Positions 1 to 64,000 of a stretch of 64,000 nucleotides of DNA are shown here, one piece after another. The position numbers and the translations under genes are program-made. Every line of letters begins with the position of its first letter. The first letter of the stretch is position 1. Source of the DNA: Nitrospirota bacterium (GTDB lineage: Bacteria; Nitrospirota; Nitrospiria; SBBL01; JAADHI01); NCBI GenBank assembly GCA_029261155.1, contig JAJDBW010000021.1, positions 1-64,000 on the forward strand, read 5' to 3'. The notes under the pieces were generated by a model that searched no databases, was not told the origin of the DNA, and worked only from the letters and a program-made list of their open reading frames with translations.

Positions 1-635
1 TCTATTTTTCGATACATGGACTCTCCTGGTGCACGCTTTTGGAGGGGGAACGGGTTATTTCTTTGCACTTCAGACATTATACTGAAACTAAATTATTTTT
101 AAAATCAAAAACTTAGATGTTTTTCAGCAAGCCCTAGGTAAAAGTGCTCCGCGATGGCGCTTTGCCTTAAAAATGAAAACGAAGATCACGCGAATCTAGC
201 TGGTTTTTATTCTTTATATTTAAAATGTAATATTTTTATGGATTATAGATTATTTTATATAGAAATATTATATGTCTCCTGTGTTGACTGGCAAAGGATG
301 CCTCAGTATAGTCTCGCTGTGATGATATCTCAGGTTATTCTACAAGATCGCTCAGAAGAACCCGAGGGACCGGGTGTATGATAGAGCTTTGTTTCAGCTC
401 ATCTTTCTCATGGTTCTCATTTTCCCCAGCTTATTTTTTCCCAAAAGTTAGACCTTTCCCTCTTTTTAAAGCGGCCGCGCCGGATGCGCCTTCGGGCCAC
501 TTCGCCGACTTTGCCCCATACCTTACTTCCTTTGATTCGACTGTTTCACAAATGCCAATCGCTGACTGCGTTCATTGCAAGGCCATCGGATTGCCTAAAT
601 CGAGGTGATCTAATTCAAGAATTGAGGAGGACGAT
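1..635. other. Leading intergenic region
   Basis: No gene can be supported here. The first 340 bases are AT-rich, the part from about 460 to 520 is GC-rich, and the two short open frames present (154-381 and 378-608) have no recognisable domain, signal peptide or ribosome binding site. A strong Shine-Dalgarno sequence, GAGGAGG at 624-630, belongs to the cytochrome gene that starts at 636. An upstream gene may end to the left of the window. Confidence 0.6.
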
Positions 636-1802
636 ATGATTAGACGCGTGGGTTTAATAAAACTGCTATTGGGGCTTGCCGTATTGGGATCGATTTTTGC
701 GATTGATGTCCTATCGGTTCAAGCGATGCCGGCCTTTGCCAGGAAGTATAATGCGCCTTGCTCTTCATGCCATACGACCTTTCCAAAGCTAAACGAAGCG
801 GGGATTGCCTTTAGGCAACGGGGTTTTCGAATGGAAGACGAAGGTCCGGGGGAGCATGTTTATTCTCAAAAACATGTGCCGATTGGCGGCATGGTGAAGA
901 TGAAGAATGTGTTTATGGATGACGAGGCATCAGTCTCACCGGACCCAAATAAAGATAACGTCTTTAGCGTGAATGAAGTTCAGCTCTGGGCCGGAGGCGT
1001 TTTAGGTCCGAACCTTTCTTTCTTTGGGGACATGCTAGGCGACCTGGATGGAAAAAGTCCGATTACGCCCCAACACTTTTTTGTTATCTTAAACGATGTG
1101 GTAAGCGACAGTCGGGTCAATATTAAACTCGGCGCTTATCATATGGATTTTCCCTTCCTGTCGGACCATCGAATTCCCACAATCTCAAAGTACTTGTTTC
1201 GGGGAACGGCAACGTCATCGGAAGAATTTGCACCCGGGACACGGGGTGGCGAATTCAACGGCTGGTTTGGGGAAACGGGAACGCGTTACGCGGCGGGCCT
1301 TCGAAAGGCAGCGGTGGCAAACGATACGAACAGCATGAAGTCATACTATGCTTGGCTCGCCCAAACTGTAGAATTGGCGGGTTTCCCCCAGACTCTCGGC
1401 GTGATGTTTCTTCAGGATCGAAACGGCGACAAGGCCACGAACACCGATGATGATACCTCCACCCTTTCAGGGGCCTTAGACCTTCATTTCGGATTGACTG
1501 GACTTGTTTTGGCCTTCGTACAATATGAAGGCGGGGTCTCCGAAGCGAATGTCGAAATCGACAGCGGCACGGCCGAGTTACTTCATGCCTTCACCGAAAA
1601 TATTGTGGGTGTCGCACGTTACGATTTTCAAGATATCTCTGGATCATCTGCGGAGAAAACGCAGATCGTCGTCAACCTCCAGTATTACTTGCTCACCAAT
1701 GTTAAAGCGGAGTTGGAGTTTGCGCAAATCACGACGACCAGTGCGGCCGGTGTTGAAACGGATAATACCAAGGGCATTTTCCAGGTCTCGCTCGCTTACT
1801 AA
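636..1802 (+). CDS. Monoheme c-type cytochrome with predicted outer-membrane barrel body
   Basis: The 388-residue protein begins with a signal peptide (hydrophobic residues about 8-25, cleavage near VQA-MPAF) and is followed at once by a single haem c site, CSSCH, around residues 42-46, in the context MPAFARKYN...FPKLNEAG. The rest has no further CxxCH and consists of alternating hydrophobic/polar stretches with many aromatic and Gly residues ending in LAY, which suggests a beta-barrel. Proteins with this arrangement occur in metal- and nitrite-oxidising bacteria and in Geobacter-like organisms and are thought to move electrons at the outer membrane. The haem motif and export are seen; the barrel and electron-transfer role are inferred. 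GAGGAGG lies 6 bases before the ATG. The gene stands alone, with no porin or multihaem partner in view. Confidence 0.75.
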   Translation: MIRRVGLIKLLLGLAVLGSIFAIDVLSVQAMPAFARKYNAPCSSCHTTFPKLNEAGIAFRQRGFRMEDEGPGEHVYSQKHVPIGGMVKMKNVFMDDEASVSPDPNKDNVFSVNEVQLWAGGVLGPNLSFFGDMLGDLDGKSPITPQHFFVILNDVVSDSRVNIKLGAYHMDFPFLSDHRIPTISKYLFRGTATSSEEFAPGTRGGEFNGWFGETGTRYAAGLRKAAVANDTNSMKSYYAWLAQTVELAGFPQTLGVMFLQDRNGDKATNTDDDTSTLSGALDLHFGLTGLVLAFVQYEGGVSEANVEIDSGTAELLHAFTENIVGVARYDFQDISGSSAEKTQIVVNLQYYLLTNVKAELEFAQITTTSAAGVETDNTKGIFQVSLAY

Positions 1803-1899
1803 GGCGCATCGGATGTCGGGGCGGCAGGGCGCGACTACTTATTCGAGAGGGCTGGTGCGGCCAGAGTGAATATGAAATTCTTAATTAGGGGAGGATGTT

Positions 1900-2958
1900 T
1901 TAGGTCTTGCGCTTTTTTAAACGAAGGTGGCTTTCCCGTAAAACGGCTTCCGTCGTGGCCCAATCAATACAGGCGTCGGTGACCGAAACCCCGTAGCGCA
2001 GGGTCGATAAGTCGTCCGGGACTTTTTGGTTTCCCGCTTCGAGGTTGCTCTCCAACATAAAGCCGACGATAGAGCGGTTTCCCTCGACAATCTGGCGTAT
2101 GCAACTTTCGAAGACTGCGGGTTGTTGTGAGGGGTCTTTTTTAGAATTGCCGTGGCTGCAATCCACTACGATATTTTTTTGAAGCCCGGCTTGCTCCAGG
2201 GCCGCTTCGCAAGCGGCGATGCTTTTCGGGCCATAGTTCGGGCCACCGCCGCCGCGCAGGACAATATGGCCGTAGTCGTTGCCACGCGTGTGAAACACGG
2301 CGCATTGACCCAATTGGTTAATGCCCAGAAAGTGATGCGGACGCGAAACGGAGCGTAAGGCGTTTACGGCCACTTGCAAGCTCCCATCCGTTCCGTTTTT
2401 AAAACCCACAGGCGTTGAAAGTCCGCTCGACATCTCACGATGCGTCTGCGATTCTGTCGTACGCGCGCCGATGGCTGTCCAGGTAATCAGGTCCGACAGA
2501 TATTGCGGCGTGATGGGATCCAAAGCCTCCGTCCCGGCGGGCAGGCCGAGTTCGGCCAGCCCCAATAAAAACGACCGCGCCGAACGCAAGCCTTTTTCCA
2601 TCTGAAAAGAGTCGTCCATATCCGGATCGTTAATCAAGCCTTTCCAACCAACCGTCGTGCGGGGTTTTTCGAAATAGACCCGCATGATCAAGACCAAAGT
2701 CTCCGAAACTTCGTCCGCCAGTTTTTTTAATCGGCCTGCATACTCACGCGCCGCTTTCAGGTCGTGGATGGAACAGGGTCCAACCACCATGAAGCGTCTC
2801 GGATCTTTTCGATTCAAAATATCTTCGAGGGCCTTCCGGCCCGCAATCACCGTTTTGATCGCATCTTGAGTTAAGGGAAGGGCGACTTTCACCTCCTCCG
2901 GTGTAGGCAGCAAGTCTTTCGATACAACATTGAGGTTGTTTAATTGATCTTCAGTCAT
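1900..2958 (-). CDS. aroG: 3-deoxy-7-phosphoheptulonate (DAHP) synthase, AroF/G/H type
   Basis: This enzyme condenses phosphoenolpyruvate with erythrose 4-phosphate, the first step of the shikimate pathway to aromatic amino acids. The type I-alpha signatures are clear: VVGPCSIHD, MRVYFEKPRTTVGWKG, a GARTTESQTHREM stretch, GFKNGTDG, CSHGNS near the C-terminus, and metal and substrate residues in the usual order, over a family-typical length of about 352 residues. I chose the ATG at 2958 (MTEDQLNNLNVV) because family members begin near this point; a GTG at 3003 would add 15 residues that look unlike the family. Chorismate synthase, the last enzyme of the same pathway, lies at 43.2 kb. Which feedback class (Phe, Tyr or Trp) it belongs to cannot be told by eye. 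Confidence 0.93.
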   Translation of the reverse strand: MTEDQLNNLNVVSKDLLPTPEEVKVALPLTQDAIKTVIAGRKALEDILNRKDPRRFMVVGPCSIHDLKAAREYAGRLKKLADEVSETLVLIMRVYFEKPRTTVGWKGLINDPDMDDSFQMEKGLRSARSFLLGLAELGLPAGTEALDPITPQYLSDLITWTAIGARTTESQTHREMSSGLSTPVGFKNGTDGSLQVAVNALRSVSRPHHFLGINQLGQCAVFHTRGNDYGHIVLRGGGGPNYGPKSIAACEAALEQAGLQKNIVVDCSHGNSKKDPSQQPAVFESCIRQIVEGNRSIVGFMLESNLEAGNQKVPDDLSTLRYGVSVTDACIDWATTEAVLRESHLRLKKRKT

Positions 2959-3056
2959 CACGTTTTTCTGACCCGATAAACGAAAAAGGATCCGTCTCGA
3001 CACGCTTTACCGGATTCTTCACCCTGGTGTTTTAATCGGACCGACTGCGTGTGGGT

Positions 3057-3224
3057 TTAGGCCTTTTCTTTCGAATGTTTTTCTACAAAGGCCTTGATGG
3101 CTTCGAAATGCTCAATAATGAGCTGCGCTTTCTTAACGCCAAACTGAAAAGGAAAATTGTCCTCTTCACCTTTACTGAGTACCAATAAGGGGTTGCCTTT
3201 AAATTCCGATTCCGATACGGGCAT
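3057..3224 (-). CDS. Conserved small hypothetical protein (55 aa)
   Basis: A 55-residue acidic/basic protein beginning MPVSESEFKGNPLLVL and ending with EHFEAIKAFVEKHSKEKA. It has a strong ribosome binding site (GGAGGA about 8 bases before the ATG). The pattern, a short beta-rich start, then FGVKKAQLIIEHFEAIKAFV as a probable amphipathic helix, matches a type of small protein I associate with Nitrospira-like genomes; no function is known to me. It has no membrane segment, Cys pair or signal peptide. It sits between the four-helix membrane protein and DAHP synthase on the same strand, so it may be cotranscribed with either. Its size is below common gene-calling limits, and it could be missed. 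Confidence 0.6.
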   Translation of the reverse strand: MPVSESEFKGNPLLVLSKGEEDNFPFQFGVKKAQLIIEHFEAIKAFVEKHSKEKA

Positions 3225-3264
3225 TTTGATATTCCTCCATGTTGTTGTACGACCTGTTTGTAAA

Positions 3265-3714
3265 TCAGGCGTGTTGGGCCTGAGGACGTTCTAAATAGGT
3301 TAGACTCCCTAAGACCAAGGCGAAACCGACGGCGACATAAATCACGCCCACGACGAGCGGGGGGGCACCGATGGATCGCGTGATCCGGCCAAGGGCCATC
3401 ATTCCGGCGACCAAGATCCAGCTTTTAGGGCTGAAGGTCATGTAGATGGGGCTGGTCTCCGGAAGTTTTTCGATTCGAGCGCTATACTTTCTCGCCACTT
3501 TTTTGAGCACAAGATTGCCTTTGATAAAACCGACCCCCAAGGCCAGGATCAATGCGATGGCTTCCGTCAGACCCGGCTTCGGTTTTGCCCCATCGAGCAC
3601 GCTGAGGGAACGGGCACCGAAAAGGAAGTATGATCCGGCAATGAGGAGGCCCGTGCCCACAAGACCCCACATAAAAAAAGCGACCCTTAAATGCGTTTCT
3701 CTTGTCACCTGCAC
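3265..3714 (-). CDS. Hypothetical integral membrane protein
   Basis: The 149-residue protein has about four predicted membrane segments: residues about 12-31, 49-66, 97-117 and 120-140, with a basic loop (KKVARKYSARIEK) in the middle. No catalytic motif, haem ligand pair or transporter signature is evident, so the function is unknown. It lies 29 bases downstream of rlmB on the same strand and upstream of the 55-residue small gene, and could be the tail of the pcm-cysS-rlmB operon. Membrane topology is read from hydrophobicity only. Confidence 0.6.
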   Translation of the reverse strand: MQVTRETHLRVAFFMWGLVGTGLLIAGSYFLFGARSLSVLDGAKPKPGLTEAIALILALGVGFIKGNLVLKKVARKYSARIEKLPETSPIYMTFSPKSWILVAGMMALGRITRSIGAPPLVVGVIYVAVGFALVLGSLTYLERPQAQHA

Positions 3715-3743
3715 AATCAGTGTTCCTTTTTAATCGAAACGTT

Positions 3744-4489
3744 TTACTCGCCCTGCCTTTGCCGGACCACTTCGTAGGCGACAATGCCCACGGCGATGGA
3801 AACATTTAAGGAGGCCACACGACCCAGCATGGGGAGGACAACCGTTTCGTCGCAGTGTTCCAAGACGCCGCGCCGAATGCCTTTGCCTTCGCCCCCCACG
3901 ACAATTGCGATTGGGCCGGTATAATCGTATTTTACATACGGGGTTTTTCCTTCGACGTCAAGGCCCACGATCCAAAAGCCCGCTTTCTTGAGTGTTTCAA
4001 TGGCCGTTGTCATATTGGTGACCCGGGCGACGGGGAGATGGGCGAGGGCCCCCGCAGAGGTCTTCGCAACCACCGGGGTCAGTCCGACCGCCCGCCGAGA
4101 GGGAATGACGATGCCGTTTCCCCCGGCCGCATCGACGGTTCGGATAATCGCCCCAAGATTTCGCGGGTCTTCGACCCCATCGATTAAAAAAAGGAAGGGC
4201 GGCTTGGGTCCGCGCTGGGCGGCTTCAATCAAGGGCTCCAATTCGAGATAAGACTGCACGGCCAGCACGGCCACAATACCTTGATGCTTGGGCGTCCCCG
4301 CCATCCGATCCAGAAAGATGCGTTGACTTGAAATTAGGGCGATCCGGCGTTGCTTTGCCAAGGCCCGGATTTCATCCATGTCCTTGCTGCCCTTGCCCGG
4401 CAAAAAATAGATTTTTTCGAGTTGGGCCGTTTCTGAACGGAGGGATTCACGAACCGGGTTGATCCCGTAAATGACGGACTCTTCTTTTG

Positions 4490-4493
<4 letters not shown>
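3744..4493 (-). CDS. rlmB: 23S rRNA (guanosine-2'-O-)-methyltransferase RlmB (SpoU/TrmH family)
   Basis: A 249-residue SPOUT methyltransferase. The N-terminal substrate-binding part begins IYGINPVRESL. The C-terminal knotted domain carries the three family motifs: PRNLGAIIRTVDAAGGNGI (motif 1), VVGGEGKGIRRGVLEHCD (motif 2) and LPMLGRVASLNVSIAVGIV (motif 3), which bind S-adenosylmethionine. RlmB methylates the ribose of G2251 in the 23S rRNA peptidyl-transferase loop; a tRNA Gm18 relative cannot be fully excluded. The ATG overlaps the cysS stop codon in an ATGA arrangement, so translation is probably coupled to cysS, a common bacterial neighbour pair. Confidence 0.9.
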
Positions 4494-5967
<1,474 letters not shown>

Positions 5968-5974
<7 letters not shown>

Positions 5975-6690
5975 GGTCTTTCTTGGAGCGCTGCTTTTCC
6001 TTCCTCCTCGTCCCAGCCCAAGTCGCCGAGTAGAGGGACGAAGGCACAGGCGGTGAGCGCAGTTTCCTCGAGTCCGGTTTTTGATTTTACGATGCGTTTT
6101 AAAACTTGCGAACGGCGCGTTCCGACAGGGATGACCATTCGACCGCCTTCCTTGAGTTGATCGACCAGGGCCTGAGGGACCTTGGGGCCTCCGGCTGCAA
6201 CGAGGATGGCATCGAAAGGAGCGGCCTCTTTCCAACCGAGGGTGCCGTCGGACAAACGAAATGTGACATTGTCGCAGGCCAAGCCCGCAAGACGATGCTG
6301 CGCCTTTTCGAACAAGCCTTTCAGCCGCTCCACTGTATATACACGGGCGCTTAGCCGTGAAAGAATCGCCGTCTGGTAGCCCGATCCGGTGCCAATTTCC
6401 AAGACCTGCTCCTTGCCGAGTAGGGCCAGTCCTTCCGTCATTAAGGCGACAATATAGGGTTGTGAGATGGTTTGCCCTTCGCCAATGGGAAGGGCGTTGT
6501 CGTCATAGGCCTGGTTTTGGAGGGTCGGTTCGACAAAGCAATGTCGTGGGAGGCTTCGCATAATGTCCAAAACGCGTGCGTTCCGGATTCCTCTTGGGAT
6601 CAGCTGTTCTTCCACCATGCGGTGGCGCGCCTCTTCAAAGCGGGACACGGGAGGCTCCCCTCCCGCCTTCTTCAGACACGATTTTAACAA
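5968..6690 (-). CDS. pcm: Protein-L-isoaspartate O-methyltransferase
   Basis: A family-typical Pcm of about 225-240 residues, which methylates isoaspartyl residues and so starts repair of aged proteins. Motifs visible: RMVEEQLIPRGI, RHCFVEP, ALPIGEGQTISQPYIVA, the SAM-binding VLEIGTGSGYQTAILS, and a C-terminal FVPLLGDLGW. The longest frame starts at a TTG (6690); a GTG 14 codons on (before SRFEEARHRM) fits the family start better, so the true start may be 6648. The stop codon lies within the cysS start region. It is the first gene of the pcm-cysS-rlmB run. Confidence 0.92.
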
Positions 6691-6889
6691 AAAGACGAAT
6701 CACGAAGTTGATTGTAACTGAGCAGGCAAGGCATTGGCAAGGCCTCCTAGCGGACTCTGAGGCGAGGTGATATTTTGGGGTTAAGCTCAGATTTTCGTCC
6801 GAAAATCGCCAGGGTGTGCAAAACATGATATCGGTCATATGGGGCGTGCGCGGCGGAGAATATGTTTGGAAGAAGTGAGCCATCTAGGC

Positions 6890-6926
6890 AAAAAAAAGAT
6901 CCTCCAAATACGGAGGATCTTTTTTA
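6890..6926 (-). terminator. Rho-independent terminator after rplT
   Basis: A perfect inverted repeat GATCCTCC ... GGAGGATC with a 6-base loop is flanked by A7 on the left and T6 on the right, so it can work in both directions. It lies about 20 bases after the rplT stop and ends the thrS-infC-rpmI-rplT operon; it would also shield pcm from that transcription. Confidence 0.88.
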
Positions 6927-6945
6927 GGGTTCATCTATAATGGTT

Positions 6946-7311
6946 TTAGCTTGCGCCTTCGGCTTGCGGCGAAATGGATTGGACGATTTGAGCAAATCCT
7001 GCCGGATCATGGGCGGCAATTTCCGCAAGGACTTTTCGGTTTAATCCGATGCCGGCCTTTTTCAGGGCTTCCATAAATCGACTGTAGCTCAAACCGTGGC
7101 TTCGCGCAGCCGCATTGATTCGTGCGATCCAAAGCCGCCGAAAGGTGCGTTTTTTGTTTCGACGGTCGCGGTAGGCATAGAGGCCCGATTTATCAACCGC
7201 TTCTGTCGCTGTTCTAAATAGTTTGCTTTTTGCCCCGTAGTATCCCTTCGCCATTTTCAGGCGGGCTTTACGCCGATGCCGGGTCTTAGGGCCTCCTTTT
7301 GCTCTTGGCAT
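6946..7311 (-). CDS. rplT: 50S ribosomal protein L20
   Basis: A 121-residue very basic protein with the L20 signature throughout: [58 protein letters not shown] and [15 protein letters not shown]20 binds 23S rRNA domain I early in assembly and in many bacteria represses its own operon. Gene order infC-rpmI-rplT is the classic one. It ends just before a strong terminator. Confidence 0.97.
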
Positions 7312-7364
7312 GTGAATTACTCCTTAAAAAACGACTTAATAATGGATCTTTAGTTTGTGTGAAA

Positions 7365-7568
7365 TTAACGAATATAGGGCAGGGCACACCGAATGGCTCG
7401 AATTTCTCCTTTAAAGATCACAGCGAGGCCGCTCATTTTTCGCTTCCGTTTTGAGGACTTGTGGCTTAGCATGTGTCTTTTTCCGGCCTTACGACGGACC
7501 AGCTTTCCGCTTCCGGTGAGCTTAAAACGCTTTGCCGCACCCCGGTGCGTTTTTAATTTCGTTTTCAT
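7365..7568 (-). CDS. rpmI: 50S ribosomal protein L35
   Basis: A 67-residue basic protein starting [22 protein letters not shown] with the L35 pattern [20 protein letters not shown]. It starts one base after the infC stop codon region and is followed by rplT 53 bases later, the usual IF3-L35-L20 operon. Confidence 0.96.
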
Positions 7569-7569
7569 T

Positions 7570-8121
7570 CTATGCTCCTTTTGCCGATTTGGGGGCCAAA
7601 ATCATAATCATATTACGCCCTTCCATTTTGGGAGCATACTCCTGTTGGCCTACATCTTCAAGCTGTTTTTGAATTTCGGCTAGAATTTCCCAGCCCTTTT
7701 GTCTATAGGCCATCTCTCGGCCTCGAAACATTAAAGTAACCTTCACCTTGTTTCGCTCCTCCAGAAACTCCCTGGCATGGTTAATTTTAAAGGCAAGATC
7801 GTGTTCACCGGTATAGGGGCGAAGCTTCACTTCTTTGAGGTGTCCACCTTTTTGGTTTGATTTTAGGGTGCGTTCTTTTCTGCTCTGTTCATATTTATGT
7901 TTTCCCAAATCCATAATTCTGCAGACCGAGGGGACTGCAGTCGGTGCGATTTCGACCAAATCGAGGCCGTGCTGGATGGCTTTTTCCAGGGCATCGGAGG
8001 AGGACATGATGCCGAGCTGTTCTCCTTCGGGTCCGATCACCCGGACTTCGTTTGCTCGGATATCTTTATTGGCGCGCATTTTGGGTGCGGCGGGTGGTTT
8101 TCGTTTATCTCGTAGTGCCAT
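7570..8121 (-). CDS. infC: Translation initiation factor IF-3
   Basis: A 183-residue IF-3, which keeps ribosomal subunits apart and checks the initiator tRNA and start codon. The N-terminal domain ([43 protein letters not shown]) and C-terminal domain ([32 protein letters not shown]) are both complete. The start used is an ATG with an adjoining GGAGGAG, not the rare AUU/AUC codon through which E. coli IF-3 controls itself, so that form of autoregulation seems absent; a shorter version starting at [11 protein letters not shown] is possible. It follows thrS by 9 bases. Confidence 0.96.
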
Positions 8122-8130
8122 TCTCCTCCA

Positions 8131-10044
8131 TTAGTTTGAATGTGGGTATTTGACCTGTGCCTTAATCTGTTTGAGGCAGATTTCAAGCGGAACGACGGTG
8201 CTTTCCCCATCGCGGTCTCGAATGGAGACGGTTCGTTCCTCCGCTTCCCGGTCTCCGACAATAAGCATGTAGGGTGTTTTTTGCAACTGCGCTTCCCGGA
8301 TTTTTAGGCCCATCTTTTCGTTTCTGTGGTCAACTTCACTGCGGATGCCTGCTTCGCGAAGCTGTTTGTGGAGCGCATCGCCATAGGCTTTTTGGCGTTC
8401 CGTAATCGGAATAACGAGGGCCTGAACGGGTGCAAGCCACAGGGGGAAGGCCCCAGCGTAGTGTTCTATCAAGATGCCAAAAAAGCGTTCGATGGAGCCC
8501 AGCAGGGCCCGGTGAATCATGATGGGTTGATGGGCTTGGCCGTCTTCGCCCCGGTAAGTCATCTCGAAGCGCTCGGGCAGATTAAAATCGACCTGAATGG
8601 TGCTGCATTGCCAGGAGCGGCCGAGGGCGTCGCGAATTTTCATGTCGATCTTGGGGCCGTAAAACACGCCTTCCCCCGGATCGATTTGGTAGGGAAGGCC
8701 CTTTTGTTTGAGTGCGCCTTCCAGCGCGGACGTGGCCTGTTCCCAGCGTTCGAGGTCGCCGACGTATTTTTCGGGGCGGGTCGAAAGGTAAATATCATAC
8801 TCTTCGAAACCAAAGGCCTTCATGACAAAGGTGGTGAAATCGAGGACCTTCAGTATCTCTTCTTCGATTTGTTCGGGTCGGCAAAAGAGATGGGCGTCGT
8901 CCTGGGTGAAGCCGCGCACACGAAGCAGTCCGTGCAGCACGCCCGAGCGTTCGTAGCGATAGACCGTGCCCAATTCTGCCCAGCGGAAGGGCAGGTCACG
9001 GTAGCTGCGCAGGGCGGTTTTGTAGATTTGGATGTGGAAGGGGCAGTTCATCGGCTTGATTTCGTAGGCCATTCCCTCGACCTCCATGGGCTCGAACATG
9101 TTTTCCTTGTAAAAGTCGAGGTGGCCGCTTTGCTGCCATAAATCGAGCTTCGCCATGTGGGGCGTGAAGACCAGTTCGTACCCGGCCTTTAAATGTTCCT
9201 CGCGCCAAAAGTCTTCCAAGATTTTCCGGATGAGCGCGCCTTTGGGATGCCAGAGGATGAGTCCGGGTCCCACCTGATCGGAAATCGAAAACAGGTCGAG
9301 GGCCTTGCCGATTTTCCGGTGGTCGCGTTTTTTGATCTCTTCCAGGTTTTTGAGGTGCGTGTCGAGGGCTTCCCGTGTGGGAAAGGAGGTGCCGTAGATG
9401 CGTTGCAGCATCTTGTTTTTCTCATCCCCTCGCCAATAGGCCCCGCCGGTGGAGAGCAGCTTGATCGCCTTGATTCTGCCTGTCGAATAGACGTGTGGGC
9501 CGGTGCACAAATCGATAAAATCGCCTTGGCTGTAGGCTGAAATGGGGGGCGTATCGAGTTCCTTGATGAGCTCTACTTTGTAGGGTTCGTCCCGGTCCGT
9601 GAAGAGTTGAATGGCTTCGTCCTTGCTCAGCTCCATACGGGAGACGGGCAGATTCCGCTTGAGAATCTCCTTGATCTTTTTCTCGATCGCCTTGAGATCT
9701 TCGGGGGTAAAGGGCCGCTCGAAATCGAAATCGTAATAAAAGCCGTCTTCGATCGCCGGGCCGATGGTGACCTTTGCCGTCGGAAAAACCTCTTTCACCG
9801 CCTGCGCCATGATGTGGGCCGAACTGTGGCGGTAGACTTCTTTCCCTTCCGGAGAATCGAAGGTGAGCGGGGCAATTTTGGCGTCTGCCTCCGCAACTGC
9901 GCCAAGGTCTTTCGGCACGCCGTCGACCACCACGGCGATGGCCTCTTTGGCCAGACCCAACTTTTTTAAGATGTCGAAATATGGCGTACCGGTAGGAACC
10001 GTTTCAGTTTGACCATTGATCCGAAGGGTAAGGTCTTTTTTCAA
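8131..10044 (-). CDS. thrS: Threonyl-tRNA synthetase
   Basis: A full-length (637-residue) class II synthetase. Domains in order: N-terminal TGS domain (about 1-62), the editing SAD domain with [20 protein letters not shown] and the zinc/editing residues (about 63-225), the catalytic core with [40 protein letters not shown] and the motif 3 region [11 protein letters not shown], and the C-terminal anticodon-binding domain from about 540. It charges tRNA-Thr and clears mischarged Ser. It heads the operon with infC, rpmI and rplT. No T-box leader or operator hairpin was recognised upstream. Confidence 0.97.
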
Positions 10045-10293
10045 GAGTGGCCTAGTCGGGTGAAGGGGGTCAAGCAGTTAATAGAGCAAATCTCCTCGGA
10101 TTTGTGGGAAATATTTTGTATACACTGCAAAGGAAATTAATATGAAAAGATACCATAAAAAACCCTTTGCGGCGGTTTTGAGGTTGCTTCTTAATCGATT
10201 TTCTTTATTGGTTTTAACCGTGGAGGTGGTATGAAAAGGGGGGTCAAACACGGGGTGTTTTTTTTTATCGATCACATAAATCCAGATTAACGG

Positions 10294-10368
10294 TGGTAGG
10301 CACGGGCGGTTTTGAACCGCCGACCTCTTGCGTGTCAAGCAAGCGCTCTCCCCCTGAGCTACGCGCCT
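10294..10368 (-). tRNA. tRNA-Val (anticodon GAC)
   Basis: The reverse strand folds as a full cloverleaf of 75 bases: acceptor AGGCGCG pairs with CGTGCCT (one G-U), U8-A9, D arm GCTC/GAGC, anticodon arm CTTGC-TTGACAC-GCAAG with anticodon GAC, five-base variable loop, T arm GGCGG-TTCAAAA-CCGCC, discriminator A and an encoded CCA. GAC reads the valine codons GUC and GUU. It lies upstream of thrS on the same strand. Confidence 0.93.
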
Positions 10369-10446
10369 TCAAAAAAAAAGGTGAAATAATCGTATTCAAA
10401 TAGAAAAGACTTGTCAAGAAAAAAGGGGGTGACCCTAAGAAATGGC

Positions 10447-10475
10447 TTGACAGATTTTGAAAAAATATTTAGGAT
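10447..10475 (+). promoter_or_regulatory. Sigma-70-like promoter for the PEP-CTERM gene
   Basis: A perfect -35 box TTGACA, a 17-base spacer and a -10 box TAGGAT (4 of 6 to TATAAT) stand about 145 bases before the next gene on this strand. The long leader holds no open frame that I would call. Prediction by consensus only. Confidence 0.5.
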
Positions 10476-10619
10476 TCACAACTTGAAATCCGATTTTATT
10501 TTGAGGCGGCGCATAAGATTGCCTCTCTGGTTATTCCTTTTGGGTCGATGCGTTTTTATAAATATGAGCGAAGGTTTGAAGTAGATCCCCCACCCTAAAT
10601 AAAAGCCCGGAGGCGTTTC

Positions 10620-11291
10620 ATGAAGCGTAGACGACAAGATCCTAGCCTGAAGATCCGTTTTTTTACCGGCGTGTTCATGACCATTTTGTTTTTTTCGAGC
10701 GAAGTCTCGGCAATTCCTCTCTTTATCAACGAAATTCACTATGACAACGCGGGGGGAGACAGTGGTGAGGCGGTTGAAATCGCCGGTCCTGCAGGAAGTA
10801 ATTTAACGGGTTGGCAGCTGGCGCTCTACAACGGGAATGGGGGCGCCACTTATGGTTCAACGGCCTTATCCGGTATTATCCCCAACCAGCAGGCGGGTTT
10901 TGGTACCTTGTTTTACCCCATCTTGGGCATACAAAATGGTAGCCCCGATGGCCTGGCCTTAGTCGATTCGAGTAACACCGTGGTGCAATTCCTCAGTTAC
11001 GAGGGTACTTTTACTGCAACAGACGGTCCGGCAAATGGATTGACGAGTACGGCGATCGGGGTTTCCGAATCGAGCGGCACGCCGGTCGGTCATTCGCTTC
11101 AGTTGGGCGGAATTGGCCTCATCTATAGCAATTTTTTCTGGGAAAACGCGGCCCCGGGGACTTTTGGCGCTTTGAATACAAACCAGCAGTTTAGAGTGGC
11201 TGCCGTTCCAGAAGCTTCCCAACTTGCCTTGATCGCTTTGGCTTTCGTCGCACTTGGATGTGCAAGCCTTCGGAAGCGATGCCGAGCTTAG
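10620..11291 (+). CDS. Exported lamin-tail-domain protein with PEP-CTERM-like anchor
   Basis: A 223-residue secreted protein. Residues about 14-31 form a signal peptide. The middle (LFINEIHYDNAGGDSGEAVE, then QNGSPDGLALVD, FLSYEGTFTATDGPANG, SLQLGG) matches the lamin-tail domain found in secreted nucleases and surface proteins, here without a nuclease domain. The C-terminus has the PEP-CTERM layout: VPEAS, about 18 hydrophobic residues and a basic tail RKRCRA, normally cut by exosortase EpsH/XrtA. The second motif residue varies (PEA in place of PEP). No exosortase gene lies in the window. GGAGG lies close before the ATG. Function is unknown; a biofilm-matrix or surface role is inferred from the sorting signal. 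Confidence 0.82.
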   Translation: MKRRRQDPSLKIRFFTGVFMTILFFSSEVSAIPLFINEIHYDNAGGDSGEAVEIAGPAGSNLTGWQLALYNGNGGATYGSTALSGIIPNQQAGFGTLFYPILGIQNGSPDGLALVDSSNTVVQFLSYEGTFTATDGPANGLTSTAIGVSESSGTPVGHSLQLGGIGLIYSNFFWENAAPGTFGALNTNQQFRVAAVPEASQLALIALAFVALGCASLRKRCRA

Positions 11292-11293
11292 GC

Positions 11294-11324
11294 GACAAGG
11301 CTTTCCTCGCCTTGTCTTTTATTT
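11294..11324 (+). terminator. Rho-independent terminator after the PEP-CTERM gene
   Basis: A perfect 8-bp stem GACAAGGC/GCCTTGTC with a 7-base loop followed by TTTTATTT lies 2 bases after the stop codon. Confidence 0.85.
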
Positions 11325-11465
11325 AAAAACATTATCGCACAATCCGAAAAAGAAATTGACTCCCTTCAATCCTGCCTTTTTAAGATAAGGTCCTTTCCGC
11401 TCGAATCGCCCTGAGTTTGTTGGAAAGATTTGAAACCGAATCTCCTTTCACGTAAGATGCCCTGA

Positions 11466-12899
11466 ATGTCGGATTCCAGAAAAAAAATCGTTATTATTGG
11501 TGGCGGTATTACAGGTTTGTCGACCGCTTATTTCCTTCAAGAATCTTTAAAAAAGAAGGACCTGGCGGTGGATTGTGTGCTTATCGAAGCCGAGGGTCGG
11601 CTTGGGGGAAAAATCCGCTCAGAACGGGTCGATGAGTTTATTATTGAAGGCGGTCCCGATTCCTTCATTACCCAAAAAAAGTGGGGGGTGGAACTCTGCA
11701 GGCGCTTGGATTTGACGGATAGTCTGGTTCAAACCAATCCCATAGATAAATCTATTTTCGTTTTGTCAAAAGGAAAGCTCCAAGCCTTTCCGGAGGGTTT
11801 TAATTTAATGGTCCCCAGCCGCATGATTCCCTTCATGCTGACACCGCTGATCTCTCCGCTGGGAAAATTACGAATGGGCATGGACCTCCTGATCCCCAAA
11901 AGACAGTCGTCGTCTGATGAAAGCATTGCCGCCTTTGTTCGACGGCGCTTGGGAGAAGAGGCCGTGCAAAAATTTGCGCAACCGATCTTGGCGGGCATTT
12001 TCGCCGGGGATGCCGAAAAGCTCAGCATGCAGGCGACCTTTCCACAATTTTCCGCCTTGGAACAAAAGTACGGGAGCTTGATTAAGGGCATGCGTCAGGC
12101 CCGGGGAAAAGCCCAAGGCCCGACCCCCTCAAAACCGGCATTGTCCCTTTTTGTGACGCTCCGTGAGGGCTTATCGAGCTTGCCTTTAAAAATTCGAGAA
12201 AAATTAGATGAGGTGGAAATTATAAGCGGTCAAGCCGTAACTGCAGTGGCGCGCGTCGACCATCGTTATGCGGTTGATGTGGGACCTTCGCGACTTTTTG
12301 CCGATGCGGTTGTGATGACCACGCATGCCCACCGTGCGGCGGAATGGATCGTCGGGTGGGACCCTCGGCTTTCAGATCTGTTAAAGGCCATTCCCTATGT
12401 GTCGACTGCGACTGTGTCGCTTGGCTTCAAGAAGGCGGATGTTCCACATGCCTTAAAGGGCTTCGGTTTCGTGGTGCCGCGCCAAGAAGCGTGTACGATT
12501 ATGGCCTCGACCTGGAGCTCCACAAAATTTCCAGGGCGCGCGCCGAAAGATCATGTGCTGATTCGTACGTTTTTGGGTGGAGCGGGTCGGGGAGACCTTG
12601 TCGAACGAGAAGATAAAGACCTCGTTGCGCGCGTTCGAGAAGATCTTCGAAAAATTCTGGGTATTGTGCCGGAGCCAGTGGTCGCCAAAGTTTTTCGGTG
12701 GATGAAGGCCAACCCACAATATGCGGTTGGGCACCTAGATCACGTGGGTAAAATTGAAAAGCAAACGGAAGCACATGCAGGACTTTATTTAGCGGGTGCA
12801 GCCTATCGCGGCGTAGGCATTCCAGACTGTATCGAACAGGGGATGCGAACTGCCGAAAAAATTACGACATGGCTGACTGCGGGCCGGATGACAGCTTGA
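11466..12899 (+). CDS. hemG: Protoporphyrinogen oxidase (HemY/PPOX type)
   Basis: A 477-residue FAD enzyme that oxidises protoporphyrinogen IX (or coproporphyrinogen in the HemY branch) to the porphyrin, late in haem synthesis. The dinucleotide-binding fold KIVIIGGGITGLSTAYFL is at the N-terminus, followed by the PPOX pattern EAEGRLGGKIRSER, EGGPDSFITQK, FAQPILAGIFAGDAEKLSM, and the C-terminal FAD contact GLYLAGAAYRGVGIPDCI. HemY and classical HemG differ in kind; this one is the FAD amine-oxidase-like type, and the symbol is used loosely. The gene stands apart from other haem genes, but it may supply porphyrin for the cytochrome at 0.6 kb and is relevant to the PCP_red cassette at 52-57.6 kb. 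Confidence 0.93.
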   Translation: MSDSRKKIVIIGGGITGLSTAYFLQESLKKKDLAVDCVLIEAEGRLGGKIRSERVDEFIIEGGPDSFITQKKWGVELCRRLDLTDSLVQTNPIDKSIFVLSKGKLQAFPEGFNLMVPSRMIPFMLTPLISPLGKLRMGMDLLIPKRQSSSDESIAAFVRRRLGEEAVQKFAQPILAGIFAGDAEKLSMQATFPQFSALEQKYGSLIKGMRQARGKAQGPTPSKPALSLFVTLREGLSSLPLKIREKLDEVEIISGQAVTAVARVDHRYAVDVGPSRLFADAVVMTTHAHRAAEWIVGWDPRLSDLLKAIPYVSTATVSLGFKKADVPHALKGFGFVVPRQEACTIMASTWSSTKFPGRAPKDHVLIRTFLGGAGRGDLVEREDKDLVARVREDLRKILGIVPEPVVAKVFRWMKANPQYAVGHLDHVGKIEKQTEAHAGLYLAGAAYRGVGIPDCIEQGMRTAEKITTWLTAGRMTA

Positions 12900-12981
12900 T
12901 TGAGCGATAAAATCCCATTCTCGTTTGCCTTGAGAATGGACGTTCTTGAGACGATTTCCAATAAAAATAATGGAGGGGAAG

Positions 12982-13644
12982 ATGGCAAAAAAAATTGGCG
13001 TGGTCCTTTCGGGCTGCGGCCACCTTGATGGTGCGGAAATTCGGGAATCGGTCCTGACCTTGCTCGCAATTGACCGAGCCGGCGCAGAGGCGATTTGCAT
13101 GGCCCCCGATATCGATCAGATGCATGTGGTGGATCATCATAGTGGTAAAGAAGTGCCGGGGCAAAGGAATGTCTTGGTTGAATCCGCACGGATCTCACGT
13201 GGCGATATTAAGGACATCAAGGAAATCGACATTGCCGATCTCGATGGATTAATTTTGCCCGGAGGCTATGGCGCGGCTAAAAATCTCTCTGATTTTGCCC
13301 TAAAAGGGGCGCAATGTGAAGTTCAAGGCGATACGTCGTCCTTGATCAAAGCCGCCTTAAAAGCCGAAAAACCGATTGGGGTGATTTGCATTGCACCGGC
13401 GGTGATGGCGAAAGTGGCTCAAGATTTAGGTGAAAAAATAAAGCTGACCATTGGGAACGATGCCGATACGGCCTCTGCGCTCCAATCCATGGGGACGGAG
13501 CATATCGACGCAAAAGTGGATGAAATTGTCGTCGATAAGGCGCATAAGATTGTTTCGACCCCGGCCTATATGTTCTCTGCCCGGATTTCTGAGATCGCGC
13601 GCGGAATCGAAAAGCTGGTTCAATCCGTGGTCGAGATGAGTTAA
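12982..13644 (+). CDS. elbB: ElbB/ES1-like protein (DJ-1/PfpI superfamily)
   Basis: A 220-residue class I glutamine-amidotransferase-like protein of the ES1/ElbB group: KIGVVLSGCGHLDGAEIRES at the start, LDGLILPGGYGAAKNLSDF in the middle, and PIGVICIAPAVMAK carrying the nucleophile-elbow cysteine. E. coli ElbB has weak glyoxalase activity and a loosely supported tie to isoprenoid metabolism; its true role is uncertain. The start at 12982 (MAKKIGVV) is chosen because GGAGGGGAAG lies just before it; the frame opens 12 codons earlier without support. It follows hemG on the same strand, with a terminator after it. Confidence 0.88.
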   Translation: MAKKIGVVLSGCGHLDGAEIRESVLTLLAIDRAGAEAICMAPDIDQMHVVDHHSGKEVPGQRNVLVESARISRGDIKDIKEIDIADLDGLILPGGYGAAKNLSDFALKGAQCEVQGDTSSLIKAALKAEKPIGVICIAPAVMAKVAQDLGEKIKLTIGNDADTASALQSMGTEHIDAKVDEIVVDKAHKIVSTPAYMFSARISEIARGIEKLVQSVVEMS

Positions 13645-13687
13645 TGCGACACCTGCTGTATTAAGGTGTTGTAATTATTGTAAAATA

Positions 13688-13721
13688 GGGTGCCTTCTTT
13701 CACAGGTAGGCCCCTTTTTTT
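13688..13721 (+). terminator. Terminator after elbB
   Basis: GGG-T-GCCT pairs with AGGC-CCC (7 bp with one bulge) around a 12-base loop and is followed by a run of seven T. It lies 43 bases after the elbB stop. Confidence 0.65.
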
Positions 13722-13833
13722 CTGTTCATTCCCCTTTGGCTTCCGTCTTACTTGCCAACTAATCATCGACGCGATAACATATAAAAAGAAACGACGCGCA
13801 CCTTCCGGTCGTTAATGGTTTTTTGGAGGTAGA

Positions 13834-14397
13834 ATGAGGAAGAAAGGGATTATGGACATCTCAAAAGGAAAACTATTGGTTGCCATGCCGAAGCTCAATG
13901 ACCCGAACTTTCGACAAACCGTCATCTTGCTCTGCGAGTATAGTCCCGACGGTGCCCTCGGCGTTGTCCTGAACCGTCCGACTGAGTTGGCCGTATCAAC
14001 CTTGATCGATGGGTTTCAGGGGGTATCCGGTGGCGAGCGCGTCTATGCAGGGGGGCCTGTCGCGAAAAACGGGATGTTAATCCTTTGTCGTAGCGATCTC
14101 TATTGCGATGGTCATAGTGTCTTTGACGGGGTATTCGTTCCGAAGGATCTCGAAAAGATTAAAGCGCCCGGGGCTTTGGGCGATTATGGCGAAATTCGAT
14201 GTTATCTGGGCTATGCCGGATGGACTGCTGGACAACTGGAAACGGAAATGGAAGAGGGTGCTTGGGAAGTCCTCCCCTCGGATTCCACCTTGATTTTCGA
14301 TGCCGATCCGTCGATCCTCTGGTCACAAATGATGCGAAGATTAGGGAATAAGTGGGCCTTTTATGCCACAATGCCGCTAGATCCGAGTATGAATTAA
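13834..14397 (+). CDS. yqgE: YqgE/AlgH family protein (DUF179)
   Basis: A 187-residue protein matching the YqgE/AlgH family along its length: GKLLVAMPKLNDPNFRQTV, the GALGVVLNRPTEL loop, VYAGGPVAKNGMLIL and the C-terminal YAGWTAGQLETEMEEGAW. It is a conserved bacterial protein of unknown biochemical role that was once linked to alginate regulation and is often found beside the RNase H-fold protein YqgF; no such partner is here. GGAGGT precedes the ATG at 13834, and an internal ATG at 13852 is also possible. Confidence 0.9.
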   Translation: MRKKGIMDISKGKLLVAMPKLNDPNFRQTVILLCEYSPDGALGVVLNRPTELAVSTLIDGFQGVSGGERVYAGGPVAKNGMLILCRSDLYCDGHSVFDGVFVPKDLEKIKAPGALGDYGEIRCYLGYAGWTAGQLETEMEEGAWEVLPSDSTLIFDADPSILWSQMMRRLGNKWAFYATMPLDPSMN

Positions 14398-14512
14398 ATC
14401 AGGTCCACGTTTTCCCCCCTAGGTCCCTATTATTCTTACTCTCCACTCTCAATACCGTCATCATCGCAACCTTTTATCTTGTACGCTTTCCCTTTTTCCG
14501 GTATAAGCGTCG

Positions 14513-15508
14513 ATGAGTCCCTCTGAGATTAGGTGCGGTCCTTTGCGTCGATTGTTTTCTATTTTCCCGATCATCCTAATCGTTCTCCTCTCGATCCAGT
14601 CCTTAAGTGCATCCGATTTTTATAAATGGACGGATGAACGTGGGACTGTCCATTTCTCGAATTCCTTGTCTGATGTTCCCGCGCGTTATCGGGATCAAGT
14701 CGAAAAAAGAGCATTTAAAAAGAAAAAGAAGCGCAAAGGAACATCGGAGCCTTCTGAGGATCTGAGTGATCCCAGTCGGCAAGATAATGCTCCGCTAAAT
14801 AGTGGCACGATTGAAACACCGCCGGCCGCGCGTAAACGGCATCTTGTTCCTTATCGAGATCATGAAGGATCGGTACGGCGGGTGATCATCGAGGTTACCT
14901 TTCACGATCGCGTGACTGTGCCCATGGTGTTTGACACCGGTGCCTTTGAAACCCTCATCTTTCCGGAGCTTGCCGATCAGCTGGGTCTCTTTGCGCAGGA
15001 TCAACCCATGCTACAAGTTCCCTCGGGTGGCATCGGAGGATCGGCTCCTTCGATTCGAACGATCATCGATTCGATGCGCGTCGGCGATTTTAGGCGCGAC
15101 TTCGTCCCCATTAAAATTATCGATCGACTTTCTAATGCCTTCGAAGGCATCATCGGCCTCGACTTTATCTCCGATTATTTTATTCGTATCAATCCAAAGA
15201 AAAAGCTTGTCCTTTTCGAGGAGATGGCCTCCGAGACCCAGCGCTATGGTGGGCACGACGAATTATGGTGGCGGAACTATTTTACCGAGTTCGGTTTTTA
15301 CCGTCATGCCTGGACGGAACGAATTGATTATCTCGAAGATCGCCTAAGGGAAGAACGCATGACCTTCAGTGCACAAAAAAGCCACATTCAGTCCGAGCTT
15401 TCCCTGGCAAAGTATTTTCAACAAGAATCCGTAAAACTATTCGATCGCCTAAATCGTCATGCGACGGAACACTCCGTTCCGGTGCACTGGCGGCGCGCCA
15501 AGAACTAA
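14513..15508 (+). CDS. DUF4124 - retropepsin-like aspartic protease fusion, exported
   Basis: A 331-residue exported protein. An N-terminal hydrophobic segment (about 12-29) is followed by a DUF4124 module (SDFYKWTDERGTVHFSN, about 32-60), a Lys-rich linker, and then a retropepsin-like domain with one aspartic protease motif, MVFDTGAFETLIF, near residue 140, and a second part FEGIIGLDFISDYFIRI. Single-motif retropepsins work as homodimers. The C-terminal 80 residues are a charged helix, probably coiled coil, that could support dimer formation. The substrate is unknown; periplasmic location is inferred. DUF4124 occurs again in the protein at 22.4 kb. The pairing of these two modules is seen directly. 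Confidence 0.8.
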   Translation: MSPSEIRCGPLRRLFSIFPIILIVLLSIQSLSASDFYKWTDERGTVHFSNSLSDVPARYRDQVEKRAFKKKKKRKGTSEPSEDLSDPSRQDNAPLNSGTIETPPAARKRHLVPYRDHEGSVRRVIIEVTFHDRVTVPMVFDTGAFETLIFPELADQLGLFAQDQPMLQVPSGGIGGSAPSIRTIIDSMRVGDFRRDFVPIKIIDRLSNAFEGIIGLDFISDYFIRINPKKKLVLFEEMASETQRYGGHDELWWRNYFTEFGFYRHAWTERIDYLEDRLREERMTFSAQKSHIQSELSLAKYFQQESVKLFDRLNRHATEHSVPVHWRRAKN

Positions 15509-15614
15509 AGACCGGCGAATCGGCACATCCCCGGACTTGATCTGATACCGTCATCGAAGTCGAAAAAACAAAAACGCCTTGACCGCTTCGCAGCTCAAGG
15601 GCTATGATCGGCCC

Positions 15615-16397
15615 ATGCTTATCGACACACATGCCCATATTGCCGATCCAGAATTCGATGCAGACCGTGAGGCTGTCATCGAACGGGCCTTGGCTTCCGA
15701 TGTTGGTAAAATGGTCCTAATCGGGACCGGTTTGGAATCGAGCCAGCGTGCTGTTTCGCTGGCGGAGCAGCACGCTTTCATGTGGGCCGTGGTTGGTTTG
15801 CATCCCCATGATGCGGATCAATTGGATGACGAGGTTCTTGAAGCCTTAGCGCGGCTTGCGGATCACCCGAAGGTTGTCGGGTGGGGTGAATGCGGCCTGG
15901 ATTTTTTTTACAATCATGCCTCCAAAGCGGCGCAAATTTCGGCCTTTACGAAGCAGATTCACAGGGCAAAAGAAAAGCAGCTTCCCCTGGTGGTCCATAC
16001 CCGTGACGCCTGGGAAGAAACTTTCGAGATTATGGCTCAAGAAAATATCCAAGCCCATGCCGAGGAAAATGGTGTCGTCCTCCATTGTTTTACGGGAGAT
16101 CGAGTTCAAGCGGAAAAAGCGATTGCCTTAGGATGTACGATCTCTTTTTCGGGTATTCTTACTTTTAAAAAAGCGCTCCCCATTCAAGAGGCCGCTGCGG
16201 CGGTTCCCCTCGATAAAATCGTGATTGAAACCGATTCCCCCTATCTGGCCCCTCAGGGTTTCAGGGGAAAAAGGAATGAACCCGCCTATGTGCGCGGAGT
16301 GGCCGAGAAAATAGCCGAAATAAAAAACCTATCGTTTGAAACGGTGGCGCAGGCGACCACACAAAATGCTGAAGCCCTATTTCGGCTTTCTGCTTAG
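15615..16397 (+). CDS. tatD: TatD-family metal-dependent hydrolase (deoxyribonuclease)
   Basis: A 260-residue TIM-barrel hydrolase: metal ligands in MLIDTHAHIADPEFD (HxH), VVGLHPHDA, GWGECGLDFFY, LPLVVHTRDAWEE, LHCFTGD and the final IETDSPYLAPQGFRGKRN are all present and in order. Family members are 3'-5' exonucleases or YcfH/YjjV-type hydrolases. The start is set at MLIDTHAH (15615), since the twelve codons before it are not part of the fold. It stands between the retropepsin gene and the kinase gene. Confidence 0.92.
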   Translation: MLIDTHAHIADPEFDADREAVIERALASDVGKMVLIGTGLESSQRAVSLAEQHAFMWAVVGLHPHDADQLDDEVLEALARLADHPKVVGWGECGLDFFYNHASKAAQISAFTKQIHRAKEKQLPLVVHTRDAWEETFEIMAQENIQAHAEENGVVLHCFTGDRVQAEKAIALGCTISFSGILTFKKALPIQEAAAAVPLDKIVIETDSPYLAPQGFRGKRNEPAYVRGVAEKIAEIKNLSFETVAQATTQNAEALFRLSA

Positions 16398-16645
16398 AAA
16401 CTTCCTTTTAATCCTTCTGAATTTTCTGGAATTTATTACACATTAAGGACAATTTGCGTCACCCCTTCAATACCTCTTTTCCCCCTCCATACGGTTTTTT
16501 ACGCTTATAGGCCTCTAAACAAGGAAAAGACCTCCATATTCGATAATCCTGAACTGCCTCCTATTTCGGACTGGAAATTGCAAATATTCGGGTTAATTTA
16601 CGATCGAATCTCGATCGCGTTGTTTTGAACAAGGGTTCAATCGAC

Positions 16646-18304
16646 ATGAATAAGATCGTTGGCAAGCTTTTAATCGCTGTAACTTTGACCTTTCTGATTC
16701 CGCTCTTGGTCCTGTTTTATGTCTCGGGGGACCTCACCGCCCGCTCTTCTTTTACCCTCATCCTCTCCACCCTTTTTATTACTGGGACTGGCTGTTTCTT
16801 ATTTTGGGATCTGATTCATTCCATTCAATCCGTTTTTAAAGGGATTTCGGATATTACCCAGGAAGAATTGAAAGCGGAGTCTCACGTGGTTGACGACGAA
16901 TTTCAAGTCATGGGCGAATCGATCGAGATCATCTCTAAAAAAATTGTCGAAAATATGGAATCGCTTCAACGTTCGGCTTCTGTGATTGAAAAGACAAAAC
17001 AAGATTTGAACGAAGCCTTGTTGTATTCGGAAAATGTAATGAATTCGATGGGCGATGCCTTGATTGTGATCGATCTGGACCACCGGATCAAAAAAATGAA
17101 TCCCGCGGCCAAGGATCTGCTTGAATTTCATGCCGATCATTATCACAAGCAATCGGTCGACCTCTTTTTCGATCAAGACGAGACGATTGTCTTTTCAAAA
17201 AACGATTTTATTACCGGGAAGCGCATGACCTTTGTGACCACAAAGGGAGAGAAAATCCCTGTCGATGTGAATAGCCGACCTGTGTTCGATCAAAAAGGAG
17301 TACACCTTGGTTATGTTTTGGTGGGACGGGATCTGCGAGAGACATTGGCCTTGCGTTCGCGCGTGGAACAAATGAACGGAGGTATGGATCTTCCGCGTTT
17401 ACATCATGATGGCGTGATGGAGGATGACGAAGGCGGGAAAGACACAACACGGGATGCCCAAATCCTGTTGCAGGAAGAGTTGGCATCTATAGGCGTGTTG
17501 ACGACCGGCATTAGTCACGAGATCAACAACCCCCTTGGCTATATCAGCAGCAATCTCGAAGTCCTTCAAGAGGATTTTAACGACATCCTCTCCTACACGC
17601 AATTGCTAGAATATGGCATGAGCGACCTCATCGAAGAAGATAATCGGGACCGGCGTGCGAAAGAGATTGAGCAATTCCGGCAAGTCCGCTCAAAAATGAA
17701 TATAGAGAGCCATCTTGGAGGTTTTGTTCACATCCTCAAGGAGTCCCGGAAAGGCCTGGACCGGATTCGGAAGATCGTATTTGAGATGAAGCGGTTTTCT
17801 TCGACAGGCGAAAACAAAATGGAAGACACGGACCTCAACGAGGAAATTCAAGGCGCACTGAATATTATACGGCACGATTTAAAAGGAAAAACGAAGATCT
17901 TAAGCGAACTGAACACCCTGCCTGAAGTTCAATGTTTCGCGCATCAAATCAATCAAGTGTTTTTGAATATTTTAATTAACGCCTCTCAGGTCGTCGGAGA
18001 ACAGGGAACTATTACCATCCGAACCTACTGCAATGATGCATCCGTTTTTGTGTCGATTCAAGATACCGGACCGGGTATTCCTTCGGATGATCTGAAAAAA
18101 ATATTCAATCCTTTTTATACGACAAAGCCTCCGGACAAAGGGACTGGGTTGGGTCTTTATCTTAGCCAAGATATTGTCAAACGCCACCAGGGCGTACTTT
18201 CGGTGAGCAGTGCGTTCGGCGAAGGCACGACCTTTACGATTGAGCTACCCATTACGCAACCTGACCTAGCCCTTCCAGTGGAGGAGAAGATTCCCGTATG
18301 GTAA
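16646..18304 (+). CDS. Membrane sensor histidine kinase with PAS domain
   Basis: A protein of about 552 residues. Two membrane segments (about 8-25 and 32-50) with almost no periplasmic loop are followed by a HAMP-like/coiled-coil stretch to about residue 130, a PAS domain (NVMNSMGDALIVIDLDHRIK onward, about 130-240), the dimerisation helix with the phospho-accepting His in TTGISHEINNPLGY, and a GHKL ATPase domain with N box (INQVFLNILINASQV), DTGPGIP and KGTGLGLYLSQDIV. The HExxNPL form is that of NtrB/AtoS-type kinases. A TTG 7 codons upstream (16625) is an alternative start. Its last codons overlap the start of the receiver gene by 7 bases, so the two are translationally coupled. Confidence 0.92.
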   Translation: MNKIVGKLLIAVTLTFLIPLLVLFYVSGDLTARSSFTLILSTLFITGTGCFLFWDLIHSIQSVFKGISDITQEELKAESHVVDDEFQVMGESIEIISKKIVENMESLQRSASVIEKTKQDLNEALLYSENVMNSMGDALIVIDLDHRIKKMNPAAKDLLEFHADHYHKQSVDLFFDQDETIVFSKNDFITGKRMTFVTTKGEKIPVDVNSRPVFDQKGVHLGYVLVGRDLRETLALRSRVEQMNGGMDLPRLHHDGVMEDDEGGKDTTRDAQILLQEELASIGVLTTGISHEINNPLGYISSNLEVLQEDFNDILSYTQLLEYGMSDLIEEDNRDRRAKEIEQFRQVRSKMNIESHLGGFVHILKESRKGLDRIRKIVFEMKRFSSTGENKMEDTDLNEEIQGALNIIRHDLKGKTKILSELNTLPEVQCFAHQINQVFLNILINASQVVGEQGTITIRTYCNDASVFVSIQDTGPGIPSDDLKKIFNPFYTTKPPDKGTGLGLYLSQDIVKRHQGVLSVSSAFGEGTTFTIELPITQPDLALPVEEKIPVW

Positions 18305-18795
18305 AGACGCCTTTTCATAAAGGGTGTTGTGCCCTCATCGTGGATGACGAACCCTATATCCGAAGTAGTCTCTTCCGAATTTTCGAGCGAGAAGGCATCC
18401 ATTGTCTTTTGGCCGGGAATAGCGAGGATGCCTTGGTTTTTCTAAAAAAACGCAGGATTTCTGTTGTTTTTTCGGATGTGGTTATACCGGGTGGTTCGGG
18501 AATCGCGTTTTTAAGCGAGGTAAAAAAACGTTATCCTATGATTTCGAGGATTTGTTTGAGTGGACGCGCGGACAAGAAGGTCATCGAATCCGCCATTCAA
18601 AATGGTGTGATCTCGCACTTTCTTTCAAAGCCCTGGAGCAATACGGTCTTAAAGAAAACCCTTCATCTGGCCCTCGCAGATTTTGCGCGGAAGTCCCAAG
18701 TCCGCCAGATCTCTGCGTCGAAAAAGGGGCGTATTCTTAAAGCGACTCGCCCCGGTTTCTATCCAAACATATTGCTTGCCGGAGAAAGCCGATAA
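18298..18795 (+). CDS. Receiver-domain-only response regulator
   Basis: A 165-residue protein with a single CheY-like receiver: acidic pair IVDDEP at about 15-20, the phospho-acceptor Asp in VVFSDVVIPGG (about residue 60), a Ser in CLSG and the conserved Lys in LSKPWS. The 40 residues after the receiver carry no DNA-binding, GGDEF or HD-GYP domain. The LSKPW form and the ...NGV..FLSKPW pattern are like receivers of RpfG/HD-GYP regulators that have lost an output domain. It overlaps the kinase gene by 7 bases and is its likely partner, acting by protein contact or as a phosphate sink or relay. Confidence 0.9.
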   Translation: MVKTPFHKGCCALIVDDEPYIRSSLFRIFEREGIHCLLAGNSEDALVFLKKRRISVVFSDVVIPGGSGIAFLSEVKKRYPMISRICLSGRADKKVIESAIQNGVISHFLSKPWSNTVLKKTLHLALADFARKSQVRQISASKKGRILKATRPGFYPNILLAGESR

Positions 18796-18929
18796 AGATT
18801 TGAACATCTCTCCGATTCTCAGATATTCTGCGTGGACGTTGAGGATGTGATAGAGAAAGGTCGTGGCGCAGGCCGACGAAGTGGGCTTGCGTGGCGTGTG
18901 GTTAAATATGAATACAGTCTCGCTCTTGT

Positions 18930-20066
18930 TTAGGATTCTCGGTCCGAAATCGGAAGGTAGGGGAGACCATGATCTCCCTCATAAATCTCGGTTGGTCGGA
19001 AGATATGATTATCTTTTAATTGTTCTATCCAATGAGCCAGCCACCCGGAGACCCGGGCCATGGCAAAGATCGGCGTAAAGAAATCGGATTCAATGCCCAT
19101 CTTTTGATATAGAAGGCCGGAGTAAAAGTCGACATTGGCATAGACTTTTTTCGAGGCAAGAAATTCCTCCCCCACGCGTTCCACTTCAACGGCGACTTTA
19201 TACAAAGGAGATTTTCCGAGGTGCGCAAAGAGGCGCTTGGCGAGTTGCTGCAAGATAATCGCCCTGGGATCTTTCACCTTGTAGACGCGGTGGCCCAGAC
19301 CCATAATTTTTTCCTGCGCCTTCACTTTTGCCTCGATATAAGGCCGAACCTTCTCTACGGTTCCGATCTCTGAGAGCATCTTTAGCACCCTTTCATTGGC
19401 CCCTCCGTGTAAGGGCCCTTTTAAGGTGCCGACTGCGGAGGAGACCACGGTATAGGGATCGGAGAGGGTCGACGCCGTGACCAATCCACTAAAGGTCGAT
19501 GCGTTCATCGTGTGCTCTGCATGGAGAATGAGGCAGGTGTCGAAAATTTCCGCCATAATTTTGTCGGGCACTTTTTCGGTGAGCATGTAAAGGAAATTTT
19601 CCGAATAAGAGAGGTCGTCGCGGGGTTGGACCTGATCGTCTCCACGGCGAAGTCGGGCATAGGCCGCGATGATAGTGGGTAGCTTCGCGATCAGTCGAAC
19701 CGCCGAAATATATTGGGTCGCTTTATCCTGAACGTTTTTATCGGGGTAAAACATCCCCAAGGCGGCCACCGCGGCTTGCAGGGCATCCATCGGGTGTCCC
19801 GCCTCAGGCAGGCATTTAATGAGATCGACGATGCGGTATTTAATGCGTCGGTGAATACGGAGGTCGTGATCGAACTGTTTAAGCTGCGCTGCGGTTGGCA
19901 GGTTGCCGAAAAGAAGTAAATAAGCGGTTTCGATAAAGTGGCTTTTTTCCGCCAAGGTCTCGATCTGAATCCCACGGTAGGCTAACAAGCCCTTGGTGCC
20001 GTCTAAGTAGCTCACTTTCGAGCGTGCTGCAGGCACTCCCGCCAAGCCTGGAGAATACTCGCCCAT
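18930..20066 (-). CDS. gltA: Citrate synthase
   Basis: A 378-residue citrate synthase of the short (type I/2-methylcitrate-like) class, condensing oxaloacetate with acetyl-CoA. Seen: GLAGVPAARSKVSYLDG at the start, LLFGNLPT, catalytic His in LILHAEHTMNAST, GTLKGPLHGGANERVLKML with the second catalytic His, and GLGHRVYKVKDPRA with CoA- and citrate-binding residues; the catalytic Asp lies in NVDFYSGL. GGAGGG lies 7 bases before the ATG. It is alone in its transcription unit. Whether it runs in the oxidative TCA cycle or in a reversed cycle cannot be said from this window. Confidence 0.94.
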   Translation of the reverse strand: MGEYSPGLAGVPAARSKVSYLDGTKGLLAYRGIQIETLAEKSHFIETAYLLLFGNLPTAAQLKQFDHDLRIHRRIKYRIVDLIKCLPEAGHPMDALQAAVAALGMFYPDKNVQDKATQYISAVRLIAKLPTIIAAYARLRRGDDQVQPRDDLSYSENFLYMLTEKVPDKIMAEIFDTCLILHAEHTMNASTFSGLVTASTLSDPYTVVSSAVGTLKGPLHGGANERVLKMLSEIGTVEKVRPYIEAKVKAQEKIMGLGHRVYKVKDPRAIILQQLAKRLFAHLGKSPLYKVAVEVERVGEEFLASKKVYANVDFYSGLLYQKMGIESDFFTPIFAMARVSGWLAHWIEQLKDNHIFRPTEIYEGDHGLPYLPISDRES

Positions 20067-20246
20067 TTTCTTCCCTCCTTTTTTCGATAATTGCTCTAAT
20101 TTCTTTAATTTTAGCTTAGAAGGGCCTATCGGTAAAGAAAGGCGAAAGCTGAAGTAAAATCTTTATTTGCGTGGAGACGATTTTTTCAGAAAGATTCGGG
20201 TGATCCATAGAAAATCTAGAGGTACACGGTGTTCGCTATAAAAAAG

Positions 20247-21707
20247 TTAAGCGGAGTCAGGGCAGAGGGTGCCTGACGTTCTAATACTCGAAATCTGGTT
20301 TGCCCTGGGTTCCGCGCAGCAAAACCAGGGCTCGGAAAGGCGTGGGACCGCTTTATTTTTATCGGAAACTTGTATTTTGATCTTTCGAGGCGAGCGAGAG
20401 GCGCGGGCTGCATCGGCATATTCCTTTAGCTGATAAAAAATCGTTTTCGCGCTTGTTTCTTTTTCGAGGCCTTGTTCGACCTCTTGGCTAAACCGATTTT
20501 GGAGCGCGTCTATTTGAGGGTTCGGATGCGTCCACCGATAGGTAAATACGGAAGCGTCCAAGGGGCCCAAGGCAGGGGCCATGGCCGTTTCAGGAAGGAG
20601 CAATGAGCCCGGAGGGACTAAGAGTCGGATGGTATATTGAACCGGATCGACATGTTCGATCATATCTTCTTTTTCGATCGTTTCGAAAAGATCGCAGAGG
20701 TCTTCCAAAGTGGTCCAGGGTGTAAAGGGCATGAGGGAAGGGCGAAGGGCGATGCCAGCTTGTTTTAAAAGTTGAAAGACGTGGATCACATCGGCTCGGC
20801 TATGTTGTTTCACAAGGTGTTCTAGGATGACATCGCTCATCGATTCGACTGCCGAGACGATGAAGATACAGCCGAGATCGGCGAATTCGGTCAGATGAGA
20901 TTGATAGCGGATGAGGTGTTCGACCTTGGCGGTAAAATCAAAGCTGAGTTGAGGAAAGCGGTTATGAAGCGCGCGAAGGATACGGAGGGAATGGCTCGGT
21001 CCGTTTAGGAAATCTGGGTCGCCGAAGGTAATATGTGTCGCCCCCAAAGCCACAAGATTGGCGATGTCGTTCAGAACACCCTCTAGGGGAAAAATAAAAA
21101 AGCGTCCGCCATAAACCGGCGGAATGGGACAGTGCCGACAGAGATGGCGGCATCCTCGACTGGCCTCGACATAACCGACTTGCCTCTTAGTTTTACCTTC
21201 GATCAAGTGAGCATATTGAGATAGGGGCGGCAGGTTGGCCCGGCTTGGGGCCGGCAAAAGCTGATGGCCCAAGTGGGGTGCCGAGGGATGATTTCGGGTG
21301 TGGACCCCCGAAATCAAAGGCCTTTCCCCTTGTGCCAGCGATTCGACCAAGGCAAGCAAGGGGTCTTCGTATTCTCCGCCAATTACCGAGTCGGCCTCTT
21401 TTTCGAGCAGGGCTTCTCCATTAAGCGAAGCGTAAAGGCCGTAAAACGAAATATGGCAGCTTGGATTGATTTCCCGAATACGCGCCGCGACTTCCTTTCC
21501 AATGCGCAAGGCGGTGTGCATCGGCACTGAAATGCCGATAAAGCGTGCCCGTGCAATCTTTCCCGTGTCCATTTGTTGGACCGCAAGGTCGAGCGTGTCG
21601 GGCAGATAGCCTGCGCGTTCAAGAAAAGCTGCGGGCAAGGCAATGCCCAGGGGTTGATGTCCCAATTCATAACAGGAAATTAAAAGGATCCGGCCTTTGG
21701 ACTTCAT
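20247..21707 (-). CDS. Cobalamin-binding-domain radical SAM protein
   Basis: A 486-residue B12-binding/radical SAM protein. The N-terminal Rossmann-like domain (KGRILLISCYELGHQPLG, about 1-140) fits a B12-binding fold, though the DxHxxG motif is not evident, so the cofactor may be bound base-on or not at all. The radical SAM core carries CRHLCRHC in EASRGCRHLCRHCPIPP (about residue 190), followed by THITFGDPDFLNG. It resembles enzymes that methylate or rearrange unreactive carbons, but the substrate cannot be told. GAGAGGG precedes the ATG. The last 30 residues (after KIKIQVSDKN) look less conserved. Confidence 0.8.
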   Translation of the reverse strand: MKSKGRILLISCYELGHQPLGIALPAAFLERAGYLPDTLDLAVQQMDTGKIARARFIGISVPMHTALRIGKEVAARIREINPSCHISFYGLYASLNGEALLEKEADSVIGGEYEDPLLALVESLAQGERPLISGVHTRNHPSAPHLGHQLLPAPSRANLPPLSQYAHLIEGKTKRQVGYVEASRGCRHLCRHCPIPPVYGGRFFIFPLEGVLNDIANLVALGATHITFGDPDFLNGPSHSLRILRALHNRFPQLSFDFTAKVEHLIRYQSHLTEFADLGCIFIVSAVESMSDVILEHLVKQHSRADVIHVFQLLKQAGIALRPSLMPFTPWTTLEDLCDLFETIEKEDMIEHVDPVQYTIRLLVPPGSLLLPETAMAPALGPLDASVFTYRWTHPNPQIDALQNRFSQEVEQGLEKETSAKTIFYQLKEYADAARASRSPRKIKIQVSDKNKAVPRLSEPWFCCAEPRANQISSIRTSGTLCPDSA

Positions 21708-21755
21708 CGCGTTCCCTCTCTTGTGTGTTTCAATATCAGGTCCGCCCTTCCCGTA

Positions 21756-22157
21756 TTAAGGTTGATAGACATTGAGTACGCCCCAATAGGTGAAAGCTTT
21801 AAAATCGGTGAAGGAAATATGCTCTAAGTAGGCGTAGCTTCCGTCGTTTTGTTTGATGATTTTGATATAGCCGCCGGTCTTCTGGTCGAGGAAGAGGTCG
21901 AATTGCCGCGTCTGGGTAAAAATCAGTTCGTGGTGGTCCCTTGTCTCCCAATAATATTTACCTTCATCCTCAACAATGACCAAGCGGTTGCTCACTTTTT
22001 GGTTGTTGTCCATTGAGACGCTAAATGCCGAATCGATCGTGCTGCGGGTCTGGGTGATCGGTACGCCGACCGCCGCGAATTTTTTTGCGACGGCGGGGGC
22101 TTGAAAAGAAGATAGGAGTCCGATTGCCAATACACAAACATAAAATGGGTGCTTCAT
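21756..22157 (-). CDS. Exported hypothetical protein
   Basis: A 133-residue protein with an N-terminal signal peptide (residues 1-24, cleavage near VAKK). The mature part is about 110 residues rich in Tyr and charged residues (KYYWETRDHHELIF, GGYIKIIKQNDGSYAYL) with no recognised domain. GGAGG precedes the ATG. It lies 48 bases upstream of the radical SAM gene on the same strand and may be cotranscribed with it. Confidence 0.6.
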   Translation of the reverse strand: MKHPFYVCVLAIGLLSSFQAPAVAKKFAAVGVPITQTRSTIDSAFSVSMDNNQKVSNRLVIVEDEGKYYWETRDHHELIFTQTRQFDLFLDQKTGGYIKIIKQNDGSYAYLEHISFTDFKAFTYWGVLNVYQP

Positions 22158-22377
22158 GGGTCCTCCATGGTGCGTGCCTTCACACGCTATACTGAATGTT
22201 TATCATGGTGTTAGAGATATAAGCTCGGACAGACAGGGTGGCCTATCGGCCTGAGGTAGCGGAAGTATATCAGATCCCGTAGGAGATCGACAAAGGTTGC
22301 AAGAAAACAATGCGGAATAAGCCTTTGGTGGAAGCGTCGTGAGGCAGCTTGCCAGAAAAGGTGTATTATTTTATTGA

Positions 22378-23094
22378 ATGAATAACTTAAAACCACATCT
22401 TAAATTTCTCAGGTGTCGAGATATAAAGGCCAGAGTTTATCTCCGTTTGATAAACACTTGGGGGGCTTTCGCTTATCTGTTTTTCGTCGTATTCATCTGG
22501 GGTGCTGTCGCAGAAGCGGCAACATTTTATAAATATATGGACGAAAAAGGGACCCTGGTTTTGACGGACCGCCTCGAAGAGGTGCCCTCGGCATTTAGAA
22601 AAAAGATTGAAAAAATCGAATTACCCGACGGGGTGACACAGGAAATGAAGGATCCTTTGCCCTTGGAGGAGATCGAAGAGAAAATCAAAGATGTTCCGCT
22701 GATTGCCGAAGAAAAAATACGCGTCGCCAGGACCGGGCTTTCCTCTTTTTTAGAGGATCGGAAGCGGATGCTGATGGCCTATGGTCTTGTCGCAATCGTA
22801 TCGTGGATGGTTCTCTTTTTTTTGCTTAAAAGGATCGTCGGGGGCCTTGCTGCAAAGATCGTATTAAATCTGGCGGTGATGGCGATCTTGTTTTCCGGCG
22901 CTTATCTCATTTACCTGTCCTGGTTGAATAAGACTATCCTAAATTTTAACCCAGTGGGGACGGAGGACAAGTCAATCATGGAGCAGTTGACAGCGCCCCA
23001 GGATCTGATCGATCAAACACAAACCGTGGTCGATCAACTCAATACCAAAACAGATATGCATCAGGGAAGATTGCGGGAAATCGAAGGCCCATAA
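22378..23094 (+). CDS. DUF4124-containing membrane protein
   Basis: A 238-residue protein with a long signal peptide or first membrane segment (about 25-46), then a DUF4124 module (ATFYKYMDEKGTLVLTDRLEEVP, about 48-75), a charged stretch, two membrane segments near residues 133-152 and 158-182, and a cytoplasmic or periplasmic tail ending in DMHQGRLREIEGP. The role of DUF4124 is unknown; it is common in envelope proteins of Proteobacteria and related phyla. The first ATG at 22378 has no clear ribosome binding site and a later start is possible. Confidence 0.7.
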   Translation: MNNLKPHLKFLRCRDIKARVYLRLINTWGAFAYLFFVVFIWGAVAEAATFYKYMDEKGTLVLTDRLEEVPSAFRKKIEKIELPDGVTQEMKDPLPLEEIEEKIKDVPLIAEEKIRVARTGLSSFLEDRKRMLMAYGLVAIVSWMVLFFLLKRIVGGLAAKIVLNLAVMAILFSGAYLIYLSWLNKTILNFNPVGTEDKSIMEQLTAPQDLIDQTQTVVDQLNTKTDMHQGRLREIEGP

Positions 23095-23169
23095 GGGAAA
23101 CGAAGGTTGAAGCGATTTTCGTTTGAACGTAGATCGATCCGAAAGATTAAAAAATCCAGCAGTCCGATT

Positions 23170-23904
23170 TTATTCGGGATAGGCAACCATGACGATGGAG
23201 ATGTTATCTTCTCCGCCCTTTTTTTTGGCGAGATCAACCATCTTCCGTGCAGCGGCTTCGATATCTTCTTTTGAATCGATGAAGATCGTTGTGAGGTCTA
23301 AGGGAGAAAGCTTGTTGCTTAAGCCGTCCGAGCAAAGGAGGTAGATATCTCCGGGGCGCGGTGTGCGTTTGAAGGTTTCGACTTCGACCTCGGCTCCGGT
23401 ACCCAAGGCGCGGCTCAAAACATGCTTTTGCGGATGGTTGTCGGCGGCCTCGGGTGCCAAGACCCCTCTTTTTACATATTCGTTGACAAGGGAATGGTCG
23501 TGGGTCAGTTGTTGAATTGCGTTGTTTTGGTAAAGGTAGACGCGGCTGTCACCCACAAAGCCGATCGTGACCTCATCCGGCTTGGCCCAGAGCGCAACCA
23601 CCGTGGTTCCCATACCATTTAAGGCGGCATCTTCTAAACTGGTGGTGAAGATTTTCCGATTGGCATGCGAGATTGCCCCGGTTAACTCCTCCTCTATCGG
23701 TGCCGTTTCGCGATTGGCGGCGCGCACCATACAATACGATTTGATTTGATCGACAGCCATTCGGCTCGCCACTTCACCTGCCGCATGGCCGCCCATTCCG
23801 TCGGCAACGATGTAGAGCCCCAGGGCGTTGAAACGTCCGATACTATCTTCATTGGAGCGGCGAACACAGCCGACATCGCTGACGCCCGTTGAGGTAATAC
23901 TCAT
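23170..23904 (-). CDS. PP2C-family protein serine/threonine phosphatase
   Basis: A 244-residue PrpC/Stp1-type phosphatase with all metal-binding motifs: VRRSNEDSIG, YIVADGMGGHAAGEVAS, TVVALWAKP, GFVGDSRVYLY, LTHDHSLV, LLCSDGLSNKLS and the final GGEDNISIVMV. It removes phosphate from Ser/Thr residues and is the natural opponent of a Hanks-type kinase; the only such kinase in view is at 38.7-41.1 kb, about 15 kb away. No membrane segment is present, so it is cytoplasmic. Confidence 0.93.
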   Translation of the reverse strand: MSITSTGVSDVGCVRRSNEDSIGRFNALGLYIVADGMGGHAAGEVASRMAVDQIKSYCMVRAANRETAPIEEELTGAISHANRKIFTTSLEDAALNGMGTTVVALWAKPDEVTIGFVGDSRVYLYQNNAIQQLTHDHSLVNEYVKRGVLAPEAADNHPQKHVLSRALGTGAEVEVETFKRTPRPGDIYLLCSDGLSNKLSPLDLTTIFIDSKEDIEAAARKMVDLAKKKGGEDNISIVMVAYPE

Positions 23905-24198
23905 GATCGTTTAAACCGTTGACCGCATCGTTTAAAGGGATAAATTCCAGGTCACAAAAATGCGCATTGTATAGAACTCTATAGATTTTGTCCACTCAGA
24001 CAGATCAAAAACACAACTTGTTTGTGAGTATATCATAAGGGGGCCTCAATGACGGCTTGGCGTTTATCTCGTTGCCGACCCGCATTATCTATTGTCGGAA
24101 ATGCTTATGTTCACGCTCCTGTGTGAGGGCCGCTCATCTCCTCTTTTTCCAGCTCTAAGCTAGGTGGTCTACGAAAAGTCGTTCAGGTGGAGATCGAT

Positions 24199-24228
24199 AA
24201 GTGTCGGCACGATTTTATGCCGGTACTT
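24199..24228. other. Eleven-base-pair inverted repeat
   Basis: AAGTGTCGGCA and TGCCGGTACTT pair over 11 bp (9 Watson-Crick, 2 G-T) around the 8-base loop CGATTTTA; GGAG and CTCC farther out could extend the stem. No T-run follows on either strand, so it is not a simple terminator. It may be an RNA element or an operator. Confidence 0.5.
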
Positions 24229-24250
24229 ACCTCCTTTGTCTATATTTTTG

Positions 24251-24278
24251 TTGACAAAAAGTGAAAATTCGATAAGAT
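24251..24278 (+). promoter_or_regulatory. Sigma-70-like promoter for mltD
   Basis: TTGACA, a 16-base spacer and TAAGAT (5 of 6 to TATAAT) give a start site about 125 bases before the mltD ATG. Confidence 0.5.
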
Positions 24279-24347
24279 TGTTGAATAAGTTGCGCATCTG
24301 TAGAATCTTGAAAAGACTCTGAACATGAACTCTATTGGGCAGCCCTG

Positions 24348-24376
24348 AACCTGGCCGATGAAGCCTGGTTTTTTTA
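24348..24376 (+). terminator. Terminator-like hairpin in the mltD leader
   Basis: AACCTGGC and GCCTGGTT pair (7 of 8, one T-T mismatch) around CGATGAA and run into seven T in all. It lies between the promoter at 24251 and the mltD start at 24410, so it could act as an attenuator. Confidence 0.5.
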
Positions 24377-24409
24377 TGCGAATTGACCCTTTGTAGATCG
24401 GAATGATCC

Positions 24410-26143
24410 ATGCGTCGAACGACCTTCTTTTTCCTGATCAGCAGTCTGATTTCCACGATACTCTTCCTCTTTTCTGGCGAATCCTATGCCTCTATTTCCG
24501 TTTTAGGTGAGGACGAGGTTCCAAGCGAAAACAGGATCAGCCTTGAGGAAGACGCCCTGTTTTCACTTCTAGACGAAGTGGAAACGAAAGACACCATGCC
24601 TGACTTGGCTTCGCTTTCTGTTTTGGACATGGAGGCTCGATTTTCCGATCGAAGTGACCGTGACGATGAACGCTCGTTTGAGGATTTTGCGTCGATTGCC
24701 GATTTGGCGCTTTCCGCCTTGTTGGACGAAATCGAAGCTTCCGAAGCGGATTCGGAAGCCCTGAGTCCTAATACCCTTGACCTGGATGAAATGGTCAGAC
24801 TTGTTCCGGAACCCGAGGTGCCTTTTCTAGAGGATGGGTTTCCATCCATACCCGATTCCAGTTCACTCAGTGCCAGGCAAGAGAAGGAGATTACATACGA
24901 CATCCCCATCGTGGTCAATTCGCTTGTTGAAAAGTACATCAGTCTATTCCAGACTCGGCTTCGGCCTCACTTTGAAAAATGGTTGGTCCGCTCCGGTCAC
25001 TATATCGAAATGATGCGTAAAATCCTACGGGAGAATGACCTCCCTGAAGACCTCGTCTATCTCGCCATGATCGAAAGTGGCTTTAATCCCAAGGCTTTTT
25101 CGAGGGCGCGGGCCTCCGGCCCTTGGCAGTTTATTCAAGGAACCGGAAAGAAGTATGGCTTGCGGATTGACCAATGGATTGATGAACGGCGAGACCCAGT
25201 AAAGGCGACCCATGCGGCCGCAAGATACTTGAAAGATCTCTATGCGATGTTTGAGTCCTGGCCCTTGGCCATGGCAAGTTATAATGCCGGTGAAGGACGC
25301 GTTTCCCGTGCGATAAGAAGGTCAAAAACAACAGATTTCTGGAAGCTTAGAAAAACGCGGCATCTGCACCGGGAGACAAAAAATTACATTCCGAAATTTA
25401 TGGCGGCTACCATTATTGCCAAGGATCCTCAGCGTCACGATTTCTCTGTGGATTACCAAGAGCCCTGGACCTTCGAGGAAGTCGAGATTGAAAAGGCGAC
25501 TTATCTTAGCTCAATCGCAAAACATGCCGGTGTGTCGATTCATGAAATCAGACGCTACAATCCAGAGCTAAAAAGGGATGTCACTCCGCCACGGGCGCCG
25601 GGCTATCGGATTAAACTTCCGATCGGAAAGAAAGAAACCTTTTTGGCCAGTTATTCTCCAAACGATGAGGAAGACCTTGTCCTGGGGCATGCATTTAAGC
25701 ACCGCGTTCGCCGAGGGGAGAGCGTCTCTTCCATTTCTCGTAAATACGGGGTCAGCGTCGATCTCCTACTCGAAACCAATCGCTTAGATCGAAATAGCAT
25801 TATTCATACAGGGCAATATATTCTCGTGAGCGAAGCTTGGAGTGATGGGGATAAACACCGAATCCGAAGGGGCGAAACCATCAGTACCATCGCCCTACGT
25901 TACAACGTGTCGATGCGAAAACTCCTCGATGTCAATCAACTCCACAAAAGGAGTGTGATCCGCGCAGGGGACACGCTTATTATCCCCGTTGCCCACCGGA
26001 GAACCAAGCACACCATTCAGCGGGGCGAAACTCTCAGTACCATTGCCCGTAAATATGCAGTTCGGAAGAAAGACCTCATTCGGGTCAACCGCTTGAAAAG
26101 GGAACATTTCATCCGGGAAGGCCACACCCTGATTATTCCCTAA
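24410..26143 (+). CDS. mltD: Membrane-bound lytic murein transglycosylase D-like, three LysM domains
   Basis: A 577-residue exported enzyme that cuts peptidoglycan glycan strands with formation of 1,6-anhydro ends. After a signal peptide (about 1-26) and an unusual acidic region of about 130 residues with repeated SxLxxE-type motifs (LFSLLDEVETKD, LSALLDEIEASE), an SLT domain begins near residue 200: catalytic Glu in LAMIESGFNPKAFSRARASG, then PWQFIQGTGKKYGL and LAMASYNAGEGRVSRAI. Three C-terminal LysM modules follow (HRVRRGESVSSISRKYGVS, HRIRRGETISTIALRYNVS, HTIQRGETLSTIARKYAV) and bind glycan. There is no lipobox, so it is probably not a lipoprotein. The acidic low-complexity linker is the odd part. 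Confidence 0.92.
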   Translation: MRRTTFFFLISSLISTILFLFSGESYASISVLGEDEVPSENRISLEEDALFSLLDEVETKDTMPDLASLSVLDMEARFSDRSDRDDERSFEDFASIADLALSALLDEIEASEADSEALSPNTLDLDEMVRLVPEPEVPFLEDGFPSIPDSSSLSARQEKEITYDIPIVVNSLVEKYISLFQTRLRPHFEKWLVRSGHYIEMMRKILRENDLPEDLVYLAMIESGFNPKAFSRARASGPWQFIQGTGKKYGLRIDQWIDERRDPVKATHAAARYLKDLYAMFESWPLAMASYNAGEGRVSRAIRRSKTTDFWKLRKTRHLHRETKNYIPKFMAATIIAKDPQRHDFSVDYQEPWTFEEVEIEKATYLSSIAKHAGVSIHEIRRYNPELKRDVTPPRAPGYRIKLPIGKKETFLASYSPNDEEDLVLGHAFKHRVRRGESVSSISRKYGVSVDLLLETNRLDRNSIIHTGQYILVSEAWSDGDKHRIRRGETISTIALRYNVSMRKLLDVNQLHKRSVIRAGDTLIIPVAHRRTKHTIQRGETLSTIARKYAVRKKDLIRVNRLKREHFIREGHTLIIP

Positions 26144-26160
26144 CCCTCTTGTTTGTTTAT

Positions 26161-27018
26161 TTATTCTTCTACCGGTTGTGCAGTGGACGGTGCCGCTTCT
26201 TTTTCTTGATCTACTGAAATTGAACTGTCTTTGTTGTCCGATACGCTTTCTTCGGATGGGAGGATGTCTTCTGTCTTGGGCGGGTTGAGGCCTGTGAGGC
26301 GTACTTTGGCTTCCGTGCCCCATGGCGATTTAGGAAAGTTTGTCGAAACGTCGGTATAAATAGCAAGGGCTTCATCGACCTTTTCATCGGCTTCGAGAAG
26401 TCGGGCCAACTCAAAGCCCGCCTGATCTTTATTGATCGCATCCGGGACTTTATAGACATTCTTGAAGCGGTCCGTCGCTTTTTCACGGTTTCCCGTTTTC
26501 AAATAGAGATAGGCCAACTTCATTTCGGCCAACCGGACCAAGCCGCTTCGATCCGCGTGCCGTTGGATAAAGGAGACGAAGCGTTCTTCGGCTTTGTCAT
26601 AAGATTCCAAGGCATAATAGACATTGCCGCTTTCAAAGCGGGCGATGGCAGCCGCACGCCGGTTTGGATGTTTATCTATAATCTCATCATAAATCTCAGC
26701 GGATCGCTTCAAGCGGTCGATCGGGTCTAACAAAACAAGCGGCGCATCCTCTTGCCCTTCTTCGATCGGCTCAGGAAGCGGCGGGGGCTCGTGAAAAAAT
26801 TTGGAGGCTTCCGCTTCAAGGATCCAGGCGGCCTCCTCTGCGTTTTTGTTTTGGGATTGCCAGGTGAAGACCGCAAAGGCGATCAAGACAAGAACGGCGA
26901 GGCCTCCCCAGATGCGTCCGGGCCGGGCCAAGAGTGATTGCAAGCGCTCTTCCGATCGACTTGCAATCTTGAGCGGTTCAACTTCTTTTTTCTTTTGTAC
27001 GCGAATTTTATATGCCAT
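26161..27018 (-). CDS. Membrane-anchored tetratricopeptide-repeat protein
   Basis: About 285 residues from the ATG at 27018 (MAYKIRVQKKKE), which has AAGG six bases upstream; the frame opens 22 codons earlier without support. One membrane segment (IWGGLAVLVLIAFAVFTW, about 36-53) leads to a periplasmic part with TPR-like helices resembling YbgF/YfgM-type proteins (EIYDEIIDKHPNRRAAAIAR, LAYLYLKTGNREKATDRFK, LARLLEADEKVDEALAIYTD) and a Ser/Glu-rich tail. YfgM-like proteins attend the SecYEG translocon and periplasmic chaperones; this role is inferred from layout only. Convergent with mltD (17 bases between stops). Confidence 0.72.
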   Translation of the reverse strand: MAYKIRVQKKKEVEPLKIASRSEERLQSLLARPGRIWGGLAVLVLIAFAVFTWQSQNKNAEEAAWILEAEASKFFHEPPPLPEPIEEGQEDAPLVLLDPIDRLKRSAEIYDEIIDKHPNRRAAAIARFESGNVYYALESYDKAEERFVSFIQRHADRSGLVRLAEMKLAYLYLKTGNREKATDRFKNVYKVPDAINKDQAGFELARLLEADEKVDEALAIYTDVSTNFPKSPWGTEAKVRLTGLNPPKTEDILPSEESVSDNKDSSISVDQEKEAAPSTAQPVEE

Positions 27019-27216
27019 GATACCTTGTGCCTGTTTCCCTTTGATTTTCGCTGAAGTGGTCTCTATAAAAAAACAGTGTACCATATTGAATTCGGCTGGA
27101 GATTGTCAAGGTGGAAAACCACTTTCTCATTCAAGCCGCTGATCGAAGGATCGGCTTCCCCTGTCCATGTAAATCGGTGATGAATATGGTACCATCTGTT
27201 TTGTGGTGTCTTTTTT

Positions 27217-27744
27217 ATGGCAAAACGTTTGAGTCGAGCGCGCGTATTCAGTAAAGGGGTTTCGGATTCGGTTTCGGAGATGGTCCAGCTGGTCTTGCCG
27301 AACGACACGAATGTGCTGGGCAACCTCTTGGGTGGGACCTTGATGCATTGGATCGACCTCGCAGGGGCCATTGTTGCCAACCGGCATTGCCGATTGCCCA
27401 TTGTCACGGCCTCAATGGAAGGGCTCGACTTCATGTCGCCTATTCCACTAGGCTACTTGGTTGTATTAAAAGGGAAGATCCTCTACGCCGGGACAAGCTC
27501 CATGGAAGTGCGGGTCGAAGTTTATTCGGAAGATACGCTGTCCGGAAAGCGCCGTTTAACCAGCACGGCGTTCTTAAGCTATGTTGCAGTAGACCGCGAA
27601 GGCCGTCCCGTGCCGGTTCCCCCTTTAGATTTGAGCACGGATGAAGAGCAAAAAAATTTTCAAGAGGCAGAGAAAAGAAAGAAACAGCGCCTCGCGAAAA
27701 TGAAAAAACTTAAAAGTAGGAGTGCGAATGACAGCGAGTCGTAG
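27217..27744 (+). CDS. Acyl-CoA thioesterase, hotdog fold (YciA-like)
   Basis: A 175-residue protein with one hotdog domain of the YciA/BACH type: VSEMVQLVLPNDTNVLGNLLGGTLMHWIDLAGAI includes the catalytic Asn/Asp and Gly residues, then TASMEGLDFMSPIPLGYLV and SSMEVRVEVYSED. It hydrolyses acyl-CoA thioesters to the acid and CoA. The C-terminal 30 residues are a charged helix. The stop codon lies within the start region of tldD (overlap about 17-23 bases), so the genes are coupled. Substrate chain length is unknown. Confidence 0.85.
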   Translation: MAKRLSRARVFSKGVSDSVSEMVQLVLPNDTNVLGNLLGGTLMHWIDLAGAIVANRHCRLPIVTASMEGLDFMSPIPLGYLVVLKGKILYAGTSSMEVRVEVYSEDTLSGKRRLTSTAFLSYVAVDREGRPVPVPPLDLSTDEEQKNFQEAEKRKKQRLAKMKKLKSRSANDSES

Positions 27745-29200
27745 TGAGCGTCCTGAGCAATTTTTTTTGGAGAAATATGGGCTTTCGACGCGTTCCCTCG
27801 AATCGACCCTCGGTCGGGCACTTGGGCAGCGTATTGATTATGCCGACCTTTATTTCGAATATCAGACGAGCGAGTTTCTGAGTTTGGAAGAGGGGATCGT
27901 GAAGAAAGTGTCGAAGGATATTTCCCAGGGCGTCGGCGTCCGCGCCATCGCCCAAGAGAAAACGGGTTTTGCCTATTCGGATGAAATCACCGTCGATCAT
28001 CTACTTTCCGCCGCGAAAACGGCCCGCTATATCGCCGAGGACGGCGCCGGGCGAGAGGCCGTTCCAGTGCATCAAGCTGCTTCTCTGTCTCACAACCTTT
28101 ACTCGGTTGAAAAACATCCCATCGAAATGCCCGCCGCGGAAAAGGTCGCCCTCCTTCAAGAGGTCGACCGCTTGGCCCGGGCTTACGATCCACGGATTAA
28201 AAAGGTGATGGCCTCCTTCAGCAGTGAGCAAAAGATTATCTTGATCGTGACCTCAAAAGGTCTTGTCGTCGGCGATGTTTTACCGCTGATGCGCCTTAAC
28301 GTCAGTTGTATTGCCGAGGACGGTTCCAATCGCCAAGTTGGGTCTTTTGGCGGCGGCGGTCGAAGTGCGTTCGAATTTTTCTTCGAGGCCACGGAAAATG
28401 ACACCACCAAAAAACGCTACGCGCATTACGTCGACGAAGCGGCGCGCCAGGCCATCCTAAACCTCTCCGCCATTGACGCACCGGCTGGCGCCATGGAGGT
28501 GGTGCTTGGTCCGGGTTGGCCGGGCATCTTGTTACACGAAGCCATTGGACATGGATTGGAAGCCGATTTTAACCGAAAGTCGACCTCGGCCTTTAGCGGC
28601 CGCTTGGGTGAGCGTGTCGCTTCGGATCTCTGTACCGTTATCGACGACGGTACGATTCCAAACCGCCGAGGGTCGCTCAATTGCGACGACGAAGGAACGC
28701 CGACCCGTCGCACGGTGCTCATCGAAAAAGGCATCTTAAAAAACTACCTGCAAGACCGTCTCAACGCCGAAATGATGAAAATGCCGCTGACTGGAAATGG
28801 CCGCCGTGAAAGTTATGCCCACAGCCCCATGCCGCGCATGACCAATACCTTTATGCTGGCTGGCGAATCGGACCCCGGTGATATCATCCGTTCCGTTCAA
28901 AAAGGCATTTATGCGGTTTCCTTCGGGGGTGGCCAGGTGGATATTACCTCCGGCAAATTCGTTTTCTCGGCGAGCGAGGCCTATCTGATAGAAAACGGAA
29001 AAATTGGCGCGCCCGTCAAGGGAGCCACCCTCATCGGCAACGGCCCGGATGTTTTAACGAAGGTGAGCATGGTCGGTAATGACCTCTCCCTCGACTCCGG
29101 TGTGGGGACCTGTGGCAAGGATGGCCAAAGCGTGCCGGTGGGTGTTGGACTTCCGACGATCAAAATTTCGGAAATCACGGTGGGCGGTACTGCGGCCTAG
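27728..29200 (+). CDS. tldD: Metalloprotease TldD
   Basis: About 490 residues, the TldD subunit of the TldD/TldE heterodimeric protease, which trims unfolded peptides, for example microcin B17 and the PqqA peptide. The HExxxH zinc site is seen in LLHEAIGHGLEADF (about residue 270), with the conserved GTCGKDGQSVPVGVGLPTIKIS at the C-terminus holding the third zinc ligand Cys. GTG at 27722 or ATG at 27728 both fit. The partner tldE follows after 65 bases. The window also holds a PqqD-like domain protein at 47.4 kb, but no RiPP precursor was found. Confidence 0.93.
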   Translation: MTASRSERPEQFFLEKYGLSTRSLESTLGRALGQRIDYADLYFEYQTSEFLSLEEGIVKKVSKDISQGVGVRAIAQEKTGFAYSDEITVDHLLSAAKTARYIAEDGAGREAVPVHQAASLSHNLYSVEKHPIEMPAAEKVALLQEVDRLARAYDPRIKKVMASFSSEQKIILIVTSKGLVVGDVLPLMRLNVSCIAEDGSNRQVGSFGGGGRSAFEFFFEATENDTTKKRYAHYVDEAARQAILNLSAIDAPAGAMEVVLGPGWPGILLHEAIGHGLEADFNRKSTSAFSGRLGERVASDLCTVIDDGTIPNRRGSLNCDDEGTPTRRTVLIEKGILKNYLQDRLNAEMMKMPLTGNGRRESYAHSPMPRMTNTFMLAGESDPGDIIRSVQKGIYAVSFGGGQVDITSGKFVFSASEAYLIENGKIGAPVKGATLIGNGPDVLTKVSMVGNDLSLDSGVGTCGKDGQSVPVGVGLPTIKISEITVGGTAA

Positions 29201-29271
29201 TCCTTCGGACAGGGTCCCATGTCGATGCGAAAATCCGAGCCGAAAAATTTAATTTTAAAAGGGATGTGACC

Positions 29272-30618
29272 ATGGAATTTGAGATAGAACACGCAGAGGC
29301 CTTATTATCGCGGGCAAAGGCCTTAGGGGCGAGCGAGGGCGATATTGTTGCTGTTGAAGGGGAATCCTTTTCGACGCAGGTCCGTTTGGGTGAGGTGGAA
29401 AAAATCAGCAGTGCGCGAGGCAAGCGTCTCGGGCTGCGACTCTTTTTCGGAAAACGCTCCGCCATCACTTCGACCTCTGATTTAAGCGAGACCTCTCTCG
29501 ATCGCCTTTTATCCGATACCTGCGATCTGGCAAAAATTGCTGAGGAAGACGACTTTTCCGGCTTGCCCTCCGGCGAGGCCTGTGCGAACTCTTTTCCTGA
29601 ACTCGACACTGTGGACAGGGAGATCGGCGCACTCTCCATTGACGAAAAGATCGCCATGGCCCGCCAGACCGAAGCCGCAGCCTTAGCGCAAGACAAACGT
29701 CTAAGTAATTCCGACGGCGCCGACTTCAGCCATTCCTATAACGAAAGACTTTATGTCGCAAGCAACGGTTTTCACGGCCGCTTCGAAGGTTCGGGCGTCT
29801 CCTTGTCGGTTGCGCCCATCGCGACGCAGGACGGCAAGATGCAACGCGACTATTGGTACAGCTCGAAAAGAAAGTTTAAACAGTTGGAGTCGGCCGAGTC
29901 GATCGGTATTACTGCGGCAAAACGGACGCTGCGGCGCATCGGCGCGAAAAAAGTGGCAACCCAAAAAGTCCCTGTTATTTTCGAACGGGAGACGGCCGCT
30001 TCCCTCTTGGGTCACCTCGCCTCCGCCGTTTCCGGCCATACCTTGTATAAAGGGGCCTCTTTTTTACAGGATCAACTCGGAAAGCAGGTGGCGGCGAAAA
30101 ACATAAGCCTATACGACGACCCCACCCTGCCGCTCGCCTTGGGTTCTCGTCCTTTCGATGGGGAAGGTCTGCCTTCCTATAAAAAAATGATCGTCGAGCA
30201 GGGTATCTTAAAAAGCTATCTCCTCGACACCTATTCCGGAAAAAAATTGGGTCTTCCTTCAACAGGGAACGCCGTCCGTGGCACGGGTGGACCGCCTTCG
30301 GCGGGGCCGTCCAATTTCCATCTCCTACCCGGCGACTTCTCCATTGAGGACTTGATACGCTCCGTCGGCAGCGGTCTCTACGTGACCGAGCTCATCGGTT
30401 TTGGCGTCAATATGACCACAGGCGATTATTCACGCGGCGCAAGCGGCATCTGGATAGAAAATGGGAAATTGGCTTACCCTGTTGAAGAGTTGACGATCGC
30501 TGGAAACCTGAAAGAGATGTTCAAGCAAATCGACATGATCGCCGACGATATCGATGCAACAAAGTCAATTGCGTCCTCCACATTGAAGATTTCAGAAATG
30601 ACCGTCGCGGGGAACTAA
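29272..30618 (+). CDS. pmbA: TldE/PmbA subunit of the TldD/E protease
   Basis: About 448 residues, related to TldD but with no HExxxH site, as expected of the non-catalytic partner: the aligned region reads VIFERETAASLLGHLASAVSGH. Typical PmbA stretches are SSARGKRLGLRLFFGKRSA, GNAVRGTGGPPSAGPSNFHL and FGVNMTTGDYSRGASGIWIENG. The ATG at 29272 is preferred over a GTG two codons earlier; GGGAT lies close before it. It completes the thioesterase-tldD-tldE unit. Confidence 0.92.
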   Translation: MEFEIEHAEALLSRAKALGASEGDIVAVEGESFSTQVRLGEVEKISSARGKRLGLRLFFGKRSAITSTSDLSETSLDRLLSDTCDLAKIAEEDDFSGLPSGEACANSFPELDTVDREIGALSIDEKIAMARQTEAAALAQDKRLSNSDGADFSHSYNERLYVASNGFHGRFEGSGVSLSVAPIATQDGKMQRDYWYSSKRKFKQLESAESIGITAAKRTLRRIGAKKVATQKVPVIFERETAASLLGHLASAVSGHTLYKGASFLQDQLGKQVAAKNISLYDDPTLPLALGSRPFDGEGLPSYKKMIVEQGILKSYLLDTYSGKKLGLPSTGNAVRGTGGPPSAGPSNFHLLPGDFSIEDLIRSVGSGLYVTELIGFGVNMTTGDYSRGASGIWIENGKLAYPVEELTIAGNLKEMFKQIDMIADDIDATKSIASSTLKISEMTVAGN

Positions 30619-30834
30619 GTTCGTGCGTTTCGGCTGAGTGGGGCCTGGCCCGGGTCTTCACGCTTTTTAAGTCGGAACCGATAAGGGCTTTAAGCGATTT
30701 GTGTTTCGTTTTTAAGCCGTTGGAGGCTTTAAAGTAAAACCCTCTTGCCTTTTACCGAGAACATGCGGTAGAGTGTCGCAATTTTTATCCACCCATTTTG
30801 GACACTGCAATTTCCCAATGAAGATTGTGTTTTA

Positions 30835-32244
30835 ATGAATCTTAAGAAGAGTCTTCCAAAAAGTATTGTCCGAGCAAGCGGCTTGGCTTTCTTAATCGTG
30901 CTTCTCTATTACGGCGGCCAATTTCTTACTGTCTCGGAGTCCAAGGAGTCGCAAGGTTTTGGCCCCGGTCTAGCGCGCGTTGAAAACGGGGGCGAGGACG
31001 CGACGCGCCTCGCGGAAGTCGCTTCCGATCCCGAGGGCTTTCCCCTTGCCCTTGATGCGTCTCAGCCAGAGGCCATATCCGATCCGGATGCGCTTATCGA
31101 CGCGCCTTTAACCGAAGGTGAGCCCCTAGAAGAAGCGCCGATTCAAAAGGAGCACCTCCTTAAAAAGGGCGATTCCCTCTACCTCGCACTCTCGGGATTT
31201 GGCATTGGCGACCAAGAAATCGACGCGATTACCAAAGCCATCAAACCGGTTTACGATTTGCGTCGTATACGCCCTGGACAGACGATTAGGGTCAGCCTTC
31301 AGGAGGGTTCGGACCGCATTGAAGGTCTTGTCTATGAGATTGATTTATTAAACCGCTTAAAAGTTGAACGATCCGAAGACGCCTATTCTGTTGTGAAAGA
31401 ACAAGTTCCCTTGGATCGGGAACTAGCCCATCGCAGTGGCGTGATTCGGGGATCCTTGTATGAATCGGGCTTACAAGTTGGTGTTCCTGTCGAAATTATT
31501 ATGGCTCTGGCGGATATCTTTGCATGGGACCTGGATTTTGGGAGCGACATTCATTCCGGCGACGAATTCTCTCTCATCTTCGAGATCTATAAAAAAGATG
31601 GAGAGACGGTCCAATCGGGACGGGTCTTGGCGGCCGAAATCGTAAATCGAGGGAAGGCTTATCGCGCCTATTATTTTTCGCCTCCGAATGGGAGTGGCGA
31701 TTATTACGAGGAAGGTGGGCGATCTTTAAGAAAGGCTTTCCTTAAATCCCCTTTGCGTTATCGCTACATTAGTTCCGGTTATGCGACACGGCGCTTGCAT
31801 CCCATTTTAAAGATCAATCGACCGCACTTGGGCATCGACTTCGCTGCGCGCCATGGGACACCTGTTCGTGCCGCTGCGGATGGCGTCATCCATTTTATGG
31901 GTTGGAAGGGTGGACACGGGAAGACGGTCATCATTCGACATCGAAACGGTTACAAAACACTCTATGGCCACCTTTCTTCATTTTGGCCCGGTCTCAAAAA
32001 AGGCAAGCGGGTCAAGCAAGAAGACTTTATCGCGAGAGTGGGTTCGACCGGCTTGAGTACCGGCCCGCATCTTCATTACACCATGCTTAAAAATGGCAAG
32101 GCGATCAATCCTAAGATTGTGGACCGCCTTCGTGGCGAAGCACTGCCCAAAAAGTGGATCCCTCTTTTTTCCGAGCAGGTCGAACTGATGGATCGCTTGC
32201 TCTCCCCCGTCCTTGACGTCGTTCCCGAAAGCGAATCCACTTAG
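30835..32244 (+). CDS. M23 family metallopeptidase (peptidoglycan endopeptidase)
   Basis: A 469-residue envelope protein. One membrane segment (about 14-30), an acidic linker of about 90 residues, an OapA/LysM-like part (HLLKKGDSLYLALSGFGIGD, about 108-190), a middle domain, and a C-terminal LytM/M23 domain with zinc ligands in RLHPILKINRPHLGIDFAA (HxxxD) and GPHLHY (HxH). Proteins of this MepM/YebA layout cut D-Ala-mDAP cross-links to let the sacculus grow. The basic residues and the conserved YGHLSSF and GSTGLSTGPH are present, so it should be active. No strong ribosome binding site is seen before the ATG. Confidence 0.9.
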   Translation: MNLKKSLPKSIVRASGLAFLIVLLYYGGQFLTVSESKESQGFGPGLARVENGGEDATRLAEVASDPEGFPLALDASQPEAISDPDALIDAPLTEGEPLEEAPIQKEHLLKKGDSLYLALSGFGIGDQEIDAITKAIKPVYDLRRIRPGQTIRVSLQEGSDRIEGLVYEIDLLNRLKVERSEDAYSVVKEQVPLDRELAHRSGVIRGSLYESGLQVGVPVEIIMALADIFAWDLDFGSDIHSGDEFSLIFEIYKKDGETVQSGRVLAAEIVNRGKAYRAYYFSPPNGSGDYYEEGGRSLRKAFLKSPLRYRYISSGYATRRLHPILKINRPHLGIDFAARHGTPVRAAADGVIHFMGWKGGHGKTVIIRHRNGYKTLYGHLSSFWPGLKKGKRVKQEDFIARVGSTGLSTGPHLHYTMLKNGKAINPKIVDRLRGEALPKKWIPLFSEQVELMDRLLSPVLDVVPESEST

Positions 32245-32353
32245 TTTTGAACCGGCGTCTTCTCTAAGCACCCCTTTGTTTTTAAGATCGCTGAGCCCAT
32301 GGTAAATCGTGTGGCTGGCCTTCGGCCCAGCCACTTCATTGAGGCCTGTTGCA

Positions 32354-33220
32354 TTGGAAAGACCCCAGTGGCGTTTTATAAACGATCCGCCTTTATCCGC
32401 CGCAGAGAACATGGCTCGAGACGAAGCCATTGCGATTGCCTTTTCTGAGGGCAAGGTGCCGCCGACCCTTCGACTCTATCAATGGTCGGCGCCCAGTTTT
32501 TCTATTGGCGCCTTCCAAAGGCTCGATCCGAATTGGCTGGCACGTTTCGAGAATCCGCGTGAACAAGATGCTATCGTTCTGGTGAGAAGAGTGACCGGCG
32601 GCCGAGGCCTGCTCCATGATCGCGAAATGACCTATGCTGTCATCGCCGGCACGGAAGATCCTTTGTTTTCCGGAGGGATTAAAGAGACTTTTTATGCGAT
32701 TGCCACGGGATTATTGGCCGGTCTGGAAACACTGGGTGTCGTTGCGTCTGTTCACCGGCCTTCCAAAAAGAAACAAGGCAGTCAGAGCAAGGATCCCCTT
32801 TGTTTTTCTTCGACTTCTTGGTATGAAATTGTCGTCGGAGACAAGAAATTAATTGGAAGCGCCCAACGGCGCTGGCGGCGTCATTTTCTTCAGCAAGGTT
32901 CGCTGATGACGGAAAAAAGCCAGATCGCGCTCCATGACAACGAAGCGTTGAACCTGTCCTTTGTTTCGGAGCATCAGGTGACGCTCAGCGAACTCCTCCC
33001 TGCGCTTCCTTCTCAAGCGCAAGCGGCCGAAGCCCTGAAATCCGGTTTTGAAAAGGCCCTCGGACTCCATTTTATTTCAGCCAGGCCCACAGCGTATGAG
33101 TTGGCCTTGGTTGAGCGTCTTGTCACGGAAAAATATGGCAATCCAGACTGGAATCGGGATCGCCAGAGCCGAACCGAATCGCCCGCTCATTTAGGCAGGG
33201 ATGCGCAGAAGTCCTTGTAG
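32354..33220 (+). CDS. Lipoate/octanoate transferase (LipM/LplA family)
   Basis: About 288 residues of the biotin/lipoate A/B ligase fold: QWRFINDPPLSAAENMARDEAI, RLYQWSAPSFSIGAFQ, RRVTGGRGLLHDREMTY (the RRxTGG lipoate-site loop), then PLCFSSTSWYEI with a Cys in the position of the LipM nucleophile, and KKLIGSAQRRWRRHFLQQGS. LipM-type enzymes move octanoate from acyl carrier protein onto GcvH or E2 domains; an LplA-type ligase is the alternative. The start is uncertain: a TTG near 32354 preceded by GAGG suits the family, while the frame opens at 32309. Its 3' end overlaps the convergent gene on the other strand by 34 bases. Confidence 0.82.
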   Translation: MERPQWRFINDPPLSAAENMARDEAIAIAFSEGKVPPTLRLYQWSAPSFSIGAFQRLDPNWLARFENPREQDAIVLVRRVTGGRGLLHDREMTYAVIAGTEDPLFSGGIKETFYAIATGLLAGLETLGVVASVHRPSKKKQGSQSKDPLCFSSTSWYEIVVGDKKLIGSAQRRWRRHFLQQGSLMTEKSQIALHDNEALNLSFVSEHQVTLSELLPALPSQAQAAEALKSGFEKALGLHFISARPTAYELALVERLVTEKYGNPDWNRDRQSRTESPAHLGRDAQKSL

Positions 33221-33726
33221 GCTTCGATGCATTCACTTGTGCCACTTGGGCAAACCATGCCCACCACTTTCAGCATGCAATCTTCCGGTCCGGTCATATT
33301 GGGCGGAAGTTTTCGTGCGACCTTTTTGGGGGTCTTGAATGTGGGCGTTTGAGAATTTAAATCGCCTAAATTTTCTTTTCGAAGTGAAGGCAGGGTGTCG
33401 GATGAGGGGCTTTGTTCCAATTCTTCGGTTCCTACAGCTTCGAGATCTCGAGATAAAGCGAGGTTTTCTTGAGGGATCGAATCGGTGCCCACGCTTTTTG
33501 GAAAAGGGGTGCGCACTGGCTGTGGTTCTTCTTCCGCTGCTTTAGGCGGGGAGAGGAGTTGGACTTCCATACTCCGTTCTCTTTCTAAGGGGTCTTCCTT
33601 GTTGTTTAAGAGAAGAAATGGATTTCCGATTAAGATAAAGAAGGTCGCGTAATGAAGGAGTACGGAGTAGAAAAGCACCTTTGAAAAGGGATCGTTTCTG
33701 GAGATGTTGCGATCAAGAAATGGCAT
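33187..33726 (-). CDS. TonB-like membrane-anchored protein, function unknown
   Basis: A 179-residue protein with an N-terminal membrane segment (VLFYSVLLHYATFFILIG, about 17-34) placed as in TonB/TolA (SxxLH), a Pro/Glu-rich periplasmic linker (SPPKAAEEEPQPVRTPFPK) and a short C-terminal part with four Cys (EDCMLKVVGMVCPSGTSECI ... DFC), probably two disulfides. No TonB C-terminal domain is recognised. The last 34 bases overlap the lipoate transferase gene tail to tail. Confidence 0.6.
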   Translation of the reverse strand: MPFLDRNISRNDPFSKVLFYSVLLHYATFFILIGNPFLLLNNKEDPLERERSMEVQLLSPPKAAEEEPQPVRTPFPKSVGTDSIPQENLALSRDLEAVGTEELEQSPSSDTLPSLRKENLGDLNSQTPTFKTPKKVARKLPPNMTGPEDCMLKVVGMVCPSGTSECIEAYKDFCASLPK

Positions 33727-33981
33727 GCTTGCCGTCCTCGACGGTAAATCAAATCCTGTTTAAGTGGATACCAATAATTCCCCTGGGCTAAGATCTCGTA
33801 ATCTATTGCACGAATTTTTCCCCGACGTCTCAAAAGAAATGAAGACCGGATCGATCAAGAAAAATACGATCTAAGGAAATCCCATCCCTATCGCCCTTTG
33901 TCTTTGCAGATACGATTGTGAAAGCGCAGCTGTCGACTAAAATTCAATAGTGGCAAGGGTATGGACGAACCCTCCGTCCTT

Positions 33982-34215
33982 TTATTTTGGGCGTCCTTTC
34001 CGCTGTGCACGCTGTGCTGTGGTTTCCTTATGAAAGTGTTGGCTGATGGCTGTCCAGGTGTGAAAAACATCTTCCATAATGCCTTTGGAATCGGTTGTGG
34101 TTCCCTTTTGAAGATGAACCAGCTTGGCTGTGAACAGTGCATTTGTTAGGATTGCCGCAATCAATTTGTTTTTTTCGATATCCGTTTCTCTTGCATTCGG
34201 TTGTTCCAGTGCCAT
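33982..34215 (-). CDS. Conserved small hypothetical protein (77 aa)
   Basis: A 77-residue hydrophilic protein starting MALEQPNARETDIEKNKLIAA with probable helices and ending in a very basic tail (QRAQRKGRPK). A GGGGG-type ribosome binding site lies 7 bases before the ATG. The pattern KNKLIAAILTNA.....LVHLQKG looks like a family of small proteins I associate with Nitrospira-like genomes. No function is known. A second minus-strand frame on top of it has no domain and was left out. Confidence 0.45.
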   Translation of the reverse strand: MALEQPNARETDIEKNKLIAAILTNALFTAKLVHLQKGTTTDSKGIMEDVFHTWTAISQHFHKETTAQRAQRKGRPK

Positions 34216-34403
34216 TCTGATCCCCCTTTATTAAAGTTGTGTGTTTATCCCTCACGCCAGGGCTTTGCCTTGAGATAAAATCCTTCGATTTTTTGAAGCC
34301 ATTAAAAATCGGCTTATTGTGTTGAGCACAGCAAATTGTTTGGGCCAGGATGCCAGTTGGCCTGCCGAGCAGGCTGGTTTTAGTCTGCTTCAAGCTCAGG
34401 GCT

Positions 34404-35405
34404 TTATTGAAGCCAGTCCGGCGTCGGCAAATTGAGTTCTTTTAAAAAGGCCGGGTTGTATAATTTGCTTTGATATCGTGTGCCGAAGTCTGCTAAGACA
34501 GTCACAATGGTGTGTCCCGGCCCCAATTTCTTCGCGAGGCGAACTGCACCGGCGATGTTGATGGCAGACGATCCACCCAGACAGAGCCCTTCATTTTTCA
34601 GTAAATCGAAAATGTAAGGCAGCGCTTCTTCGTCCGAAATTTGAAAGGCCTCATCGATCTGTGCATCGACCATGTTTTCCGTAATCCGTCCTTGGCCGAT
34701 GCCCTCGGCAATGGAATCGCCTTCCGCCTTGAGCTCGCCGAATTTATAGTAGTGGTAGAGTGCGGCTCCCATGGGGTCGGAGAGCGCGATGCTGACCTTC
34801 GGGTTTCGGGCTTTAAGCGCTTTGCCGACCCCGGCAAGTGTTCCGCCCGTGCCCACCGCACAAGTAAACCCGTCGATTTTTCCCGCAGTTTGATCCCATA
34901 TTTCAACACCTGTCGTTTGGGCATGAAATTCTCGATTGGCGACGTTGTCGAATTGACGGGCCCAAATCGCCGAACCGGCTTCTGCCTTATTGAGTTGTTC
35001 CGCCAAGCGTTGGGCGACATGGACATAGTTTTCCGGATTCTTATACGGCGCTTCCGGGACAAGCTTTAACTCGGCCCCGAAAAGCTTTAAGGTTTGAATC
35101 TTCTCTTGGCTTTGCGTTTCGGGGATGACAATGAGGGTTCGATATCCCAAGATCTTTCCGATGAGTGCCAAACCGATTCCGGTATTCCCGGCGGTGCCTT
35201 CGACAATGGTGCCACCAGTTTTGAGTTCGCCCCTCTGTTCAGCATCGCGAACGATGCCCAATGCCGTCCGGTCTTTAATGGATCCGCCGGGATTTAGAAA
35301 CTCTGCTTTCCCAAGGATTTCACAGCCGGTTTCCGCTGAGACCTGGTTTAATCGGATTAAGGGTGTGTGTCCTATGAGATCAAGTATGTCATGGCAAATT
35401 GTCAT
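34404..35405 (-). CDS. cysK: Cysteine synthase (O-acetylserine sulfhydrylase family)
   Basis: A 333-residue fold-type II PLP enzyme making cysteine from O-acetylserine and sulfide. PLP Lys in LNPGGSIKDRTALG, substrate loop EGTAGNTGIGLA, phosphate-binding GTGGTLAGVGKAL and the C-terminal GGSSAINIAGAV are present. The substrate loop reads EGTAGNTG, in place of EPTSGNTG of classical CysK; this form is found in a separate CysK/CBS-like branch, and a cystathionine beta-synthase-like reaction is the main alternative. GGAGAAAC precedes the ATG. A short inverted repeat (GCCTGC-CGA-GCAGGC, near 34360) lies after the stop but lacks a T-run on this strand. Confidence 0.88.
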   Translation of the reverse strand: MTICHDILDLIGHTPLIRLNQVSAETGCEILGKAEFLNPGGSIKDRTALGIVRDAEQRGELKTGGTIVEGTAGNTGIGLALIGKILGYRTLIVIPETQSQEKIQTLKLFGAELKLVPEAPYKNPENYVHVAQRLAEQLNKAEAGSAIWARQFDNVANREFHAQTTGVEIWDQTAGKIDGFTCAVGTGGTLAGVGKALKARNPKVSIALSDPMGAALYHYYKFGELKAEGDSIAEGIGQGRITENMVDAQIDEAFQISDEEALPYIFDLLKNEGLCLGGSSAINIAGAVRLAKKLGPGHTIVTVLADFGTRYQSKLYNPAFLKELNLPTPDWLQ

Positions 35406-35444
35406 GAAGGTTTCTCCACTTATTCTCGTGCGGGATAAATAGTT

Positions 35445-35756
35445 CTAGCTCATCATTCGAATGTATTTTCCTTTTTCGAAGCCTGTAAAAAAATGATTGA
35501 TCATTGGATGTTCAATAGAGGTCTGCGATGGGTCGGGTTCTAGATTTCTTTCTGCGACATAGGTCATGTGTTGTCCTTTGTCGACCAGGATATGATACCA
35601 GGGCTGGTCTTTAGGCGGCTTGGAACGCGCAACTTGTTGATACCAAACTTCCGTTCCTTGAAACTCGGGGTCGACATCGACGACCACGCCTCGATAATCG
35701 AACAAAGCGTGATGAACAAGTTGACCGACATAAAATTTACACTGCACTTCTTTCAT
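35445..35756 (-). CDS. hspQ: Heat shock protein HspQ (YccV-like hemimethylated-DNA-binding fold)
   Basis: A 103-residue HspQ/YccV domain protein: KFYVGQLVHHALFDYRGVVVDVDPEF, PWYHILVDKGQHMTYVAERNL and HPMINHFFTGFEKGKY. In E. coli HspQ is a specificity-enhancing factor for Lon and a DnaA-regulating factor under heat stress. The start codon is preceded by AAGGAATTAG. It lies 39 bases before cysK on the same strand; the two may be cotranscribed. Confidence 0.9.
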   Translation of the reverse strand: MKEVQCKFYVGQLVHHALFDYRGVVVDVDPEFQGTEVWYQQVARSKPPKDQPWYHILVDKGQHMTYVAERNLEPDPSQTSIEHPMINHFFTGFEKGKYIRMMS

Positions 35757-35883
35757 TCTAATTCCTTTTTATCCGGTGTGCCTGCCATTTTGATGAACGG
35801 CTTTTTATGACCTTTGGCGACTCAAAGGCGCGCCACAAAGGTGATTTCATCGCCTTACTTCGAGGTCATGTGTTCTGGGGTTT

Positions 35884-36498
35884 TCATTTTTTGGATAATT
35901 TGGGCGGTGCCGACACTTTTTTATATCCGGCTGGAATTTCAAATAGCGTCGGGTTGAGTTTTTTTGTCTTAATGTTTGCTAACTGGACCAAGACGTGTTC
36001 GTCTTTGTTAAAAAATTCCTGGCGAATGGGGGCGTTGTTGAGCTCGACGGCCTCCCAAGCCAGTCCCGTTTGACGATTTCCTTCCTTATCTTTCCAGACC
36101 AGCCTAAATTTATTTGTCATAATGCCCGCGACCGGTTCTTTCGAAAGAAATACCTTTTCGTAATTTCCTGAAGTTCCTGGGGAAAAAGGCCCGGGCCCGT
36201 CGGGTTTTGCGTCTGTTTCCATGTACATTCTTTCATCCGGCATCAGCGTCCAATTCACAGGGGGGGCAAGGTCTCCTCGGGCGATATTCACCGATAGGCG
36301 TCCGGCCATTTCTATTTCAATCCGTAATTTCTTGTTTTGAGCATAGATTTTTGCAGGGAAAATACGCTGATTCCCGCCGAATTCTCCCCTGGAAATGGTG
36401 ATGAATTGGTCTGCCGAATAATCCGCTTGTGCATAGTGCGGCGAAAACAATAAGGCCATCCAAAGGATGACGAAGCCGCTATATTTATAGTCTTTCAC
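35884..36498 (-). CDS. Exported hypothetical protein, LolA/DUF4412-like layout
   Basis: A 204-residue protein with a signal peptide (about 1-25, cleavage near AQADYS) and a mature part of alternating strands: GGNQRIFPAKIYAQNKKLRIE, NWTLMPDERMYMET, VAGIMTNKFRLVWKDKEGNR and the final NPTLFEIPAGYKKVS. The last motif (LFEIPAGYKKV) is typical of DUF4412-like periplasmic proteins of a LolA-type fold that bind lipidic ligands; the ligand here is unknown. It starts with GTG, preceded by GGGGG. Confidence 0.65.
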   Translation of the reverse strand: MKDYKYSGFVILWMALLFSPHYAQADYSADQFITISRGEFGGNQRIFPAKIYAQNKKLRIEIEMAGRLSVNIARGDLAPPVNWTLMPDERMYMETDAKPDGPGPFSPGTSGNYEKVFLSKEPVAGIMTNKFRLVWKDKEGNRQTGLAWEAVELNNAPIRQEFFNKDEHVLVQLANIKTKKLNPTLFEIPAGYKKVSAPPKLSKK

Positions 36499-36691
36499 GT
36501 TTATACCCCCAAATATTCCCTGAACTATATCATTTTCTCGGTCGGCAGGGCAACGCAGATTGATTCTTTTCTCACCGCCGAGTATGATGTTTTTATCTTG
36601 TTTGTGTCCTTATCGATCGGGCCTCTTTGGGGTCTGATAACATAACTTTGTCAGAAAAAAAATGTGCAATGTCCTTTAGTTGGAGGATTGT

Positions 36692-38122
36692 GTGAGCACT
36701 CGATGCAGAACCAAAATTGTGGCCACGCTCGGCCCGACCACTTCATCTGAAGAGGCCCTTTCTCGCTTGATTGGGGCTGGGGCGAATGTGATTCGCCTGA
36801 ACTTCTCGCATGGCCGCCATCAAGACCATGAAGCCGCCATCCAGCGCATCCGTTCGATCGCCCAAAAAAACGGAAAGGTGGTGGCCATTCTCCAAGACCT
36901 TCAAGGACCAAAAGTCCGAATTGGGCGCCTCAGAGCCGCGTCGTATCTTCTTAAGCGAAATGCGCTTTTTAGACTATTGAAAAATAATGTCGTGGGGGAT
37001 GGTGAGGCGGCAGCGAGCGATTATCCCGATCTTTACAAAAAAGTACAACCAGGCGACGCCGTTTTAATTAACGACGGCAGTATCGCATTACGGGTACTGG
37101 AGATTGTGAAGGGAGAAATTCATTGCCGCGTCGTCGAGGGCGGGATCCTTCAATCGCAAAAGGGCGTAAACGTGCCCGGACGGGAGCTCGGCTTTCCAGC
37201 CTTAACGACAAAAGACAAAAGAGATTTGGCCTTTGGCTTGGCCAATGGCGTGGATTATATCGCACTTTCTATGGTTCGCACCGCCCAAGATGTTCGTACG
37301 CTGAAAAAGATGATCGAAAAGGCAAAAAAAAATGTTCCCGTGATTGCCAAGTTGGAGCAAGCGATGGCAATTCAAAATTTAGAAGAGATCATGGCCGTGG
37401 CCGACGGGGTCATGGTTGCCCGGGGCGATTTGGGGGTCGAGCTGCCATTGGAACAGGTCCCGACGCTTCAAAAAGAAATTATAAAAATGGCGAATAAGGC
37501 GCATATTCCTGTGATTACGGCAACGCAAATGTTGGAGTCGATGGTGGAGAACACGCGGCCGACACGGGCGGAGGTCTCGGATGTTGCCAATGCGATCTAC
37601 GACGGCACCGATGCCGTGATGCTTTCCGGGGAAACCGCTTCCGGAAAACACCCGATTAAATCGGTGCAAATGATGGCGCGTATCATCGTCGCAGTGGAAG
37701 GTCATCTCGCCATGCAACAGCCTCATCTCGAAAAAGGCCTTTCGCCTCCTGCTGCAGTGAGTCATGCGGCTTGTATGCTTTCTTATCAAATCGACGCGAA
37801 GGCGATTGTAACCTCAACCCTTTCCGGTGGATCTGCGCTTCGCCTTTCGAAATACAGGCCGAATATTCCTATTATTGCCTTCACGCCGAATGAAGAGGTG
37901 AAGCGGCGTATGGCCCTTTTTTGGGGTGTAGAGCCCTATGACATGAGTTTATTGAAAAGAACGGATGACGTGCTGGAAGAAATGGTGAAGGGGGTGCGCT
38001 CGGCAAGGGTCGCCAAGAAAGGCGATGTCTTAGTGATGGTCTCTCAATCTCCCCGAGGCCGCCTGAATCGAGAACGGACGAGTCCGACGGATTTAATCAA
38101 AGTGCATCGCATGACCTCATAA
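36692..38122 (+). CDS. pyk: Pyruvate kinase
   Basis: A 476-residue pyruvate kinase converting phosphoenolpyruvate and ADP to pyruvate and ATP. The TIM barrel motifs are complete: RTKIVATLGPTTSS, NVIRLNFSHG, LQDLQGPKVRIG, the substrate-binding VPVIAKLEQ, GVMVARGDLGVELP, VITATQMLESM and DGTDAVMLSGETASGKHP. The C-terminal regulatory domain is shorter than in E. coli PykF but present. The GTG at 36692 is chosen, because the ATG-like frame opening at 36680 lies inside the ribosome binding site TTGGAGGATTG. A bidirectional terminator follows. Confidence 0.95.
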   Translation: MSTRCRTKIVATLGPTTSSEEALSRLIGAGANVIRLNFSHGRHQDHEAAIQRIRSIAQKNGKVVAILQDLQGPKVRIGRLRAASYLLKRNALFRLLKNNVVGDGEAAASDYPDLYKKVQPGDAVLINDGSIALRVLEIVKGEIHCRVVEGGILQSQKGVNVPGRELGFPALTTKDKRDLAFGLANGVDYIALSMVRTAQDVRTLKKMIEKAKKNVPVIAKLEQAMAIQNLEEIMAVADGVMVARGDLGVELPLEQVPTLQKEIIKMANKAHIPVITATQMLESMVENTRPTRAEVSDVANAIYDGTDAVMLSGETASGKHPIKSVQMMARIIVAVEGHLAMQQPHLEKGLSPPAAVSHAACMLSYQIDAKAIVTSTLSGGSALRLSKYRPNIPIIAFTPNEEVKRRMALFWGVEPYDMSLLKRTDDVLEEMVKGVRSARVAKKGDVLVMVSQSPRGRLNRERTSPTDLIKVHRMTS

Positions 38123-38157
38123 AAAAAAGCCTCAAGAAAAATTCTTGAGGCTTTTTT
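38121..38157 (+). terminator. Bidirectional terminator between pyk and the cold shock gene
   Basis: GCCTCAAGAA and TTCTTGAGGC form a perfect 10-bp stem with a 3-base loop, flanked by A8 on the left and T6 on the right. It ends pyk on the plus strand and the convergent cold shock gene on the minus strand. Confidence 0.92.
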
Positions 38158-38176
38158 GTGTGACCTGCTGCAAGAA

Positions 38177-38377
38177 TTATAACTTTACAACATTAGCCGC
38201 CTGTGGCCCTTTTTCGCCAGAACTCACATCAAACTCAACTTCTTCATCTTGTTCGAGGGATTTAAATCCATCACCCTGTATTGCCGTAAAGTGAACAAAG
38301 ATGTCATTCCCGTCTTCTTGTGTAATAAATCCGTACCCTTTGCTGGCGTTGAACCACTTCACACGACCTTTTACCAT
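38177..38377 (-). CDS. cspA: Cold shock protein (CspA family)
   Basis: A 66-residue cold-shock-domain protein with both RNA-binding motifs (KGYGFIT and DIFVHFTAI), acting as an RNA chaperone and antiterminator. GGAGG lies 10 bases before the ATG. The 280 bases upstream of the start have no gene and could hold a long thermosensing leader as in cspA of E. coli, but I see no clear cold box. Confidence 0.95.
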
Positions 38378-38659
38378 TTTCTAAAACCTCCATATTAAAC
38401 GCTTGCTACGCAAACTGAATCTCCCAATCGAATGGGGTCTAAACCAAAATGGGTTCATGTTCTATAGCGTGAAATTGCCTAGTCTCTGTGCAGAGTGAAG
38501 GGCGCGTTTCACTCGCCAATACCCATTTTCAAACAGGGGAATCTTATCCTAGTTGAGCAAAATGTGTCAAGTCCATTTGGCCTCATTTGACCCCCCTCAA
38601 ACGAGGGATAAATCGATTTTCGATCCGCCCCAACTGTGCGGTTTTGGCATTGGACCGGT

Positions 38660-41125
38660 TTATGTTTTTTGATTGATGTTTGGGTTTGGCGGGGACGCGT
38701 GTGGTGCCACTGCAGTGGCTTTCGAGAGATTGGAGATGGCGTCGATTACTTCATCGACCGATTTATAACGGAGTGCTTTTTTCTTTTCAATGCATTTTAG
38801 AACGATTTTTTCGAGTGCGGGGGGGACCTTGGGGTTAATAGACCTCAGAGGACTCGGATAGGAGTGGAGATGTTGATAGTAAATGTCGCCTTTGGAAAAA
38901 GGCGGCTTCCCGGTTAACATTCGATAAAAACTACAGCCGAGGGAATAGATGTCTGAAAGTTTATCGACTTGTTCGCCAACGATTTGTTCCGGAGACATAT
39001 AGAGGGGAGTGCCTTTGACGGAAGTTCTCTCATCCATTGCGTCAGTCAAGCGCTTGGCCAAACCGAAATCCATGATCTTGACCGTCCGGTCGCGTAGCAG
39101 CATGACATTGGACGGTTTCAGATCGCGATGGATGACATTCCTTTGGTGCGCATAGGCGACGCCGCGGCAGACCGATTTCATAATCTCAATCAATTCACTA
39201 AGTGACGCTTTGTAGCGTTCTTGATATTGTTTTAAGGTGATGCCATCGACATATTCCATGGTGATATAGATGTCTTCTCCATTTTTCCCCGTATCGAAGA
39301 TGGTCACTAAATTAGGATGGTTGAGTGCGGCGGCGATCTGGGCTTCTTGCAGAAAATTTTTCAGCACAGCCGGATTTTCTTTTATGGCGTCGGGGAGAAT
39401 TTTGTAGGCGACAATGCGTTTCAGCACAATGTCTTCGGCCTGAAATACAACGCCCATCCCCCCTTGGCCGATTTTTTTGATCATCTTATAACGGGAAGCC
39501 TGTGTTCCATTTGTGGCTTGAGACTGCTGTTCGAAGACCTGTTTGGATTCAGAATGATTCAAGGCTTTTTTGACTTCGGCCAAGGCCTTTTTAAGGAGAT
39601 CTCTTCGATCTTTGACATCTTTGTAGGCGTAATCTTTTTTTAAGATCGCATCATACAATTTTTCTGATTTTTCGAATTCTTTCCCCAGTTCGTAAAGAAC
39701 GCCAAGCCGGTAATAGATTTCAATGTTTTTAGACGATACCGGTTCTTCTGAGACCACTTTTCGATAACAATCTTTTGCCGCGGGCAGCATCTTACGCTGC
39801 GTGAGCAGTTCACCCAGGAGTAGGGATGCCGGATAGTAATGAGACACATCTTTTCCTACGCGTTGGAGATAGGAGATACAACGGTCGAGATCACCATGAT
39901 TTTTAAAAAAGAGTGCCGCTTCATAGTAGTTTCCGAGCAAGTCTTGCATTTGTGCGGCGCGGTCGAATTGCTTTAAGTTGACGTAAAGATCGGAGGCTTC
40001 CATTAAACGGCCGCTTCGCTCTAGTGCGCGCGCTGCCGAGGAAAGATCTTCCGAGGCCAGGAATAAATCGGCGCTACGGTGATAATCCCCCGCTTGTTCA
40101 TACATTTCGCCGGCCTTCTTTTTTTCTCCCGCTTCTTCGTACATCTCTGCAGCTTCAACCCAAGATTCTCCTTCTTCGAAGGCCTTTGCTGCGGAAAGGG
40201 AATCGCCTGTTTCTTGGTGTTGCTTGGCCATAATCCAATGGCTTTGTTTTTCGTCTCCCATGGCCTCGAAAAGCTTGGCGGCCTTTTCATAGGACTTGGC
40301 AGAAAGATAAAACTGCGCCGCTTTTTCTATTTCTCCCGCTTGAACAGCGGCTTCTGCCGCTTGATTCGGGTAGCCGGCTTCAGAATAGATTTCCATTGCC
40401 TTTTTGAATTCGCCAATTTTCATATATAAGGCGCCGCCTTCAATAGCGGCTTGTTTGATTTGTTTTACTTTCTCGGGAGAGACGTTAGAGGAGACAAGCT
40501 TTTGTTTCATGAAATAGGAATGATATTTTTCCGCCGCTTTTTCGTAGTCTTTAGAGCGTTTGTAGAGTTCGGCGGCTTTGAAAAGTCGACCGAATTTTTC
40601 GAATTGAATTGCAGCTTGTTTAAATTCACGTCCCTTTTCGTACATTTCGGCCGCAAGGAGATTTTTGTTGCAGGACAGATAACATTCCGCAGCGCGAAGA
40701 TATCCCCCCCCGCGTTGATACATGATGGCCGCTTTTTCGGTCTCTCCGGAAATTTTATAAAATTGTGCGGCGTCATCCCATTGTTTCATGATCTCATACA
40801 CACGGCCCACCTGCTGAAAGGCGCGGGCCTGTTTATATGCTTCGATCGCTTGGTTGTAATCGCCCGCCTTTTCGAAAAGCTCTCCGGCAAGATAAGGGTC
40901 TTGTGATTTGGCTGCTTGCTCGGCCGCAGCCGACGGGTCGAATTGTCGTTCGCCCCGCATGGCGGAATAGCGTTTAAAGAGAGACAAACCCCAAAAAACC
41001 AAGACACCGAGTAAGGCATAGCCGATCCAGCCGGCCGTGGAGACCTTGGAGAGGTAGGGTTGAATTAAGTTCGTCCCCTTTTGGAGGAGTGCGCCGAGAT
41101 CGTTTTGCATGGTAGAGGGGTTCAT
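38660..41125 (-). CDS. Membrane-anchored TPR-array Ser/Thr protein kinase
   Basis: An 821-residue protein with an inverted domain order. A membrane segment (IGYALLGVLVFWGLSLF, about 34-51) is followed by a long TPR/Sel1-like array (about 75-520) rich in YxxAAExY and AxLYE-type helices, and a Hanks-type kinase domain at the C-terminus (about 545-810). Kinase motifs: GQGGMGVVFQAED, VAYKIL (Lys of VAVK), HRDLKPSNVML, DFGLAKR, and GTPLYMSPEQ. All catalytic residues are present. It overlaps the FHA gene by 4 bases (ATGA), so the FHA protein is its probable phosphopeptide-reading partner or substrate. The signal sensed is unknown. Confidence 0.9.
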   Translation of the reverse strand: MNPSTMQNDLGALLQKGTNLIQPYLSKVSTAGWIGYALLGVLVFWGLSLFKRYSAMRGERQFDPSAAAEQAAKSQDPYLAGELFEKAGDYNQAIEAYKQARAFQQVGRVYEIMKQWDDAAQFYKISGETEKAAIMYQRGGGYLRAAECYLSCNKNLLAAEMYEKGREFKQAAIQFEKFGRLFKAAELYKRSKDYEKAAEKYHSYFMKQKLVSSNVSPEKVKQIKQAAIEGGALYMKIGEFKKAMEIYSEAGYPNQAAEAAVQAGEIEKAAQFYLSAKSYEKAAKLFEAMGDEKQSHWIMAKQHQETGDSLSAAKAFEEGESWVEAAEMYEEAGEKKKAGEMYEQAGDYHRSADLFLASEDLSSAARALERSGRLMEASDLYVNLKQFDRAAQMQDLLGNYYEAALFFKNHGDLDRCISYLQRVGKDVSHYYPASLLLGELLTQRKMLPAAKDCYRKVVSEEPVSSKNIEIYYRLGVLYELGKEFEKSEKLYDAILKKDYAYKDVKDRRDLLKKALAEVKKALNHSESKQVFEQQSQATNGTQASRYKMIKKIGQGGMGVVFQAEDIVLKRIVAYKILPDAIKENPAVLKNFLQEAQIAAALNHPNLVTIFDTGKNGEDIYITMEYVDGITLKQYQERYKASLSELIEIMKSVCRGVAYAHQRNVIHRDLKPSNVMLLRDRTVKIMDFGLAKRLTDAMDERTSVKGTPLYMSPEQIVGEQVDKLSDIYSLGCSFYRMLTGKPPFSKGDIYYQHLHSYPSPLRSINPKVPPALEKIVLKCIEKKKALRYKSVDEVIDAISNLSKATAVAPHASPPNPNINQKT

Positions 41126-42123
41126 GAGCGAAGTACCACTTTAATGGTGGTGTCTCCTAGGCGGATGGTGTCCTTGTCCGATACTTTTTGCCGAGTTACT
41201 CTTTCACCATTGACGAAGAGGCCGTTTGTACTTTTTTGATCCACAACGATGAGCGTGCCTTCAGATTGTTCTAAATCGGCATGATGGCGTGAAACTTGTG
41301 GATCGCTGAGTCGAATATCGCCCATACCCCGACCGATCGTAGCCCGTTTTTGAACCAGATCGATGATCGTTCCAGCTTGATCTCCGCTAAGAAATTCGAT
41401 TGCCCATTGTCCATGCTCTGCTTCAACCTCGTCTTCGACGATTTGATCTTCCGCGTCGCTCCAAAGTTCGATATCGGAGGGTGTAATGGAAGCAATCTGT
41501 TCCTCTGCAGCGTCTTGATCTTCTGCTGGAGAGACCGTGATTTCTTGGTAGAGTGCGATTTGAGCCGGCGGGGCCTTTGAAAAATCGGTAAAGGTGATAA
41601 AGGCGTCCTTTAGATCTCCGCTTTTGTTCTTTGTATTCGCTTCGAAGTAGCCGTCGCAGAGCGTCCCTTCTCTAAAATAAAAGAGGTTAAGCTGATGCTC
41701 CTTCATCAAACTCAAGACAGCATCCTTTTTATCCCGATTGATGTTGCCCAAAAGACGGTCGTTATCGATCATATCGCTCGACACGACAGCGGTGGGCTGG
41801 CTTTGAGCCAGGACAAGCAAGGCTTTAAAGAGGACCGGACTAATCAGATAAAGGCTTAAAACCCCATAGGAATGGGACATTTCAGCAAAGTAGTCTGAAA
41901 AAGAAACCCGCTTGAATCCATTTCCATCGAGCTTGTAGGCCGCATAAAGCGCACTCTGGAAGATAAAGAGAATCGTTGGGCGATCCTCTCCTTCTAGAAG
42001 CAGTACGGCCGTCGAAATTTCCCCCTTGCGCTTGAGATTTCCAAGCAGCGGTTCGACTGAATCGTGGGGATCGAGATTGGCGGAATAGGCCTTTTTTTGG
42101 CTGGTAATCAACTCTTTTAACAC
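41122..42123 (-). CDS. FHA-domain protein
   Basis: A 333-residue protein that starts with GTG (MLKELITSQKKAYSAN). The N-terminal 240 residues form an unrecognised domain (TAVLLLEGEDRPTILFIFQ, LFYFREGTLCDGYFEANTKN) that looks like a two-part sensing or binding module. The C-terminal forkhead-associated domain (about 258-333) binds phosphothreonine peptides: ATIGRGMGDIRLSDPQVSRHHADLE, the Asn in STNGLFVNG and DTIRLGDTTIKV. The start codon lies in a 16-bp palindrome. It is the first gene of a two-gene unit with the TPR-kinase. Confidence 0.82.
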   Translation of the reverse strand: MLKELITSQKKAYSANLDPHDSVEPLLGNLKRKGEISTAVLLLEGEDRPTILFIFQSALYAAYKLDGNGFKRVSFSDYFAEMSHSYGVLSLYLISPVLFKALLVLAQSQPTAVVSSDMIDNDRLLGNINRDKKDAVLSLMKEHQLNLFYFREGTLCDGYFEANTKNKSGDLKDAFITFTDFSKAPPAQIALYQEITVSPAEDQDAAEEQIASITPSDIELWSDAEDQIVEDEVEAEHGQWAIEFLSGDQAGTIIDLVQKRATIGRGMGDIRLSDPQVSRHHADLEQSEGTLIVVDQKSTNGLFVNGERVTRQKVSDKDTIRLGDTTIKVVLRS

Positions 42124-42131
42124 ATGTTAAA
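42116..42131. promoter_or_regulatory. 16-bp palindrome over the FHA gene start codon
   Basis: TTTAACA-CA-TGTTAAA is an inverted repeat with 7-bp perfect arms that covers the GTG start. It could be an operator or a small RNA hairpin at the start codon. Confidence 0.4.
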
Positions 42132-42379
42132 GTTTATTTTATAAGGGGAATCTTGTCAAACTGTGTTCCTCGGTATGGCTTTGAAAAAAGAGCTAAAATT
42201 CAAGGCGTTTCGCTTCGAATCCTCGCTCGCGATGTAGAGGGATGATAAAAAATATCGTAACATCAATCGCCGGAAGCTCTGATCTTCCGATTTTAGACGT
42301 GTATATTAGAGGAAAGTATTATATTTCAAAGGGTTAGGTATTGTAAGGGTGTTTGAATAAGCGAATATGAATTTCTTAT

Positions 42380-42856
42380 TTATTGTGGGCTTGTTTGGGA
42401 GGAGCTGGAGTCATGATGTTGTTGTGCGTTTAGGGTGCGTGTGGCCTTTTCTAGGATAGAGCGTTCGCTGCTGTGTGCGAGCATTCCCAGGGCCTCTTGG
42501 ATGCAGACCCATCGTGCTTCTTCTACTTCGCCGTCGTGGTCTTCGGTATTTCCGTTTAAGTACTTGAGCAGATAAAAATGGACCGTTTTGAAGATTTTCG
42601 ACGCTTCCTGCCTAGAATAAAACCAGTATTGAATGCGGCCAATCTTTTCAAGGATATGGCCGTTAGTGCCTGTCTCTTCGCGTACTTCCCTTAATGCCGT
42701 TTCTTGGAGCGATTCGCCTTCTTCAACCGATCCTTTTGGAAGGCACCAGATCAACCGCCCTTTTAAATTAAGGTGAGAGATCAAGATGACTTGAAGACGC
42801 CCCTCTTTCTCGTCGAAAACGACGCCCCCGGAAGAGGTATGTTTCCTGGTCTTCAT
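42380..42856 (-). CDS. Nudix hydrolase
   Basis: A 158-residue Nudix-fold pyrophosphohydrolase. The Nudix box GX5EX7REUXEEXGU is read as GSVEEGESLQETALREVREETGT within ILISHLNLKGRLIWCLPKGS. The LPKGSVEEGE form is that of diadenosine polyphosphate or RNA-cap-type hydrolases (RppH/Ap4A-like). It starts MKTRKHTSSGGVVFDE and is the only gene in its unit; the 250 bases after it are AT-rich. Substrate not determined. Confidence 0.9.
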   Translation of the reverse strand: MKTRKHTSSGGVVFDEKEGRLQVILISHLNLKGRLIWCLPKGSVEEGESLQETALREVREETGTNGHILEKIGRIQYWFYSRQEASKIFKTVHFYLLKYLNGNTEDHDGEVEEARWVCIQEALGMLAHSSERSILEKATRTLNAQQHHDSSSSQTSPQ

Positions 42857-43204
42857 CTCATTTAATCCAGTCGGTTTAATTGGCTGTCTTCGAAAGGATA
42901 AGCCGGTATTTTTTTGAACTGCAACTTCAAATCATCTAGGACTTGTCCAAAACCGATACATCCTTACTCCAATTTTTGAACTGTCCAATCTTCATGAAGT
43001 CTCGCGCATTGAACAATTTAAATCTCAATTTTGTCTTTCCACGCCGCTCAAATCATCCGGGTATCAAAGATGTCTAAATAACTTCGAACTTAAGGTCTTC
43101 GAAATAGTAACATTTACACGAAAATATTAATAGCCTTTTGAGAAGCATTTTGTAAGATCAACTCAAATACGTCTGCCCATTTTTATTACAAGCCAAGCCC
43201 AGAT
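42857..43204. other. 348-bp intergenic region
   Basis: AT-rich, with no open frame of interest and no terminator seen. Two copies of a short direct repeat, TTTTTGAACTG, occur at about 42912 and 42975. It probably holds the promoter of the Nudix gene. Confidence 0.5.
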
Positions 43205-44272
43205 TTAGTCAGAAGGAGGAAGTTTTATCAGTTTATTTCTCAGAAAAAAGTCCGCCAGAATAAGCGCCATCATAGCTTCCGCGATGGGAACGGCCCGAAT
43301 GCCAACACAGGGGTCGTGCCGTCCTTTGGTGACGATGGTGGCGGGTTGGTTATATATATCGACAGTGTCTTGGGGTATCGCAATAGATGAGGTCGGCTTT
43401 AACGCGAGTCGTACCACGATTTCGTCACCATTCGAAATGCCCCCCAGAATCCCGCCGGCATTGTTGGAACGAAAACCCGTGGGGGTGATGGGATCACAGT
43501 TTTCGCTTCCGCTCATTTCAACGACACGGAAGCCTGCGCCGATTTCGACCCCTTTGACGGCATTGATGGACATCATCCCGCCAGCCAGGACGGCATCAAG
43601 CTTATCAAAGACGGGTTCTCCCAGACCGGGAGGTGTGCCCTTGGCCACAACCTCGACCATTGCCCCGATGGAGTTACGATCTGCCTGGGCCTTGCGGATG
43701 ACCGCTTCCATTTCGGCCACGGCATCGGGGTCCGGGCAGAAAAGAGGATTCCGAGAAATTTCGGCCTTGTCGATCTTGTTCACCTTAACGCCCCCGACTT
43801 GGACGACGTACGCGACGATTTCTATGCCTTCCTGGGCGAGCAGCTTTCGGGCGATGGCTCCGGCCGCAACCCGTGCAAGGGTTTCCCGTGCGGATGCACG
43901 TCCACCACCTCTGTAATCTCTGAAACCGTATTTCTTGAAATAGGTGAAATCGGCATGGCCCGGACGGAAGAGATCTTTGATCGCATCGTAATCTTTTGAT
44001 TTTTGATCTTCGTTAAACACGACAAAGGCGATGGGGGTGCCCGTGCTTTTTCCTTCGAAGACTCCGGAAAGGATTTGTACGGTATCGGATTCTTTTCGTT
44101 GTGTCGTTAGGCGGTGCTGACCGGGTTTCCGGCGATCAAGGTCGACTTGGAGGTCTTTTTCTGAAAGCGCCAGGCCCGCAGGACAGCCGTCAACAATGCC
44201 TCCGAGGGCAATGCCGTGGCTTTCTCCAAAAGTGGTCAGACGAAAGACTTGTCCGAATGTATTGCCTGCCAT
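43205..44272 (-). CDS. aroC: Chorismate synthase
   Basis: A 355-residue enzyme making chorismate from 5-enolpyruvylshikimate 3-phosphate, with reduced FMN as cofactor. Family signatures: [69 protein letters not shown], and the C-terminal [19 protein letters not shown]. Length is usual (about 355). It starts MAGNTFG at 44272; the gene lies 56 bases after the thioredoxin-like gene on the same strand. Confidence 0.95.
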
Positions 44273-44328
44273 AAAATACCGTTTTGAAGTACCTTATAAA
44301 TAGAACGGCAATAAAAAGAAGTGCCGAT

Positions 44329-44874
44329 TTAAATTTGTGCCCATTTAATCGTGCATCCGACGGCATGGGTTTCTTCATTCTTGATGGCTTGGTTCGAAAG
44401 AAGGGCCTCGATGGCCTTTCGGAAATCGTGCGTACGGGCCTTGCTGGCCTCTTTCCAGTTGTCGTCGATTCTTCCGGTATAGCGTAGGCGTCGGCCTTGA
44501 TCGAATAAAAAAACCTCGGGTGTATAGTGCGCACCGTAGGCATTGGCGACGGCTTGATCATCGTCTCTGAGGTAAGGAAAGTTATAGCCTTGTTCTTTTG
44601 CGCGAAGAATCATGTTGTCTAAGTTGTCTTCCGGATAGTTCTTTGTCTCGTTGGCATTGATGGCAAGCAGCGCGACACCTTTTTCCATAAAATCCGCTTG
44701 TATTGTAATCAAGCGGTCCTCATAGGCCTGAACATAGGGACAGTGGTTGCAGGTAAACAGGACCGCAAGCACTTTTTTTTCGCTAAAATTGTTTAGGGAA
44801 TAGGTCTGTCCATCGACCCCTGGAAGTTGGAAGTCGGGGGCCAATACGCCAATCGGCAAACGGCTTGAATCCAT
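44329..44874 (-). CDS. Thioredoxin-fold protein (AhpC/TSA-like)
   Basis: A 181-residue protein of the thioredoxin fold: GVLAPDFQLPGVDGQTYSLNNF, then VLFTCNHCPYVQAYEDRL with a CxxC (CNHC) active site, ALLAINANETKNYPEDNLDNM, and YTPEVFLFDQGRRLRYTGRID. This is a cytoplasmic peroxiredoxin/thioredoxin-like family often named thioredoxin-family protein; its reductant is unknown. No signal peptide. Eleven bases separate it from the FmdE-like gene, so both are cotranscribed. Confidence 0.85.
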   Translation of the reverse strand: MDSSRLPIGVLAPDFQLPGVDGQTYSLNNFSEKKVLAVLFTCNHCPYVQAYEDRLITIQADFMEKGVALLAINANETKNYPEDNLDNMILRAKEQGYNFPYLRDDDQAVANAYGAHYTPEVFLFDQGRRLRYTGRIDDNWKEASKARTHDFRKAIEALLSNQAIKNEETHAVGCTIKWAQI

Positions 44875-44885
44875 GCGTCACTCTC

Positions 44886-45479
44886 TTAAGCGGGTATTGT
44901 TCCTAAGCACTCCGTGCAAAGTCGCTTGCCTCCCTTGTCTTTCAAGAGGGCGATGTCGACATGCTCATGGCATTGATCACAAGGCTCGGCTTGGTATTTC
45001 CCGGATTTTGGGGGCGGAGGAAGTGAAACTTCCGAGATTGAAAAAAGCGCCGAATCTGGTGCCGCTAATATCGCATCGATAATTTCTTCTGTCTTTTTCT
45101 GGAGCGCGGCTTTGGCTTCGGGGCTGGCATCCGGCCGCTTTGTCTCCTTTCGGAGTGCTCGGAGCTGGCTGTGATCAAAGGTGTCCCAATACTTACAATA
45201 GGCCCGGACTGCTGTTCCCGTTGCTGTATTTTGAAGGATGTAGACGGGTTTACCGATATGCGTCAAAATGAGATTGCGTTTTCCAAAGGTGCAGCCTGTG
45301 ATTTCTTGAATCGCATCCACGGCGCAGGTTTCGTTTCCAACGAGGGCGACGACTTCTTTCATGTTTTTTAATTGATCGCCCATTTCGCTGACCAGGACTT
45401 TTGCCGCCCGATAGCCGATGGCGATATCCAGACAAAGATGTTGATGGAATGCGACCGCATCTTTAAACTCGCTGCCCAT
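44886..45479 (-). CDS. FmdE/FwdE-domain protein with zinc finger
   Basis: A 197-residue protein with an FmdE-type domain: FHQHLCLDIAIGYRAAKVL and NETCAVDAIQEITGCTFGKRNLI carry the Cys/His metal-binding residues, and a C-terminal zinc ribbon (CDQCHEHVDIALLKDKGGK ... CTEC). FmdE is named for subunit E of formylmethanofuran dehydrogenase, but in bacteria outside methane metabolism such proteins are thought to handle molybdenum/tungsten cofactors or metals; the role is not known. No other methanogenesis-type gene is in view. Confidence 0.82.
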   Translation of the reverse strand: MGSEFKDAVAFHQHLCLDIAIGYRAAKVLVSEMGDQLKNMKEVVALVGNETCAVDAIQEITGCTFGKRNLILTHIGKPVYILQNTATGTAVRAYCKYWDTFDHSQLRALRKETKRPDASPEAKAALQKKTEEIIDAILAAPDSALFSISEVSLPPPPKSGKYQAEPCDQCHEHVDIALLKDKGGKRLCTECLGTIPA

Positions 45480-45623
45480 GAATCCGATCCCCCTTTTTTT
45501 TGATCGATATTTGGATAGAACGGGGCTTATCTTATCACATCGTCCAAAAGAATGAAATCGCGCTTAGGGTGAAATTGGGATGAAAGGTTTTTAGAGGAGG
45601 ACTGAATATTTAATGGGACCGAA

Positions 45624-45652
45624 GCCCCCCTTGATTAGCAAGCAAGCGGGGC
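45624..45652 (-). terminator. Possible hairpin after the PilT-operon tail
   Basis: GCCCCGCTTG and CAAGGGGGGC (minus strand) pair around CTTGCTAAT immediately after the stop of the 149-residue gene. There is no T-run, so efficient Rho-independent termination is doubtful. Confidence 0.3.
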
Positions 45653-45653
45653 A

Positions 45654-46103
45654 TTAATCGTGAATGGAAAGGACAAGCTTCGGGTTTAAGTAGACGATGA
45701 CGTCATCCAGGAAAAGCCTAAAGAAACCGGACGTCGCGTTCGCATAATCCTTAACGCGCGTGCGCCCGTCGGGGAGGCTGATGTAGATCTCACCCCTAAT
45801 CTCCTCTCCCAGGATTGTTTTTACCGTTACGGTGTGTTTTTCTCCAAGCCGCATGAGGTCATCTTCTTCCTGCTGACTGTCAATTTTGGCTTGTAAAATA
45901 TGGCTTACGTTTAAAAGGACCACGCCCGTTTCGGTTTTTACCGGGATAAAGCGATCTCCTCGGCTCAAGAGGTCGTCCATTTTTTGAGCACCCAAGTGAT
46001 GTTCGTCGTACAAACTCAAATAGGTCTCTCCCTCAATCCAATTCCCATTGGACAGTTGAAATTTGGCGGTTCGCGCCCCCTTCTCGATTTTATTTTTACC
46101 CAT
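45654..46103 (-). CDS. Hypothetical protein with two similar halves, beside pilT
   Basis: A 149-residue protein that seems to contain an internal duplication: residues about 16-75 (IEGETYLSLYDE ... FIPVKTETGVVLLNVSHIL) and about 95-148 (IRGEIYISLPDG ... FFRLFLDDVIVYLNPKLVLSI) share the order 'I-x-GE-x-Y-x-SL ... F-x-x-(L/V)-x-(V/T)', each a small beta-rich module. No family is recognised. It overlaps pilT by 8 bases and is coupled to it, so a role in pilus retraction or twitching is suggested by position only. Confidence 0.7.
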   Translation of the reverse strand: MGKNKIEKGARTAKFQLSNGNWIEGETYLSLYDEHHLGAQKMDDLLSRGDRFIPVKTETGVVLLNVSHILQAKIDSQQEEDDLMRLGEKHTVTVKTILGEEIRGEIYISLPDGRTRVKDYANATSGFFRLFLDDVIVYLNPKLVLSIHD

Positions 46104-47166
46104 ATTTCACTGCCTGTTGCGGTATGGGAAAACGCTCCTTGCTCGTTGCGTACTTGTGGGCTTCCTCGACTGTCACTTTTTTTTCTGAAACCAAGGCTTG
46201 AAGAGCCTGGTCCATCTGCTGCATGCCGTCCTTCTTTCCCGTTTGAATCACCGAGGGAATTTGAAAGGTTTTGCCCTCTCGAATCAGGTTCGAGACCGCG
46301 TGCGTCACATAGAGAATCTCCAAGGCGGCGGCCCTTTTCCCGTCGATGGTTTTGAGGAGCTGTTGTGAGATGACCCCTTTTAAAGATTCGGCGAGCATGG
46401 CGCGAATCTGCTCTTGTTGATTGGTGGGAAACACATTGATGATTCGATCGACCGTCTTGGAGGCGCTACTGGTATGAAGCGTACCGAAAACAAGATGACC
46501 GGTTTCCGCCGCTGTAATGGCCAACTCGATGGTTTCGAGGTCACGCATTTCTCCCACCAAGATAATGTCGGGGTCTTCCCGAAGCGCTGCCTTCAGCGCT
46601 GAGGCGAAGCTTTGGGTATGACGACCGACCTCCCTTTGATTGACCAAACTTTGCTTACTGGGGTGAACAAACTCGATCGGATCTTCTACGGTGAGAATGT
46701 GTTCCTTTTGCGAAGCATTGATATAGTCGACCATGGCGGCGAGGGTTGTGGATTTCCCGCTCCCTGTCGGTCCGGTCACCAAAACCAGGCCCTTCTTTAA
46801 CTGACAAAAACGGAGAACGACATCAGGAAGGCCGAGATCTTTCACGCTCAGAATCTTTGTCGGGATCAAGCGAAAAACGGCTGAGATCCCTAATCTTCCG
46901 AAAAAAATATTTGCCCGAAAACGGCAAGCCAGTTCTAGGACTTCGTAAGCACAATCAAGGTCGTGGCTCGCTTCGAAACGTTTACGTTCGCTTTCGGTCA
47001 GCATGCCGTAGACCAGGGATTTGATCTGTTCATGTGTGAGCTTTTGTGCCATGAGCGGGACCAATTCCCCGCCCGCACGCATGAGCGGAGGGTTTTCGGG
47101 AGAAAGATGGAGGTCGGAGCCATTTTTATCTTTTAGCGCTTTAAAAAGCTTGTCGATTTGGGGCAT
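46096..47166 (-). CDS. pilT: Type IV pilus retraction ATPase PilT
   Basis: A 356-residue hexameric ATPase that depolymerises the type IV pilus. Motifs: N-terminal SDLHLSPENPPLMRAGGELV, Walker A GPTGSGKSTT, Asp box HILTVEDPIEFVH, Walker B DPDIILVGEMRDLETIELA and His box GHLVFGTLHTSSASKTVDRI. The C-terminal AIRNLIRE motif of PilT is present as HAVSNLIREGKTFQ. PilU is the closest alternative. It is followed at once by the 149-residue gene; no other pilus gene is in the window. Confidence 0.94.
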   Translation of the reverse strand: MPQIDKLFKALKDKNGSDLHLSPENPPLMRAGGELVPLMAQKLTHEQIKSLVYGMLTESERKRFEASHDLDCAYEVLELACRFRANIFFGRLGISAVFRLIPTKILSVKDLGLPDVVLRFCQLKKGLVLVTGPTGSGKSTTLAAMVDYINASQKEHILTVEDPIEFVHPSKQSLVNQREVGRHTQSFASALKAALREDPDIILVGEMRDLETIELAITAAETGHLVFGTLHTSSASKTVDRIINVFPTNQQEQIRAMLAESLKGVISQQLLKTIDGKRAAALEILYVTHAVSNLIREGKTFQIPSVIQTGKKDGMQQMDQALQALVSEKKVTVEEAHKYATSKERFPIPQQAVKYG

Positions 47167-47402
47167 TGCGGCGTCCTCGGTGTCTTTCTAGATACCCAGA
47201 AAGCATACCAGAAAACGGTCGATCCGCAAGGCGTGAAGAGAAACACAAGGGCTTTGGAATCGAGAAGCCGATATCGAGCGCGTTCATGCGCTTCGATCGC
47301 TTATTCGCTTGGGCGGTCTGGGAAAAAGCAGGGCTTTTCCGCGAGAAAAACGGAGGCATGCTTGGTGGTCATACAGGACTGAGTGTCTTTAGAAGATGAT
47401 CG

Positions 47403-49892
47403 TTAACAGCAGTCCGTTGACGAACAGGAGTCTGCGTCTTCCGAGGCCTTGGCCTTGATGACAGACGCTTCCCCTTGTGTGATCACGAAGGCCTGTTGGT
47501 AAGGTGGCTTTTGTAGTTTCGCCGCCGTATCGGTGCACACCTGCACGGCTTGATTCCGAGGGAAGAGATGGCCTTCCTCATCCACGACGGCTTGCATGGG
47601 GCCCAGGTAGGTTGCCCATTGTCCGACATAGTTGCAGCTCGCCTTTTTTTCGAATTTGTAGCCGCGAATAACTGCGGAGTAAAACCGGTAGCCTTCCACT
47701 TCTTTCCAAAGGGTTTTTTTCAAAATGGAGAGCCCGTAGAAGCCGGCCTGTTCGAGCTTCGCCAGATATTCCTTTTCGGTCAGCGCCCCCGAGACGCATT
47801 CTCCCCAAAGGCGTGGATTGGCCTTCATCCCCTCGGGCAGGGCCTGTTCCGTAATGGTATCCGAGATAACGATGCGCCCGAAATCTTTCAAGACGCGCCA
47901 AATCTCGACGAAGACCTGTTTTTTATCGGGGGAAAGATTGATAACGCAATTCGAGGTGACCAGATCGGTAAATTGGTCCGGCAAGGGGATTTCTTCGAGA
48001 TAGCCCTTTTTGAATTCGACATTGGCATAGCCTAGATTGGCCGCGACGATTTCTCTCGCCGCGTTGGCTTGACGCAGCATCCGATCGGTCATGTCGATGC
48101 CGACGACACGGCCCCTGGGCCCGACTTTTTTGGCGGCGATAAAACAGTCGATGCCACCGCCCGAACCGAGATCAACCATGATTTCACCTGCTTTGAGGCC
48201 GGCCAGATCCACCGGGCTGCCGCAGCCGTAGGAAATTTCCAGGACCTCCTTGGGGATGTGGTCGCTACCGTCCAAGGGATAGCCCTCGGGGCAGCAAAGT
48301 GCGGCCTGTGGGGTTTCGGCCGCATCTCCGTAGAAATCGCTGACGACGCGGCGGGAGTGATCGAGATCGACCGAGAGGACACAGGCCGAACGCGAGAGCG
48401 AAACCGCGAAGCCGCCAAGGGTTTCGACGCCAGGACGGGGGCTGTCTAAAACGGCATCGTCCCCCATGGCGGCAAAAATGACCGGCCGGTCATAGCCGGA
48501 GGCGGTTTTCTGCCGGGCCTTGGCCTCCGCGCGAGAAAATAAAATATCCAATATCCAGGCTTCGTAAAAATCGGAGAAGGGGTCTTCGCCCAAAAATCGA
48601 CCGCTGTATAAGTAGCTGTGTTCAATATCGCCGCCGCCGCAAAGGAATTTTAGATAACAGTCTTTACATTTCGCCTTATTTTGCACGGTCGCTTTACGAA
48701 TCGATTCAGCCAGAGGCGCGTTTTTCCATATGGCCTCAAGACTTTTTTCCAAAGTACTGCCCAAACTCAGTTCAGGAATCCCGGCCAGGGCCGCCGTCGG
48801 GTAGACTTGCGCGTCCGCATACACGCAGAGGGATTCGTAGGCCGCGTTGGAGAGATCGACCTTTAGATGCGATGGTCCCATTAAGCTGCCCATCAACACA
48901 TCGTGATTGTCGAAGCTGAGGCCCAGGGCATCCGTCGCCGCCTTGCTGCGTTTGAAGGCTTCGAGCAAGGCCGCAGTCGAAGGGGGCGCGAGGGTATCCG
49001 ATTCGAGGGCACGGCCTCGGTGATGACTCAGCAGGAGATGGAGATTTTTAATGCCGAGCTTTGAGGCGAGATGAACCATGTCTTCGAGATGCGCGACATT
49101 CGAGCGATTCACGACCGTGGTGAGGGTGGGAGAAAAACCGAGGCCGATGGCTTCTTTGATGCCACGGATGGTCGCGTCGAAGGTTCCGTTTCCCCGCATG
49201 GCATTGTTGATTTCGGCCGTCGGCCCGTCCAGGCTGATTTGGAGCTGCAGGCGGTTTGGATCGCAGAGGGATAATTTCTTGAGGTGTTCTCCACGAAACA
49301 GCATGCCGTTGGTCAGGATAATCAATTCCGCCTTCGGTATCTCAAGGATATGGTCGATGATTTCGAAGATGTCGTCTCTTAAAAAGGGTTCGCCGCCCGT
49401 AATGTAAAAACGCGATGTTCCCAAGGCCTGGGCTTGATCGATGATATTTAACCAAAACGCCGTGTCTCCACCGGGGATGCCGCTGGGCGAAGAGCTGACC
49501 AGGCAATGGCTGCAGCTGAGGTTGCAGGCATTGGTGACATGAAGCCATAGTTCACTCAAGCGGCCGGGGCGGAGGACTTCGGCGCGGCCGGGATAGGGGG
49601 CCTTCGTTTGGGATTGCGTCGAGATGAATTTCTTGCCGAGCGCCTCCTCGAAAAAACTGTGGCAATGCAGCCAGGCCTTGGCCCAGTCCATGCCGTTTTC
49701 TCGGGCGTAGGTTGCAACGAGATCGCCGAAGGTTGTCTTCCCATCCAGCTTGCGAATCAAGTCGGCGCCTTGGGCGTCCGTCGCAATCCAATGGGGCCCT
49801 TCCGGATCGATTAAAAGTCTGAGATTTTGACGAGAGATCTCTCGGTAGAGGGGGACGAAAAATCGACTGTCGTTTGCAATGGCTTCAGTCAT
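47403..49892 (-). CDS. PqqD-like - radical SAM/SPASM - ArsM-type methyltransferase fusion
   Basis: An 829-residue three-part protein. Residues about 30-92 ([20 protein letters not shown] ... [12 protein letters not shown]) have the helix-turn-helix layout of PqqD/RiPP-recognition domains. The radical SAM core has Cys 123, 127 and 130 ([12 protein letters not shown]), the GGEPF motif and an auxiliary-cluster SPASM motif [14 protein letters not shown] near 405-425. The rest is an arsenite S-adenosylmethionine methyltransferase-like module (about 520-800): [51 protein letters not shown] and [12 protein letters not shown] carry the conserved arsenic-binding cysteines. The C-terminus ends CSSTDCC. 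It is divergent from the Crp/Fnr gene with a palindromic operator between them. No arsR or ars operon is nearby, so the arsenic substrate is likely but not shown. Confidence 0.85.
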
Positions 49893-49966
49893 GTGCTCAG
49901 CTCCAATGGGGTTGTTTTTGTCCTTGTCGAATCGCGATAAGTATACGAAAAAATGGGCTGAAATAC

Positions 49967-49982
49967 TGTAGCCTATCCTACA
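49967..49982. promoter_or_regulatory. Palindromic operator TGTAGC-N4-CCTACA (copy 1)
   Basis: TGTAG-N6-CTACA, a 16-bp inverted repeat, lies in the divergent promoter between the radical SAM/methyltransferase gene and the Crp/Fnr gene. The same palindrome occurs at 50788 before the next plus-strand genes. Its form (TGTAG half-sites with 16-bp span) suits a Crp/Fnr dimer. Confidence 0.65.
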
Positions 49983-50051
49983 TTTGAAAAGGCCGGTGGG
50001 TCAAGAGCGAATCCATTCAAACCGACATTGATTAATACAGTCCCTTCACCT

Positions 50052-50765
50052 ATGATGCCTTGCATGGAAGAAAAAACCAAGCTCTGGTATCTGCAAAAGA
50101 TTAACCTCTTTAAAGAGATGACTCCCGAAGAGATGCGCGAGCTTAACCGTGTGACTCGAATGGAGTCGGTTCGGAAAAAAATGCCGATCTTTTTCCCCGG
50201 CGACCCCAGCCATCAAGTCTATCTCCTAAAGGAGGGTCGGGTAAAAATTAGCCGCATCTCCGAGGAGGGACGGGAGGTGACCCTTGCGATGCTTTCGCCG
50301 GGGGAGATCTTCGGAGAACTCGAAGTCCTTGGCGACACCCCTCGCGATACCTTGGCGGAGGCCCTGGACGACTGCCAGATTTGCGTGGTGAGCAAAGACA
50401 TCTTTCTTGCGATGGTAAGCCGCAAGCCGGAATTTTCCTTTCGGCTGACCAAGCTGATCGGATTTCGCCTCAGAAAGATCGAAAACCGCGTCGAAGATCT
50501 CGTCTTCCGAGACGTTCCGGCCCGCTTGGCCCATCTCTTAATCGACTTGTCCAAAGAGCATGGGGAGGAGGCCCCGGTTGGGATTGCCCTCAAAATTAAG
50601 ATTACTCATCAAGAGATTGCGAACCTCATCGGTTCCATCCGTGAAACCGTGAGCGCCGTGATGGGCGAGTTTAAGCGTGAGGGTTGGATTGCCTTTGAAG
50701 GGCGCCAGATCACCCTGCTTCGTCCCGATCTTCTTCAAAAACGTTCCGAATCCGCTACCCCATAG
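50052..50765 (+). CDS. Crp/Fnr-family transcriptional regulator
   Basis: About 237 residues. A cyclic-nucleotide-binding-type domain (about 15-125: ELNRVTRMESVRKKMPIFFPG, YLLKEGRVKISRISEEGREV, LSPGEIFGELEVLGDTPRDT) and a C-terminal helix-turn-helix (KITHQEIANLIGSIRETVSAVMGEF, with the R-E-T-V recognition helix) are seen. The N-terminal four-Cys cluster of FNR is absent, so it is not an oxygen-sensing Fe-S regulator by that means; it may use another ligand or haem. The start is set at 50052, with TTG 50028 and ATG 50064 as alternatives. Palindromes at 49967 and 50788 flank the gene, so auto-control and control of both neighbours is likely. Confidence 0.88.
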   Translation: MMPCMEEKTKLWYLQKINLFKEMTPEEMRELNRVTRMESVRKKMPIFFPGDPSHQVYLLKEGRVKISRISEEGREVTLAMLSPGEIFGELEVLGDTPRDTLAEALDDCQICVVSKDIFLAMVSRKPEFSFRLTKLIGFRLRKIENRVEDLVFRDVPARLAHLLIDLSKEHGEEAPVGIALKIKITHQEIANLIGSIRETVSAVMGEFKREGWIAFEGRQITLLRPDLLQKRSESATP

Positions 50766-50787
50766 TCCAAAAAACTGCAAGTCGATT

Positions 50788-50803
50788 TGTAGCCCGCCCT
50801 ACA
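50788..50803. promoter_or_regulatory. Palindromic operator TGTAGC-N4-CCTACA (copy 2)
   Basis: TGTAGCCCGCCCTACA is identical to copy 1 at 13 of 16 positions and perfect in both half-sites. It stands 23 bases after the Crp/Fnr gene and 35 bases before the thioredoxin-like gene. Confidence 0.7.
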
Positions 50804-50837
50804 TTTTCTCCCTGTCACATCGATTAGAGTAAGCGAC

Positions 50838-51131
50838 ATGGCTGTCTTAGAATTGTTTCTCGATACGCGTTGTTTCTCCGCGTCCCGGGCGATTGAACTC
50901 GCCCAATGTGTTGTCGCGAACACGGAGGGCCTCCGGCTTTTCATTCGAGATAGGCAAGCGGAGGGTGATCGGGCGCGTTTTGCCGGGGTTTTTATCACCC
51001 CGGCCTTTGTCCTCGACGGCGAGCTTTGTGCCCTTGGGACCCCCTCGCTCGACAGTCTGGTTATGAAAATAAAGAAGCGGTGCGCTGTAAGGAAAGCAGA
51101 ACATCTGAAAAATCCATCCATCGACCAATAA
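50838..51131 (+). CDS. Thioredoxin-like-fold small protein
   Basis: A 97-residue protein resembling glutaredoxin/thioredoxin-like domains: MAVLELFLDTRCFSASRAIELA at the N-terminus, then VFITPAFVLDGELCALGTPSLDS with the cis-Pro (TPAFV). The active site is CFSA, so the second Cys of a CxxC is missing, as in monothiol types. Function unknown. It is preceded by a copy of the Crp/Fnr palindrome and is followed by the His-rich periplasmic gene after 12 bases, so all are probably one regulon. Confidence 0.6.
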   Translation: MAVLELFLDTRCFSASRAIELAQCVVANTEGLRLFIRDRQAEGDRARFAGVFITPAFVLDGELCALGTPSLDSLVMKIKKRCAVRKAEHLKNPSIDQ

Positions 51132-51143
51132 AGGAGGAAGATC

Positions 51144-51671
51144 ATGAATTTGAAATCCTTGATATTTAGTCTTGCCCTCGTGGGCACCATGTTTTTCATG
51201 AATGACACGGCTTTGGCGGATACCGAACACGGCGGACATCAAAAAAATGGCGCCGTTCCAAAGGCGACCTTAGAGGCCATTGGGCCGCATATGTCGCAAT
51301 TTTTAAACTATGAACCCTTCGATCCCCCCTTGAAGAACCATCTTTGGATGAAAACCGATACGGACAAGATGATCTTTTTTCATTTTGCCAAGCCGGTCAG
51401 CGAAAAAGAAAACAAGTTGCTCTTTACCGGCGACGCCGTTAAGGGTCGTTTTTGTGCCGAGGATCAGCCGGCGGGCGGAAAAACGGGCTATGTGCATTTC
51501 CACAGTGGCGCAGTCGCCGAGGGGCACAAACACGGGCATGGGGGCGAAAAGGGGCAAGCGGGCTATTGGTTGCGCCATATTGCCTTGGGAGATTTTGAGA
51601 TGATGAACATTCAATTTCGTCCCGGCGTTGCCCATAATTTTAAAGCTACCTCTGCGCCGAGTTGTAAGTAA
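51144..51671 (+). CDS. Exported His-rich hypothetical protein
   Basis: A 175-residue periplasmic protein with a signal peptide (about 1-25, cleavage after ALA-DTEH). Histidines are clustered at the mature N-terminus (EHGGHQKNG) and in a central HFHSGAVAEGHKHGHGG motif; it also has Cys in FCAEDQPAGGKTGYVHFHS and a conserved GYWLRHIALGDFEMMNIQF. This layout suggests binding of a metal such as Cu or Zn, not a known enzyme. AAAGGAGGAAG precedes the ATG. It follows the thioredoxin-like gene by 12 bases in the likely Crp/Fnr-controlled unit. Confidence 0.65.
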   Translation: MNLKSLIFSLALVGTMFFMNDTALADTEHGGHQKNGAVPKATLEAIGPHMSQFLNYEPFDPPLKNHLWMKTDTDKMIFFHFAKPVSEKENKLLFTGDAVKGRFCAEDQPAGGKTGYVHFHSGAVAEGHKHGHGGEKGQAGYWLRHIALGDFEMMNIQFRPGVAHNFKATSAPSCK

Positions 51672-51984
51672 TTGATTTTATGTTATGAATTTGTCCGCGA
51701 GGCCGTGATCCCTTCCCCTGTGGTTGATCGGCCTTCGCTCATTTCCCTTCTTCTAGACACAAAAATAGACACAAAAAGTCTCGTTTTCCTGAGTGAATCC
51801 CGTTTTTTTATCCTCGCGTACAAAATCTCCTTCTTATCCGCCTTTTTTCGTTAAATATTACGAATGTCGTTCTTGAAAAACCGGTTGTGGTTTCTGAGAG
51901 AGAATGCTATAATCTCGAAATTTTCTAAGAGGTTCCTGCAACTTCGTTTAGATAATATCGCTATAGATAGGGGAGGAATGAAAA
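51672..51984. other. 313-bp intergenic region upstream of the PCP_red cassette
   Basis: No gene is supported. A promoter-like sequence at 51885-51913 lies in it and is listed separately. No copy of the Crp/Fnr palindrome is here, so the cassette at 51985 is not obviously in the same regulon. Confidence 0.5.
51885..51913 (+). promoter_or_regulatory. Promoter of the PCP_red cassette
   Basis: TTGTGG (4 of 6 to TTGACA), a 17-base spacer and a perfect TATAAT give a predicted start near 51920 and a leader of about 65 bases that ends in GGGGAGG before the Usp gene. Confidence 0.6.
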
Positions 51985-54645
51985 ATGTATAAGTCGATTT
52001 ATATTCCGGTGGACAATTCGGACTATTCGAACACCGCCATCGACATTGGCATGTTGTTGGCAAAACAGTTCGGATCGAAGGTCATTGGAAGTCATGCTTA
52101 TGCCGCCAAGCTTCACGACCGGCGCTTCAAACAGATGGAGGCCGGCCTTCCTGAAGAATACCACGACGAAAACGAACTGGAACGCCAACGAAAAATCCAC
52201 GATTCGCTTATTACCCGCGGACTCGAAATTATTACTGACTCTTACCTCGACATCGTCGATCAAAAAGCAAGCGAGCACAATGTGCCGGTCGAACGCCGAT
52301 CCCTTGAGGGCAAAAACTACAAAGTGCTCGTTGAAGACATCGTGAAAAATGGCTACGACCTGGTGATTTTGGGTGCCCTCGGTGTCGGGGCCGTCAAGGA
52401 AAGCCTCATCGGCAGTGTCACCGAGCGGACCATTCGCCGCGTGCGCAAATCCGATATTTTTATTGTCAAAGAACCGGCTTACGCGATCCCTAACAAGAAA
52501 AAAATCGTTGTGGCCGTGGATGGCAGCCACTACTCCTTCGGCGGCTTTAAAACCGCCCTGGCCCTGGCCAAGGCCTTCGATCTCGAAGTCGACGTCGTCT
52601 CCGCCTTCGATCCCTACTATCACTACGCCGTGTTCAACTCCATTTCAGGCGTTTTAAACGAAGAGGCCGGAAAGGTCTTCCGCTTTAAGGAACAAGAGAA
52701 GCTGCACGAGGAAGTGATCGATTCCGGCTTGGCCAAAATTTACCAATCGCATCTGGAAGTCTGTACCAAACTCGCCGAAGAAGAAAATGTCAAAATCAGC
52801 ACCTCGTTGCTCGACGGCAAGCCCTTTGAAAAAGTTTATCAATATGTCCAACGTGAGCGGCCCTGGCTCCTGGTGGTCGGGCGTATCGGTGTCCACTCCG
52901 ACGAGGAAATGGATGTCGGCAGCAACAGCGAAAATCTCATTCGAAGCGCCCCTTGTAACGTTTTGGTGTCGAACAAAAGCTACATTCCACCCATCGACGC
53001 CATTGCCGAATATACGGTCGCCTGGACCGAAGAGGCTTCCAAAAGGATGGAGAAGGTGCCGATTTTCGCTCGCGGCGTGGCCAAAACGGCGGTCTATCGC
53101 TACGCCATCGAAAAAGGCTTTACGATTATTTCCAATTCGGTGGTCGATAGCGCCATGGGCGACATCCTGCCAAAGTCTGCTATCGATATGATGAAGAATA
53201 TGGGCAAGGAACTCGACGAAAAAGGCATCGACCGAAATAAGATGGTCGCCGACGACGGCGTGGCCGAATCCCTGAAAAGCGGCGGCATCGCCGGGATGAT
53301 GACCCAAATCGTGGTCGACCCGGATGCGGAGCGTGCCGCCGGTTACGACGAAAAGGCCAAGCTCGATTTTTATCTCTGCGGCGGATGCGGCTATACCGCC
53401 AAAGGCAGCCAGCCGGTGAAGTGTCCCATCTGCAGCGCCGAAGGTAGCAAATTCCAATTTATCGACAAGTCGCTCTTCGAATCGGCAGCAAAAGCCGAAG
53501 GCGGTGTGTCTCAGGAAGTCGGCTACGATGGCGTGCCGCTCAATTGGACGGAAGATGCAAAAAATATTCTGCGAAAAGTCCCGGCCGGTTTTGACCGTCG
53601 CCGCACCAAGGCCAAGGTCGAGAAAACGGCGCGTAAGATGGGCTTCCAAACCATTTCGAAGGAATTCGTGGTTCGTATTGTGGATGGCGGGCTCGACTAC
53701 ACCGATCTCGAAAATACGGACGAAGTCACCGCCAAAGAGGAAAGCGCCAAGCCCGGGCCGACCGCACCCACATTTACTTGGAGCGACGAGGCCAAGGCCC
53801 GTCTCGAAAAGGTGCCGGTGGGTTTCATGCGGGACGCCACGCGACAGCATATTGAAAATTATGCCTTTGGAGAGTCGGTCGGTCATATTACCCTCGATAT
53901 TGCCGAAGGTGGCATCCAAAAGGCGACAAAAGAAATGGAAGACGTCATGTCCGGGGCAACGAGTCTCGACGAGATTAAAAAACGGATGGCGGCGATGTCC
54001 TCTGGTGTCTCCCCCGATGTAGCCACGGAGGAAAAATCCTTCCACTTTTGTGGAATGTGCGGACATGTCGTGAATCGGGTTCCCGAAAAATGCCCGGTCT
54101 GCGAGGCCCAGAAATCGCGTTACATGTTAATGCGCGCTGAGATCGACTACTTTATCTGCATGGTCTGCAGCTTGGTGGTCGAGCAGGTGGTGCCGGAACA
54201 TTGTTCCCTCTGCGGCGCCAATGGTGAATATCACATCCAGCTTGAACGAAAAGTCCGCGATCTTGAATCGGCCCTTCCGCAAATCGTGTGGACCGAAGCC
54301 GCATCCACCATTCTCGAAGAAATTCCGGAAGGCTTTATGCGGGAGATGACCCGTTGGCGGATTGAGGCTGATGCACGCAAAAAAGGACTCTCTGAAATCG
54401 ATCCTGAGGTGGTCTCCAGTAAGTATAATCAATGGAGCCAAGTGTCCAGAAAAGTTGAACGGCACTTGCCATGGGGTGATGATGCCTTGCATCGCATGTC
54501 CTTAATTCCTTCTTTCGTGCGCGGCACCGTGGTCAAGGAGATCGAAGCCCATGCCGAAGAGCAAGGCCTGGCGCGTGTGACGGTCGAGATCCTCGATCAG
54601 GTCACCGCACGCTGGACCGAAGCCATGCGCAACCAAGGTTTCTAA
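51985..54645 (+). CDS. Usp2 - PCP_red5 - rubredoxin-like3 fusion protein
   Basis: An 886-residue protein of five kinds of module. Two universal stress domains (about 1-165 and 168-335), each with the nucleotide-loop pattern (GALGVGAVKESLIGSVTER; GRIGVHSDEEMDVGSNSEN). Five PCP_red repeats, of the type W-T/S-x2-A-x2-R/I-L-x2-(I/V)-P-x-F-x-R, start near residues 346, 520, 597, 768 and 828. Three rubredoxin-like zinc ribbons have paired CxxC motifs (CGGCGYTAKGSQPVKCPIC about 466; CGMCGHVVNRVPEKCPVC about 688; CMVCSLVVEQVVPEHCSLC about 725). PCP_red is known from the C-terminus of BchB/ChlB. The whole has no membrane segment, so it is cytoplasmic; I infer an electron- or tetrapyrrole-carrying scaffold. 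A strong GGGGAGG precedes the ATG. Confidence 0.85.
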   Translation: MYKSIYIPVDNSDYSNTAIDIGMLLAKQFGSKVIGSHAYAAKLHDRRFKQMEAGLPEEYHDENELERQRKIHDSLITRGLEIITDSYLDIVDQKASEHNVPVERRSLEGKNYKVLVEDIVKNGYDLVILGALGVGAVKESLIGSVTERTIRRVRKSDIFIVKEPAYAIPNKKKIVVAVDGSHYSFGGFKTALALAKAFDLEVDVVSAFDPYYHYAVFNSISGVLNEEAGKVFRFKEQEKLHEEVIDSGLAKIYQSHLEVCTKLAEEENVKISTSLLDGKPFEKVYQYVQRERPWLLVVGRIGVHSDEEMDVGSNSENLIRSAPCNVLVSNKSYIPPIDAIAEYTVAWTEEASKRMEKVPIFARGVAKTAVYRYAIEKGFTIISNSVVDSAMGDILPKSAIDMMKNMGKELDEKGIDRNKMVADDGVAESLKSGGIAGMMTQIVVDPDAERAAGYDEKAKLDFYLCGGCGYTAKGSQPVKCPICSAEGSKFQFIDKSLFESAAKAEGGVSQEVGYDGVPLNWTEDAKNILRKVPAGFDRRRTKAKVEKTARKMGFQTISKEFVVRIVDGGLDYTDLENTDEVTAKEESAKPGPTAPTFTWSDEAKARLEKVPVGFMRDATRQHIENYAFGESVGHITLDIAEGGIQKATKEMEDVMSGATSLDEIKKRMAAMSSGVSPDVATEEKSFHFCGMCGHVVNRVPEKCPVCEAQKSRYMLMRAEIDYFICMVCSLVVEQVVPEHCSLCGANGEYHIQLERKVRDLESALPQIVWTEAASTILEEIPEGFMREMTRWRIEADARKKGLSEIDPEVVSSKYNQWSQVSRKVERHLPWGDDALHRMSLIPSFVRGTVVKEIEAHAEEQGLARVTVEILDQVTARWTEAMRNQGF

Positions 54646-54682
54646 AACGCCTTTGTTTTAGCCTAAGGATCGGAGTTTCGTC

Positions 54683-56068
54683 ATGGCATACCAAGCCTAT
54701 TCTGTTTCATGGAATCTCACCCAGCGCTGCAATCTGTTTTGCACCCACTGCTACATGAGCGCCTTCCCCAATGCCGATGTCTCCGGAGACTTGACGACGG
54801 AAGAATGCTTCAAGGTGATGGACGACATCGAAAAGGTGAATCCGAACGTCTTCCTGATCCTCACCGGCGGTGAGCCCCTGGTCCGGAAAGACATCTTCGA
54901 TATTGCTGGCTATGGTTCCGACAAAGGCTTTACCTGCGTGCTCGGCACCAATGGGGTGCTCATTGGCAAGACTGAGGCGCGAAAGATGCGCGAGAGTGGT
55001 CTGCAGGGGGCATCCATTAGTCTCGACTCGGTCGATCCGGCCAAGCACGACGAATTCCGCCAGCTCCCGAAATCCTGGGAACACGCCATCCGGGGCATGA
55101 ACTATCTCAGGGAAGAGGGCCTCGATTTTTCCATCCATATGAGCGTGATGGCTTGGAACGTCTCCGAGATTCCGCGCATGATTGACCTTTCCCGCAAGCT
55201 GGGTGCGAAGGTCTTGAACTTTTTCTTTCTCATCCAAACCGGACGAGGAGAAAATATCATCGATATTGAGCCGACCCAGTACCGCGAAATCCTCACCTAC
55301 TTGGCACGGGCACAAGGCGTCGGGAGTGCAGAGCACAAGGTCTCGGGTTCCCTCTTCACCGAATTTGGCGATCCTTGGACCACGCCGGCGGGCGAAAGTC
55401 ACGGACTGATCCTTCGCGCAAAATGCGCACCCCATTTTCGAAAGGTGATCTACGATCTCGATCCCGAATCGCCTCTGCTTAAAAACTATGCTCAGGGCAG
55501 TTGTCCGGCAGGAAAATACTATTGCCGCATTACGCCCTCCGGCGACATCACGCCTTGCCCTTACATGCCGGTGACGGCGGGCAACTTGCGGGAGAAATCC
55601 TTCGACGAAATCTGGCACAACTCGCCCGTGCTCAATGACCTGCGCGATCCGGTCTTGGGCGGACGCTGTGGCGACTGTGAATTCTCGGAGATGTGCGGAG
55701 GCTGCCGCTGTCGGGCCTATGCCTCGTCCGGCGATTATCTGGGTGAAGATACGGCCTGCGATTACGAGCCGGGACAATATGGCGGAGAAAAAATTACCCT
55801 TGGGGCCGAGCAGACCTTTGGCTTGGCGGTTAATTTAACTCTAAACTGGTCGGAGTCCGCACGCGCACGCTTAAAGGGTCTGCCCTCTTTTGCACGTGGC
55901 ATGGTTTCGAGAGGGGTTGAGCAATACGCCAAAGAAAATGATATTGATTGCATCACACCGGAAGTGATGCAGGTGGTTCGTGAACGCGCAGAGACGCGTC
56001 TCGGTCGCCGCTTTAATTTTACGGAATTTAATCGGGATGGGTCTGAAGTCACCCCCACTCGAAAATAA
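54683..56068 (+). CDS. AhbD/NirJ-like radical SAM/SPASM protein with C-terminal PCP_red repeat
   Basis: A 461-residue enzyme. Radical SAM cluster at Cys 16, 20 and 23 (NLTQRCNLFCTHCYM), GGEPL motif, and a SPASM region with CAPHF, CPAGKYYC, CPYMPV and CGDCEFSEMCGGCRC for auxiliary [4Fe-4S] clusters. This order is that of AhbD, NirJ and related haem- or haem d1-modifying enzymes. After about residue 388 a PCP_red repeat ([20 protein letters not shown]) is fused on. Substrate could be a tetrapyrrole or peptide; the PCP_red fusion supports the former, as inference. GGAG is 7 bases before the ATG. It lies 37 bases after the giant Usp gene and 42 bases before the PCP_red-only gene. Confidence 0.85.
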   Translation: MAYQAYSVSWNLTQRCNLFCTHCYMSAFPNADVSGDLTTEECFKVMDDIEKVNPNVFLILTGGEPLVRKDIFDIAGYGSDKGFTCVLGTNGVLIGKTEARKMRESGLQGASISLDSVDPAKHDEFRQLPKSWEHAIRGMNYLREEGLDFSIHMSVMAWNVSEIPRMIDLSRKLGAKVLNFFFLIQTGRGENIIDIEPTQYREILTYLARAQGVGSAEHKVSGSLFTEFGDPWTTPAGESHGLILRAKCAPHFRKVIYDLDPESPLLKNYAQGSCPAGKYYCRITPSGDITPCPYMPVTAGNLREKSFDEIWHNSPVLNDLRDPVLGGRCGDCEFSEMCGGCRCRAYASSGDYLGEDTACDYEPGQYGGEKITLGAEQTFGLAVNLTLNWSESARARLKGLPSFARGMVSRGVEQYAKENDIDCITPEVMQVVRERAETRLGRRFNFTEFNRDGSEVTPTRK

Positions 56069-56110
56069 AATGGGTGCAAGGCAGCCCAATTTGAGTTAAG
56101 GAACGATCCA

Positions 56111-57097
56111 ATGGCAAAACAAGAAGAATCGACGATCACTTGGACGCCCGACGCCGAGGCAAAACTAAAGAAGGCGCCTTTCTTTTTAAGGGGCATGGTG
56201 CGTAAGCTTTCGGAAAAAAAGGCCCGCGAGGCGGGTATTGATCTTATCACCGAAGAGGTTCTCGCGAAGTTTAAAGACAAGATGATGAACCCGATGATCG
56301 CGGAAGGCACTGGCACCTCACATGCGGCGGCGGGGGTGGAAACGCAGCCCTTGGCCTGGACCCGTGAGGCGACGGAGCGACTCGAAACCGTGCCCGAGTT
56401 TATTCGTGGGATGATCAAAAAAATCGCCGAGGAAGTCGCTTTGGAACGCGGTCACCTTGAAGTTGATTTGGCCCTCTTAAAAAAGGCGGAAGCCCTGGGT
56501 GATACCCAGGAAGATGCCTCGCGTCCGGCAATGGCATGGACCGATGCGGCGAAGGTTCGCCTCGAACAAAAAATCGCCGAAGCGCCCGATATGGCGCGTG
56601 ACTTCGTTCGTGACATGTTAAAAAACGATGCCGAAGACCTTGCGCGGGAGATGGGATTAGAGCGGATTGATCTGGCGGCGGCCACGCAAATCTGGGATGC
56701 GCCCAAAAGCGATGTGACTTGGAGCGAAGAAGCGCACAAGCGTTTGATGACCTCACCCGACTTCGTTCGCAGCGGCATCAAAAAGGCGGCGGAGCGCCGC
56801 GCCCGCAAGATGGGGCTGACGACCATCGGTTCGGAGCATTTGACAGGCTTTAGAAACGAGGCCATGATGAAGGCAATGAAACGGCTCCGTTCTTTTGGTT
56901 ATGACGAAATGACCTTCGACGGTTTCGAGGATGCCAAAGAAAAAATCAATCGCCTCAAAGACAATCCCGAAGCCTCAAAACGCTTAGAGGACATTAAGTC
57001 CTATATGGAAAAAAAGGGAGATATCGGCCTGATCGATGAGGAAATGCTCGATCGGATGAAGGATTACTTAAAAGACCCCACCAAGAAAAAGATGTAA
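56111..57097 (+). CDS. Tandem PCP_red-repeat protein
   Basis: A 328-residue protein built of four PCP_red repeats starting near residues 14, 82, 141 and 202 (WTPDAEAKLKKAPFFLRGMV, WTREATERLETVPEFIRGMI, WTDAAKVRLEQ, WSEEAHKRLMTSPDFVRSGI), spaced 59-68 residues apart, and a C-terminal coiled, Lys/Glu-rich tail ending LKDPTKKKM. The third repeat has an insertion of about three residues. There is no other domain and no membrane segment. It is the third gene of the cassette and may serve as a soluble carrier or scaffold. AAGGA lies before the ATG. Confidence 0.8.
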   Translation: MAKQEESTITWTPDAEAKLKKAPFFLRGMVRKLSEKKAREAGIDLITEEVLAKFKDKMMNPMIAEGTGTSHAAAGVETQPLAWTREATERLETVPEFIRGMIKKIAEEVALERGHLEVDLALLKKAEALGDTQEDASRPAMAWTDAAKVRLEQKIAEAPDMARDFVRDMLKNDAEDLAREMGLERIDLAAATQIWDAPKSDVTWSEEAHKRLMTSPDFVRSGIKKAAERRARKMGLTTIGSEHLTGFRNEAMMKAMKRLRSFGYDEMTFDGFEDAKEKINRLKDNPEASKRLEDIKSYMEKKGDIGLIDEEMLDRMKDYLKDPTKKKM

Positions 57098-57136
57098 CGA
57101 AGCCCTTCCTTATGGAGGACCTCAATTGGAGTTGGA

Positions 57137-57598
57137 TTGAATTTTTCTGCTGTTCTGAATCATTGGTTGCACCTCCTTTCCGTCATCGTGTGGATCGGCG
57201 GTTCCGCTTATCAAGTGTTTGTCCTCTCTCCCCTGATTAAATCGGGAGATCTCCCTTCAAAAACCCTCGTACAGATGTTGCGTCGCTTCCGGAACGTGTC
57301 CCTGGTCGCCCTTATTGTCCTGGTGGTGACCGGCGGAATTAATCTTGGCATCCGGCGTGCCGGTCATGAAAGCTTTCCGCCGGGCTATGTGTCTGCGCTG
57401 GCCGTGAAAGTTTTTTTGGTTGTGGCCATGGGTTCCGGCCTTTTAGTCGGTTATGTCCGTTCTGCCGATGACGAAAACAAAAAGGAAAGCGGATCGGATC
57501 AGTCGGCACTTCCGGGTTTTGGTACCACCAAGGTGACCTTTGCCTTTGGCATTATTGTGATTTTCTTGGCCTCAATGCTCAGGCAGTGGAAGTTCTAA
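57137..57598 (+). CDS. CopD/HemJ-like four-helix membrane protein
   Basis: A 153-residue integral membrane protein with about four helices (near residues 6-26, 52-72, 84-104 and 130-148). The first holds His 9 and His 12 in LNHWLHLLSVIVWIGG, the sequence typical of CopD-like and HemJ-like proteins, which bind haem or copper; further on it has VALIVLVVTGGINLGIRRAGHE. HemJ oxidises protoporphyrinogen with haem b as electron acceptor, CopD moves copper; which applies cannot be told. It starts with TTG (57137) 39 bases after the PCP_red gene, GGAGT in front, and closes the cassette. Confidence 0.72.
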   Translation: MNFSAVLNHWLHLLSVIVWIGGSAYQVFVLSPLIKSGDLPSKTLVQMLRRFRNVSLVALIVLVVTGGINLGIRRAGHESFPPGYVSALAVKVFLVVAMGSGLLVGYVRSADDENKKESGSDQSALPGFGTTKVTFAFGIIVIFLASMLRQWKF

Positions 57599-57652
57599 AC
57601 GCGATTCACTCAGGCGGCTTGCGCCTTGATCCCTGCTTTTCTTGAATGCCGA

Positions 57653-58258
57653 ATGACTTCATCTTTGACCTTTCTTTTTAAAAGACAGTTTATCCAGAAA
57701 ATTGCATTATTTAGTTTTATTCTTCTTGTCCTTCCGCTTCCGAAACTCTTCGCCATCCACGCGATTTTAAAAGACGGAGAAGCCCTTCCCAGGACAGTCG
57801 AATCAATCACACTGGAGATGCCGATTGAATCCTTTCTACAAAAAAATGAAGGGGAGTTAGAAGTGCCGGCGGCGATCGGGCAGTTCGAAGACGAGCGGCG
57901 CTTTCAACTCGATTCCTTCCCCAGCCGTCGCGGCATCGATAATCTCATTGTCGATTTTTTTCAAGGCATCTTGTTTCGCATCGAAGTGAACTATCTGCCT
58001 TTGGACAAAGACGCTTCGACAGTCGAGCACCTGATCGAAACCTGGTCTCGGCGATTCGGTCCGCCTCGGATCAATGTCCTTCCGGAAACCCGGCTCCTGT
58101 TTTGGGACGACGGCGCAACGCGTTTAATTTTAGCGATCGAAGATGCACCCAAGGCCCAACTCTATTCGGTGACCTATATCGACGATGACTTGTTTCACCG
58201 TATTAGCCGCGAACGGGTGCAACGGGAAACATCGGGCCAATCCAGTTATGGCAAATAA
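57653..58258 (+). CDS. Exported hypothetical protein
   Basis: About 200 residues, with a hydrophobic N-terminal segment (FIQKIALFSFILLVLPLPKL, about 14-33) as signal peptide. The mature part (QFEDERRFQLDSFPSRRGID, FFQGILFRIEVNYLP, TLIETWSRRFGPPRI-type) is a compact alpha/beta domain of unknown family. It lies 27-54 bases after the CopD-like gene on the same strand. The start at 57653 (MTSSLTFLFKRQ) is preferred to a TTG at 57626. It could be an accessory of the cassette, but only position supports this. Confidence 0.6.
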   Translation: MTSSLTFLFKRQFIQKIALFSFILLVLPLPKLFAIHAILKDGEALPRTVESITLEMPIESFLQKNEGELEVPAAIGQFEDERRFQLDSFPSRRGIDNLIVDFFQGILFRIEVNYLPLDKDASTVEHLIETWSRRFGPPRINVLPETRLLFWDDGATRLILAIEDAPKAQLYSVTYIDDDLFHRISRERVQRETSGQSSYGK

Positions 58259-58402
58259 GTTTTGTTGTTAGGCCCTATTTTCCAAGCACGGGACAAATAT
58301 TCGCGAATGAATAAAAAATAAGGACTCATGTCTCGGATGGGAAAATCGTCGGAAAACCCAGAAGGCAGTCGAAAAATGAGCACAAGTAAAGTGGGAGCCC
58401 TG

Positions 58403-58436
58403 TTCTCCACAGATATTGTGGATAACCTATGGATAA
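58403..58436. other. Cluster of three DnaA-box-like 9-mers
   Basis: TTCTCCACA (8 of 9 to TTATCCACA, plus strand) at 58403-58411, a perfect TGTGGATAA (the reverse of TTATCCACA) at 58417-58425, and TATGGATAA (8 of 9) at 58428-58436 stand within 34 bases, in front of an AT-rich stretch. This is an arrangement of a DnaA-binding site, possibly a titration site or part of an origin. dnaA, dnaN and gyrB are not in the window. Confidence 0.5.
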
Positions 58437-58736
58437 AGGAAAATCAAACAAGGTCTCGGCTAGATTCCCAGACGAGATCACCAAACTGCATAAGAAAGAG
58501 GCAGTTTTTAATTCATAAAAATCAATGCTTTAGGTTAAGAAAGCGGTCTTTATCCCTTTAAGGTCTTCCCTTCGAACTCGCCCCTTGTGGGTAGCGCTAC
58601 TATATGTTGACAAAAGGATTCGAAGGCTACAAGATATCGATTTTCGATTTAAAAAAACGGCATCTGCTCAATTCGATATTGGTCGTATAGTTTTTTTGGG
58701 GAGTGCATGTTGTTTATTTGGGGGAGATGGGTAGGA

Positions 58737-58765
58737 TTGTCAATTGAAACAAGATATGATATAAG
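58737..58765 (+). promoter_or_regulatory. Promoter of the PilZ gene
   Basis: TTGTCA (5 of 6), a 17-base spacer and TATAAG (5 of 6) lie immediately before the PilZ start; the predicted start site (about 58772) coincides with the ATG, so the transcript could have little or no leader. Confidence 0.45.
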
Positions 58766-58771
58766 GCGACT

Positions 58772-59134
58772 ATGAATAAGAGACTACACCTCCGGGTCCC
58801 ATTTTCTGGAAAAGCAAAATTAGTGGCGGGGAAAGCCGCAGCCGAAGTCACCATCAGTAACATGAGTCTCGGCGGCCTGTTATTTCATACCTCAGAGGAG
58901 TTTGATCTCGGCAAGGAAGTGATCATCAACATCTCTGGGACCTATCGCAGAAAAAGCTTCGACGAAAAAGTTATCGGTAGAATCGTGGCCGTCCACCGGG
59001 GCGCCGTTGGGAATTCCTTCGGGATTCGATTTTTAAGTTATCTAAACGCCGAGAGAGAACCTTCTCTTTTTTCCTGGGTGGAGAGCCACAAAGATAAACC
59101 CTCGCCCTCGTTTTTACGGAACAGTCGAGAATAA
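58772..59134 (+). CDS. PilZ-domain protein
   Basis: A 120-residue single PilZ domain, a cyclic di-GMP receptor. The first motif R-x3-R is read as RLHLRVPF and the second (D/N)-x-S-x2-G as NMSLGGLLF, followed by VIIN..GTYRRK and GIRFLSYL. An Asn in place of Asp in the second motif is common and does not rule out binding. No GGDEF or EAL protein lies in the window. It may act on type IV pili (pilT at 46 kb) or another effector. It and the lipoprotein gene 20 bases on are probably one unit. Confidence 0.85.
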   Translation: MNKRLHLRVPFSGKAKLVAGKAAAEVTISNMSLGGLLFHTSEEFDLGKEVIINISGTYRRKSFDEKVIGRIVAVHRGAVGNSFGIRFLSYLNAEREPSLFSWVESHKDKPSPSFLRNSRE

Positions 59135-59154
59135 GATAACCTCGGAAAAGCGTC

Positions 59155-59616
59155 GTGCCTGAAGCCCAAACCCAAAAAGATAAGCGCGTCGAATTGCTCC
59201 CCTGCCCCAAATTAAAAACGGCATTATTTTTTATTGCCTTATTGGCCTTGTCCGCTTGTGCCCAGCATCGCAGCCTCCGCATCTCCTTGCCCGAATCCCG
59301 GCTTCCGTTTGACCAGGCCTGGGCCTCTTCTTTAGATGCGAGTCTGCTTTACTATGAACGCATTGCCATTGACGATAAGGAATCGGGTTACTTCCAAACC
59401 ACTTGGGACATCCACAAGGTCGGCCTCATTATTGGTAATCCGGTCAAAAGAAGCCGTTTAATCGGCCGCGTCACAAACAAAGCGCCCTTTCGACTCGATC
59501 TCGACATCCAACAAGAGGCCTTTTCCATGGAATTGGGGCGCTGGGTTCGCGATGCGCCCGATAAAAAACGCTTGAGCGAAATTGTCGATAAAATGCGTAA
59601 CCGGCTTTTGTTTTAG
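59155..59616 (+). CDS. Putative lipoprotein, function unknown
   Basis: A 153-residue protein beginning with GTG. A hydrophobic stretch (LKTALFFIALLALSAC, about 19-35) ends with a lipobox LSAC, where Cys 36 or so would be lipidated. The mature part (FDQAWASSLDASLLYYERIAID, RVTNKAPFRLDLDIQQEA) has no family I recognise. It lies 20 bases after the PilZ gene, so it is probably cotranscribed with it. Confidence 0.6.
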   Translation: MPEAQTQKDKRVELLPCPKLKTALFFIALLALSACAQHRSLRISLPESRLPFDQAWASSLDASLLYYERIAIDDKESGYFQTTWDIHKVGLIIGNPVKRSRLIGRVTNKAPFRLDLDIQQEAFSMELGRWVRDAPDKKRLSEIVDKMRNRLLF

Positions 59617-59691
59617 TTCGACGTTTTTCCTGAGCCATGCTGTCAGAGCCATTCTGATTCTTTATCGCGAGTTCATGTTTATCAATCGGTC

Positions 59692-60765
59692 GTGCGTCCG
59701 CCCCATGCCATGCTAGCAAAGCTATACAGTGCCGTGCTCTATGGGGTTGAAGCCCACCCGATCGACGTCGAAATCGATTTATCGCAGGGGCTTCCTCTGC
59801 TGTCCATCGTCGGGCTTCCCGATCTTGCGGTCAAAGAAAGTAAGGACCGCCTCCGCTCCGCCATTAAAAACACCGGCTTCCATTTTCCCGTTAAAAAAAT
59901 CACCGTTAATTTAGCTCCTGCCGATCTCAAAAAAGAAGGCTCGGCCTTCGATCTGCCCATGGCCCTGGGGGTTTTGGCCGCTGACGGCGTTGTCAAAGAA
60001 GGTCGGCTCGAAAACTATTTGGTTGTTGGCGAACTCTCACTCGATGGCCGAATCAAGGCGATTAAAGGCGCACTGCCCATTGCGATTCTGGCGAAAAAGC
60101 TGGGGATGGATGGAATTATCCTACCGGCCCAAAATGGGCCCGAGGCGGCAGTGGTTTCGGGCATCAAAGTCTTGGGCATGGAGACCCTGCCTCAGGTCGT
60201 CGAATTTGCCAATGGAAATCAGGAGGTCAGCCCCGTCACCGTCGATCTCGATGTCCTCTTTGCCCAGAGTACCGACTATGCCGACGATTATTTCGAGGTG
60301 AAAGGACAGGCCCATGCCAAGCGGGCCCTGGAGATCGCCGCAGCTGGCGGGCATAATCTCCTCATGGTCGGACCACCCGGTTCGGGTAAAACCATGTTGG
60401 CGAAACGCTTCCCGAGTATTCTTCCCCGCATCGGTTTTGAAGAGTCCCTCGAGGCGACGCAGGTGCATAGTGTGATCGGCATTCTCGGCGGCAAGCATCC
60501 GCTTTTAACCATCCGGCCCTTTCGCGCCCCGCATCATACGATATCCGATGCCGGACTCATCGGCGGCGGACAGATCCCGCGCCCCGGCGAAGTCAGCCTG
60601 GCCCACAACGGCGTCCTTTTTCTCGACGAGCTTCCCGAGTTTAAACGCAACGTCTTGGAGGTCCTTCGCCAGCCGCTCGAAGAGGGGAAGGTCACCATCT
60701 CCCGCGCCACAGCATCTTTAACCTATCCGGCCCAATTCATGCTCGTCGCCGCGATGAACCCCTGA
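59692..60765 (+). pseudogene. comM: ComM/YifB (Mg-chelatase-like), 5' part, cut by an integrated element
   Basis: The first 357 of about 510 residues of the AAA+ helicase ComM, which extends heteroduplex DNA branches in natural transformation. Seen are the N-terminal domain ([41 protein letters not shown]), Walker [16 protein letters not shown], the [17 protein letters not shown] motif and LFLDELPEF. The frame stops at AAMNP, exactly where intact members continue as NPCPCG, and foreign sequence begins. The missing C-terminal third is expected beyond the right edge of the element. It starts with GTG 59692 or near ATG 59707 ([10 protein letters not shown]). The protein product is probably not functional. 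Confidence 0.9.
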
Positions 60766-62317
60766 CGTTGTGGTGCCTTCGAGTCATGTCTAAAGAGGAA
60801 GGGAGGTAACAGAGGTTGATGGTTACTTCGTCTGATCCAATGGTAATTTTTTCGACAAGGTTCTCGACGACCTTCCTCTTTTCATCCCGAACAAGAGTCG
60901 GCCACTTGGTGTAAAGGTCTTTGGCCTCGGTCAAAATCTGATCGCTTGAGATGTAGCGGATCTTTAAAAAATCGATCTCGCCTTGCAGTTGAGGGATCTG
61001 TTCTTCGAGTTGAAGCCGCCGGTCTTCCAGGGGCTGGTACTTGATGACAAACCCGTCTTTGGTGATCTTCTCATCAAACAGAAGGTTGTAGACCGTATCG
61101 ATCCCCTTTCTGACCTTGGTAAGTTCTTCCGACAGAATACGGAGTAATTTTTCCTTTTCCTTGATCTTTTGATCGGCGTTTTCCATGTAGCCGGTGATTT
61201 CTTTCGGAGAACAGAAATAGGTTTTGAGTTGTTCGTGGAAGACTCCTTCAAGGTCGGCCACGCTGATCTTGTTTCGGCAGGTGTAGCAGATGTATTTGGG
61301 TGAATTGGAGGGGACGTACATCTTGGTCTTGCAATTACAAAAGGCAACGCCGGTGAACAGATGGACGGCTTTTCTTGTCGGTGGTTTACGGTTCTTTCGG
61401 CGCTCATCCAAGATCATGTTGCACTGATCCCATAGTTCTTCCGAGACAACCGGCTCCACCTTGGTGATGACCCACTCATTTTTGGGTTTTAAGACCCATT
61501 GCTTGCCTTCTCCCAGGCTTTTTGTGTAGTTGGCTCTCCGTTCCCCTTTGGCCGTGGGATCACGAATCAGGCGCTCGATGGTGGTGTCGGTGAATTTTGC
61601 CCCTTTCCTTGTCCGGTGTCCGGCTTCGGTGAGCAGCCTTGCAACCGTCTTTCTTCTTCGGTGTTCTAAAAACATCTCAAAGATGAGTTTGCGGACCGGC
61701 GCTTCCTTGGGATCGGGAACCAACTTCCGGTGTTCATTGTACCGGTAGCCAAAGGGGGCGGCCCCGCCCAAGGGCTTGCCGAGCTTTGCCCGGATCGGGA
61801 CCGAAGCACGAATACGGGACGCGATCTCTTCCCGCTCCCATTCGGCCAAGCCCGCAATCATCGTGTAAAAGAACCTCCCAGCCGGTGTGGAGGTGTCGAT
61901 GGACTCTTGGAGAGAGATGAGATCGGCATTGTGTTGTTGGAAGAAATCAGAGAATTCCAAGAGTTCCCTGGTATTACGGGCGAGCCGGGCGACTTTTGAA
62001 AAAATAAGGCCGGTGATATGACCACTTTTTATGTCTTTGAGCATCCGCTGAGCTTCGGGATGGGAAATGACCGACTTTCCGCTGACGGCCTCAAGGTGAT
62101 AGACCTCTTTGACTTCCCAATCTCTGGAGACGACGTAGGACTCTGCGCGTTTTTGGTGATGTTCCGGGCTGTCGCCTCCGGCTTGTTCTTCGGTCGAGAC
62201 ACGAATCCAGATACCAACGTGCTTTCCTTTCGAGGATTCTTCCGATAAGAGATGTTTGCTGGAATCGCGTAAAAGCGTCGGCATGATCAAACGATTGAGG
62301 TTGTTTTCATCGTTCAT
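60737..62317 (-). CDS. Large serine recombinase (integrase)
   Basis: A 526-residue site-specific recombinase. The N-terminal resolvase domain (about 30-175) has the catalytic Ser in [11 protein letters not shown], plus [13 protein letters not shown] and [19 protein letters not shown]; then a recombinase domain ([33 protein letters not shown]), a zinc ribbon ([12 protein letters not shown] ... CYTC) and a coiled-coil region (about 385-470). It inserts an element at its attachment site, here within comM. Its stop codon lies inside comM: the last eight residues or so (RGSSRRRA) are read from comM antisense sequence, a sign that integration itself made the present C-terminus. The start [10 protein letters not shown] is uncertain by a few codons. 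Confidence 0.95.
60756..60770. other. Attachment junction (attL) in comM
   Basis: The comM reading CCC TGA replaces the usual Cys-Pro-Cys codons just after AAMNP, so the crossover lies at or just before 60764. The bases AACCCCTG are shared by the expected comM site and could hold the core dinucleotide. Exact borders need the right end. Confidence 0.6.
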
Positions 62318-62462
62318 GGCGTTGTGACTCCTGTTTTAGTTTTTGGTTTTGTGAGGTAAATCGATTTCACGTATATATCACTCTGGCAGATGAGATGCAA
62401 TGAGAGGGAGCGAAAATGATTGAAATTAGATAGGGTCTGGAAATGTTTAGCTGACGGTAGGG

Positions 62463-63983
62463 CTATTTTTTAGTATCTATTCGTACTCCCAGCTGTTTTA
62501 GAGAACGTAAAGGCTCTATTAACTCTTTTGCATAGTTTTTGCTGATAAGCGCATCTGCTTCTCTTAGAGCTACTTCTTTATAAGTTGTATTTGCAGACAT
62601 TTCCTCTCTTGCCCAATAAAAAGCGGCGATTGATGCCGCGCGATTATCCTGGGCTTTTTTGAATCTAGCAATAGCTTCTTTATACAACTTCCTCCCTTGT
62701 TCTAGATTTCCTTTTCGAAATTCTAATAGCCCTTCTGTTGCGAGCACAGTATTTCGGTATGGATTTGTTTCATCTATATTGTGAATTTTTGATAGTTCCT
62801 TTTCTGCATCCTGGACTCTCCCGATGGATGCGAGTGAAAATATGTAATTATTCCTTAACAATATACTGTCTGGAGAAATCAATCTTGCATCTTCAATCAT
62901 TTTAATGGATTTATTATGGTTTTGGAAGCACGTTGAAGCAATATAAGATGCAAAAACAACAGGGCGTGACGTAAACGGCTGGAAATAAAACCACTTTTCA
63001 GCAAATTCAAGAGCAGTACTATAATCTTCTTCTCGGAAAGCACGACGAGCCGTAGCTTCATATGGTGCTATCACTTCCTTACCAAGTTCCAAAGAATCTT
63101 GGCCTATTTTTTCTAAAAGCCACTCTGCTTGAGCTACCGTATTTTCGTTAGGGTTACTCAAGGCTTTAGAAAGAAGTTTTTTTGATTTACTTCTGGCTCC
63201 ATGTTGAGCTTCTAATGTACTCAAAGTCGCGGCTAGTTCATTAATCGACCAGGAAGACAATTCATCGTTATTGAGCATCGCTCTAGCAGCTTTAATGAGG
63301 TGAGGTTTTTGTTTCGATCTTTCAGAAATAGCAATTTCAGTGGAAGTAATCCAAGGGTCATACTTTGCAAGTTCAGAACTACGTAAATAATGCAGTGCTT
63401 TTTGGGGGTCGTCAAAGTGGACAAACAGTCGTGCTGCTGATCTCAGGACAAAACGATTGTTTGGCGCTATAGCAATGGCAATCTCCATGTATCGTTTAGC
63501 TTTTTCATGTTGATTGAGTAAAGTATAGTAAAAAGCCAAATCAGCATAAACGATTGCATTACGTGGATATACTTTAAGAATACGTTTCAAGTTAGCTATC
63601 TGTTGTTTGTGAAAATCCCCATGTAGATCTAAACCAATTCCCCCAATTTCCCCTCTGTTTTTACCAGCCAAATAAGCAGTCGCAATCTCTTTTCCGAACT
63701 TGGAAATGTGATCTTTTCTTTTTAGAATAGTCTCTGCTGTATTGATTAGGTCTGGTTTAGAATATTCTCTAAGAATTAATGCTGTCCCAACTAGGTCAAT
63801 CGCATCTGAAATTCTCTTTTTAGACTGCCATTGCAAAAGCTTCTTATCCAGAATTTTTAAGTCGGATTTTGGATGGAGGTCAGTGGAGCTTATAGGTTCA
63901 AGGTCTCCCAGGATATTAGCGGTGCTAAATGGATACCATCTAGGAATTACTTGTCGATTATTATCTTCGTAAATTCCACTCAT
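62463..63983 (-). CDS. TPR-repeat protein in the integrated element
   Basis: A 506-residue protein mostly of tetratricopeptide-like helices: KVYPRNAIVYADLAFYYTLL, AIAIAPNNRFVLRSAARLF, DARLISPDSILLRNNYIFSL and LATEGLLEFRKGNLEQGRKLY. The first 90 residues (YEDNNRQVIPRWYPFSTANI) are not TPR and are not recognised. It has no catalytic motif in view, and its base composition is more AT-rich than the host genes. Its ATG overlaps the end of a longer gene by 4 bases (see next entry), so it is the second gene of an operon in the element. A defence or toxin-antitoxin-like role is possible but has no direct support. Confidence 0.75.
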   Translation of the reverse strand: MSGIYEDNNRQVIPRWYPFSTANILGDLEPISSTDLHPKSDLKILDKKLLQWQSKKRISDAIDLVGTALILREYSKPDLINTAETILKRKDHISKFGKEIATAYLAGKNRGEIGGIGLDLHGDFHKQQIANLKRILKVYPRNAIVYADLAFYYTLLNQHEKAKRYMEIAIAIAPNNRFVLRSAARLFVHFDDPQKALHYLRSSELAKYDPWITSTEIAISERSKQKPHLIKAARAMLNNDELSSWSINELAATLSTLEAQHGARSKSKKLLSKALSNPNENTVAQAEWLLEKIGQDSLELGKEVIAPYEATARRAFREEDYSTALEFAEKWFYFQPFTSRPVVFASYIASTCFQNHNKSIKMIEDARLISPDSILLRNNYIFSLASIGRVQDAEKELSKIHNIDETNPYRNTVLATEGLLEFRKGNLEQGRKLYKEAIARFKKAQDNRAASIAAFYWAREEMSANTTYKEVALREADALISKNYAKELIEPLRSLKQLGVRIDTKK

Positions 63984-64000
63984 AAGAATTTATTCTCCGC
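63980..64000 (-). CDS. 3' end of an upstream gene in the element (partial)
   Basis: Reading minus-strand from the window edge, the last codons AENKFL are followed by TGA, whose TG is shared with the ATG of the TPR gene (ATGA). This fits a translationally coupled upstream gene that lies outside the window; seven codons are too few to identify it. Confidence 0.35.
   Translation of the reverse strand, partial: AENKFL

Follow-up and report, generated by a model that had tools for sequence, protein, structure and literature searches.

Gene content of the locus

Within the 64,000-nucleotide stretch of Nitrospirota DNA that we analysed (the window), an open reading frame on the plus strand (51985-54645) stays open for 886 codons from its ATG. 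Three Pfam families exceed their gathering cut-offs in its product: PCP_red (PF08369; E 4e-52) in five stretches, Usp (PF00582; E 1.5e-32) in two, and the rubredoxin-like ribbon RUBY_RBDX (PF21349; E 4e-13) in three. Together with the sequence itself, these stretches give the order Usp-Usp-PCP_red-Rub-PCP_red-PCP_red-Rub-Rub-PCP_red-PCP_red, exactly as read in the initial annotation from the letters; the partner gene to which that annotation alluded is real and encodes a radical SAM/SPASM/PCP_red protein. The features of the locus, assigned by Pfam unless another source is given and with PCP_red bit scores from the PCP_red search, are as follows.

51970..51977, plus strand: ribosome-binding-like stretch GGGGAGGA, read in the sequence ahead of the ATG at 51985
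51985..54645, plus strand: the whole Usp-Usp-PCP-Rub-PCP-PCP-Rub-Rub-PCP-PCP protein, 886 aa (open reading frame and Pfam)
51985..52470, plus strand: Usp domain 1, aa 1-162, with the ATP motif G130-x2-G133-x9-G143-S144
aa 37-52: special insert of Usp domain 1, HxYxAxxHDxxFKxME, common to deep lineages
52498..52974, plus strand: Usp domain 2, aa 172-330, with the ATP motif G299-x2-G302-x9-G312-S313
53023..53154, plus strand: PCP_red 1, aa 347-390 (48.3 bits)
53371..53457, plus strand: rubredoxin-like ribbon 1, aa 463-491, C465-x2-C468-x11-C480-x2-C483
53545..53670, plus strand: PCP_red 2, aa 521-562 (36.0 bits)
53779..53901, plus strand: PCP_red 3, aa 599-639 (37.6 bits)
54043..54129, plus strand: rubredoxin-like ribbon 2, aa 687-715, with C689, C692, C703 and C706
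54151..54237, plus strand: rubredoxin-like ribbon 3, aa 723-751, with C725, C728, C740 and C743
54289..54417, plus strand: PCP_red 4, aa 769-811 (41.9 bits)
54472..54600, plus strand: PCP_red 5, aa 830-872 (46.6 bits)
54683..56068, plus strand: radical SAM/SPASM protein with a C-terminal PCP_red, 461 aa (Pfam and NCBIfam models)
55847..55972, plus strand: PCP_red of the radical SAM protein (51.3 bits)
56111..57097, plus strand: 328-aa protein consisting of four PCP_red domains (Pfam and PCP_red search)
57137..57598, plus strand: small CopD/UPF0093-like membrane protein with four helices, the final conserved gene of the cluster

Consecutive genes of this cluster, from 51985 to 57598, are separated by 37-42 bases. 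The PCP_red domains listed for the window's genome number 12, ten of them in three genes of the cluster and two in a single gene on contig C1; the PCP_red search found no BchB in this genome. The membrane protein encoded at 57137-57598 matches the Pfam CopD model just over its cut-off and scores 19.9 bits against UPF0093, below the gathering score of 34.2 by which it would be called HemJ. Fold searches with it returned only generic four-helix bundles, the best Foldseek match being human STEAP1 (E 0.12). Upstream of the 886-residue gene, the window contains a Crp/Fnr regulator and a thioredoxin-like gene, and a Crp gene is also found near two of the loci from other classes (L115, L117).

Conservation and predicted fold of the 886-residue protein

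The architecture is far beyond what chance would produce, since an alignment of 46 orthologues shows 59-80% identity and contains long invariant blocks. Both Usp domains keep the G-x2-G-x9-G-S motif, with invariant glycines, across 88 orthologues. All four cysteines of ribbon 1 are present in 85 of these 88 proteins, the other three having no ribbon, and the eight cysteines of ribbons 2 and 3 are complete in each of the 15 long forms. The ribbon spacing is that of RUBY_RBDX, with two CxxC knuckles 10-12 residues apart. The insert of Usp domain 1, HxYxAxxHDxxF(R/K)xME, extends to the deepest forms, with Y/F and D/E variants. The PCP_red domains share a W, A, P, F-x-R, E, A, G and a final I-T; no conserved metal-ligating residue was found among them, and we rejected a role for the domain as an axial heme binder for lack of any conserved His, Cys or Met.

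An AlphaFold model of the whole protein has a mean pLDDT of 67.9 and a pTM of 0.42. Residues 1-336 of the model superimpose on Rv2623 with a Z score of 27.1 (rmsd 3.6 over 280 residues) and on ATP-bound TTHA0350 with a Z score of 26.2 (rmsd 3.0 over 256 residues), and with both the motif and the fold in place the tandem Usp is predicted to bind ATP. Known tandem Usps (Rv2623, TTHA0350 and UspE) likewise have two Usp domains, the GxxG-x9-GS motif in each, and the same fold (Z 23-27); to this arrangement the 886-residue protein adds the special insert, the C-terminal PCP_red domains and ribbons, and a fixed partner gene. The ribbons resemble the rubredoxin domain of rubrerythrin and nigerythrin in their C-x2-C-x10/11-C-x2-C pattern and in their match to RUBY_RBDX; unlike rubrerythrin, the protein contains no ferritin-like diiron domain in Pfam and NCBIfam scans. 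We expect the ribbons to hold iron, with zinc as an alternative that their sequence would also allow.

Distribution and gene pairing

The class Nitrospiria includes the nitrite-oxidizing and comammox Nitrospira and the manganese-oxidizing Manganitrophaceae. An orthologue of the 886-residue protein is found in 75 of the 77 Nitrospiria genomes sampled, and matches occur in 17 sampled genomes of other Nitrospirota classes. The nearest named relatives belong to the Manganitrophaceae and Troglogloeales, also of the Nitrospirota, and the best 80 loci of a contig search all carry the title Nitrospirota, Nitrospirae or that of a group therein. Of these 80, 69 are Nitrospiria loci that extend far enough downstream to show the following gene, and in all 69 it is the radical SAM gene. 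ORF calling identified it in 58 of them and tblastn in the other 11; the apparent exceptions in the count proved to be errors of the ORF caller. Adjacency of the pair extends to the deep classes (L106-L109, L111, L112, L115-L117 and L119). In one family (f10) and one further genome (G019) the radical SAM gene is on a separate contig; in that family, the CopD-like gene directly follows the Usp gene. The architecture is thus a core feature of the class Nitrospiria and not a chance fusion, and the synteny strongly supports the view that the 886-residue protein and the radical SAM enzyme work together, which we consider very probable.

We found no named family covering the Usp-PCP_red-ribbon form among family models or in the searchable literature, which bears out what the initial annotation had supposed, and a search of the same literature returned no publication on the protein, its domain combination, or a link between PCP_red and HemQ. 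That annotation had named a widespread architecture with a known role among the findings that would refute it, and this is half the case: the form proves to be core to one class, and the literature yielded no role for it. Each of the domains is known; what the literature searched does not describe is their combination, its near-universality in a class of nitrifiers and metal oxidizers, and the PCP_red-HemQ link presented below.

Forms of the protein across the Nitrospirota show that it was built up in steps. In four genomes of other classes (G123, G177, G178 and G113; loci L115-L117 and L119), the protein beside the radical SAM gene is a tandem Usp only, of 355-389 residues. In L115 and L119, Pfam assigns a PCP_red to the radical SAM protein and leaves the Usp protein without one; for L116 and L117, a purpose-built PCP_red model likewise detects the domain in the radical SAM protein. 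Four other genomes (G203, G068, G076 and G059; L107-L109 and L112) encode a longer Usp protein, with two PCP_red domains in L107, and in G065 (L111) the radical SAM protein carries three PCP_red stretches (Pfam) and is directly followed by a HemY gene. The Nitrospirales form is Usp-Usp-PCP-Rub-PCP-PCP, of ~690 residues; only in the order to which the window belongs do two extra ribbons and two extra PCP_red domains bring the totals to three and five. The series runs from a tandem Usp beside a radical SAM-PCP_red enzyme, to a Usp protein with two PCP_red domains, to one ribbon, and then to three. PCP_red seems to have appeared on the radical SAM enzyme first and to have spread from there to the Usp partner, and for this reason we read it as a putative shared docking function. 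With such a graded series, the contribution of each successive module can be put to the test.

The radical SAM partner

The partner enzyme contains CX3CX2C at C16/C20/C23 and further cysteines at C248, C274, C292, C329, C332, C338, C341 and C359. The AhbD heme synthase is reported to carry CX3CX2C together with CX2CX5CX2CX17C (PMC10452713), and C329-C359 of the partner forms exactly the latter motif; the spacing of the partner's last seven cysteines is within one residue of the M. barkeri AhbD numbering (PMC10452713). NirJ and AhbC are instead reported to have CX2CX5CX20-21C and a single auxiliary cluster (PMC12505453). The partner has CX3CX2C in common with all three enzymes, and the CX2CX5CX2CX17C motif and full SPASM cysteine set in common with AhbD; it differs from them in scoring under all curated cut-offs, in its C-terminal PCP_red, and in its dedicated Usp partner. 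The AhbD-type motif is intact in 67 of 71 called radical SAM ORFs, three of the other four being clearly truncated, and is present in all ten of the deep-lineage proteins checked.

The best curated models for the partner are NirJ2 (308 bits) and AhbD (298.5 bits), both well below cut-off, and the protein falls under every curated tetrapyrrole cut-off; GeoRSP and peptide-maturase models score 149-160 bits. Enzymes of the AhbD and NirJ type require an external electron donor or acceptor (PMC10452713, PMC12505453), and it is plausible that the ribbon protein could supply such outside electrons, or the acceptor, for the radical SAM enzyme.

Possible links to tetrapyrrole metabolism

Elsewhere, PCP_red is a domain of chlorophyll enzymes, named from the BchB/ChlB subunit of DPOR. 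Among 14 control genomes, we found it only in Synechococcus elongatus. The resemblance of our locus to BchB/ChlB lies in the 45-residue C-terminal PCP_red domain and in the proposed use of ATP and iron-sulfur redox chemistry on a tetrapyrrole; the 886-residue protein differs in lacking a nitrogenase-like oxidoreductase domain, and the BchB model matches it only via its C-terminal part.

A second link comes from HemQ, the coproheme decarboxylase. A single ORF encodes both PCP_red and HemQ in five Nitrospiria genomes, which belong to two families (L165, L167-L169 and G022). In G022 both matches fall in the same 321-aa frame, and for the fusion protein of L165 the matches are at 2e-57 (PF06778) and 1e-9 (PF08369). 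PCP_red is therefore attached to a heme enzyme inside the Nitrospiria. A HemY-type oxidase gene adjoins the fusion in L165 and L169, that of L165 scoring over cut-off at G019:C79:109630-111018. The fusions share PCP_red and the class with our protein; HemQ is a separate enzyme and is unfused in the window's genome. The initial annotation treated PCP_red as one module among others; where the domain is fused elsewhere, to BchB and to HemQ, it points to tetrapyrroles.

Most of the loci have no heme gene adjoining the operon. In one locus (L021), HemE, recognized by sequence, lies 2.5 kb upstream; the window itself encodes HemY at 11466-12899, 39 kb from the operon. A second PCP_red cluster occurs with a NUBPL-type iron-sulfur carrier and a CADD/BesC-like diiron protein and not with heme genes.

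Among 39 genomes, HemY was found in 38, HemH in 34, and a HemQ-family protein in 35, with HemF in four and HemN over cut-off in two. The operon is not needed to complete the heme b route, which runs by HemQ or otherwise by HemF/HemN, and the proposal that the operon provides a missing heme-synthesis enzyme is thereby ruled out.

Predicted function and alternatives

The ATP motifs and fold of the Usp modules, the retention of the ribbon cysteines and the tie to the radical SAM gene make a nucleotide-plus-redox partner the best reading of the 886-residue protein. We propose that it is an ATP-gated, ribbon-wired, dedicated partner subunit of a tetrapyrrole-directed radical SAM enzyme. It would form a complex with the radical SAM/SPASM enzyme of the next gene; the tandem Usp, judging by its motif, would bind ATP and act as a gate or sensor; and the ribbons would bind iron and carry single electrons, in either direction, to or from the iron-sulfur clusters of the SPASM enzyme. 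PCP_red, which is present on all three gene products, may keep the complex, and its tetrapyrrole substrate with it, together, as its occurrence in BchB and the HemQ fusions suggests, and the enzyme would process or modify a heme-like tetrapyrrole in a step other than the conversion of coproheme to heme b. We advance this whole chain tentatively, giving it close to, and short of, an even chance. A tetrapyrrole is the substrate class to which the fusions and the cysteine motif point; against this stand the completeness of the heme b route without the operon, the lack of an adjoining heme gene in most loci (the recurrent Nitrospira neighbours being MpqE and a B12-rSAM gene), the lack of a conserved metal ligand in PCP_red, and the scores of the radical SAM protein below the curated tetrapyrrole cut-offs and also against other SPASM families.

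Given the AhbD-type cysteine set, the place of the AhbD model among the top-scoring ones (298-348 bits), and the external electron acceptor that AhbD is proposed to require (PMC10452713), the radical SAM protein could be an AhbD-type heme synthase that offers a second route beside HemQ, with the 886-residue protein as its electron acceptor. The AhbD model (TIGR04545), however, has a cut-off of 500 bits, which is reached in none of the 39 genomes. Moreover, three genomes (G021, G023 and G026) retain the operon genes, lack HemQ and have HemF (two of them also HemN). These use a route via protoporphyrin that does not pass through coproheme, which would leave AhbD nothing to act on; we consequently rank this alternative low and think it decidedly unlikely. 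The operon could instead serve quinone biosynthesis and provide a hydroxylation or methylation step that the methyl-plastoquinone pathway lacks. In favour of this, MpqE, which matches over its curated cut-off, lies directly upstream in 27 Nitrospira-type loci and a gene for a B12-binding radical SAM protein in 29, all 39 Nitrospiria genomes have MpqE, and methyl-plastoquinones are the only quinones of Nitrospira (PMC12324825). In the window's genome, however, MpqE (G000:C85) and the operon (C14) are on different contigs, and the pair is adjacent in nine genomes that have MqnA and no MpqE over cut-off (G113, G123, G177, G178, G063, G068, G076, G203 and G059). Methyl-plastoquinone synthesis is therefore not the common function: the occurrence of the pair in these menaquinone genomes rules out a core role specific to methyl-plastoquinone, and a place in quinone biosynthesis is very unlikely.

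SPASM enzymes are mostly peptide maturases, and the pair could instead belong to a peptide- or protein-modifying system, or to another small-molecule cofactor pathway, in which PCP_red would be a neutral docking domain and its presence in BchB and HemQ incidental. The scores of the GeoRSP and peptide-maturase models, the lack of ligand-type residues in PCP_red, and the company kept by the second PCP_red cluster are all consistent with this; nevertheless, no recurring small precursor-peptide gene was seen beside the operon when ORFs of at least 110 codons were clustered, and the top-scoring curated models are tetrapyrrole ones. We regard this alternative as unlikely. The initial annotation had proposed a scaffold that couples an ATP or stress signal to electron transfer. 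Its ATP and redox parts agree with the ATP motifs, the Usp fold, the ribbon cysteines and the tie to radical SAM; the stress signal finds no support; Usp is here the name of a fold, and the oldest members are plain tandem Usps beside a radical SAM gene. A pure regulator, sensing stress or ATP and controlling electron transfer without belonging to any enzyme, fits the Usp fold, its ATP motif, and the regulator and thioredoxin-like genes upstream, as well as the Crp genes near L115 and L117. That the protein is almost always paired with one and the same enzyme gene, and that its Usp insert is very highly conserved, fits a subunit better, however, and clustering of neighbouring genes revealed no recurring stress gene, which makes such a sensor highly improbable.

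Beyond the proposed role as an ATP-gated partner subunit, the locus may represent an undescribed system for processing or channelling tetrapyrroles, in which PCP_red would be a general docking domain of tetrapyrrole enzymes (on BchB, the HemQ fusion, the radical SAM enzyme, the Usp scaffold and proteins made of PCP_red only) and the ATP-gated tandem-Usp/rubredoxin protein would feed electrons to the SPASM radical SAM enzyme, a functional counterpart of DPOR's ATP-driven electron relay assembled from other, unrelated components; we consider this conceivable, and rather doubtful. That the gene pair opens a new tetrapyrrole pathway is likewise possible, and on balance we would not expect it. The pair is nevertheless near-universal among the nitrifiers and metal oxidizers of the Nitrospiria, has no name, and has no published role that we could find. 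If the proposal is correct, universal stress proteins would be tied to the electron supply of a radical SAM enzyme, PCP_red would gain a function outside chlorophyll synthesis, and the pair would point to a further heme-type pathway in organisms that rely heavily on heme enzymes.

Additional PCP_red clusters and fusions

A further conserved cluster containing PCP_red (the domain otherwise found at the C-terminus of BchB/ChlB) occurs in three loci from relatives' genomes. It encodes a NUBPL-type iron-sulfur carrier, a CxxC-ribbon protein bearing two PCP_red domains, and a CADD/BesC-like diiron protein of the heme-oxygenase fold, joined in L181 and L182 by the four-PCP_red protein. Families f7 and f10 of the Nitrospiria encode HemQ (coproheme decarboxylase) with an N-terminal PCP_red fusion; HemY adjoins this gene in L165 and L169.

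Second PCP_red cluster:
L172:7750-10169
L181:8803-12356
L182:7629-10868
PCP_red-HemQ fusion gene:
L165:9645-10595
L167:10900-11997
L168:1072-2031
L169:4800-5747

About 2 kb from its PCP_red-HemQ gene, L165 carries a 46% identical copy of an 829-aa fusion found in the window, which ends in a Cys-rich tail (CSSTDCC). At 59692-62317 of the window, a ComM/YifB-like gene, encoding 357 aa versus 510 aa in L021, overlaps a large serine recombinase gene at its end; this looks like an element inserted in comM.

47403-49892, minus strand, PqqD-like, radical SAM/SPASM and ArsM-like methyltransferase fusion
60737-62317, strand opposite to the ComM/YifB-like gene, large serine recombinase

Neighbors of the Usp genes

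In three deep lineages (L115-L117, about 1-11000 of each), the neighbors of the Usp-radical SAM pair include a CydA-like membrane protein and a molybdopterin oxidoreductase of 1147-1149 residues, which has the size of NarG/NXR and an N-terminus of the Tat type. Deep lineages also repeatedly encode an unnamed protein of 217-243 residues downstream of the Usp gene or of the Usp-radical SAM pair.

L107:6673-7326, weak split-barrel (PNPOx) match
L118:10326-10985, weak split-barrel (PNPOx) match
L119:11560-12291

In Nitrospira, two genes immediately precede the Usp operon, at a total of 27-29 Nitrospira-type loci (e.g., L073:5396-7832): the methyl-plastoquinone gene MpqE and a B12-binding radical SAM gene. 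The latter's product, a relative of cyanobacterial slr0320, may be a candidate for a methyl-plastoquinone step that has no assigned enzyme.
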